Source: an uncultured Lachnospiraceae bacterium (GTDB taxonomy: Bacteria > Bacillota > Clostridia > Lachnospirales > Lachnospiraceae). From it: a stretch of DNA of 34,011 nt. A program made the position numbers and the translations under genes. The stretch's first letter is position 1. The number at the start of each line of letters is the position of its first letter. This document shows positions 1 through 34,011 of this stretch, piece by piece. Below the pieces are notes generated by a model that ran no database searches, was not told the DNA's origin, and worked only from the letters and a program-made list of their open reading frames with translations. Location of the stretch: assembly GCA_947627645.1 (NCBI GenBank), contig CANQWV010000011.1:1-34011 (forward strand), given 5' to 3'.

Positions 1-832
1 TAGGCAGAAACCTTGCGGATGTTGTAATCTGCCATGTCCTGCCCGCTGCGTCCTGCCGTAAGCTTTGCCCCATACCGGGATGCACCGGCTCCTCCTCTAT
101 CCTGTTACTTCCTGCTGAAACCTGCGGCCCGGCTGCTCCGCTGTCGCTTCCCGCCTCCTTGCCAGACAGCAATCCTGCTTCTTTCAGATCCGCATGTATC
201 TTGTCCAGCTGATAGGTAATCATGTACGCCAGCAGCTCATGCCCCTTATCGTTCGGGTGCAGGAAATCCTGCGTAATCTCCGCCGCCGGGAGAGAGCCGT
301 CCTTCAGCATCGCACAAATGCTCTCCCGCACGCTCACCGCCGGAATCCGGTAGTGGGCCGCCACCTCATTGTGCAGCTCCTGCGCATTCCTTCCATCGTC
401 GTAGAACGCGTTGTTCAGGATCAGCACCGCCGTCCTGCCATTTCCATACAGCTGTCGGATCACGCCCTCGAACGTCTCCTGGAAAATCGGGAGCGCATCG
501 TCATTCACGGTAAAATCCACCACGACAAAATCCGGCTGGTAGCACATCATGTCCTCCCAGGCCCGCGCCGCGCCGAACAGGGAGGTTGTCCCGCCAATTC
601 CCGCGTTGATATAGGAAAAACGGCTCTTAGGAAATGTCTCCTCCCACCAGCGGTACACCAGCGCCGCATAGCACTTCTCCGGCGCGGTGGCGACGCTCCC
701 CTGCGTGATCGAGCCTCCCAGAAAACCGATATGCAGGTCTTCCCCAGCCACCGCCCTTCGCATCAGTTTCTTAATCCTTGACCAATCCCCCCGCACGACC
801 AGCGCCGCACGAGCCGCCATCTCTCTCTCCAT
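1..832 (-). CDS. SGNH/GDSL-family hydrolase, partial (C-terminus off the left edge)
   Basis: The reading frame is open from an ATG at 832 to the left edge, giving 277 visible residues. Near residue 35 it carries the block I motif GGSITQG (nucleophile Ser). A block II GIGG glycine lies near residue 70, block III VNDD near residue 100, and a DFLHPNDKGH segment supplies the Asp-His pair. These are the four SGNH blocks, so an esterase or deacetylase acting on a carbohydrate or other ester is likely; the substrate cannot be told. I see no signal peptide or N-terminal membrane segment. The start has an AAAGGA site about 10 bases upstream. A second in-frame Met lies four codons further in. The gene has its own promoter at 977-1005 and a leader of about 140 bases. 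The sequence after the His block is low-complexity (Gly, Ser, Ala rich) and continues past the window. Confidence 0.85.
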   Translation of the reverse strand, partial: MEREMAARAALVVRGDWSRIKKLMRRAVAGEDLHIGFLGGSITQGSVATAPEKCYAALVYRWWEETFPKSRFSYINAGIGGTTSLFGAARAWEDMMCYQPDFVVVDFTVNDDALPIFQETFEGVIRQLYGNGRTAVLILNNAFYDDGRNAQELHNEVAAHYRIPAVSVRESICAMLKDGSLPAAEITQDFLHPNDKGHELLAYMITYQLDKIHADLKEAGLLSGKEAGSDSGAAGPQVSAGSNRIEEEPVHPGMGQSLRQDAAGRTWQITTSARFLP

Positions 833-976
833 AATTTCCCATTCCTTTCATTCAGGACATTGCCTGGCTGCAATAAGGCTCCGCTCCCATGCTTCCCGCC
901 TCCAAAGGGCGCACGACGCCCCGCGGGGCAGCGAGGGCACAGACAGGAACCGTTTTTCTGTTCTGTAATTGCAACA

Positions 977-1005
977 ATTATACAACCGATTCCACGGGCT
1001 TGCAA
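977..1005 (-). promoter_or_regulatory. Sigma-A-type promoter of the SGNH hydrolase gene
   Basis: On the minus strand, TTGCAA (1005-1000) and TATAAT (982-977) are separated by exactly 17 bases, close to the vegetative consensus. Transcription should begin near 970, leaving a leader of about 140 bases before the ATG at 832. The leader is GC-rich and holds the perfect palindrome GCCCCGCGGGGC. Confidence 0.75.
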
Positions 1006-1026
1006 GAGACGAATGTGAGCTTTTGC

Positions 1027-1079
1027 GAATAAAAAGCAGGGCATTTCGGCAATCTGTTTTACCCGTTGCCAAAATGCCC
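1027..1079 (-). terminator. Rho-independent terminator after the Rpn-family gene
   Basis: Read on the minus strand, a 14-base arm (GGGCATTTTGGCAA) pairs with TTGCCGAAATGCCC across a 13-base loop, with a single T-G wobble. It is followed by TGCTTTTTATT. The hairpin starts about 30 bases after the stop codon of the gene at 1111-2529 and lies just upstream of the next promoter, so it insulates the two genes. Confidence 0.85.
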
Positions 1080-1110
1080 TTTCTTCGCGTATTTCATCTC
1101 AGCAGCCTGT

Positions 1111-2529
1111 TCAGTTTCCCTGCCAGGCAGCTTCAAAATATTCATCCAGATCCGACTCGTCCACCTGATAATAATCATGAAGCCGTTTCTTTGTCTCCTC
1201 TTTCGTATATCCGGCCTCCCTGCACAGCCCGACCAGGCCGCTGAGCACACTCCGAAGCACATCCGCCAGATTTGCGGCTCTTTCTTCTGCCGCCAAGGCC
1301 TTTTCCTTTTCTGTCTCTGCCCGTGCCTCCGCTGATTCAAGCTGTGCCTCCGCTGACTTAAGCTTCCTCTCCGCCTTCTCAGCCCACTCCCTGGCTTCCT
1401 TCGTATTTCGCCGCTCTGCCTGTATATCCATCTTCTCCGCGTTCGCAAACAGAAATCCCATATCCTTCCCTCCCAGGTTCTCTACAAGCTCTTCCGCCTC
1501 TTCCTGCGGGACATTCATCTTCATCAGGAGCGCCCAGAATACCTCCAGCAGCACGTCCACCAGTTCCGGAGCCGTATCCGCAAGCACCTTCGCCATGTAC
1601 TCCTTCGAACTCTTTATGAACTCCGAATAGTCCTCCGGTGACTGGATCCGGTTGAACAGGAACACCAGCGACATCTCGTTCCCATGCTCCTGGATCTCCT
1701 CGCTCGAGTAGTCGTGAAGCCGAACCACCTTGTAAGAGAAATCCGGTATGTACGCCCGCATCTCCTCCCCAAGCTCAATCCGCTTCCAAAGCTCCATGTC
1801 CGCTGTCCAGTTCTCCGCGCCCTCGTAATACACGATCGGAATGATCAACGGGTAACGGAAGCTCTTCCGGGCTGTAACCGGCTGCCTCGGCTTTCCTTCC
1901 GCACTTAGCTTCCCGACTTTCTCTGACTTCCGGTACCGCCCCCGCTTCCCGTCCCGCCCTGACTGCCTGGCCAGCTTATCCTGCCGCTTCCCATAATCGT
2001 ACCAGATGACCGACATATACCGCAGCAGCTGCATCTGGACATCGTAATCCACGTAACTCTTGTGCTCGATCAGCGGGATTACGTAGACCTCCCACTGCTC
2101 CTCCCCAACCCGCACTTTCACCTTCTTCACGGTGTCCGCCTCAAACTCCACCCCAAGATACGTACGGTACCTTGCGGTGACGTCCTCGATATCCTCCGGG
2201 CGGATGTCCGCAAAGATGGGGATGTCCGTATAGTCCCGGAGGAACTGACAGACCAGCTTCCCGTTCTTGAATATCTCCCTGCTGTTCACATCCCGGATAT
2301 GCCGGAGAGATCCAGTGCCTGAACCTGAATCAGAACCCCGCTTCTTTCCTGATGTATTTTCCGGCCTGTCCGCCGGCTTTCTCTTTTGCCGTTTCTCACT
2401 GCATTTCTTCGTGTTCTTCTTCACGCCGTACCGCGTGCCTTTTCCTTCGTTCCTCCAGTCCCTTTCTCTCCCGTGATCGTAGTTTTGTTTCTTTCTTTTC
2501 ATCCAGCTGCCTAATATCTCATTCCCCAT
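1111..2529 (-). CDS. Rpn/YhgA-family PD-(D/E)XK nuclease-like protein (transposase_31 type)
   Basis: About 472 residues. A very basic, low-complexity N-terminus is followed by a domain with the usual Rpn-family layout. It has LVCQFLRDY near residue 85, then a beta-rich stretch ending in IEHKSYVDYDVQMQLLRYM (the ExK-like catalytic element and following helix). A basic linker follows, then RYPLIIPIVYYEG and a late helical region. The C-terminus is a long Ala/Glu/Arg coiled coil (roughly 375-425) and a short acidic tail. The family (PF04754-like) is linked to DNA cleavage that promotes recombination. It is widespread in gut Firmicutes, often in many copies, and its cellular role is poorly known. 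A longer ATG at 2556 lies only 5 bases after the -10 box, about where transcription should start. I therefore prefer the ATG at 2529, which has AAGGAAA about 10 bases upstream. It is a single-gene unit with its own promoter and terminator. Confidence 0.8.
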   Translation of the reverse strand: MGNEILGSWMKRKKQNYDHGRERDWRNEGKGTRYGVKKNTKKCSEKRQKRKPADRPENTSGKKRGSDSGSGTGSLRHIRDVNSREIFKNGKLVCQFLRDYTDIPIFADIRPEDIEDVTARYRTYLGVEFEADTVKKVKVRVGEEQWEVYVIPLIEHKSYVDYDVQMQLLRYMSVIWYDYGKRQDKLARQSGRDGKRGRYRKSEKVGKLSAEGKPRQPVTARKSFRYPLIIPIVYYEGAENWTADMELWKRIELGEEMRAYIPDFSYKVVRLHDYSSEEIQEHGNEMSLVFLFNRIQSPEDYSEFIKSSKEYMAKVLADTAPELVDVLLEVFWALLMKMNVPQEEAEELVENLGGKDMGFLFANAEKMDIQAERRNTKEAREWAEKAERKLKSAEAQLESAEARAETEKEKALAAEERAANLADVLRSVLSGLVGLCREAGYTKEETKKRLHDYYQVDESDLDEYFEAAWQGN

Positions 2530-2561
2530 TCGCAAACGCTTTCCTTGCCTTTGCATAGTCC

Positions 2562-2590
2562 ATTATACAGAAAGAGAACAGAAAATGCAA
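2562..2590 (-). promoter_or_regulatory. Sigma-A-type promoter of the Rpn-family gene
   Basis: Minus strand: TTGCAT (2590-2585), a 17-base spacer, then a perfect TATAAT (2567-2562). The expected start of transcription is near 2555, which decides against the ATG at 2556 as start codon. The upstream DNA (2595-2635) is very A/T-rich and may act as an UP element. Confidence 0.8.
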
Positions 2591-2845
2591 CATAAATAAA
2601 ATAAAAAAAACTATAAAGAAAAAGCATTTCAGCAACTGCCACTGACTGTGGCCCAATCCCATTGTCGCCATTTTGCACGTTCCCGGGTTTACTACCCGTT
2701 TTGCACAAATTTCTTCCAGTCCGCCGTATTTTCGTCTAACTCCTCAAGGGATTTCAGACCACACAGGACATCGTACGCCGCAGCGCAGGACGCCCCGGCA
2801 CTGCGTTCTGCCAAAGGAGCGCCGCAAGCATTTTGAACTTTGCGC
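2591..2845. other. Intergenic stretch with a weak hairpin and a possible coding relic
   Basis: It lies between the kinase-nucleotidyltransferase stop and the Rpn promoter. On the minus strand a 5-bp hairpin GCCAC/GTGGC (2652-2638) is followed after about 20 bases by a long T-rich run (about 2595-2635). Together these may end the polysaccharide transcript, but the spacing is poor for a classical terminator. The minus frame ending at 2692 reads like protein (for example LEELDENTADWKKFVQNG) but has no good start codon or ribosome site, so it may be a gene remnant. I could not identify a parent family. Confidence 0.3.
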
Positions 2846-4783
2846 TCATCCTTCTGAATACAAGCGCATTGTCTCAGAATATTTCTCCGGCAACCCGACA
2901 TCAAACGACCTGCCCTCGACCACGTAACCTACCATTCCGCATCTTTTTCGAGCCGTCTCAAGCGCGCCGGTAAGCTCAATCTCGCCGTCTTCCTCAGCTC
3001 CGTTTTCTATCATCTCTTCCAGTGCTTCAAAAATCTCTTTCGTGATCACGTACTGGCCAAAAACCGCATAATAATTCTCCCTGGACGCCTTTGTCTTTAC
3101 ACACAGATAGTCCTCCGCATACGCGGCGTCCGGTTTTTCCCTGATCTCATCGAGCTTCAGCACCGTTTCCCCCGCATCCTCCCACTGCCCGTGCAGGATA
3201 CCATAGTGAACCACGTCCCGGATCGGCACCGGGTGCATAGAGACGACCGGAAGCCCATATGCCTCATAGATCCGCATCATCTGCGCCATACAATTCTCAG
3301 CACCGAAGGAGCGATAGACCATGTCTCCCAGCAAAAGCAATACCGGCTCATTTTCCGCGAAAGCCCTGCACTGATATACCGCGTGTCCAAAGCCCCTCCG
3401 TTCCTTCTGGACGACGTAAGTCACTTTCCCGCGGATCTTCCTCAGGAGATCTTCATACCGCTTCTTGTCTTCCGGCAGTTTTCGATATTGTTCTTCGGGC
3501 AGTTCCCGGAAGAACTCATCGTACAGCGCCTGGTCGTCTTCCCCTATCACCAGGCAGATCTCGCTGATTCCGGCCTCATTCAGCTGCTCCAGCAGAATGA
3601 GAAGAACCGGCTTGAGCATCCCGTCGCGGTCCAGCACCGGGAAAAATGCTTTCCTCAGGTTCTTTGTCGCAGGAAACAGCCGCGTACCGAATCCGGCCGC
3701 CGGAATGACCGCCTTCCTGATCTTACGCTGCGGCCGGAGCGTAAACGCAATGCCAGTAAGATTCCATTTTTCTTTCAGCCAGCGGATCAGCTCCAACTGG
3801 CTCGCTTCATCCTTCGCGAGAAATTGAACGCTTCCGTCCCCCTGCGACCCTACCCCCTTCGCCCCGTAGACATATTCTATGATCTGTGGATCCGCCAGAA
3901 CCGCATGAAGCATCGGCGCTTCGAGCTCCGACCAGCACGCCGGGGCTACCTTCTCATCAAAATTATCCTGGAAGCGCGTCATCAGCCTGCCAAAGCTCTC
4001 CGCATCCCCAGCCTCCAGGAGAGCGACCGCCTCGTCCACAAAAGCCTTATTGTCGGCCCCCAGCGCCTGCTGGACCTGCGCCTCCTTCTCGCCGTCCGCA
4101 AACGGATAGCATTTGTTCAGATCCGCGAGGATCCTGATCGTATCCTTATCGCCGTTCAGATCCGCCACGACCCAGTGAAGCGCCCTGCGCAGCCGAATCG
4201 GTCGGATACGAATATCATTCCCGTCAAAGGTCATGCAGATCGGGTTCACGCCATACGCACAGGCCTGATCCAGCCTTCCGCAGCGCGAAGGAGTCCTCTG
4301 CTCGCCCATATAGGCGATATTCATTTCTCCGGCCGTGTTAAGGCGCAAATGATAAAGCCTGTTGAACGCCCTCGCCACCAAAACGCAAATCGAGGCACTG
4401 CTTGACAGACCGCTTTTGATTGGAAGATCCATCTTGGTCACACGAACGCAGAGCCCTCCTACCTGATAATGCTCATTTACATAAGACGCAACACCCGCCA
4501 CGTAGGAAAAAAAGCCTCCCTCTGCGGCGGTCTCACGCAAGGCCTCCGTATCCATCCTGCACTCGAACCGTTCCCGGATCACGTGCTCCAGATCGCACTC
4601 GACGACAAAACGATCCGCCTTCTCGACCGTGGCGTAGATCCCCTGCTCGATTCCGGTAACAATCGCACATCCGGGGACAATTGCAGAATTCATCATCCGA
4701 TTAGTCCCGGCCCAGTCGCTGTGTTCTCCGATCAGGCATAATCTTCCAGGTACAAATAAATCAATCCTTTCCATCGTCTGCAT
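2846..4783 (-). CDS. Fused GHMP sugar kinase / GalU-like nucleotidyltransferase
   Basis: 645 residues, two enzymes in one chain. Residues 1-350 are a galactokinase-like GHMP kinase: GRLCLIGEHSD near 13-23 (sugar-binding signature), PIKSGLSSSAS near 121-131 (ATP loop), LDQ near 172 (catalytic Asp) and GVGSQGDGSVQF near 311. Residues 355-645 are a nucleotidyltransferase resembling UTP-glucose-1-phosphate uridylyltransferase: AAGFGTRLFPATK near 362, a conserved Lys in RKAFFPV, QKERRGFGHAV, LLGD (metal Asp), a GEIELTGAL segment and FDVGLPEKY at the end. It probably phosphorylates a free sugar at C1 and then activates it to an NDP-sugar, as bifunctional salvage enzymes such as Fkp do, but with kinase first and a GalU-type partner. 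The substrate is unknown. In-frame Mets exist up to 4891; I chose 4783 because GAGG lies 6 bases upstream (the next Met, 4774, is also possible). It is the last gene of the polysaccharide run. Confidence 0.82.
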   Translation of the reverse strand: MQTMERIDLFVPGRLCLIGEHSDWAGTNRMMNSAIVPGCAIVTGIEQGIYATVEKADRFVVECDLEHVIRERFECRMDTEALRETAAEGGFFSYVAGVASYVNEHYQVGGLCVRVTKMDLPIKSGLSSSASICVLVARAFNRLYHLRLNTAGEMNIAYMGEQRTPSRCGRLDQACAYGVNPICMTFDGNDIRIRPIRLRRALHWVVADLNGDKDTIRILADLNKCYPFADGEKEAQVQQALGADNKAFVDEAVALLEAGDAESFGRLMTRFQDNFDEKVAPACWSELEAPMLHAVLADPQIIEYVYGAKGVGSQGDGSVQFLAKDEASQLELIRWLKEKWNLTGIAFTLRPQRKIRKAVIPAAGFGTRLFPATKNLRKAFFPVLDRDGMLKPVLLILLEQLNEAGISEICLVIGEDDQALYDEFFRELPEEQYRKLPEDKKRYEDLLRKIRGKVTYVVQKERRGFGHAVYQCRAFAENEPVLLLLGDMVYRSFGAENCMAQMMRIYEAYGLPVVSMHPVPIRDVVHYGILHGQWEDAGETVLKLDEIREKPDAAYAEDYLCVKTKASRENYYAVFGQYVITKEIFEALEEMIENGAEEDGEIELTGALETARKRCGMVGYVVEGRSFDVGLPEKYSETMRLYSEG

Positions 4784-4827
4784 CCCTATCCTCGTAGTCT
4801 CCATTTCCCTTATTTCTTGATGAGCCG

Positions 4828-4905
4828 TTTCCAAGCAAAAATATCCAGATGGACACATATTTCCAAGCAAAAGTTTCCCGATGAGCCGCACATTTCAAAG
4901 CAAAA
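4828..4905. repeat. Three imperfect tandem repeats, period 32-33 bases
   Basis: The plus-strand motif TTTCCAAGCAAAA occurs at 4828-4840 and 4860-4872, with the variant TTTCAAAGCAAAA at 4893-4905. GATGAGCCG flanks copies one and three. The array fills the gap between the GT2 gene and the kinase-nucleotidyltransferase gene. The period is not a multiple of three, which argues against it being coding. Confidence 0.7.
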
Positions 4906-4926
4906 GCTTCAGCGGCAAACCCTTTT

Positions 4927-5619
4927 TCATCTGCGGTATTTCCAAATCACATAGAGCGCCCGCAGACCATCTTTAAATCCGATTTTCTTCCCCTGCTTAT
5001 TCGTTCTCGGGCGATACGAAATCGGCATCTCCCGGATCCGGATTCCTTTTTTTGCTATCTTCGCGGTAATCTCCGGTTCAAAGCCAAACCGATTTTCCTC
5101 AATATCAATCGATTGGATGATCTCTCTTCGGAACGCCTTATAGCAGGTTTCCATGTCCGTGAGCTTCTGCCCCGTAAAAAAATTCGAGCATACAGTGAGT
5201 GCCCAGTTTGCCGCTCGATTCGCCAGATAGCCCTTTCTCTTCTGGTTCAAAAACCTCGAACCATAAACGACTTCCGCCTTTCCCTCAAAAATTGGGGCAA
5301 CGATCTTCGGATACTCCATCGGATCATACTCAAGATCCGCGTCCTGGATGATCACGACATCACCGCTGGCCGCCTGGAACCCCGTCCTGAGCGCACCGCC
5401 CTTCCCTTGATTCCGCGTGTGATAGATAATCCGGCTCACAAGAGGTCTTACTTCTTTTTTCAGGATTTCCCTGGTTCCGTCCGTAGAGCAGTCATCCACA
5501 ATGATGATTTCTTTCTCTTCAACTGGAGATTTCAAAACCCGTTTCACAATCGGAACAATACTCTTCTCCTCGTTGTAGCACGGAATCACAATGGACAATA
5601 CTTTCGATTCTTTCTGCAT
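4927..5619 (-). CDS. Family 2 glycosyltransferase, DPM1-like (polyprenyl-phosphate sugar synthase type)
   Basis: 230 residues, a single GT-A domain with no membrane segment. It opens with VLSIVIPCYNEEKSI, then IIIVDDCSTDGT (nucleotide site), NQGKGGALRTGF near 70, IIQDADLEYDP near 92 (DxD-like metal site), VVYGSRF and a DMETCYKAFR segment. These match the DPM1-like/polyprenol-phosphate mannose synthase subfamily, which moves a sugar from an NDP or GDP donor to a lipid phosphate carrier at the cytoplasmic face. A GT-C-like membrane protein at 7788-9140 could use such a lipid-linked donor. It starts 15 bases after the ABC ATPase stop and is therefore cotranscribed with it. The exact sugar cannot be read from the sequence. 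Confidence 0.88.
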   Translation of the reverse strand: MQKESKVLSIVIPCYNEEKSIVPIVKRVLKSPVEEKEIIIVDDCSTDGTREILKKEVRPLVSRIIYHTRNQGKGGALRTGFQAASGDVVIIQDADLEYDPMEYPKIVAPIFEGKAEVVYGSRFLNQKRKGYLANRAANWALTVCSNFFTGQKLTDMETCYKAFRREIIQSIDIEENRFGFEPEITAKIAKKGIRIREMPISYRPRTNKQGKKIGFKDGLRALYVIWKYRR

Positions 5620-5634
5620 AACCCTTGCACCTGC

Positions 5635-6879
5635 CTATCCCTGTTCTACCGACATCGGGAGCTCCACATAGCCCCAGTCACGGTTGTAAGCCTGATAAAC
5701 CGGGCGATTTTTCGACGGCGCGACTTCAAAAGCCGCTGCATTTCTCAGCGCGTCCTGCTTCACCATCCGCCCATTGTCATCCATCTCCACAAGAAGCAGC
5801 TCCAGTCTGTATTTTCCTGGAAGCAGGCGGGATATATCCACACAGACACGCACCTCATGCTCGCCTTCCCGCGCATCCTCAAGCCTGGCAAAACTGATCG
5901 CCGCGGCCGTCCCGTCCGCCGACCACACGCCCACCCTCAGACATGGCTGTTCCAGAATCCGCAATGCGCGGAAGCACAGTCGGAAACGCAGGACTTCTCC
6001 CATCTCATATGTTGTCCGCCCGAAAAGGTCAATGCGAGTCATGTGTGCCATTTTCTTAATCTTATGGAAAGTTCTTCTCTGATGCTCCAAATCCCGCAGC
6101 GGATCCATGGCGAGACCTTCCAACACATAGCGCTGAATCGCGGATTCTACCTCCCCGTCAAACTGAAGTTTTCCCTGATCCAGCACAATACAGCGGCTGC
6201 AGAGGCTTCGCACTGTATTCATATTGTGGCTCACAAAAAGAATCGTCCTCCCGGATTGCGCGATCTCCCGGATCTTCTGGATGCACTTGTTCTGAAACGC
6301 AGCATCTCCCACCGCCAGAACCTCGTCCATGATCACAATCTCCGCATCCAGAAACGCGGCGACAGAAAAGCCAAGCTTCAGATACATACCCGAGGAATAG
6401 CGCTTTACCGGAGTATCGATAAACATTCTGCACTCGGAAAAATCAATAATCTCCTCCAGCTTCCGCTCAATTTCCCTCATACTCATCCCCAGAACCGCGC
6501 CGTTCAGATATATGTTCTCCCTACCGGTCAATTCCGGATGAAATCCCGTTCCCACCTCAATCATAGAGGCCACCTGACCGTTCAGAAAAATCCGCCCCGT
6601 ACTTGGTCTGGTGATTTTTGTCAGGAGTTTGAGCAGTGTCGATTTTCCCGCCCCGTTCGGGCCAATGATCCCCAGAGTCTCTCCCGCATCCACCTCGAAG
6701 GAAACATCCGACAGTGCCATCAACATCCCTTTCTCGTTGATCCTTCCTTCATATATCTCCGGCAGAGCCTGCTCTCCCTGTAAAAGGCCATCTGTTTTAT
6801 CCATGCGCGTCTTCTTTCCGATCACTCCGAGCCGATATTCCTTTGAGATATGCTCTACCTTGATCATCCGGTTTCCCAT
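5635..6879 (-). CDS. Polysaccharide/teichoic acid export ABC transporter ATP-binding protein with Wzt-like C-terminal domain
   Basis: 414 residues. The N-terminal ATPase domain has Walker A GPNGAGKST near 77, a Q-loop region near 120, the signature YSSGM near 162, Walker B IVIMDEVLAVGD near 180 and the H-loop SHN near 215. The YSSGM form and the position of the long N-terminal insert are typical of the Wzt/TagH/RfbE class, which powers export of lipid-linked glycans. Residues after about 250 form an extra beta-rich domain like the Wzt C-terminal substrate-binding module, which in known cases recognises a modified chain end. The permease gene lies immediately upstream. An ATG at 6906 overlaps the permease stop by 4 bases, but the ATG at 6879 has GGAG with a 6-base gap and is preferred; both are possible. 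Confidence 0.9.
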   Translation of the reverse strand: MGNRMIKVEHISKEYRLGVIGKKTRMDKTDGLLQGEQALPEIYEGRINEKGMLMALSDVSFEVDAGETLGIIGPNGAGKSTLLKLLTKITRPSTGRIFLNGQVASMIEVGTGFHPELTGRENIYLNGAVLGMSMREIERKLEEIIDFSECRMFIDTPVKRYSSGMYLKLGFSVAAFLDAEIVIMDEVLAVGDAAFQNKCIQKIREIAQSGRTILFVSHNMNTVRSLCSRCIVLDQGKLQFDGEVESAIQRYVLEGLAMDPLRDLEHQRRTFHKIKKMAHMTRIDLFGRTTYEMGEVLRFRLCFRALRILEQPCLRVGVWSADGTAAAISFARLEDAREGEHEVRVCVDISRLLPGKYRLELLLVEMDDNGRMVKQDALRNAAAFEVAPSKNRPVYQAYNRDWGYVELPMSVEQG

Positions 6880-6902
6880 ACAAATCTCCATCCCATCGCA
6901 AT

Positions 6903-7784
6903 TCATACCACATCAACAAAATTCTTTTCCGTCCGGTTAAACAAAAGTACGCCTGCAAGAAAGAGGATCAGCGTAACCGCCCACCCCCACAAAACAGGAA
7001 ATATCTGAAAATATCCGCCTCCAAAGCAAAGACAGCGCGCAGTTGTCATAATCGAAGCAACCGGATTCAGCATATACAGCCAGATCCATCTTTCCGGCAC
7101 AAGCTGCAGGCCGTATACCACTGGCGTCATATAAAGCCACAACTGCAGGCAAAAATCTATCATGAAACTGATATCGCGGTATTTCACCGTCAACACCGAA
7201 ATGATGAGCCCCACTCCCAGACTTAACAACATCAACTGCAAAATCAGCAGCGGAAACAAAAATACCGTCCAGGTAATACACGCAGATACGCGTCCGCAGG
7301 CGACACCGCCCACATAAAAGCAGACAAAAAGCAACAGCCGAACCGCCATCGTCATCTGATTGGAGAGCGCGGACGCCACCGGAGACGCCAATCGGGGATA
7401 GTACACCTTTCCCATAATTCGGACATTTGCGATCAGGGTTTTCGACACATCTTTCACGGTGTTTGAAAAGTAACCCCAGAGAATATTCCCGATCATGTAA
7501 AATAAAAAAGCAGGAACCACAGTATCTGCGGTCGCCGTATTGTCCATCGTCGGAAATTTCGCCATGTTTCCGAACACAACCGTAAACACTACAGTAGTCA
7601 GAAGCGGATTCAGAAACATCCATAATGGTCCCAGCAGCGTCTGCCGGTATCTTGACGTGAAATCACGCCTGGCAAACAAATAGACAAGCCCGCGATACTG
7701 CCAGAGACTTTTCAGTCCAAGCTCCGCTTTTCCGTTTCCCGGTTCTATGCAGTATTTCCACTGTTCTTTTCCCTGATTATCCAT
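6903..7784 (-). CDS. ABC-2 type polysaccharide export permease (Wzm/TagG-like)
   Basis: 293 residues. A soluble N-terminus of about 35 residues ends in FARRDFTSRYRQTLLGPLW, the amphipathic conserved segment of ABC-2 polysaccharide permeases. About six hydrophobic segments follow, including LNPLLTTVVFTVVFG, FLFYMIGNILWGYF, LLLFVCFYVGGVA, the long LFPLLILQLMLLSLGVGLII, and a last WAVTLILFLAGVLLF. It should form the membrane channel with the ATPase encoded next (5635-6879) and export a lipid-linked glycan across the membrane. It starts 3 bases after the preceding stop with an AGGGA site 7 bases upstream. The next gene begins within or just after its end, the usual permease-ATPase coupling. Confidence 0.9.
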   Translation of the reverse strand: MDNQGKEQWKYCIEPGNGKAELGLKSLWQYRGLVYLFARRDFTSRYRQTLLGPLWMFLNPLLTTVVFTVVFGNMAKFPTMDNTATADTVVPAFLFYMIGNILWGYFSNTVKDVSKTLIANVRIMGKVYYPRLASPVASALSNQMTMAVRLLLFVCFYVGGVACGRVSACITWTVFLFPLLILQLMLLSLGVGLIISVLTVKYRDISFMIDFCLQLWLYMTPVVYGLQLVPERWIWLYMLNPVASIMTTARCLCFGGGYFQIFPVLWGWAVTLILFLAGVLLFNRTEKNFVDVV

Positions 7785-7787
7785 ACG

Positions 7788-9140
7788 TTATTCCCTGCAC
7801 TTCTCCAGCCATATAAGAAAATCTTTCAACAGCAACGCTGCCCCGAAAAAGGCAAACGGCAGGACATAGCTTGTACAGCGCTCATAACTTCCAAATGTCC
7901 CCACAATCACAGACACAAGAACCACCAGAATCATCCCAGCCGTGCCCAGGTAGTACCAGGGGCACTCCTGGTTCCGCCTCCATTTCACAATCAGCAGCAA
8001 TAATACTGCCCCGCAGATCAGGTAGACGTGACCGATCTTTACAAGAGGGAATAAAAGCAGTTGAATCTGATAAATTTTATGGAACGCAGGAGAACTCTCA
8101 TCCAGCTCGGACTGCAGCAGCTTATATTCCCTTCCTATCACATTTACAAACCTTCCAAGCAGATACCTCACATATGTCCCGGGGTCTGATCCGATGCAAT
8201 AATTGTTAAATTTCCTCACCTGGGCGTTCCACTCTTTCTGATTGTCACCAAACAACAACAAAATCGGTTTTTGTGTTTTTTTCCAGGCAGGCGACTTTCC
8301 GCTTTCCATATAAATCCTGTCAATCTCCTCCACCAGTTCCCGATCCGGATAATTCTTGTAGAGTCCCGTCTCAAGGCAGGCGATCAGCATATGGCGCGGC
8401 CCTCTTTTATCCACGCTGAAGGTATTTGCATTCTTCCAGACTTGCCCCGCATAGAGCAGAAGCAGGCAGCCAATCCCCAGCAGAGCGGCGGACAGCCTCA
8501 AAACAATCTTTCTAATGTCTTTGATATTAAAGTATTGAATCGCCATAAAAATCAAATAGGCTGGCACGTAGACGAACATTGCCGACTTCTGCAACACCGC
8601 CAGCAAAATGCAGAGCACCATCCACATTCCACTCCGCCATGAGTGCGACCGAATATAGCATACCGTATGGTACAGCAAAAACACGGTAATCGAAATTGCA
8701 AAAGATTCTGTGAGTATCACAACGTCGGCATTCACAAGCCACGGATTCCCCCCATAAAAGAAAGCCGCAGCACAGGCAATTCCACGGTTTTGCGTAGCAA
8801 TCCTCACCGAGCGGTACAGGTACAGCACGGAAACCAGCGATACAAGAATCTGGCAAACGACCACCCCCATCAAATACCTGTCATGGAACAACAGGCGATT
8901 CAGCCGGATAACCAGCGGATACAGCGGCATACGCTCCCCACACAGGAAACCGCGCCATGTAAACTCCAGATATGTGTGCGTGTCACCTTCTATCCGAGGC
9001 ATATCAACAAACAGGTAAAACAAAAACCGGATCAGGAATATGCAGCCGGCCGTAGTCCATTCCGGCGTCCCCCATCGCAGTCGTTCGCGCGCTGCGGAAT
9101 TGCTTCTCCGCTTTTTGCCTATTAAAATACTTCCTGTCAT
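7788..9140 (-). CDS. Polytopic membrane protein, GT-C/GT39-like glycosyltransferase candidate
   Basis: 450 residues with about ten hydrophobic segments. After a basic N-terminus and the first membrane helix, an outer loop contains RIEGDTHTYLEFTW and then RMPLYPLVIRL. This arrangement (acidic residue in the first loop, then an R-x-P-x-YP segment) is seen in GT-C enzymes that use polyprenyl-phosphate sugars. A large non-membrane loop (about 245-345) lies between helices and is less typical. I assign it to GT-C/GT39 only tentatively; a polymerase-like membrane protein is the main alternative. It sits between the GT4 array and the ABC permease with gaps of 16 and 3 bases. A GGAG site lies 8 bases before the ATG. 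The DPM1-like GT2 downstream would be a fitting partner. Confidence 0.6.
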   Translation of the reverse strand: MTGSILIGKKRRSNSAARERLRWGTPEWTTAGCIFLIRFLFYLFVDMPRIEGDTHTYLEFTWRGFLCGERMPLYPLVIRLNRLLFHDRYLMGVVVCQILVSLVSVLYLYRSVRIATQNRGIACAAAFFYGGNPWLVNADVVILTESFAISITVFLLYHTVCYIRSHSWRSGMWMVLCILLAVLQKSAMFVYVPAYLIFMAIQYFNIKDIRKIVLRLSAALLGIGCLLLLYAGQVWKNANTFSVDKRGPRHMLIACLETGLYKNYPDRELVEEIDRIYMESGKSPAWKKTQKPILLLFGDNQKEWNAQVRKFNNYCIGSDPGTYVRYLLGRFVNVIGREYKLLQSELDESSPAFHKIYQIQLLLFPLVKIGHVYLICGAVLLLLIVKWRRNQECPWYYLGTAGMILVVLVSVIVGTFGSYERCTSYVLPFAFFGAALLLKDFLIWLEKCRE

Positions 9141-9156
9141 CGTTCCTTCTCCTCTC

Positions 9157-10284
9157 TTATCCTCTGCCTTTGTTGCTAAAGCAAAGCCCGCGCAGATTTT
9201 CCAAAAGCCGCTCCGCCATCTCCCGCGCAGATCCCCATTCTTTCATTCTCTGTTTTGCCGCATCGCCAAGCCTCTCTGCTTCCTGTGGATTCTCAGCCAA
9301 ACGCTGCATCGCACACGCCATCGCCTCTACATCCCCAACAGGCACCAGCAATCCATCTTTCCCATCCGTAATCAAGTCAGACGGCCCAGTGGGGCAGTCT
9401 GTAGAAATGCAAGGCAGGCCGGCCGCCATCGCTTCCATCAGAGCGTTCGGGCATCCTTCATAGTCTGACCCAAACACAAATGCGTCTGCTTCTTCATACC
9501 TTCGCTCTATGTCCGAGACACGTCCCGGCAAAAATACCCTTTCTTCCAGATGAAGCTCCTGAATCAACGCTTCCAGTTCCTGCTTCGGCCTTTCATCTTC
9601 CGGTTGTACACGTCCATATATCGTCAGCGTAGCATACGGATCTTCTGTTCGTAGCAGCATCAGAGAAAATGCCTGAATCAGCAATTTCTGGTTCTTTTGC
9701 CAGTGTATCCTGCCTACGCTGATAAATTGTCGGATAGTACTCCTTTTCTGCCTTGGAATTTCCAGGAAGCGCTGATCAAGAAGGTTGGGAGCCTCAAATA
9801 CCTTTTTCAGCAAATAAGGCGGAAAGAATCTGCGCTGTCCCGGCATCTGGATCCAGATCCCGTCCGCCAGAAGGCAGTTTCTTTTCCATCTGCGCCTGCT
9901 CTTTCCATCCGCACATTCTTTCTGAGAATTGTTGCGTACCGCATAGACCAGATATGTTTTCGAGCATAGTGTTGACAGCCAGATTCGCGTATTATAGTGT
10001 GCGGGAAGGCAAAGCGATACGATCACATCTGCTTTGAGCTCCCGCAGTCGTTTTATGGAAATCATGATATTGCATAACCCCCGCAGCTTTGGAATCTTTA
10101 CTCTGGAAGAATACGTCAAACGGTGCCGTTTGACTTTTTCGTCTGGAAAATATTCCTCTGTCTCTGTCTCAACGCAAACGATATGGATTTCTTCCCCCAG
10201 CTTTGCAAGTTCATTTGCAAATGCCACCACTTCCCTTTCCGCGCCGCCGTTCTTCAAATGATATATCGCAAATACAATCCTCAT
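9157..10284 (-). CDS. GT4 family glycosyltransferase, paralog 1 of 4
   Basis: 375 residues, GT-B fold. The N-terminal domain opens with MRIVFAIYHLKNGGAERE, whose GGAER loop is conserved in all four neighbours. The inter-domain region has RFISVGRIHWQKNQKLLI near 215. The nucleotide-sugar site has an FVFGSDYEGCPNALMEA segment (the E-x7-E motif) followed by a CISTDCPTGPSDLI stretch. It should transfer a sugar from a nucleotide donor with retention onto a lipid-linked glycan at the cytoplasmic face. The ATG at 10284 is preferred over a GTG nine bases upstream because GGAG sits 8 bases before it. It is the most downstream paralog. The closest copy is probably the next gene (10306-11409), with which it shares the whole layout including NQKLLI-type and FFPP/FFPRY segments. 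Donor and acceptor are unknown. Confidence 0.9.
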   Translation of the reverse strand: MRIVFAIYHLKNGGAEREVVAFANELAKLGEEIHIVCVETETEEYFPDEKVKRHRLTYSSRVKIPKLRGLCNIMISIKRLRELKADVIVSLCLPAHYNTRIWLSTLCSKTYLVYAVRNNSQKECADGKSRRRWKRNCLLADGIWIQMPGQRRFFPPYLLKKVFEAPNLLDQRFLEIPRQKRSTIRQFISVGRIHWQKNQKLLIQAFSLMLLRTEDPYATLTIYGRVQPEDERPKQELEALIQELHLEERVFLPGRVSDIERRYEEADAFVFGSDYEGCPNALMEAMAAGLPCISTDCPTGPSDLITDGKDGLLVPVGDVEAMACAMQRLAENPQEAERLGDAAKQRMKEWGSAREMAERLLENLRGLCFSNKGRG

Positions 10285-10305
10285 AGGTCTCACTCCGAAT
10301 CATTT

Positions 10306-11409
10306 TCAACTTTTCCTGCATTCAGAAAGAAGCCTCCCCGCAATTTCCTCCGGACTTCCCCACGCTTTCATTCTCTGCCTTGCCTCCATCCCCATCCTCC
10401 CTGCTTCCCGCGGATGTTCCAGCAAGTATTGCATCGCCTGTGCCATTGCCTGTGTATCTCCTACCGGCACCAGCAATCCGTTCGTCCCCGCAGTGATCAA
10501 ATCAGACGGTCCAGTAGGACAGTCTGTGGAAACACACGGCAATCCCGCTGCCATCGCCTCCATCAATGCGTTTGGACAACCCTCATAGTCAGAACCAAAA
10601 ACAAACACATCCGCCTCTTCATACTTTTGCTCTATATCCGAAACACGCCCCGGCAGAAAAATGCGCTTTTCAAGCCGATATTTCAATATCATTGTCTTTA
10701 ATTCCTGCTCAAGTCCTTCGTCCTGCTGCTGTGCACGTCCATATATCGTCAGCGTAGCATCTTGATCCCGTGTGCAGGAGAGCATCCGGGCGAACGCCGT
10801 AATCAGGAGTTTTTGATTCTTCTGCGGATGTATCCTGCCTACGCTGATAAAACGGTGAATATGCGGCCGTTCTTCCCTTGGTATCTCAAGGAAACGTCGG
10901 TTGAGAAGATTCGGCACCTCGAAAATTTTTTTTTGCATATATCGCGGAAAGAAGCCGCGCTGCCCCTCCGTCTGGATCCATATTCCGTCTGCCAGAAAAC
11001 AATTTTTTTTCCATCTGCGTCTGCCCTTCCCAGCGGGATATTTTTTTTCCAGATTATTGCGCACAGCATAAATAAGGCGCGTTTTTGAGCATAACGTCGC
11101 CAACAGAAACTTCGCCGCGTCGCCCATCGGATTGCAGACCAATATCAACATATCCACCCTAAGCTTCCGCAATTTCAAAAACGGCAGCAGGGCATTGCAC
11201 AATTTTCGCAGTTTCGGGTTTCTCGCGGTTGAGGAATACGCGAGCTTATGCCGGATAACCCTAGGATCTGGAAAATATTCCTCTTCTCCCTCTTTCTCGC
11301 ATACGATATGAACTTCCGCCCCCAGTTTCACCAGCGTATCCGCAAACGCCACCACTTCTCTCTCCGCGCCGCCATCTTTCAAACACTTTATTACAAACGC
11401 AATTTTCAT
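10306..11409 (-). CDS. GT4 family glycosyltransferase, paralog 2 of 4
   Basis: 367 residues with the same architecture as its neighbour. MKIAFVIKCLKDGGAERE opens the acceptor domain and SKTRLIYAVRNNLEKKYPAG lies near 110. RFISVGRIHPQKNQKLLI sits at the domain junction and FVFGSDYEGCPNALMEAM (E-x7-E) in the donor domain. The C-terminus LLSECRKS is shorter than in paralog 1. The reading frame extends upstream to 11466, but the conserved start and a GGAG 8 bases before it point to the ATG at 11409. The DNA carries several long A/T homopolymers (for example near 10925 and 11045) that its sisters lack, a sign of independent drift. Function is presumed to be chain extension of the exported glycan; the sugar is not known. 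Confidence 0.9.
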   Translation of the reverse strand: MKIAFVIKCLKDGGAEREVVAFADTLVKLGAEVHIVCEKEGEEEYFPDPRVIRHKLAYSSTARNPKLRKLCNALLPFLKLRKLRVDMLILVCNPMGDAAKFLLATLCSKTRLIYAVRNNLEKKYPAGKGRRRWKKNCFLADGIWIQTEGQRGFFPRYMQKKIFEVPNLLNRRFLEIPREERPHIHRFISVGRIHPQKNQKLLITAFARMLSCTRDQDATLTIYGRAQQQDEGLEQELKTMILKYRLEKRIFLPGRVSDIEQKYEEADVFVFGSDYEGCPNALMEAMAAGLPCVSTDCPTGPSDLITAGTNGLLVPVGDTQAMAQAMQYLLEHPREAGRMGMEARQRMKAWGSPEEIAGRLLSECRKS

Positions 11410-11455
11410 ATGTCCAGCTCCGGGATGCTCTCTGCCAGTGAATTTCAGCTTATAT

Positions 11456-12388
11456 TCATACATCAATTCCTGGCAGTTTTTCCATGTCTCCTAAAACCAT
11501 ATCCCATTTTTCGTCTTTAAACTTCTGGAATCCTCCCCACGGGAAAAAGGTCATTTCACCAATGTATACCCTGTTTTCTATAATATAGCAGTCAACCCTT
11601 ACAAAAGGGATTTCCCCTTCAGCCATCTTTTCTGCCACATTTATCATTTCTTCATAGCAAACCGGCTTTTCTATGACGATATCTTCAGACGGATAGTCAA
11701 GTTCTATTTCGGTTTTCTTCCATTGCCGGTCATACGCACCACAAAAGTACGCGCGTGGTTTAAACCCGCTTTCTTTTGAATGATTCTTCCAGACAAAGGT
11801 GTAGCGCACCTTTCCATTGAAACAATAATTTTTATAATCAATCAGATTCTCACCCACATACTCCTCCGCTATAATTCTCCTTCTGACATCCTTATATGGC
11901 CATTCCCGGTGCTTGATGTAATAATCCGTTCTTTGCCTTCTGTTCAAAGTAGCAATGGCGCACTGCCTGTCAAAATCCTGCAGGTTTCTGCACACCGCGA
12001 CGCCTCCTGCATGGTTGCACTTTAGCACAAACTGACATGGCAGATTCTCCCAGTCGATATCCTCCGGTTTATCCCACACCCCGATCAGCGGAATCGCATA
12101 TTGGGCTCCTACTTTTTCCGCAACAATGCCCTTTAGTAAATATTTATCAACCATCGAAGTGTATATTTCTTTTCTGTCATGAATTTTTCTCCAATTACTC
12201 TTTTCGTTAAAGCTCCTTGGATGATCCAAGTCGATTGTCTTGCCAAGACGCTTCTTATACTCTTTTGCCAGGTATTTTTCATCAGCCATATATGCCTTAT
12301 TCACAATCTTCTGGATTGTCGGTCTGCCCAGCAGAAAATAGTGTATCCTGTACAAAATACGAATCGTTCTGGCAAATAACATATTCAT
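11456..12388 (-). CDS. TupA-like ATP-grasp protein
   Basis: About 310 residues, matching the TupA-like ATP-grasp family (PF14305 type). Visible landmarks are PRSFNEKSNWRKIHD near 60, DKYLLKGIVAEKVGAQYAIP near 80, LPCQFVLKCNHAGG near 120 (ATP-binding Lys strand), RRIIAEEYVGEN near 165, CFNGKVRYTFVWKN near 185 and the metal/ATP region VRVDCYIIENRVYIGEMTF near 270. Family members lie in capsule and teichuronopeptide clusters and are thought to ligate an amino acid or peptide-like group to a glycan, or otherwise to form an ATP-dependent bond. It sits within the GT4 array, between paralogs 2 and 3, with gaps of about 46 bases on both sides. AAGGAG precedes two candidate ATGs (12388 and 12382); the first is given. 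Substrate unknown. Confidence 0.8.
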   Translation of the reverse strand: MNMLFARTIRILYRIHYFLLGRPTIQKIVNKAYMADEKYLAKEYKKRLGKTIDLDHPRSFNEKSNWRKIHDRKEIYTSMVDKYLLKGIVAEKVGAQYAIPLIGVWDKPEDIDWENLPCQFVLKCNHAGGVAVCRNLQDFDRQCAIATLNRRQRTDYYIKHREWPYKDVRRRIIAEEYVGENLIDYKNYCFNGKVRYTFVWKNHSKESGFKPRAYFCGAYDRQWKKTEIELDYPSEDIVIEKPVCYEEMINVAEKMAEGEIPFVRVDCYIIENRVYIGEMTFFPWGGFQKFKDEKWDMVLGDMEKLPGIDV

Positions 12389-12433
12389 CAATCTCCTTCC
12401 AGCCATCCTGCCAGCCTGAGAAAACGCTTCGGC

Positions 12434-13561
12434 TCAAACCCGGTCTTCTTCACACTCATCCCCAGGGCTTCCCACCTTTGTAATCCTTTGCAAATTCCCC
12501 TGGAGCCGCTTTGCGTGCTCCCGGGCTGTCCCCCAATCTTCCATCCTCTGCCGGGCTGCTTTGCCGAACCGAACCGCCTCCTGTGGGTTCTCGATCAAAC
12601 GCCGCATCGCCCCTGCCATTGCCTTCACATCCCCAACCGACACCAGCAAACCGCTCACCCCGTCTGTAATCAGGTCAGCCGGTCCTGTAGGACAGTCTGT
12701 AGAGATACAAGGAAGTCCGGCTGCCATCGCCTCCATCAGCGCATTGGGACAACCCTCATAATTTGATCCGAATACAAAAACATCCGCCTCTTCATATTTT
12801 TTTTCGATATGAGACGTCCTTCCCGCCAGGAAAACCCTGCCTTCCAGGCCAAGTTCCCGGATTTGTTTTTTTAAGCTTTCCTCCATCCAGAGAAAATCCC
12901 TGTGTGCGCTGCCATAAATCGTCAAGGTAGCAGTCTCATTTCCAGTCTGTCTGAGCATACTACCAAAAGCCTCAATCAGCAGTCTCTGATTCTTCTGTGG
13001 ATGGAGCCTGCCGACACTAATAAAACGCGTCATTCGTTCCCTGTATGCTCTGCGGATCTGCAAAAAACGGCTATCCAGGATATTGTGTACCACAAACAGC
13101 TTGCCCTGCTGGTTTTGGGGGAAGAAGCACCGCTGTCCTTCTGTCTGGATCCAGACGCCGTCCGCACACCAGCATGCAAGTTTTCCCCTGAGCCTGTCCA
13201 TCCCGGTCACAAGCTCTTTGTCCAGGTTACCGCGGACCGCATGAACCAGCCTGGTTCCAGAAAGCAATACCGCCAGATGAAACGGCACATAAAACAGCAC
13301 CGCCACATCCCCCCGCAGCGCGTGCAGCAGTTTCCACATAAGTAAAGTATTAAACGCTCCCCGCAGCTTTGGTATCTGTACGTGAGTATCACGGAACCAA
13401 TGTCTGTGAACCCGTTTGTCCACATCATAGTCATCCTTCACATCGTGTGTACAGATAACGTGAACCTCTTCACCCATTCTCGCAAGTTCACTCGCAAAGG
13501 CCGCCGCCTCTCGCTCCGCCCCGCCGCCTGCCAGCTGCGTTGCTATGAATATGATCCTCAT
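12434..13561 (-). CDS. GT4 family glycosyltransferase, paralog 3 of 4
   Basis: 375 residues. MRIIFIATQLAGGGAERE opens the protein, a TRFISVGRLHPQKNQRLLI segment joins the domains, and FVFGSNYEGCPNALMEAM carries the E-x7-E donor motif. Differences from the other three include GSNYEG instead of GSDYEG, SVGD instead of PVGD after the donor loop, a divergent acceptor domain (LHALRGDVAVLFYVPFHLA) and a long C-terminal tail ending in an acidic ECEED stretch. The frame stays open to 13642, inside the upstream gene, but the conserved start is the ATG at 13561, 2 bases after that gene's stop. Translation is thus probably coupled to paralog 4. The altered acceptor domain suggests that it acts at another position in the glycan than its sisters. 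Confidence 0.9.
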   Translation of the reverse strand: MRIIFIATQLAGGGAEREAAAFASELARMGEEVHVICTHDVKDDYDVDKRVHRHWFRDTHVQIPKLRGAFNTLLMWKLLHALRGDVAVLFYVPFHLAVLLSGTRLVHAVRGNLDKELVTGMDRLRGKLACWCADGVWIQTEGQRCFFPQNQQGKLFVVHNILDSRFLQIRRAYRERMTRFISVGRLHPQKNQRLLIEAFGSMLRQTGNETATLTIYGSAHRDFLWMEESLKKQIRELGLEGRVFLAGRTSHIEKKYEEADVFVFGSNYEGCPNALMEAMAAGLPCISTDCPTGPADLITDGVSGLLVSVGDVKAMAGAMRRLIENPQEAVRFGKAARQRMEDWGTAREHAKRLQGNLQRITKVGSPGDECEEDRV

Positions 13562-13563
13562 AA

Positions 13564-14673
13564 TTATCCGCAGATCCTCCGAAAATTTTCCAACAACCTT
13601 CCAGCCAGAGCCTCCTGGCTCTCCCAGGATTGCATTCTGCATCTTGCTGCCCTTCCCATCCGGTTGGCGTCCTGTGGATGCTGCAGGAAATACTGCATTG
13701 CACGCGACATCGTCTCTATATCACCGACTGGCACCAGCATCCCGTTTTCTCCATTCGTAATCAACGCGGACGGACCCGTAGGGCAGTCTGTAGAAATACA
13801 GGGAAGACCGGTCGCCAACGCCTCCATAAGGGCGTTCGGCAACCCTTCATAATCTGATCCAAACACAAAGGCATCCGCTTCCTCATAGCATTTTTCGATT
13901 TCCTTGACACGTCCCGGCAAAAATACGCGGTCTTCCAGGTGACAGCTGCGGATCATTTCCCTCAGTTCTTCCTCGACCGGACCGTCCCAAGGCATTGCCT
14001 GCCCATATATGGTAAGAGTGGCGTATGGATCGCCCGTCCTTTCAAGCATTTTTGCAAACGCCTCAAATAGCAGTTTTTGATTCTTCTGAGGATGGAATCT
14101 GCCGACGCTGATAAAACGACGGATTTCTTTTCGTTCTCGTTCCGGTATCTTTAGAAAGCGCGGATTCAAAATATTAGGAACCTCAAATAATTTCTTCTGA
14201 ATGCGTGTCGAAAAGAAACGGCGCTGCGCCTCTGTCTGGATCCATATGCCATCCGCAAAACGGGCTGCCCGTCTCCATGCCTTCCTGTCTTCTTTTGCTG
14301 TATATTTCTTTTCCGGATTATTGCGAACCGCATGCAAAAGTTTTGTTTTGGAAAAAGAAGCGGCAAGCCAGACCACCGGAAAATACTTTGCCGGCAAACT
14401 AATCGCCAATATAATATCTGCGTGCAAATTCCTCAATTCCGGTGTCGCATTTCGCCACCGGAACAAAACACGCAGCTTTGGGATACGCACACGAGAGGTA
14501 AGGGACAAACGATGCAGGCGTACCCTCGGATCAATCTCATAGTCTCCTGCCTTGTCATTCAAGCAGAAAATATGGACTTCCTGATTCAATCCCGCAAACA
14601 CGCTGGAAAAGGCAGCAATTTCCCTCTCCGCCCCGCCATTTTGCAATTGTCCGGTCACAAAAATAATTTTCAT
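13564..14673 (-). CDS. GT4 family glycosyltransferase, paralog 4 of 4
   Basis: 369 residues, first of the four paralogs in transcription order. It opens with MKIIFVTGQLQNGGAERE. RRFISVGRFHPQKNQKLLF joins the domains and FVFGSDYEGLPNALMEAL carries the E-x7-E motif. In this copy the Cys of GCPNALMEAM is Leu and the following segment reads ATGLPCISTDCPTGPSALI. The GGGGGAAAGC stretch directly before the ATG acts as ribosome site. It starts 36 bases after the acyltransferase-lyase stop. As for its sisters, a retaining transfer from a nucleotide sugar onto the growing lipid-linked glycan is the expected activity, without evidence for the specific sugar. Confidence 0.9.
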   Translation of the reverse strand: MKIIFVTGQLQNGGAEREIAAFSSVFAGLNQEVHIFCLNDKAGDYEIDPRVRLHRLSLTSRVRIPKLRVLFRWRNATPELRNLHADIILAISLPAKYFPVVWLAASFSKTKLLHAVRNNPEKKYTAKEDRKAWRRAARFADGIWIQTEAQRRFFSTRIQKKLFEVPNILNPRFLKIPERERKEIRRFISVGRFHPQKNQKLLFEAFAKMLERTGDPYATLTIYGQAMPWDGPVEEELREMIRSCHLEDRVFLPGRVKEIEKCYEEADAFVFGSDYEGLPNALMEALATGLPCISTDCPTGPSALITNGENGMLVPVGDIETMSRAMQYFLQHPQDANRMGRAARCRMQSWESQEALAGRLLENFRRICG

Positions 14674-14709
14674 GCTTTCCCCCGCCCGGTCTACCGTTTC
14701 AGCAGATAC

Positions 14710-17700
14710 TTACTCTTCAGCTCCCGCTTCTCCCAGACTGTTGACCGCCGCCCGTCTTTCGACATCCCAGTAGTAGTTTCCTTCATTGCAGAGTTCGTCC
14801 TCTTTCTGCGTCCCGCAGCCGTCCAGGACATCCGATTTCCCAGTTTTAGTGTCCGTCCGTATGGAACGGAAACCGTGTACCGAATAGGCCGTACTTTTCT
14901 GATTTTTTGTATAAAGGCGAATGTTGCAGCCTCCGTTGTCGATGGCCGTGCAGTCCGTCAGCGTGATATCCGGACAGCTGTTGGAGGTAAAGCCATCTTT
15001 TCTGTTCTCGTAGGAAAGGCAGTTCTCCAAAATGTGCCCGCCTGGCATACCGTCGCCGCCCAGCTTGAAGCCGTTCCCGTTTCCGGCCTCCCTGCCGTCC
15101 TCCAGATAGCCGTTTTGATAAGCGGTGCAGTTTTTCAAGGTAACCGGTCCTAACGGTTCCAGCCACAACTTCGCGTAAAAGTCCCAGCCGTCGTCCGCGT
15201 TGTGGTGCGCGGTGCATCCGTCAAATACATTTCCCGGCCCCGCGGTGAACTGACAGGCAAAGCCGTCCGCGTCCTCGTAGGCGTCGTCGCAATTTCCATA
15301 GGAGATACAATTGAAAATATAATTGTCAGACGGCCACTCACCAGCTTCGTCCCAGACGGACAGGCTGCTGATATGCAGGCCGGTGTTCCCGTTCCGATAG
15401 ATCTCCAGATTTTCCAGCCGGTTATGGCTTCCGCTCAGGTGAATCCCATATTCGTTGACTGCGGATCCGGTACAGTCAAAGCCGTCGAAGACCCAATAAT
15501 CGGCAGAGAGCGTGATTCCCCCGCATTTCTTCTGGAAATTCAAAACCGGTCTTTTCACGTTTGAAGGATCCGCCGTCAAGACAATCGGCTTCTCCTTTGT
15601 CCCATTGTGTCCCTGCTCGATTGTGAGCGGCTCCGATAATCGATATTCCCCGTCCGCCAGAAGAATTCTCTGCCCGGGCGCGGCATATGCTGCCGCCTCG
15701 GCAAGGCTGACCGGATTTTCCCGCGTTCCCGGTCTGCTGTCTGTCCTCTCTTCTGTCATCGTAGACACGGCGTCCGTATGGTCTCTATCCGGAGAGGTAT
15801 AAATATCCCCGTTTTCGTCCCCCAGCTTCTGGTAAGAAACCGTGTGCCAGAACACTGCTTCTGACGGATCAGACAAGATTTGCGGCCTGTCTTTTCCCTC
15901 GTAAGCGCCTTCTTCCTCCCGGCGGCCAGCATGATCGTCCTCTTTTCCGTCCTCCGCTTCTTCCTTCGGCAGAAAGGAAACCTCATAGCGATTCTCTCCC
16001 TCCCGCAGCTGACACGGAAGGGAATAGCTTTCCCCCGCCTCCAGAACAGCATCTGTGACAAGCGCCCCGCCCTGTTCCTCTTTTATGGATAATGTACCGC
16101 CATAGTTGGTCTCAAAGATCAGTTCATAAGCTTCGGCGTTTGACGTATGGGAGCTCGTCACCCTGAAGTCAGGATCCATCACCTCCGGCGGTCCCTCCTC
16201 CGCCCTCGGATCCGTCCGCGCGTCCGTCACGCTCAGCTTCATGTCCTGAAAAGTTATGCGCGCCTGTCTTGTCACAAAAAATCCGACATATACGTGCTCC
16301 GGGTCGATCACGGCCAGATTTTCCCTTTTTCTATCGTAAAACAGCTTTTCATGTACGGTTCCGTCCTCCTCGATATAGCGAAGCCGATAACCAGTATTAT
16401 CTCTGCAAATTTCCAATTTGATAGTAGTAAGCAGCTCTTCCTCTCCCACCGTACCTGCAGGCGGATGTTCTCCTCCTGATGCAGAAATGGAGGTATAGTT
16501 TCCGATAATGTTGTATGTTCCCGCACCCCTTGAGCCTTGAGACTCCTCCAGCGTATACGTTCTGACCGTCTGCGTATGCGCAGCCGCCTGCGCATTCTCC
16601 GGATACGCTTCGGCAGAGCCAATCTTCTCTCTCGCCGCGATCCCCTGTCTCATGGTGATAAGATCGCCCACATTGGAGGCTTTTTGTGTCTCGGAATTCC
16701 ATTGATATTCTACTTTTGTTACCGCCGCCATGTACGAATTGTTCCAGAAATCTATGCTGTCGCCGTGCTCACCCACAGAATCGCTCGCCATCAGCCCAAA
16801 ACCGTCGTCCTCCCCATTGGTCATTGTCCAGGAATCCACGGTAACCTGCGCAGAGAGCACAAAATTGTCCTCCCGCGCGTCCAACTCCGTATAGTAAAAG
16901 CTCAATCCATCCGCCCCATATGTCACCAGCTTACCGCTGCCGGTATTTTCGACCGTCAATCTGCCGGCATCATAACTGCCCGTATAAGCTGTTTTCTCCA
17001 GATCTGTCCCTGCACCGTAGGCAGTATACTCCCAGTCCCTGCGATCTCGAAGCTGCCGGGTCAGAAAGAAAGCGGCAAGCGCCAGAATACAGGCGGTCAC
17101 ACAGCCGACAAGCATGAACTTTCTGCCGATACGGATTCTATCTCGTCCTCCGCCGCAAAACCTGCCGGCGCTGCCGCATAGACTCCAGGCCACCGCGAAG
17201 CTTGCCGCGCTCATTGCCAGCACTGCCGCGAAGGCACCCATTCCCCGCCATTTTTCTCCGAGTTTCACAACGCATAGAAGTCCCCCAAGTCCATAGATAA
17301 GCCTGTGTGAATAATACAGCCACACGCTGGCTCTCTGCATTCCAACAGCCGCGCTGTCCGATATCGGAAGCTCAACATCCACGATACACAACAGCAGCAG
17401 CGGCGCCAGCAGTGCATGAGTCAGGTACAGCGCGCGATCATCCAGATAAACACTGTTTTTCGTCAGGTAAATTTCTACTGCGTAGAGAAGTATGGCGCAG
17501 GCCAGAAGAACGCGCCGCCATCTCACGCCCACATTTGCGCTGTACCAGTCCCATGCCCTGATTCCCAGGGAAAGGAAAGGAAATCCAACAAACACTCCGT
17601 TTCTCGCGGAAAGAAAAAAATCCATGTAAGAGTCAACCGCTCCGTCGAGTCCGGCCAACTGTGCAAGAAAATAGTAATTGTTGCCCAAAAGCGCCCATCC

Positions 17701-18225
17701 ATAGAGCAAAGTCCCCGCAAGCAGAGCCAGCTTCATTTTCCCTCTGCACAGGAACGGATATAATAACCATACGCCGACGATGCAGGCCTGCACGAACCAC
17801 ATCGCGCCATAGGGATAAAACAGGATATGCCTGATAAAATGTTCAGCCAGGTATCTCAGGCTCTTTCCATACCGGAGCCGTTGCGTAATCAATTCCAGCG
17901 CGGCGTTCGCGCCTCCCACGAAGATAAGAGGAATAAAAAGTCTGCGTGTATATCTGCGAAGCACCACGGCGACCTGCCGGTTCCAATCCGGACCGGCTTG
18001 CTTTTGCCTGTCTCGTCCTTGTTCATCCTGTCTTTGCCTGTCCTGTCCCTGTCCGTATAGTTTTCTGCCAAGCAAAAAACCGGACGTGACAAAAAAGAAC
18101 GGAACCGCCAGCCGGAAAACGCCCTGCGTAATCCAGAAGGCAAACCTCTGCGGAAAGCCATCGAAAATATGCGTATGGATTGCAACGACACAGACAGCGA
18201 AAAAAAGCCGAAGCACATCCAACAT
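14710..18225 (-). CDS. Membrane acyltransferase-3 fused to LamG-like and PL9-type pectate lyase domains
   Basis: 1171 residues. Residues 1-355 are an acyltransferase-3 membrane domain with about ten hydrophobic segments (MLDVLRLFFAVCVVAIHTH with the conserved His, then VPFFFVTSGFLLG). A further helix near 370-390 leads to an outside part. Residues about 395-700 are beta-rich and LamG-like. Residues about 830-1140 form a right-handed beta-helix that strongly resembles polysaccharide lyase family 9. It has the DADGFACQF, NADDGWDFYAK and GNGFKLGGDG segments, matching the calcium-binding Asp set (D; D-D-x-x-D) and catalytic Lys described for Pel9A. The lyase part therefore looks intact. Domain order implies an acyl transfer channel in the membrane with a uronan-cleaving domain outside. 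The frame extends upstream to 18369 but overlaps the previous gene; the ATG at 18225 matches the usual AT3 start. Such a fusion is not one I know as standard. Confidence 0.82.
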   Translation of the reverse strand: MLDVLRLFFAVCVVAIHTHIFDGFPQRFAFWITQGVFRLAVPFFFVTSGFLLGRKLYGQGQDRQRQDEQGRDRQKQAGPDWNRQVAVVLRRYTRRLFIPLIFVGGANAALELITQRLRYGKSLRYLAEHFIRHILFYPYGAMWFVQACIVGVWLLYPFLCRGKMKLALLAGTLLYGWALLGNNYYFLAQLAGLDGAVDSYMDFFLSARNGVFVGFPFLSLGIRAWDWYSANVGVRWRRVLLACAILLYAVEIYLTKNSVYLDDRALYLTHALLAPLLLLCIVDVELPISDSAAVGMQRASVWLYYSHRLIYGLGGLLCVVKLGEKWRGMGAFAAVLAMSAASFAVAWSLCGSAGRFCGGGRDRIRIGRKFMLVGCVTACILALAAFFLTRQLRDRRDWEYTAYGAGTDLEKTAYTGSYDAGRLTVENTGSGKLVTYGADGLSFYYTELDAREDNFVLSAQVTVDSWTMTNGEDDGFGLMASDSVGEHGDSIDFWNNSYMAAVTKVEYQWNSETQKASNVGDLITMRQGIAAREKIGSAEAYPENAQAAAHTQTVRTYTLEESQGSRGAGTYNIIGNYTSISASGGEHPPAGTVGEEELLTTIKLEICRDNTGYRLRYIEEDGTVHEKLFYDRKRENLAVIDPEHVYVGFFVTRQARITFQDMKLSVTDARTDPRAEEGPPEVMDPDFRVTSSHTSNAEAYELIFETNYGGTLSIKEEQGGALVTDAVLEAGESYSLPCQLREGENRYEVSFLPKEEAEDGKEDDHAGRREEEGAYEGKDRPQILSDPSEAVFWHTVSYQKLGDENGDIYTSPDRDHTDAVSTMTEERTDSRPGTRENPVSLAEAAAYAAPGQRILLADGEYRLSEPLTIEQGHNGTKEKPIVLTADPSNVKRPVLNFQKKCGGITLSADYWVFDGFDCTGSAVNEYGIHLSGSHNRLENLEIYRNGNTGLHISSLSVWDEAGEWPSDNYIFNCISYGNCDDAYEDADGFACQFTAGPGNVFDGCTAHHNADDGWDFYAKLWLEPLGPVTLKNCTAYQNGYLEDGREAGNGNGFKLGGDGMPGGHILENCLSYENRKDGFTSNSCPDITLTDCTAIDNGGCNIRLYTKNQKSTAYSVHGFRSIRTDTKTGKSDVLDGCGTQKEDELCNEGNYYWDVERRAAVNSLGEAGAEE

Positions 18226-18262
18226 TTTCGAATGTCCGCCAGGATCTGCCAGAAGCCTCTTT

Positions 18263-19459
18263 CTATTTTTTAAAGTAATCTGCCTGGTACAGCTTCCTCG
18301 CATATCTCCCGACCTCCCGGATATCGCAGCCCGCATCCCGGATCTCCTTCCACGCACCCGCACGCGCACCCTCTGCCACGGGCTTCAGGGAAAGCAGCCA
18401 ATCGGCCCAGGCCTGAGCTCCATCGGCCAAAGGCATCACGGCAAAATCCTCCCGGATTCTTGCTTCCGGCGGAACTACATCAGAGACCAGGCAGCGCAGT
18501 CCGGACGCCTGTGCCTCCAAACTCACAAAAGACAAGCCTTCCTCAATGCTGGGCAACACGAATGCATCCATAGCGCTCAGATATTCATCCACCCTATCCG
18601 TAACTCCTGCAAAGATTACTTTCTCCGCCAGAGCGCACCCGACGGCCTGCTCTTTTATCTGGTTCATAAATTCACCTCCGCCCACCAGCAAAAGCCTTGC
18701 CTGTGAGTTCTTCTCCGCGGCAATGCGGAAGGTTTCAAGCAGAAAGCGATGATTCTTTAGATAGGTAAAGCTGCCAACATGGCCGATCACCAGCGCGTTG
18801 TCCTCCAATCCCAGTCTTTTCCGGCAGGACGCTCTCTTTTCCGCGGAAAAGGCAAAGCGCTCCGTATCGATACAATTCGTAAAAATCATCGCCTCGTCTA
18901 TGTGCTTCTGCCCGCACATATACTCCGCCGCCCAGGAGGAGCAGGCGGCAATCTTTGCTGTAGTGTGCCGGATCAGCCATCTGAGGCAGCCGGCTTTCAG
19001 ACGGTTTGTCCCCCTCGGGACGGAATGTCCATGGGCGATCCGGTATTTTATCCCTGCGTGTATGGCCGCAAGCAAAGCCTCCGCCTGGAAGCGCAGATTA
19101 GACGTATGGATATGAATGAGCTGGAATTTCTCCTCTCTGCACAGCCGATACAACTGCCCGAAACAATAGAACTGCTTCGCAAGCCCGCCCATACCTGACG
19201 ACGGCGGCAGCTCCGATACGATGCGGACGCCCTCCACCACAAATTCCTCTGCCAGGGAAGCGTCCTCAATCCCCCTACAGTACCAGGTAAACGAATATTC
19301 CTCCTGCGGCAGGGCTCTCACCAAGTTCAGCAGAAACAGCTGCACCCCGCCTCTCATGAGAGGGAAAGGCGAGACCAGCAGGATCTTTTTTCTATTACTT
19401 CTACTATTGCTATCACTATGTCCCTTCTCTCTATCTTTTCGATCAATCCCAAAACGCAT
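18263..19459 (-). CDS. GT4 family glycosyltransferase, EpsF-like
   Basis: 398 residues, GT-B fold, distinct from the four-paralog group. After a charged N-terminus (a serine/asparagine-rich stretch) comes KKILLVSPFPLMRGGVQLFL near 25. It continues with IHIHTSNLRFQAEALLA, then a YRIAHGHSVPRGTNRLKAG segment, IGHVGSFTYLKNHRFLLE near 230 and SIEEGLSFVSLEAQASGL near 320 (E-x7-E type). These features are typical of EpsF/capsular GT4 enzymes of Firmicutes, which transfer hexoses or N-acetylhexosamines. The ATG has GGGAGG 9 bases upstream. It lies 36 bases after the initiating transferase gene and 37 bases before the acyltransferase-lyase gene, so it probably adds one of the first sugars to the lipid-linked primer. 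Confidence 0.88.
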   Translation of the reverse strand: MRFGIDRKDREKGHSDSNSRSNRKKILLVSPFPLMRGGVQLFLLNLVRALPQEEYSFTWYCRGIEDASLAEEFVVEGVRIVSELPPSSGMGGLAKQFYCFGQLYRLCREEKFQLIHIHTSNLRFQAEALLAAIHAGIKYRIAHGHSVPRGTNRLKAGCLRWLIRHTTAKIAACSSWAAEYMCGQKHIDEAMIFTNCIDTERFAFSAEKRASCRKRLGLEDNALVIGHVGSFTYLKNHRFLLETFRIAAEKNSQARLLLVGGGEFMNQIKEQAVGCALAEKVIFAGVTDRVDEYLSAMDAFVLPSIEEGLSFVSLEAQASGLRCLVSDVVPPEARIREDFAVMPLADGAQAWADWLLSLKPVAEGARAGAWKEIRDAGCDIREVGRYARKLYQADYFKK

Positions 19460-19495
19460 AGACGCATCCCTCCCTGCTATTTTCCATCGCAGAGC

Positions 19496-20149
19496 TCATT
19501 CATCCACGCCTTCGCGCAGAAGCACCTGTTTCATCGTCTTCCAGAATATTCTCCAATCCAGGAGGAAACCCATTTTTTCCAGATATTCCCTGTCGCAGAC
19601 CGCTTTCTCCTCATCTGCCAGCAAATCACGCCCATTCACCTGCGCCCAGCCGGTAAGCCCCGGACGCAGCTGATATACGCCGTCCTCCCAGCGCATGACG
19701 TGCATATTCCTCTCCTGCGGAATCAACGGTCTGGGCCCGATCAGGCTCATCCTGCCACACAGAACCTGAAACAGCTGAGGTAGTTCGTCCAGGCTGGTGC
19801 TGCGCAGGAAGCGTCCATATCCCGTAATGTATTCCCTTCGATCCGCTGCTTTTTTCGTCCATACAGAAGGAGGGACGTTGTTTCTCATGCTGGAAAATTT
19901 AACCAGTGTGAACAATTCTCCGTCCCTTCCCACCCGCTTCTGCCGAAAAAAAACCGGGGAGGCAGGATACAAAAGTTTCAATGTCAACGCGATCAGAAGC
20001 ATAGGAAACGCCAGAAACCCCAGCGCCGCAGCCGAAAACACAATATCCATAGCTCTCTTCAGCGGCAGATATCTCCTCTGGCGTTTCGTCAGGATATGCG
20101 CATCCTTCTTGCCCCTTCGCTCTGTCGTATCGAAGATCCTTTCACCCAT
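19496..20149 (-). CDS. Undecaprenyl-phosphate sugar-1-phosphate transferase (initiating, EpsL/WcaJ-type core)
   Basis: 217 residues, the short catalytic form of the bacterial sugar transferase family (PF02397). LKRAMDIVFSAAALGF begins the single membrane segment near 30-55, followed by VFFRQKRVGRDGELFTLVKF. The catalytic motifs DELPQLFQVLCGRMSLIGPR near 117 and QLRPGLTGWAQVNGRD near 160 are present. The enzyme attaches a sugar phosphate to the lipid carrier and thus starts a repeat unit. The donor is not deducible; UDP-GlcNAc, UDP-galactose or a diamino sugar are typical. It overlaps the LicD stop by 8 bases with GGAG 8 bases before the ATG, which indicates translational coupling. Confidence 0.92.
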   Translation of the reverse strand: MGERIFDTTERRGKKDAHILTKRQRRYLPLKRAMDIVFSAAALGFLAFPMLLIALTLKLLYPASPVFFRQKRVGRDGELFTLVKFSSMRNNVPPSVWTKKAADRREYITGYGRFLRSTSLDELPQLFQVLCGRMSLIGPRPLIPQERNMHVMRWEDGVYQLRPGLTGWAQVNGRDLLADEEKAVCDREYLEKMGFLLDWRIFWKTMKQVLLREGVDE

Positions 20150-20987
20150 CTGCAGCTCTCCTCAGCAGAACCTTCTGCATATGCGGACGTTTCCGCACTT
20201 CCGGCGGCATCCGCCAGTCACTGCCGTACATCTGCGCCAGGTATTTCTCCCAACAGGACGGCACATGGAAAGTCCGCCCGCGCAGAGAGAGCTCAGCGGT
20301 CTTCGTATATTCCTCCCTGCGCATCCGCTCCTGCGGTCCGCAGCTGGAAGCCACAGCCCCCACATAGCTACTTGTCTCAAAAGGAAAACGACGTGCGTAG
20401 CGGACGACTGTCCTGGTCCAGAATCCTTCTCCTCCCAGTCTTCCGATCAGCCTGACCGGCGGAGCCAAAAGAAGACGGCCGATCTGTTTCCCTGGCGTCG
20501 GGCGGCGAACCAGATAGGGAAGCGCATCCCAGGAAGGAAATCGTTTTAAGATCTGAGCGACCCGAAGCCAGAGGGCAGAAAAAACCTCATTCTGCGGCAG
20601 GCCGTCCATGGGATAGATGTCCAGCCAGAGATGCGGGACGCCCAGAGAGCGATCCGGTATGAAGGTCTCCAAGTCCGCAAGCTTTGCGTGAGGAAAAAAG
20701 GAGTTCTTCTTCTCCGGAGCAAAAAGCGTATACCCGCCCAGTCTGTTTCCTGGAAGCTCCGCGAGCAGCCGCTCATAATCGGGTCGAGGCAGCAGAACAT
20801 CCAGATCGTCATCCCAGGCAATAAAATCATGCCGCCTCGCTGCTCCCAGCAGGGTGCCGCCGCAGAGGTAATAACGGATCCTATGGGCGTCGCAATAGTC
20901 TGCAAAAGCACAAAGCATGGAAAAAAGCCTGTCATGAATCTCTTCCTGCGTCAGTTCATGCTCTGAGCCCTTCAGATTGTTTAACAT
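20142..20987 (-). CDS. LicD-family phosphotransferase
   Basis: 281 residues. The LicD core is clear: RYYLCGGTLLGAARRHDFIA near 45 is followed by WDDDLDVLLPRPDYERL, with the metal-binding DDDLD. Later it has a PHLWLDIYPMDGLP segment and a C-terminal WEKYLAQMYGSDWRMPP that fits the family's closing region. LicD proteins add phosphocholine or other phospho-substituents to surface glycans such as teichoic and lipo-oligosaccharides. Some members transfer ribitol- or glycerol-phosphate. No choline kinase, choline uptake or CTP:phosphocholine cytidylyltransferase gene is in this window, so the substituent remains open. The ATG at 20987 lies inside the end of the O-antigen-ligase gene (32-base overlap), indicating tight coupling. 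Confidence 0.9.
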   Translation of the reverse strand: MLNNLKGSEHELTQEEIHDRLFSMLCAFADYCDAHRIRYYLCGGTLLGAARRHDFIAWDDDLDVLLPRPDYERLLAELPGNRLGGYTLFAPEKKNSFFPHAKLADLETFIPDRSLGVPHLWLDIYPMDGLPQNEVFSALWLRVAQILKRFPSWDALPYLVRRPTPGKQIGRLLLAPPVRLIGRLGGEGFWTRTVVRYARRFPFETSSYVGAVASSCGPQERMRREEYTKTAELSLRGRTFHVPSCWEKYLAQMYGSDWRMPPEVRKRPHMQKVLLRRAADG

Positions 20988-22347
20988 TCTGCGGTGGTCT
21001 CCCTTCTTCGTTTCGTTTCGCGGCCAGCAGACCCAGTCCGATCCAGAGGAACGGCGTAGTAGCGACGACATTGATGTTGAAAAAATCCTGGATCAGATAG
21101 CAGGCAAGCCCGGCGCCAAGCGCCGCAGTAAAGTCGTCCTTTCGGTTCCTGAGCCATGCCGCGCAGCCCGCACCGATCAGGGCGAGATAACACGCAAGTC
21201 CCAGAACCCCGGTATCCATCAGATATCCCAGATAACTGTTGTGGACATTACGGATGCTCACGACACGGTTCATCTCCTCATTCACAGTATGGATATCAAT
21301 CAGCCATGCGCCGGAGCAAGGCCCGTTCCCAAGAATCGGTTTTCGGACGACGGAAGTCCACGCCTGCTGCCAGGCGCCGATCCGGTCGTGTCCGAAGGAC
21401 GGTTCAATGTGGCCGTGGAGAATGGAGGACGCCTCGTAGAGGAAGCCCGATTCCCCGGGCCAGAAATAGACGGCAGCAAGTCCCAGCACCACCGCCGCCG
21501 CACAGACAATTCCCGCACGTTTCGCCCATTTCGGATTTCTGATCACAACCGGAGGGACGACAGCCAGACAACCCAGCAGCCCCACTTTTCCCGCGTCTAC
21601 ATCGCTTCCCAGCAGAGCATAAAGGGAGATGACGGCCGGAACCAGCAGAAGGAGATCCTTCCTGCAGGCCGAACGGACGGCAAAAACCGTAAGAATGGGA
21701 ATTGCGAAACAGAGAAACGCGGCAAGAACATCCACATTTCCCATCGTTCCGAGGTAAGCGCCTGTGTATTCCTGATATTTGTTGTAATAGTTCAGCCCTT
21801 CCGGATACATCCCAAGAGGATTGCCCCCAGCCAGCTGAATGACCGAGAGGATTCCGGATAAGAGTACGGAGACTCCAAGGACCCGGATATGCATCGCCTT
21901 CGGGCGGCCGAACAGCGACACGCCGAGGAAAGCCAGCGTGTAAGACGCCACGAAGAGGACACTGTTCGTATTGGAAGATCTCAGCATGAAAAAGCTGTCC
22001 CGCACCGAGGCAGAAAAGCAGGCAGAAACGATATGAATCACGAGAAAAGCAAGCGCGGCGGCATGATACCAGCGGAAGCGCACGAAAACCGACAGCTTCT
22101 TCGCTCTACACCAGAGCAGATATCCTCCCAGACATACGAGCCATACGACGTTGATCCCCAGCCAGAGTTTTGCTTTGGTCTCCACCAGGTTGAGGTAGCC
22201 GTAATCGCCAAGCCCTATCATCAGCGGAAAGAATCCGAAGACAACCAGAAGATACAATTCCACGATGTCCTCGCAGACGCTCTGTGGATCCAGGTGCTGC
22301 TCACGTCTTTTTACACGGCGTGCGCCATTCTTCTTTTTCCCGGCCAT
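20956..22347 (-). CDS. O-antigen ligase/polymerase-like membrane protein (Wzy/WaaL family)
   Basis: 463 residues with about 11-12 hydrophobic segments after a basic N-terminus (GKKKNGARRVKRREQ). The conserved large outer loop holds a SFGHDRIGAWQQAWTSVV stretch, then KPILGNGP and the RNVHNSYLGYLMDTGVLGL segment, matching the R..W / G.G / HNxYL..G..GL pattern of the PF04932 family. It may polymerise lipid-linked repeats (Wzy) or transfer a finished glycan to an acceptor (WaaL/LytR-like role); sequence alone does not separate these. AAAGGGGAC precedes the ATG at 22347 by 7 bases, only 2 bases after the GT26 stop. A longer frame to 22479 has no better site. A Wzx flippase, which a Wzy route needs, is not in the window. 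Confidence 0.85.
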   Translation of the reverse strand: MAGKKKNGARRVKRREQHLDPQSVCEDIVELYLLVVFGFFPLMIGLGDYGYLNLVETKAKLWLGINVVWLVCLGGYLLWCRAKKLSVFVRFRWYHAAALAFLVIHIVSACFSASVRDSFFMLRSSNTNSVLFVASYTLAFLGVSLFGRPKAMHIRVLGVSVLLSGILSVIQLAGGNPLGMYPEGLNYYNKYQEYTGAYLGTMGNVDVLAAFLCFAIPILTVFAVRSACRKDLLLLVPAVISLYALLGSDVDAGKVGLLGCLAVVPPVVIRNPKWAKRAGIVCAAAVVLGLAAVYFWPGESGFLYEASSILHGHIEPSFGHDRIGAWQQAWTSVVRKPILGNGPCSGAWLIDIHTVNEEMNRVVSIRNVHNSYLGYLMDTGVLGLACYLALIGAGCAAWLRNRKDDFTAALGAGLACYLIQDFFNINVVATTPFLWIGLGLLAAKRNEEGRPPQNVKQSEGLRA

Positions 22348-22349
22348 CG

Positions 22350-23108
22350 CTAGTCCCCTTTCGCCTTTCGATTTCCAAAGGCCTTCTTCATCGTTTCCCA
22401 GAGCGCCAGAAGCGGAAGCTCCATGGACATACAAACTCTTCCAAACCTCCAGGGCTCCTGAAGAAAGCGGAAGGCCCATTCAAGATTATGCTTTCTCCAG
22501 CTCTCCGGGGCTCGCTTCAGATCCCCGGCGCAGACATCGATCCAGCCGCCGCAGCCGCAGGCAAGCCTGGCTCCCGTCGTCTCCCCAAACTCCGCCATCC
22601 AAAGCTCCTGCTTCGGGGAGCCCAGGCAAACCAAAAGCAGCTCCGGCGCACAGCGTGCAATCTCCTCCGCCGCAGCCTCCGGATCCTGAAAAAAACCATG
22701 CTGAAACCCGCAGAGCTGCAAATCCGGGTAGCGCTCCCGCAGGCATCGTCCTGCCTTCTCGGCCGTCCCCGGCTTCCCGCCCAGTATATATACCCGAGTC
22801 CCTGCAAGCTCCGGCAAAAGCACGTCCAGAAAATCCATGCACGGGATCCGTTCCACCAGAGGTGCGCCCAGAATGCGGGAAGCACAGACGACCCCATAGC
22901 CATCCGCCAGAGACAGATCCGCCCGGTTTATCGCCTCACGGTATCTCTCGTCGCGGCGCGCCATCCTCAGCAGATTGGCGTTTGTACCGGCTATATAATG
23001 CCAGGAAGAGCTGCATAGCATAGCCCTGGCTCTCCCGACGGCTTCCTCCAACGTAATGTTGTCGAACTGCACGTCAAAAAGCGCAGCGCGTCTCTGATCT
23101 CGATTCAT
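22350..23108 (-). CDS. WecG/TagA/CpsF-family (GT26) glycosyltransferase
   Basis: 252 residues, the normal length of the family. WHYIAGTNANLLRMARR lies near 36 (the T-x-N-ANLLRMA motif), INRADLSLADGYGVVCAS near 60 (with the catalytic Asp of the TagA group), RVYILGGKPGTAEKAG near 105, LLLVCLGSPKQELWMAE near 157 and WRKHNLEWAFRFLQEPWRF near 205. These enzymes, such as TagA, add N-acetylmannosamine or a related sugar to the lipid-linked first sugar, which makes this the likely second step of the glycan. The C-terminus is longer and charged, in line with membrane association. It is first in the polysaccharide run, 150 bases after the surface protein stop, and has only a weak AAGAAAG ribosome site. 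Confidence 0.9.
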   Translation of the reverse strand: MNRDQRRAALFDVQFDNITLEEAVGRARAMLCSSSWHYIAGTNANLLRMARRDERYREAINRADLSLADGYGVVCASRILGAPLVERIPCMDFLDVLLPELAGTRVYILGGKPGTAEKAGRCLRERYPDLQLCGFQHGFFQDPEAAAEEIARCAPELLLVCLGSPKQELWMAEFGETTGARLACGCGGWIDVCAGDLKRAPESWRKHNLEWAFRFLQEPWRFGRVCMSMELPLLALWETMKKAFGNRKAKGD

Positions 23109-23146
23109 GTTTTATCTTTCTTTGTCTTATTTTTCGCTCACATATT

Positions 23147-23175
23147 GCGGCGGATCGGTATTTCTGATCCGCCGC
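23147..23175. terminator. Strong hairpin between surface protein gene and GT26 gene
   Basis: Perfect 10-bp arms GCGGCGGATC (23147-23156) and GATCCGCCGC (23166-23175) around a 9-base loop. On the minus strand the arm is not followed by a T tract (it reads AATATGTGAGCG), so it is not a classical terminator for the surface protein gene; it may attenuate, slow polymerase or protect an mRNA end. On the plus strand TTTTTC does follow, but no plus gene leads into it. A second, weaker hairpin with ACTGCT/AGCAGT arms lies nearby at about 23211-23231. Confidence 0.45.
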
Positions 23176-23258
23176 TCATGTTTTTCTTATTAGCTGTTTT
23201 CTTATTGGTCCACTGCTTTCTCAATCAGCAGTTTTCTATGAACCTCACGTCTGGGCTG

Positions 23259-26200
23259 TCATCTGCGGTATCTTCTGCGCCTGTACGCGAACATCCCTGT
23301 CAGCAGCAGCGCCGCGCTGAGCAGAAGGAGCAAATACCAGATGATCGGAGTGTCGTCGCCTGTCTGCACCGAAGTAGTTCCTGCACCGACTTCCGGAGAC
23401 GGGGAAGGTGTTCCCGCGGCTCCCGCCTCAGTCTTGGATGCAGACTCTGTTTCACTTTCGGCAGCGGCAATCTGATTCGTGATCGTCACGCTCTCCGTAT
23501 AATTGTCGGAGTGGAACGTCACATTAGTTTTGTCCACAGTTACTTTATATTCCGTAGAATTGCCCACCGGTCTGCCATCAGCGTCTACTTCTGTCACATA
23601 CAGAGAAGTTTCCCCTTCTCCGTCGAAGCTGACGCCCACCTTCTCGGTTGCGGAGGATCCTCCAGCCAGCTTCAGAGGCACGATGTTCCGCGACACATGG
23701 GCGGACAGCTTCGTGAAGTCCGAATCTTCAAAGATTCCCGCGTAGAACGTCTTATTGCTGTCGCAGGGATTTCCATCCTGATCCAGCAGGCGTTTGGTAA
23801 TCTCCAGAGTCGCCTCCAGATGGAATCCATGCGGCGGCAGCTCCGGCAGATCGTTCGCGAACTCCAGCGTCACTGTCTGGCCTTCTTCCGTCACGGTCGC
23901 CTCGTTGCCCTCAAAGAAATCCGACTTGAAGCGCAATCCATCGTCCAGGCGGGCAGTGCCGTTGATCACATTTCCTTCGGCATCCACTTCCGCAACATAA
24001 TAGGTCTTCCCAATCTCAACATTCTTGAAGACTACCTTGGCAGAGCTCGTACCGGTGTAGGTCAGCGGCTTAATGCCAGATACTCTTTCTGTGCATCCAG
24101 AATCCCCGAACAGGGCGACATAGAACGTATGGTCATCTGCTACGACCGGAATACCGTTACAGAGCAGATCCTTCACTACCTTGATCTTTCCGCCCTTCTC
24201 TCCAGTCGCCGGCTTCGCTGTCGGCTCGGCTGTAGGTTCGGCTGTCTGTTCCGGAGCCGCTGTCGGCTCTGTCGCCGGTTCCGGCGTCGGAGTTACCTCC
24301 GGCGTTGCTATCGGCTCTTCCGTCGGCGTTGCTGTCGGCTCTTCCGTCGGTGTCGCTGTCGGTGTCGGCGTCACTGTTGGTGTTGGCGTCGCTGTTGGCG
24401 TTGGCGTCGGCGTCGCTGTTGGCGTCGGCGTCGCCGTCGCTGTTGGTGTCGGCGTCGCTGTTGGCGTCGGCGTCGCTGTTGGTGTCGGCGTCACTGTTGG
24501 TGTTGGCGTTGGAGTCGCCGTTGGTGTCGCCGTTGGCGTCGGCGTTGCCGTCGGCGTCGCTGTCGGCGTCGGCGTCGCTGTTGGTGTCGCCGTCGCTGTT
24601 GGTGTCGGCGTCGCTGTTGGTGTCGCCGTTGGCGTCGCTGTTGGCGTCGGCGTCGCTGTTGGCGTCGGCGTCGCTGTTGGTGTCGCCGTTGGCGTCGGCG
24701 TCGGAAGAACATCTTTGGTGTTTGTAAACTCTGCAACGGCCGTATCGTTTACTACGATCGTGCCTTTCTCTCCTTTCTTTGTCGTCACATAGCCATCCTG
24801 ATTCTCTTCGCTTTCGACTACCTCATAGGTAACGTCCGGCAACAGGTTCGTAGCTGTTACCTGGTCACCGCTCTTCAGCTTGAATTCTGCAACACCGTTC
24901 TTGAAATTCATATCGCCATACTGGCCATTGACCGACGTGTCGCTCAGGGTTACCTTAAAATTCCAAGCTCTGTCTGTCTCACCCAGATCTCCTGTCACAG
25001 TCTTCTTAACAGTCAGGCTGCCATGCATTCCGTCCCTGGAGTTCGTAAATTCTGCAACAGCCTCCTCGCCTTTCTTGATTATTCCTGTATCACCGACCTT
25101 CGCTGTAGTATAGCCATCCTGATTTGCTTCAGCCTCCACTATCTCATAAGTCACGCCCGGTATTGTATAAAAACTTCTGGTCGACCAATAACTTGATCCA
25201 GCGCTCAGCGTAAACTTGCTTACCGCTACGCCATTTTCAAAATACAAACTGCCGCGACGTCCGCTGATCGGCGGATCTGTTCGGAAGATTACTGTAAAGT
25301 TCCAATCTCTATTCTTCTCTCCCGCTGCACCTTCCACATACTTCTTAACCGTCAGATAGCCACCCTCAAGCGGCGTACTTACAGAATCCGAGTATGTGTT
25401 ATAGTGTGCGTTTCCAATCAGGGCTTCTGCATAGTTATTAACTCCCAAATCTTCCAGAGCGTTCTCAGTCACCTCCACAGTCAACTCCACGGAAACAGTC
25501 TCTCCGGCGGGCACCGCCGAATCCCCTTCAAATGTCCAGGTCACTGTCCGTGTCCCCTCATCATACACGCCGCCTTTCGTGGCAGATTTAAACTTAACAC
25601 CCTCATCCAGCTCATCTGTGAGCACAATCTTCATGCTCTCCGGGCTGGCGTTCTCACAGTCGATCTGATAAGTGATCTGATCACCGACCTTGACCATCCC
25701 GTCCTCGGGCACGCCAGACTTCACCGTTTTCACCGGTTTCGATTTAGTATTCGTGTAAGTCACAAGGGTTTCTCGCCCATCTCCACTTAGAACCTCTCCT
25801 TCAAAAATCACAAGAGATTCCTCGAGATAGTTATATGTTTCATTATAGACATCTTTTATTCTTGTTTCCCCGACCCCGGTGACGGAAGTTGTATAATCAA
25901 TCTCCTTATTATAGATGGGTCTCTTTCTCTCTGTTACACTATACTTTGTGCCTGCAGGAAGATTCTTAATCTTCAGGCTATCACCGTTGCCCAAATCAAA
26001 GTATATCCTTCCCATAGCTTCGGGATGTTTGGGGTCGTCTCCTTTGTCAATAGAATACTTCCCGTCTCCGAATTCTATCTCAACAGGCTCGCTTGTGAGC
26101 TTGCCATCTTCATCCAGCTTTGTGCCAGGCAAATATAGTTTTCCGTCTATCACCTCAAATGGATCGCCATTCTCGCCATAAAGATTCAGTTCAAACTGCC

Positions 26201-28457
26201 AGCTGTCCGAAATAATATAATCGGTATCATTTCCTGTTACGACCTTCCTGATTATCAGATCTCCACGGCCTTTCGTATTTGTAAAAACCAGGTCGCCAGT
26301 GGCGTCGTTAATGATATCGCCTGTGGCCTCGACCGCAACGGATATAGGACTGTCTTTGTCTCCGTCTGCATAACGGGTTGATTTTTCTACCGTGGTCTCA
26401 TACCCTTCTTTGTTGGCTTCCACTTCAGTCACAGTGTAGCGCGCGCCAGACGGCAGACCGGGCATTTTCATCATCTCGCCATCTTTCAGAGTGAATCTCG
26501 TCACACCATTTTCAAACACAAGCTCACCATATTGACCACTGACAAGATCCCCCGTCGTCGCATCTGTCAGAGTAACATTGAAATGCCACTCTTTTTCCGA
26601 ATCTGCCAGAGAGCCATTTACCTTCTTGGTGACCGTCAGTCCGCCGGACGCTTCCAGATAGTTCGTAAACACAAGATCGCTGGTCGCTTCATTTATAATC
26701 ATGCCCGTACCGTCGCTGATTTCTGTCTGCGTTCGGCCGTTTGGATAGCGGTCCGACTCTTCCAACGTCGTCACGTAGAAATATTTGTTTGCCTCTTCCT
26801 CCGTCACCTTATACGTTGTACCTGCAGGTAAATCGCGCACTTCTATGTGGTCTCCATCCAACAGTATAAACGTGGCCACGCCGTTTTCAAATGTCAAGTC
26901 GCCATACTCGCCATTAATAAGGTCGCCGGTGGCATCCGTCGCCTCGATGCTGAAATGCCATCTTCTAAGCTTCGAACCTTCCCCCGTCACATACTTGGTA
27001 ACCGTCAGATCTCCTGACGCCGGCAGATCTCCTGACGCCTCCTCCTCGGATATCATCGTATCCAGTTCATGCCGAACTGTTAAATATACTTCATCATTCT
27101 CGATATTGCCAGTACCGTCAGACGGAACCCCAATCTCGCTCCCTTTCCTTTCGATGAATGTTGTTTTGTATTCATCCGTGTCCATCTTATCCGAATCCAA
27201 AGTAACCGTATATGTATATGGGACGTCGCTGTCCAAGTGTTGTACCGCGAACCAGTCGCCCGGCCTCATCTCAACTAAATACACGAGTGTTTCTACATCT
27301 TCATAGACACGCTCAACGTTAAGTCCATCGGTCCAGTTTTCCCCTTTGTTACCGTAAAATCTATCACCACCGAACCAGAGCTGCGGATAAGGCTGTTTGA
27401 TAGTAACACGATACCAGAAGCTCTGATCCCAGTTTGAAACCTCTTTTCCCCCGGCCAGCACCTCACACGTAAGGAGTAGACCCAATCCCTCTAAGCCCGG
27501 GATACTGGCAGTCTGTATCATACCGTCCAGCGCCCCGAGCTGTTCTTCCGTCTCCGCCTCGCTTGCCGCTTCAGACTCATACTCGGACTCAGACTCGGCT
27601 GCTGTCTCAGACTCATACATGGTCTCGGACTCGGTTTCCATCTCGGACTCGCTCTCTGATTCGGCTGCCGTCTCAGCTTCTGACTCAGACTCCGACACAG
27701 CTGCCGTCTCAGGCTCTGTAGCCATTTCAGATTCAACTGCCGTCTCAGGCTCTGTAGCCGTTTCAGCTTCAGCTGTCGTCTCGGGTTCTGCCGTTGTTTC
27801 TGATTCAACCGCCGTCTCGGGCTCTGCCGCCGTCTCGGATTCCGCTGCCGTCTCAGCTTCCGCTATGGTCTCAGGTTCCTCCTCCGAATCCTGGGTGGCT
27901 GTCTCATCCTCACCCGAAGCCTCCGTGACAACAACCGTAATGCTTGGGAGCGAGGCGTCTTCTGCAAGCTCATAATCGTCCTCATTCTCGAGCTCCGGAG
28001 TGAAGACGTATTCTCCCGCTGTGCCGCCATCAAACTCCGGCTCGGCGCTCCAGGTCACAGAAAGCTTTATTGTCTCCGATGCTTCTTCGCCCCTGGCCTC
28101 CAGCCTGGCCGGCAGCGATAATTCTTCTTCCGATACGCCTGCGGCGTATTCCTGTCTCAGCACGCTGTCCTCAAGCGCGTCGAAGGACAGAATCCTGATG
28201 GCCTCCGTCCCGGATGACTCTTCTCCATCTGAAGAATCCTTCTTCTTTTTCTTCTTATGCTTCTTCGCCTCTTCCTGCCCGTCAGCCGATGAATCTGCAT
28301 CCGCCGCCGGCTCTCCAGGCAAAGAAACATTTTCCCCAGCATCCTCCGTCATATCAGCCGCCGTATAGATCGTATCGGCGGCAAACGTCGACATCACCAT
28401 ACACAAACACAACACCACTGCCAATAGTCTTCTTTTGATTGCTTTTAATGTCCTCAT
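23259..28457 (-). CDS. Large wall-anchored surface protein with Ig-like, CnaB/DUF7601-like, DUF11-like and Thr-Pro repeat regions
   Basis: 1732 residues. The ATG at 28457 has AAGGAG 7 bases upstream and begins a clear signal peptide ([20 protein letters not shown]). An acidic region with a Lys-rich patch follows, then an Ig-like segment (about 28210-27905) and a Glu/Ser/Thr/Ala repeat (27900-27540). Next is an unassigned region, then several CnaB/DUF7601-like domains with the Lys...Glu...Asn signature of internal isopeptide bonds (for example [17 protein letters not shown]). A DUF11-like domain (about 25735-25360) interrupts them. A Thr-Pro-Ala stalk (24704-24205) and two more such domains lead to the C-terminus SVQTGDDTP, a hydrophobic stretch and the tail RRRRYRR. 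This is a sortase-type anchor with a TGD core instead of LPxTG. It probably works as an adhesin or stalk in the envelope. It has its own promoter at 28565-28594. No sortase lies in the window. Confidence 0.9.
24205..24704. repeat. Thr-Pro/Ala-rich coding repeat (stalk region)
   Basis: Within the surface protein gene, plus-strand GGCGTCGGT/GTTGGT-type units repeat about every 6-9 bases and encode runs of TPTATP, later changing to PTEEP and PTAEP forms. It is a proline-rich extended stalk between two groups of folded domains and is likely to vary in length by slippage. The repeat also produces long open frames on the opposite strand that are not genes. Confidence 0.85.
27540..27900. repeat. Glu/Ser/Thr/Ala-rich coding repeat
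   Basis: Inside the surface protein gene. Units of the type [11 protein letters not shown], followed by ESESE and ESET forms, give a long, highly acidic, probably unfolded segment after the Ig-like region. Units of 6 and 12 residues are visible in the DNA as repeated TCTGCCGTTT- and TCAGACTC-like words. Confidence 0.8.
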
Positions 28458-28564
28458 ACCAAATCTCCTTACCCGGAAAACCCGAAAATTTGCTGACACC
28501 GGAGCGTATTTCCCCAAGACATATATCCCTTGTTCATGATAAACGCGTCCGAAATGTTTATATT

Positions 28565-28594
28565 ATTTTATAGGAATCAATGTCTATTTGTCAA
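28565..28594 (-). promoter_or_regulatory. Promoter of the surface protein gene
   Basis: Minus strand: consensus TTGACA (28594-28589), then TATAAA (28572-28567) after 16 bases, or TAAAAT (28570-28565) after 18. Transcription should start near 28558, giving a leader of about 100 bases before the ATG at 28457. A tandem 12-base repeat lies just upstream (28620-28640). This promoter may also serve the polysaccharide genes if the 23147 hairpin is read through. Confidence 0.78.
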
Positions 28595-28619
28595 TACAGA
28601 TTTTCCAATATTCCACAAG

Positions 28620-28640
28620 AATAACACGAGAAATAACACG
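28620..28640. repeat. Direct repeat upstream of the surface protein promoter
   Basis: The plus-strand word AATAACACG occurs at 28620-28628 and 28632-28640, a period of 12 bases, about 26 bases upstream of the -35 box. It could be a regulator-binding site, but two copies alone prove little. Confidence 0.4.
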
Positions 28641-28676
28641 GATTTCCGCGTCCCTACGCCTCTGCACGTTTTCCTG

Positions 28677-29729
28677 TCATTTCTGTGTCTTCAGAAGCGC
28701 TTCTTCCGCGCCCTCCAGCTCGGCCTTCCGGTATTTTTCATAGCCCTCATCCCACGACCGGTACGCCGGTTCCTGCCTGTGATCCTGCAGCCCGAATTGT
28801 TCTGAAAGATACGCAGCCAGGTGAGTGGAAAGCCGAGCCGCACCATAGGTGTTCATATGGGTCTCATCACGAAAGTGCACAGAAAAATCGATCCCCGCTT
28901 CCGGGATTTTATGGTAATACAGAAACGGAATCCCCTCCTCCTCGAGATATGTCTCGAGGGAATTGTTCACGCCCATCCAGTTTCTGTACCGTTCGACGTC
29001 CCCGTCCCAGATTCCGAACGGGGCGGCGTAGACGACCAGCTGTATCCCGTTCTCCTCGCAGGTTCGCCGGATCTTTTCGAAATACGCAAGCGGAACCTCC
29101 GGAATCATGACGGTAACGTCCGGCACACCCGGATCTTCGATCGGCATTATCCCATAATTCTGAATACCTCCTTTCTGATACAGCTCCGTCGCGTGGAAAT
29201 CGTACGGCATGAGCTCATCCCATCTGGAATGATAAAGAACAAATGGAAGATAATAGGTCAGCCGATCCCGGAATGACATAGCTTCATTTGAAAACAGGAA
29301 ATCATTGAGCGCCTCAAGCTTTACCCGCCCCATCCGTATGCCATCCAGAGCATCGTGCAGCCGCTCCTGTTTGCTGTACATTTCCTCCAGATACATATAG
29401 TTAGATTCCAGCAGAACAACCTTCGGCTTCTGGTAGCGGAGGGCTTCCAGCAGGAGGTAGTAGGAACTGGGGACGGACTGCTCGGCGCTGCACATACAGA
29501 AGCAGGGGATTCCATAATCATGCCAGAATACATTCGGCTGTATGGACGAATAACCGTGGCTGGAGCCCAACACCAGCACATCGATACTCTCCCTGTCCAG
29601 GGCATACAAAGAATGAACCCTGTCCTTTGCAGTTTTCGTGCGCAGTATCTCAGATACGCGAGCCAGAATGCAGATGCCGACCGCCAAAAACAAAACTGCG
29701 CCGATCACCCGGCAAGCCGTCTTTTTCAT
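28677..29729 (-). CDS. Membrane-anchored SGNH-like protein (putative O-acyltransferase/esterase partner)
   Basis: 350 residues. An N-terminal signal anchor (VIGAVLFLAVGICILARV) places the rest outside the membrane. VLVLGSSHGYSSIQPNVFW near 51 carries the GSSH form of the SGNH nucleophile motif. The later FRDETHMNTYGAARLSTHLA near 290 carries the Asp-x-x-His pair (DETH). The middle part has no family I can name. Such GSSH/DxxH proteins often work with membrane acyltransferases to O-acetylate extracellular glycans (AlgX/AlgJ-like and PatB-like logic); others are hydrolases. The window's acyltransferase-3 domain (14710-18225) is a possible partner, but this is inference. An AAAGGGG site lies about 9 bases before the ATG. 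It has its own promoter at 29770-29798. Its stop lies 82 bases before the -35 box of the surface protein promoter and no terminator is visible between them, so it may also read into the surface protein gene. Confidence 0.78.
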   Translation of the reverse strand: MKKTACRVIGAVLFLAVGICILARVSEILRTKTAKDRVHSLYALDRESIDVLVLGSSHGYSSIQPNVFWHDYGIPCFCMCSAEQSVPSSYYLLLEALRYQKPKVVLLESNYMYLEEMYSKQERLHDALDGIRMGRVKLEALNDFLFSNEAMSFRDRLTYYLPFVLYHSRWDELMPYDFHATELYQKGGIQNYGIMPIEDPGVPDVTVMIPEVPLAYFEKIRRTCEENGIQLVVYAAPFGIWDGDVERYRNWMGVNNSLETYLEEEGIPFLYYHKIPEAGIDFSVHFRDETHMNTYGAARLSTHLAAYLSEQFGLQDHRQEPAYRSWDEGYEKYRKAELEGAEEALLKTQK

Positions 29730-29769
29730 ACCGGATCACCCCTTTACTTCACTGATTTTCTTTCGTAAA

Positions 29770-29798
29770 ATAATATCATGCAGGATTCATATATGCAA
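29770..29798 (-). promoter_or_regulatory. Promoter of the SGNH-like membrane protein gene
   Basis: Minus strand: TTGCAT (29798-29793), a 17-base spacer, TATTAT (29775-29770). The expected start lies near 29763, about 33 bases before the ATG at 29729. It diverges from the tRNA promoter, with about 48 bases between the two -35 boxes. Confidence 0.75.
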
Positions 29799-29845
29799 TT
29801 CCTTTCCTTTTCCTCCAAATTCATCATGAAAAAAAGAAAAACCAG

Positions 29846-29874
29846 TTGACAGATTCTTTTGAAAATGATAACAT
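29846..29874 (+). promoter_or_regulatory. Promoter of the tRNA-Ser genes
   Basis: Plus strand: consensus TTGACA (29846-29851), a 17-base spacer, TAACAT (29869-29874), then an A/T-rich start region. It lies about 90 bases upstream of the first tRNA-Ser and has no other plus-strand gene to serve. Confidence 0.8.
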
Positions 29875-29932
29875 ATTTTTTGCGTTGACCGAAGACCTGT
29901 CTCGGGAGGGACGCAGAGAGATAAAGCAAGCC

Positions 29933-29971
29933 ATGGAGAGATACAGAAAGCCATGGAGAGACATGGAGAGA
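29933..29971 (+). repeat. Three copies of the tRNA 5-prime-end word before tRNA-Ser(UGA)
   Basis: ATGGAGAGA occurs at 29933-29941, 29953-29961 and 29963-29971. The last copy is the 5-prime edge of the tRNA (GGAGAGA acceptor strand). The two upstream copies could pair equally well with the 3-prime strand TCTCTCC and so compete during folding or RNase P cleavage. Confidence 0.65.
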
Positions 29972-30050
29972 TATCGAAGTGGTCATAACGAGGCGGTCTT
30001 GAAAACCGTTTGTCCGAAAGGGCGCGTGGGTTCGAATCCCACTCTCTCCG
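29965..30050 (+). tRNA. tRNA-Ser(UGA)
   Basis: Acceptor strands GGAGAGA and TCTCTCC pair over 7 bases. The anticodon stem GCGGT/ACCGT encloses the loop CTTGAAA with anticodon TGA (30000-30002). A long variable arm typical of serine tRNAs and a GGTTCGAATCC T-loop follow. Discriminator G at 30050; CCA is not encoded. It decodes UCA (and other UCN) codons. It is transcribed from the promoter at 29846-29874 with the second tRNA-Ser. Confidence 0.95.
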
Positions 30051-30053
30051 CTA

Positions 30054-30087
30054 CCGGATCTGCGAAGGGAGCGTCCCGCGAATCCGG
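30054..30087. other. Hairpin in the spacer between the two tRNA-Ser genes
   Basis: CCGGAT pairs with ATCCGG, and after one mismatch GCG pairs with CGC around a 12-base loop. It starts 4 bases after the mature tRNA end and lacks a T tract, so it is more likely a processing or spacing structure than a terminator. The rest of the spacer up to 30151 shows nothing I recognise. Confidence 0.4.
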
Positions 30088-30151
30088 CAAACGAAGCAAG
30101 TAAGGCAGCAACAAAAGATACAACCAAGTATCTGATCTGATTCAGGCGAAT

Positions 30152-30240
30152 GGAGAAGTACCCAAGCGGCTGAAGGGGCTCCCCTGGAAAGGGAGTAGGT
30201 CGTTAGTAGCGGCGCGTGGGTTCAAATCCCACCTTCTCCG
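30152..30240 (+). tRNA. tRNA-Ser(GGA)
   Basis: Acceptor strands GGAGAAG and CTTCTCC pair. The anticodon stem CTCCC/GGGAG encloses CTGGAAA with anticodon GGA (30186-30188). The variable arm is long and the T-loop reads GGTTCAAATCC. Discriminator G at 30240; CCA is not encoded. It decodes UCC and UCU. A terminator follows 9 bases later. Confidence 0.95.
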
Positions 30241-30248
30241 GTTACTAA

Positions 30249-30292
30249 GAAAACTGGAATCCTTGGTTTTACAAGGGTTCCAGTTTTCTTTT
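30249..30292. terminator. Strong hairpin terminator, probably bidirectional
   Basis: GAAAACTGGAA (30249-30259) pairs with TTCCAGTTTTC, with five further, partly wobble pairs inside. On the plus strand it ends in TTTTCTTTT after the second tRNA. On the minus strand it follows the ispD stop (30312) by about 20 bases and gives TTTTCTTAG. It should therefore end both the tRNA transcript and the ispD operon. Confidence 0.88.
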
Positions 30293-30311
30293 GACCGCTT
30301 TCAGATGTTTT

Positions 30312-31064
30312 CTATTCTTCTCCCGCGAAAAGCTCCGCGAGCTTCAGGTCCTCCGGCGTTGTGAGCTTAAGGTTGCGGTAGTCGCCGCGCGTGAGCTTCA
30401 CTTTTACATCCGTCATCTGCTCTACCACCATCGCATCGTCCGTCACCTGCGGGCGCTTCCGCCGCCCGCACTGCCGTTCTCCATCCGGGAGCTGTCCCTG
30501 CGCGCCTTCTTCTGTCTGCAGCGCCTTCCGCAGCCGCTCATGTGCGCCCCGGATCAGGTCGTAGGAAAATGCCTGCGGCGTCTGGATCTGCCAAAGGCGG
30601 GCGCGCTCCGGCGTGCCCGCGCAGAAGCCTTCCCCGTCGCTCAGCTTGATCGTATCCTTGACCGGCATTCCGACGGTACAGGCGCCGTAGGCGCTCACGT
30701 CGCTGCGCACGCGTTCCAGGATTTCCTGCGTCACAAAGGGTCTTGCGCCGTCGTGGATATACACGTAATCGCAGGGCTCCGCCGCCAGCAGTCCGCAGTA
30801 AACGGAATCGCAGCGCTCCTCTCCGCCCTCCACGATATGGCGAACCTTCCTGAAGCCGTATTTTTCCACGATCTCGCTTCTGCAGTAGCCGGTCTCGCCC
30901 CGGCCGGTCACAAGCACGATTTCCTCGATGAACGGACAGCGCTCAAACGCAAAGAGCGAGTACCAGATCACCGGTTTCTCTTTTATAAGAAGATATTGCT
31001 TCGCAACCTCGCTGTTCATCCTGCTTCCGCGTCCCGCCGCGAGTACGATCGCCACGCTTTTCAT
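30312..31064 (-). CDS. ispD: 2-C-methyl-D-erythritol 4-phosphate cytidylyltransferase
   Basis: 250 residues. IspD joins CTP and methylerythritol phosphate in the MEP route to isoprenoids, and its product chain ultimately supplies the undecaprenyl carrier used by envelope glycans. Landmarks: VAIVLAAGRGSRM near 4 (CTP loop), AKQYLLIKEKPV near 21 (catalytic Lys), GGEERCDSVYCGL near 80, YIHDGARPFV near 102, MPVKDTIK near 133, QIQTPQAF near 159 and VTDDAMVVE near 207, followed by a NLKLTTPEDL end. A 23-residue Gly/Gln/Arg-rich insert (about 184-206) lengthens the protein compared with the usual 225-235 residues. It lies 2 bases after tsaD and has GGAG 8 bases before the ATG. Confidence 0.95.
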   Translation of the reverse strand: MKSVAIVLAAGRGSRMNSEVAKQYLLIKEKPVIWYSLFAFERCPFIEEIVLVTGRGETGYCRSEIVEKYGFRKVRHIVEGGEERCDSVYCGLLAAEPCDYVYIHDGARPFVTQEILERVRSDVSAYGACTVGMPVKDTIKLSDGEGFCAGTPERARLWQIQTPQAFSYDLIRGAHERLRKALQTEEGAQGQLPDGERQCGRRKRPQVTDDAMVVEQMTDVKVKLTRGDYRNLKLTTPEDLKLAELFAGEE

Positions 31065-31066
31065 CT

Positions 31067-32092
31067 CTAACGCTCCCCCAGTTTCAGGTTCGGCACTGCG
31101 TTCAGATCCAGTCCGTGCCGGACGCCTTTGATATATTCATAGTAAGCCGCCGCTCCGATCATCGCCGCGTTGTCTGTACAGAGGATGGGCGACGGGCGGT
31201 AAAAGCGGACGCCATTCTCCGCGCAGGCCTGCTCCATCGCAGCCCGCAGCGCCCCGTTGGACGCCACGCCCCCGGCGATCGCCAGCTTATCCAGCCCGGA
31301 CTCCTGGACCGCCATCATCGCGTGCTCCACGAGTACGTCCGTGACCGACTTCTGAAACGATGCGGCGACGTCCGCCTCCACAATCGGCTCGCCCTTCATC
31401 TGGCAACCGTTCAGGTAGTTCAGAACCGCCGACTTTAGGCCGCTGAAACTGAAATCGTAGGGAGAGCCCTCGATTTTTCCCCGCGGAAACGCGATTGCGT
31501 CCGGATTGCCCTCCTTCGCAAGCCGGTCGATCTTCGGGCCGCCCGGATAGCCGAGCCCGATCGCGCGCGCCACCTTATCAAACGCTTCCCCGGCCGCATC
31601 GTCCCTCGTCCGCCCCAGGATCTCGTACTCACCGTAGTCCTTCACCCGGACAAGATGCGTATGCCCTCCTGACACCACGAGACAGATGAACGGCGGCTCC
31701 AGGTCTTTATTCTCAATGTAATTTGCCGAGATATGCCCCTCGATATGGTGCACGCCCACAAGAGGAAGATTTTTTGCAAAGCTGATCGCCTTCGCCTCGG
31801 CCACGCCCACGAGCAGCGCGCCGACCAGGCCCGGCCCGTATGTCACCGCCACTGCGTCCAGGTCGTCCAGGGAAGTATCCGCCGCGGCAAGCGCTTTCTC
31901 AATCACCTGATTGATCTTCTCGATATGCTTGCGCGACGCGATCTCGGGTACGACGCCGCCATATAGCTTGTGCAGTTCAATCTGGGACGAGATTACATTT
32001 GAGAGCACCTCTCTGCCATTCTTCACGACAGCGGCGGCCGTCTCATCGCAGGAGCTCTCGATCGCCAGTATCAGAATATCCTTTTCACCCAT
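31067..32092 (-). CDS. tsaD: tRNA N6-adenosine threonylcarbamoyltransferase TsaD
   Basis: 341 residues, full length. TsaD transfers the threonylcarbamoyl group from the AMP intermediate to A37 of ANN-decoding tRNAs with TsaB and TsaE. Seen here: [17 protein letters not shown] at the start, [14 protein letters not shown] near 47, [13 protein letters not shown] near 90, the metal-binding [12 protein letters not shown] near 114, [10 protein letters not shown] near 140, [19 protein letters not shown] near 175, a [14 protein letters not shown] segment, and near the end [14 protein letters not shown] and [18 protein letters not shown]. The metal and nucleotide sites all look intact. The ATG follows GGAGG by 5 bases. 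Its partner TsaB is encoded at the right edge, with rnz between them. Confidence 0.97.
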
Positions 32093-32208
32093 CTATGCCT
32101 CCAAAGTCTCACAATTCTGTTCGTCTTATCTTTTCCTGCCGCAATTTTCCGGTCAATGTCCGCAGGCTTGCCGCTCCGGCGATCCTTTCCCTTGTCCGGA
32201 AATCGTCG

Positions 32209-33120
32209 CTACTCTTCCGCAAAATCAAGCTCGACTGACTTTCCGTCTTTCCCCGGATATGCCTCCGGAAAAATTTTGTACACGCCGTCCATGTAATCCT
32301 CTGCCTTCACGAGGGATGGACTGTAATGGGTCAGCCACAACTGCGCCGGATTCGCGCGCTTTGCGAGATGAGCAGCCTCCTCGAACGTCATGTGCTTATG
32401 CTCCACAGCTTTCTGCGCTTTGTCTGCTTCCCCGTACATACCCTCGCAGATAAACAGATCCGCCCCCGCCGCGTGCTCCGCGATGCTCCCGGTCGGCCTG
32501 CTGTCGGTACAATACGCGACCTTGATCCCCTTCCGGGCCGGGCCAAGCACATCCTCCGGGCGGTAAACCCTGCCGCTCTCCTCGATCACCTCGCCTTTCT
32601 GGAGACGGCTCCAGAATTTCATCGGAATATCGGCTTCCCGCGCCCGGTTCACATCGAATCTGCCCGCGCGGTCGATCTCCAGCGTATAGCCATAGCAGAG
32701 CACGTTGTGATTCACACGAAATGCGGTGATCCGATAGCCATTCTCCGAAAAAGTCTGCTCTGATCCCTGGATTTCCTTAAATACAATCGGAAACGGCAGC
32801 TCCGGCGCGATCACGCGCAGCGCGTTTACCACGCGCTCCAACCCTTTCGGCCCGATCATCGTAAGCGGCTCTGTGCGCTCCGCGTTGCCCATCGTGAGCA
32901 GCAGCCCTGGAAGGCCGCTGATATGATCTCCGTGATAGTGGGTGAAGCAGACCGTGTCGATCGGCTTGAAGCTCCAGCCCTTTTTCTTTATCGCAACCTG
33001 CGTTCCCTCGCCACAGTCGATCAGCAGATTGCTCCCGTTGAATCGCGTCATCAGCGAAGTCAGATGACGGTATGGCAGCGGCATCATCCCGCCGCAGCCC
33101 AAAAGGCAAACATCCAGCAT
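32209..33120 (-). CDS. rnz: Ribonuclease Z
   Basis: 303 residues, the short single-domain form. RNase Z cuts tRNA precursors after the discriminator base when CCA is not encoded. That fits the two tRNA-Ser genes in this window, neither of which encodes CCA. The metallo-beta-lactamase motif FTHYHGDHISGLPGLL near 55 supplies the zinc ligands. LIDCGEGTQVAIKK near 33 and FRVNHNVLCYGY near 135 are typical of the family, and VAYCTDSRPTGSIAEHAAG, HKHMTFEEAAHLAK and LWLTHYSPSLV complete the metal site. The ATG at 33120 has GAGG 7 bases upstream, so the longer frame to 33177 is not used. It stands between tsaB-rimI and tsaD with gaps of about 115 bases, which show no clear promoter or terminator. Confidence 0.93.
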   Translation of the reverse strand: MLDVCLLGCGGMMPLPYRHLTSLMTRFNGSNLLIDCGEGTQVAIKKKGWSFKPIDTVCFTHYHGDHISGLPGLLLTMGNAERTEPLTMIGPKGLERVVNALRVIAPELPFPIVFKEIQGSEQTFSENGYRITAFRVNHNVLCYGYTLEIDRAGRFDVNRAREADIPMKFWSRLQKGEVIEESGRVYRPEDVLGPARKGIKVAYCTDSRPTGSIAEHAAGADLFICEGMYGEADKAQKAVEHKHMTFEEAAHLAKRANPAQLWLTHYSPSLVKAEDYMDGVYKIFPEAYPGKDGKSVELDFAEE

Positions 33121-33233
33121 ACTGGTTCCTCTTTCATATTCTCTCTTTCCTGCGACTCTGTGACTGGCTCCGCCCACAGATCTCTTTCCCGCAGCACATA
33201 TCCACGTGGATCACCGCTAATTCACAGCCAGGC

Positions 33234-34011
33234 TTATCTCTCCGCCGTCGTGTCATCCCCGACGCCAGCCGTCCACATGATCACAGCCGCTTCCCGGGGC
33301 TTCTCATAAAAATCCTTCCGCACGCCGACAGAGGCAAAGCCCAGCTTCTCATATAAGTGAATCGCGGGGGCATTGCTCTGGCGCACTTCCAGCGTGTACC
33401 TCAGGACGCCGCGCGCACGCCCGCGCTCCATAAGCTCCTGCAGCATCTGCCGTCCCACTCCTCTGTTTCGAAACTCCGGGGCAACCGCAACATTCATGAT
33501 ATCCGCCTCGTCGAACGACTGCAGCAACCCGCAATAGCCGACCAGCCTGTCTTCCTGCCGCGCCGTGAGATACAGTGCGTCCGGAGAGCGAAGAGAACTC
33601 AGGAATCCCTCCTCACTCCACGGTGCGGAAAAAACCTGCCGCTCCAGCGCGGCGACCTCCGGCACATCCTCAGGCGTCATCGCCGTGACCACAAGGCTCG
33701 ATTTTTTCTTCAAAGCCTCCGCGCGCTCGCGCTCTGCCTGCGAGGGACGCAGGTAATCCGGCGCGTGCTCTGCCGCCGTCTCGATCCGGCCCTCCCTCAC
33801 ATACTGCATCGCCAGCGCCGCCACCGCAGAGGCACGCTGACGGTTCACATGAGCCGGGGCAAAGCGATATGGCACCCGCATGACCCACTCCAGCTCCTCC
33901 CGGTAGACCGGCACGCCGTCCCCAAGGAACACCACCGGGCCGCCGAGCGCATTCAGCTTTTCCGCAATCTCCGCCACCGCGACCGGCTTCTGCTCCTCGA
34001 CAATACAGAAC
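33234..34011 (-). CDS. TsaB-RimI fusion, partial (N-terminus off the right edge)
   Basis: 259 residues are visible; the frame stays open through the right edge, so an in-window GTG is not the start. The first part (CIVEEQKPVAVAEIAEKLNA, then VVFLGDGVPVYRE and a AAEHAPDYLRPSQAERER segment) is the C-terminal half of TsaB, whose YLRPSQAER end is characteristic. After about residue 105 a complete GNAT domain follows: VTAMTPEDVPEVAALERQVF, LVGYCGLLQSFDEADIMNVA, RNRGVGRQMLQELMERG (acetyl-CoA loop), RYTLEVRQSNAPAIHLYEK and GFASVGVRKDFYEKP. These match RimI, which acetylates the N-terminus of ribosomal protein S18. TsaB supports TsaD in t6A formation. Such fusions are known in Clostridia, where the two genes are usually adjacent. 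Confidence 0.93.
   Translation of the reverse strand, partial: FCIVEEQKPVAVAEIAEKLNALGGPVVFLGDGVPVYREELEWVMRVPYRFAPAHVNRQRASAVAALAMQYVREGRIETAAEHAPDYLRPSQAERERAEALKKKSSLVVTAMTPEDVPEVAALERQVFSAPWSEEGFLSSLRSPDALYLTARQEDRLVGYCGLLQSFDEADIMNVAVAPEFRNRGVGRQMLQELMERGRARGVLRYTLEVRQSNAPAIHLYEKLGFASVGVRKDFYEKPREAAVIMWTAGVGDDTTAER

Follow-up and report, generated by a model that had tools for sequence, protein, structure and literature searches.

The window, by which we mean the whole stretch of 34,011 nucleotides that was analysed, carries on its minus strand a gene in which an acyltransferase-3 (AT3) membrane domain and a PL9-type lyase domain are encoded in one chain. The initial annotation had placed this gene at 14710..18225, which was correct, and had been silent on the strand. 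Read from the ATG at 18225 to 14710, the open reading frame (ORF) encodes 1171 residues, and all residue numbers given here are counted from that ATG. The true start is probably the ATG at 18303, which has GGGAGG in front of it, because the 26 added residues resemble the N-terminus of relatives. The order within the protein is AT3 domain, further membrane helix, unnamed module and PL9 beta-helix. The source of the fusion is a gut bacterium. The features of the gene and its surroundings were:

14710..18303, minus strand: AT3-PL9 fusion gene (1171 residues from ATG 18225; 1197 from ATG 18303, which overlaps the upstream GT4 gene)
17179..18222, minus strand: AT3 membrane domain (PF01757), residues 2-349, by Pfam, with R6-X10-H17, FFVTSG (44) and RYTR (91)
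17134..17197, minus strand: 64 nt missing from the junction of three split congeners, by alignment (exact limits depend on the alignment)
17062..17118, minus strand: hydrophobic peak of the protein at residues 370-388 (mean hydropathy 2.61), read as the 11th helix
16246..17043, minus strand: unnamed module, residues 395-660, with PelX-model similarity starting near its end
15745..16245, minus strand: more variable region, residues 661-827, by sequence comparison
14911..15744, minus strand: PL9 beta-helix, residues 828-1105, by Pfam and PDB sequences, pairwise dN/dS about 0.05
15064..15267, minus strand: catalytic stretch aligned to Pel9A, with D987, D1011, D1012, D1015 (calcium) and K1054 (base)
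18263..19459, minus strand: GT4 glycosyltransferase upstream of the fusion, by Pfam and comparison of relatives
19496-20149, minus strand: cluster core, Bac_transf, by domain match and synteny
20142-21071, minus strand: cluster core, LicD, by domain match and synteny
20956-22479, minus strand: cluster core, Wzy_C, by domain match and synteny
22350-23108, minus strand: cluster core, WecG/TagA, by domain match and synteny
4927..14673, minus strand: rest of the cluster by domain matches, with GT4 genes, TupA ATP-grasp, PMT_2, Wzm/Wzt ABC exporter and GT2
2846-4891: GHMP kinase-GalU-like fusion

Pfam analysis of the N-terminal half identified Acyl_transf_3 at residues 2-349 above the curated cut-off (E 8.6e-15; 55 bits against 31), with model positions 4-324 of 326 covered. 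The signature motifs of AT3 domains, R/K-X10-H, FF-x-[IT]SG and RXXR, have the meaning given to them in excerpts from PMC7448272; R6...H17 was found in the first helix and RYTR (91) in the loop between helices 2 and 3. In three relatives (G336, G330 and G1178) the first motif residue is lysine, as R/K-X10-H allows. The membrane part of VanT (NCBIfam) also matched this half, at E 1.6e-16 and below its cut-off.

Based on the topology of AT3-SGNH proteins, residues 370-388 would form an 11th helix and so lead the C-terminal part to the outside, and this predicted topology agrees with the outer-face position that the lyase had been given at first. No SGNH family followed this helix in the fusion protein (Pfam, up to E 0.01), and the C-terminal part is PL9-type. 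The AT3 and PL9 components of the original description were borne out by Pfam and PDB sequence matches, while the "LamG-like" region named between them was not: neither LamG nor any other Pfam domain matched residues 391-700 up to E = 1, and an 18-row profile of these residues matched nothing among PDB sequences up to the same value. The module is common in other Lachnospiraceae lyases and has no name in the libraries searched. The NCBIfam PelX model (pectate disaccharide-lyase, NF041903) had its best stretch in this region at residues 636-700 (E 2.6e-11, below the curated cut-off), and the protein's score of 169.6 bits against the model lies far below the cut-off of 1490; an assignment of residues 395-660 as a PelX-type module was rejected, as this match starts only near residue 636.

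The lyase half matched Beta_helix (5.3e-13) and, at residues 873-1098, the Pel9A-like beta-helix (PF22842; 1.6e-9; 37.6 bits against a cut-off of 25.2), both above curated cut-offs. Among PDB sequences it matched Pel9A (1RU4) across residues 832-1101 at E 2e-26 and, at E 1.1e-12, the rhamnogalacturonan lyase 5OLQ, also of PL9. The motifs first reported from this half were present, with DADGF starting at 985, NADDGWD at 1009 and GNGFKLGG at 1050, and the calcium-binding aspartates and the lysine of the PL9 set were found to be intact. D987, D1011, D1012, D1015 and K1054 align with D209, D233, D234, D237 and K273 of Pel9A, counted on the 1RU4 alignment; in Pel9A these aspartates bind calcium. 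Lysine is described as the catalytic base in PL9 in excerpts from PMC6796002.

The PL9 domains that are paired with AT3, six in all, formed one clade with a long branch. The five calcium and base residues were retained in 6/6 members, and changes were seen at 23 further positions of the lyase. Two basic residues, R954 and K992, are each kept in 74/75 other relatives, whose pectate specificity is presumed, and are replaced in all six clade members, the window's protein having S954 and Q992; pectate as the substrate was thereby left unproven. Judged from sequence, the changed residues would line the putative substrate groove. Because the catalytic set is kept in every member but the two basic residues are replaced in every member, the comparison suggests that in this clade a pectinase has been redirected to a different glycan, likely the product of its own cluster. 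Pairwise dN/dS was low in both halves. Between the window and three congeners it was 0.142-0.159 for AT3 and 0.115-0.149 for the ectodomain, and it was 0.053-0.056 for the PL9 domain, for which a domain-level comparison was made with two of the congeners; these pairwise values are not specific to the window's lineage and are rough, since dS against the window was 1.0-1.4.

The search for homologs with the same domain order, suggested in the initial annotation, found one further fusion and four relatives in which the halves are split into overlapping ORFs, with similar cluster context. The AT3 gene adjoins the lyase in 6/6 known members of the PL9 clade. It forms one chain in two of them (the window and G660, which belongs to another genus and whose chain is 69% identical to the window's and fused in one frame) and is split in four, where the halves are two overlapping, out-of-frame ORFs (the congeners G333, G336 and G330, and the outgroup G1178). 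In G1178 the lyase gene is spread over two contigs, whose pieces we infer to be one gene. Since the halves are fused in the window and G660, and split but overlapping in three congeners and the outgroup, the AT3/lyase pair is a conserved unit, and its encoding as a single chain or as two genes can vary. The two probably act together on the same sugar chain, because the separate genes of several relatives still overlap.

The 64 nt at the junction bring the two halves of the window's gene into one frame. The frame of the lyase relative to AT3 has the identical phase in 4/4 split relatives; programmed frameshifting was considered for them, and no classical slippery site was seen by eye. In the best tree, with G1178 as outgroup, G660 lay outside the window and the three split congeners with weak support (73/72), and grouping the two fused forms together was not rejected (AU p 0.158). 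Two separate fusions and a single fusion with one later split are both compatible with this result. The fused form had been entertained as ancestral, an idea dropped once the outgroup proved to be split.

Named GTDB loci that encode a relative numbered 218, from which 80 were kept, 79 of them distinct; AT3 was present in 3/79. The lyase ORF starts at most 1200 bases from the locus start in 28 of the 79, and an upstream AT3 gene is therefore not visible there; at one of these 28 (L087) AT3 was found on another contig. In genome samples that overlap and were drawn from larger groups, so that counts describe the sample and not absence elsewhere, the AT3 and lyase parts occurred together in 1/299 family genomes (the window's own, with at most two candidates per genome scored), 4/47 genomes of the genus, 1/13 genomes of G660's genus and at least 2/392 order genomes (the window's own and that of G660, among the matches listed and with no more than two candidates scored in each genome). 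With the AT3 part as query, 5/396 family genomes matched, with a long frame in the window's own and in G660, and 1/398 phylum genomes matched, again the window's own. No AT3-lyase fusion appeared in open-licence titles and the beginnings of abstracts, among the matches listed.

The gene does lie within a surface-glycan cluster, as first noted, and this placement is kept in relatives. WecG, Wzy_C and LicD were upstream of the AT3/lyase pair in 5/6 clade members; in G1178, where the downstream side of the cluster was covered, GT4 genes follow the lyase. Where the window has its GT4 gene, G333, G336, G330 and G660 have an SDR-family gene before AT3 instead, and in G333 the gene right behind the lyase encodes a UDP-sugar dehydrogenase. 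No UDP-sugar dehydrogenase (TIGR03026, PF03721) was detected in the window's 88%-complete genome. The uronate needed thus has no visible source there, and the uronic-acid-rich capsule originally proposed is unproven. The GHMP kinase-GalU-like fusion could be a salvage route to UDP-uronate, and we treat it only as a lead because the PDB sequences it resembles most are those of GalU and, with a weak match, galactokinase.

We give about an even chance to the protein being a two-headed, membrane-anchored glycan-editing enzyme of the surface-glycan cluster. The AT3 domain would take an acyl group from acyl-CoA inside the cell and present it outside, the further helix would carry the PL9 lyase to the outer face, and the lyase would cut uronate-containing stretches by calcium-assisted beta-elimination. 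Both would act on the glycan made by their own cluster, and acylation and cleavage might jointly determine whether a chain is kept, shortened or released. The sequence speaks for this reading through the domains, the intact motifs of both halves, the link with the cluster, the conserved pairing and the low dN/dS, and G333 adds its UDP-sugar dehydrogenase and SDR-family gene beside the pair; the missing uronate source in the window's genome and the GT4 gene in place of the SDR-family gene speak against it. More tentatively, we speculate that acylation marks where the lyase attached to AT3 is allowed or forbidden to cut the cell's own emerging glycan, a pectin-degrader having been recruited for proofreading or length-setting and joined to AT3 in some lineages.

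It is unlikely that the beta-helix has lost its cutting activity and instead keeps the glycan in place while the acyltransferase acts, the part that SGNH would have in OafA/OafB. An extra helix before the outside domain gives the protein a layout like that of AT3-SGNH proteins, and the lost basic residues and the missing uronate source would both suit a non-cutting domain, but the retention of all five calcium and base residues across the clade and the low dN/dS of the PL9 domain argue for catalysis. We also consider it rather unlikely that the protein is a surface-held pectinase for feeding, which cuts dietary pectin or foreign polyuronate and owes only its location to AT3 and the cluster. 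The pairing with AT3 throughout the clade, its place in a biosynthetic cluster and the replacement of R954 and K992 are at odds with such a role, whereas the ectodomain matches, at 37-45% identity and across most of its length, lyases of the same bacterial family next to which no AT3 gene was detected, many of 20 such lyase stretches have N-termini resembling signal peptides by eye, and the genome's lack of a detected uronate source would agree with foreign substrates.

Some beta-helix proteins edit uronates, mannuronan C5-epimerases being an example, and on alginate acylation and epimerisation compete. With a base and bound calcium, the site would be able to remove the proton at C5, and that competition would fit such a pairing, but epimerisation or another edit in place of cutting is improbable here: the strong matches were PL9 lyases, no epimerase family matched at the thresholds used, and the further matches were a general beta-helix model and, weakly, a single chain of a glycoside hydrolase (E 0.0062). 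A false join of two genes in assembly or sequencing, which the initial annotation had named as a danger and which the four relatives with out-of-frame ORFs might suggest, is very improbable and largely answered, because G660, from another genus, has both halves in a single frame and the difference from the three split congeners is 64 bases instead of one, a stretch that the window does not contain twice.

Many glycans on bacterial surfaces receive their acyl groups from AT3 proteins, and excerpts from PMC9833829 and PMC9558356 present the need of some for an attached outside domain as an open question. The glycan-editing enzyme proposed here has a lyase in place of SGNH, fused or in overlapping genes, and offers a natural test of the role of the attached domain. 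If the reading is true, it would be a degrading enzyme turned into a part of synthesis, and the substitutions around its intact catalytic set would be a lead to new specificity.

The view that no standard system has this order of domains agrees with excerpts from the AT3 papers, in which the fusion partners given as common are SGNH and alanine racemase (PMC7448272, PMC9833829, PMC9558356). OafA, OafB and OatA, as far as those excerpts describe them, share the AT3 domain with its three motifs, the further helix and an extracytoplasmic domain, and in OafA/OafB acetylation requires both domains (PMC7448272); the window's partner is a PL9 lyase module instead of SGNH, and it is a separate, overlapping gene in 4/6 clade members. 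VanT likewise has a C-terminal fusion to AT3, but the window's protein has no racemase domain by Pfam. With the pectate lyases Pel9A and PelX the lyase half shares the beta-helix, the four aspartates and the lysine, and a partial match to the PelX model; it differs in being membrane-anchored with AT3, in lying in a synthesis cluster and in the replacement of its relatives' basic residues. The BT4170-type rhamnogalacturonan lyase 5OLQ is PL9 kin by sequence, but is more distant and has no AT3. In the alginate operon, AlgL is a lyase acting on a polymer under synthesis (excerpts from PMC8829089), in a system that also acetylates its polymer (excerpts from PMC10641220). It has another fold, a Gram-negative periplasmic setting and separate proteins, but as an analogue in which cutting belongs to synthesis it speaks for the glycan-editing reading. 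PgaB and PelA, as described in the excerpts available, carry domains for acyl editing and for chain cutting on a single polypeptide, and pair acetyl removal with hydrolysis where the window's protein would pair acyl transfer with beta-elimination.

The gene that joins an acyltransferase-3 (AT3) membrane domain to a Pel9A-type beta-helix (PL9) lyase has the following features, with residues counted from the ATG at 18225 and domains as matched by Pfam:

ATG 18225 to stop ending at 14710, minus strand: AT3-PL9 fusion gene, 1171 aa
Residues 2–349: AT3
Residues 873–1098: Pel9A-like beta-helix
Residues 904–1042: Beta_helix

An alternative start, ATG 18303, has GGGAGG nine bases upstream and adds 26 residues; as these resemble the N-terminus of the relatives, it appears the better start. 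Among solved structures, sequence comparison matched Pel9A (2e-26) and, less strongly, a PL9 rhamnogalacturonan lyase (1.1e-12). The LamG-like region described in the initial annotation was not borne out, as neither a Pfam search with residues 391–700 nor a PDB search with their profile gave a match. Residues 636–700 resembled the PelX model with a score below its cut-off, and the region ahead of residue 636 was common to many lyases of the bacterial family. The strongest hydrophobic stretch, residues 370–388, lies between AT3 and the middle module, at a place matching that of the 11th helix in AT3-SGNH proteins (PMC7448272 and PMC9833829). A lipobox-like AC pair in the putative export helix (VSAC, IAAC or VTAC) was present in five of six proteins (the window, L077–L079 and L177/L178) and absent from G660, a genome of another genus.

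The fusion looks real but not fixed. The earlier proposal of one chain held, in that the two halves share a single frame in the window and also in G660. Four of the 47 genomes of the genus contained both halves, in one frame in the window and as two ORFs in differing frames in three congeners (G330, G333 and G336, represented by L079, L077 and L078 in that order). An ATG of the lyase ORF, preceded by GGAGGA, lies inside the AT3 gene in each congener, giving a predicted overlap of 115 nt; G330 has ATA in place of the ATG beside the helix, which makes an upstream start likelier in that genome. Between two shared anchors the junction spans 109 bases in the window versus 45, and the 64 extra bases put the AT3 and lyase frames in register. 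The single frame of G660 matches residues 1–1167 with 69% identity, and its junction differs in length from that of the window. In the outgroup genome G1178 (that of L087, labelled Marvinbryantia), AT3 and lyase are again separate ORFs that overlap, and the lyase gene apparently runs on into a second contig. The tree is compatible with two fusions or with one fusion and one split. The relative phase of the out-of-frame overlap did not vary among the four split genomes (L077, L078, L079 and L178).

Judged by sequence, both halves look functional. The AT3 motifs R6-X10-H17, FFVTSG and RYTR, whose meaning is discussed in PMC7448272, were kept, and the calcium Asp set and Lys noted initially in the lyase were all confirmed (D987, D1011, D1012, D1015 and K1054). 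Pairwise dN/dS values, which are rough because synonymous distances are large, were 0.142–0.159 for AT3 and 0.115–0.149 for the ectodomain after it against the three congeners, and against two congeners were 0.114–0.124 for residues 395–660, 0.159–0.164 for 661–827 and 0.053–0.056 for PL9.

In a tree of 81 lyase modules, built by a quick method from 79 GTDB loci plus the window and G660, the six AT3-linked lyases formed one clade on a long branch (1.39, SH-aLRT 100); unusual letter make-up was flagged in ten rows, including all six members, and L087 covers under half of the alignment columns. All five catalytic residues were present in 6/6 members, and among the 75 other modules D987, D1012, D1015 and K1054 were invariant and D1011 was kept in 74. 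From residue 820 on, 23 positions had a residue shared by 80% or more of the 75 others and absent from the clade, among them G1023 (75), R954 and K992 (74 each), Q951, K1077 and D1080 (72 each) and K926 (64). K992 is five residues past a calcium ligand, and position 1055, right after the catalytic lysine, is M in 61/75 others and L in all six. The clade thus reads as having an intact catalytic engine with putatively changed subsites. We know of no tested substrate for any of the 75 other lyases.

The window, G333, G336 and G330 have in common, in this order, a giant surface protein with DUF7601, then WecG, Wzy_C, LicD and Bac_transf, followed by a variable gene, AT3/PL9, GT4 genes and PMT_2. 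Next comes Wzm-Wzt in all but G330, whose contig stops short of this point. The short G660 cluster has a DUF7601 protein, WecG, Wzy_C, LicD, an IspD-family gene, an SDR and AT3-PL9, with an nrdR-like gene after it. At the variable position the three congeners and G660 have an SDR, where the window has a GT4. The surface protein of the window (23259–28517, minus strand; 1752 aa, five DUF7601 and two DUF5979 stretches) adjoins WecG and has relatives at the same place in the congeners and G660; since Wzy_C also occurs in ligases, it could be a glycan acceptor. The cluster is bordered downstream by a YhgA-like putative transposase (1111–2556, minus strand), adjoining a GDSL-type lipase gene (2–832) cut by the window start.

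A UDP-sugar dehydrogenase gene directly follows the lyase gene in G333, with another further down the contig. At its site, G336 (L047:6402–7418, next but one after the lyase) and G330 (L048:13006–14037, next) have a radical SAM-type gene. In G330, G336 and G660, dehydrogenase genes over the cut-off lie elsewhere in the genome. None was found in the window's genome with two models (genome 88% complete), which speaks against a uronate polymer being made there, unless the gene is in the missing part or there is another supply, such as the fusion at 2846–4891. This minus-strand gene encodes one 681-aa protein in which a GHMP-type sugar kinase is joined to a GalU-like nucleotidyltransferase, and it may provide a salvage route to a UDP-sugar; a close relative is present in G336 (L180:13745–15682).

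The best-supported reading is an acyltransferase-lyase pair that would work at the outer face, both halves acting on the glycan of their own cluster. Pairing in 6/6 and fusion in two lineages argue for joint work, the kept catalytic residues for cutting by the lyase, and the residues changed in the clade for a substrate other than pectate. Among AT3 fusion partners, SGNH is named as the most common and alanine racemase as the second (PMC9558356), and other AT3 fusions are mentioned for Eukarya (PMC9833829). Searches of the open-licence literature for an AT3-lyase fusion showed none among the papers listed. The part families are known; new are their combination, the conservation of the pairing and the divergent clade of lyases.
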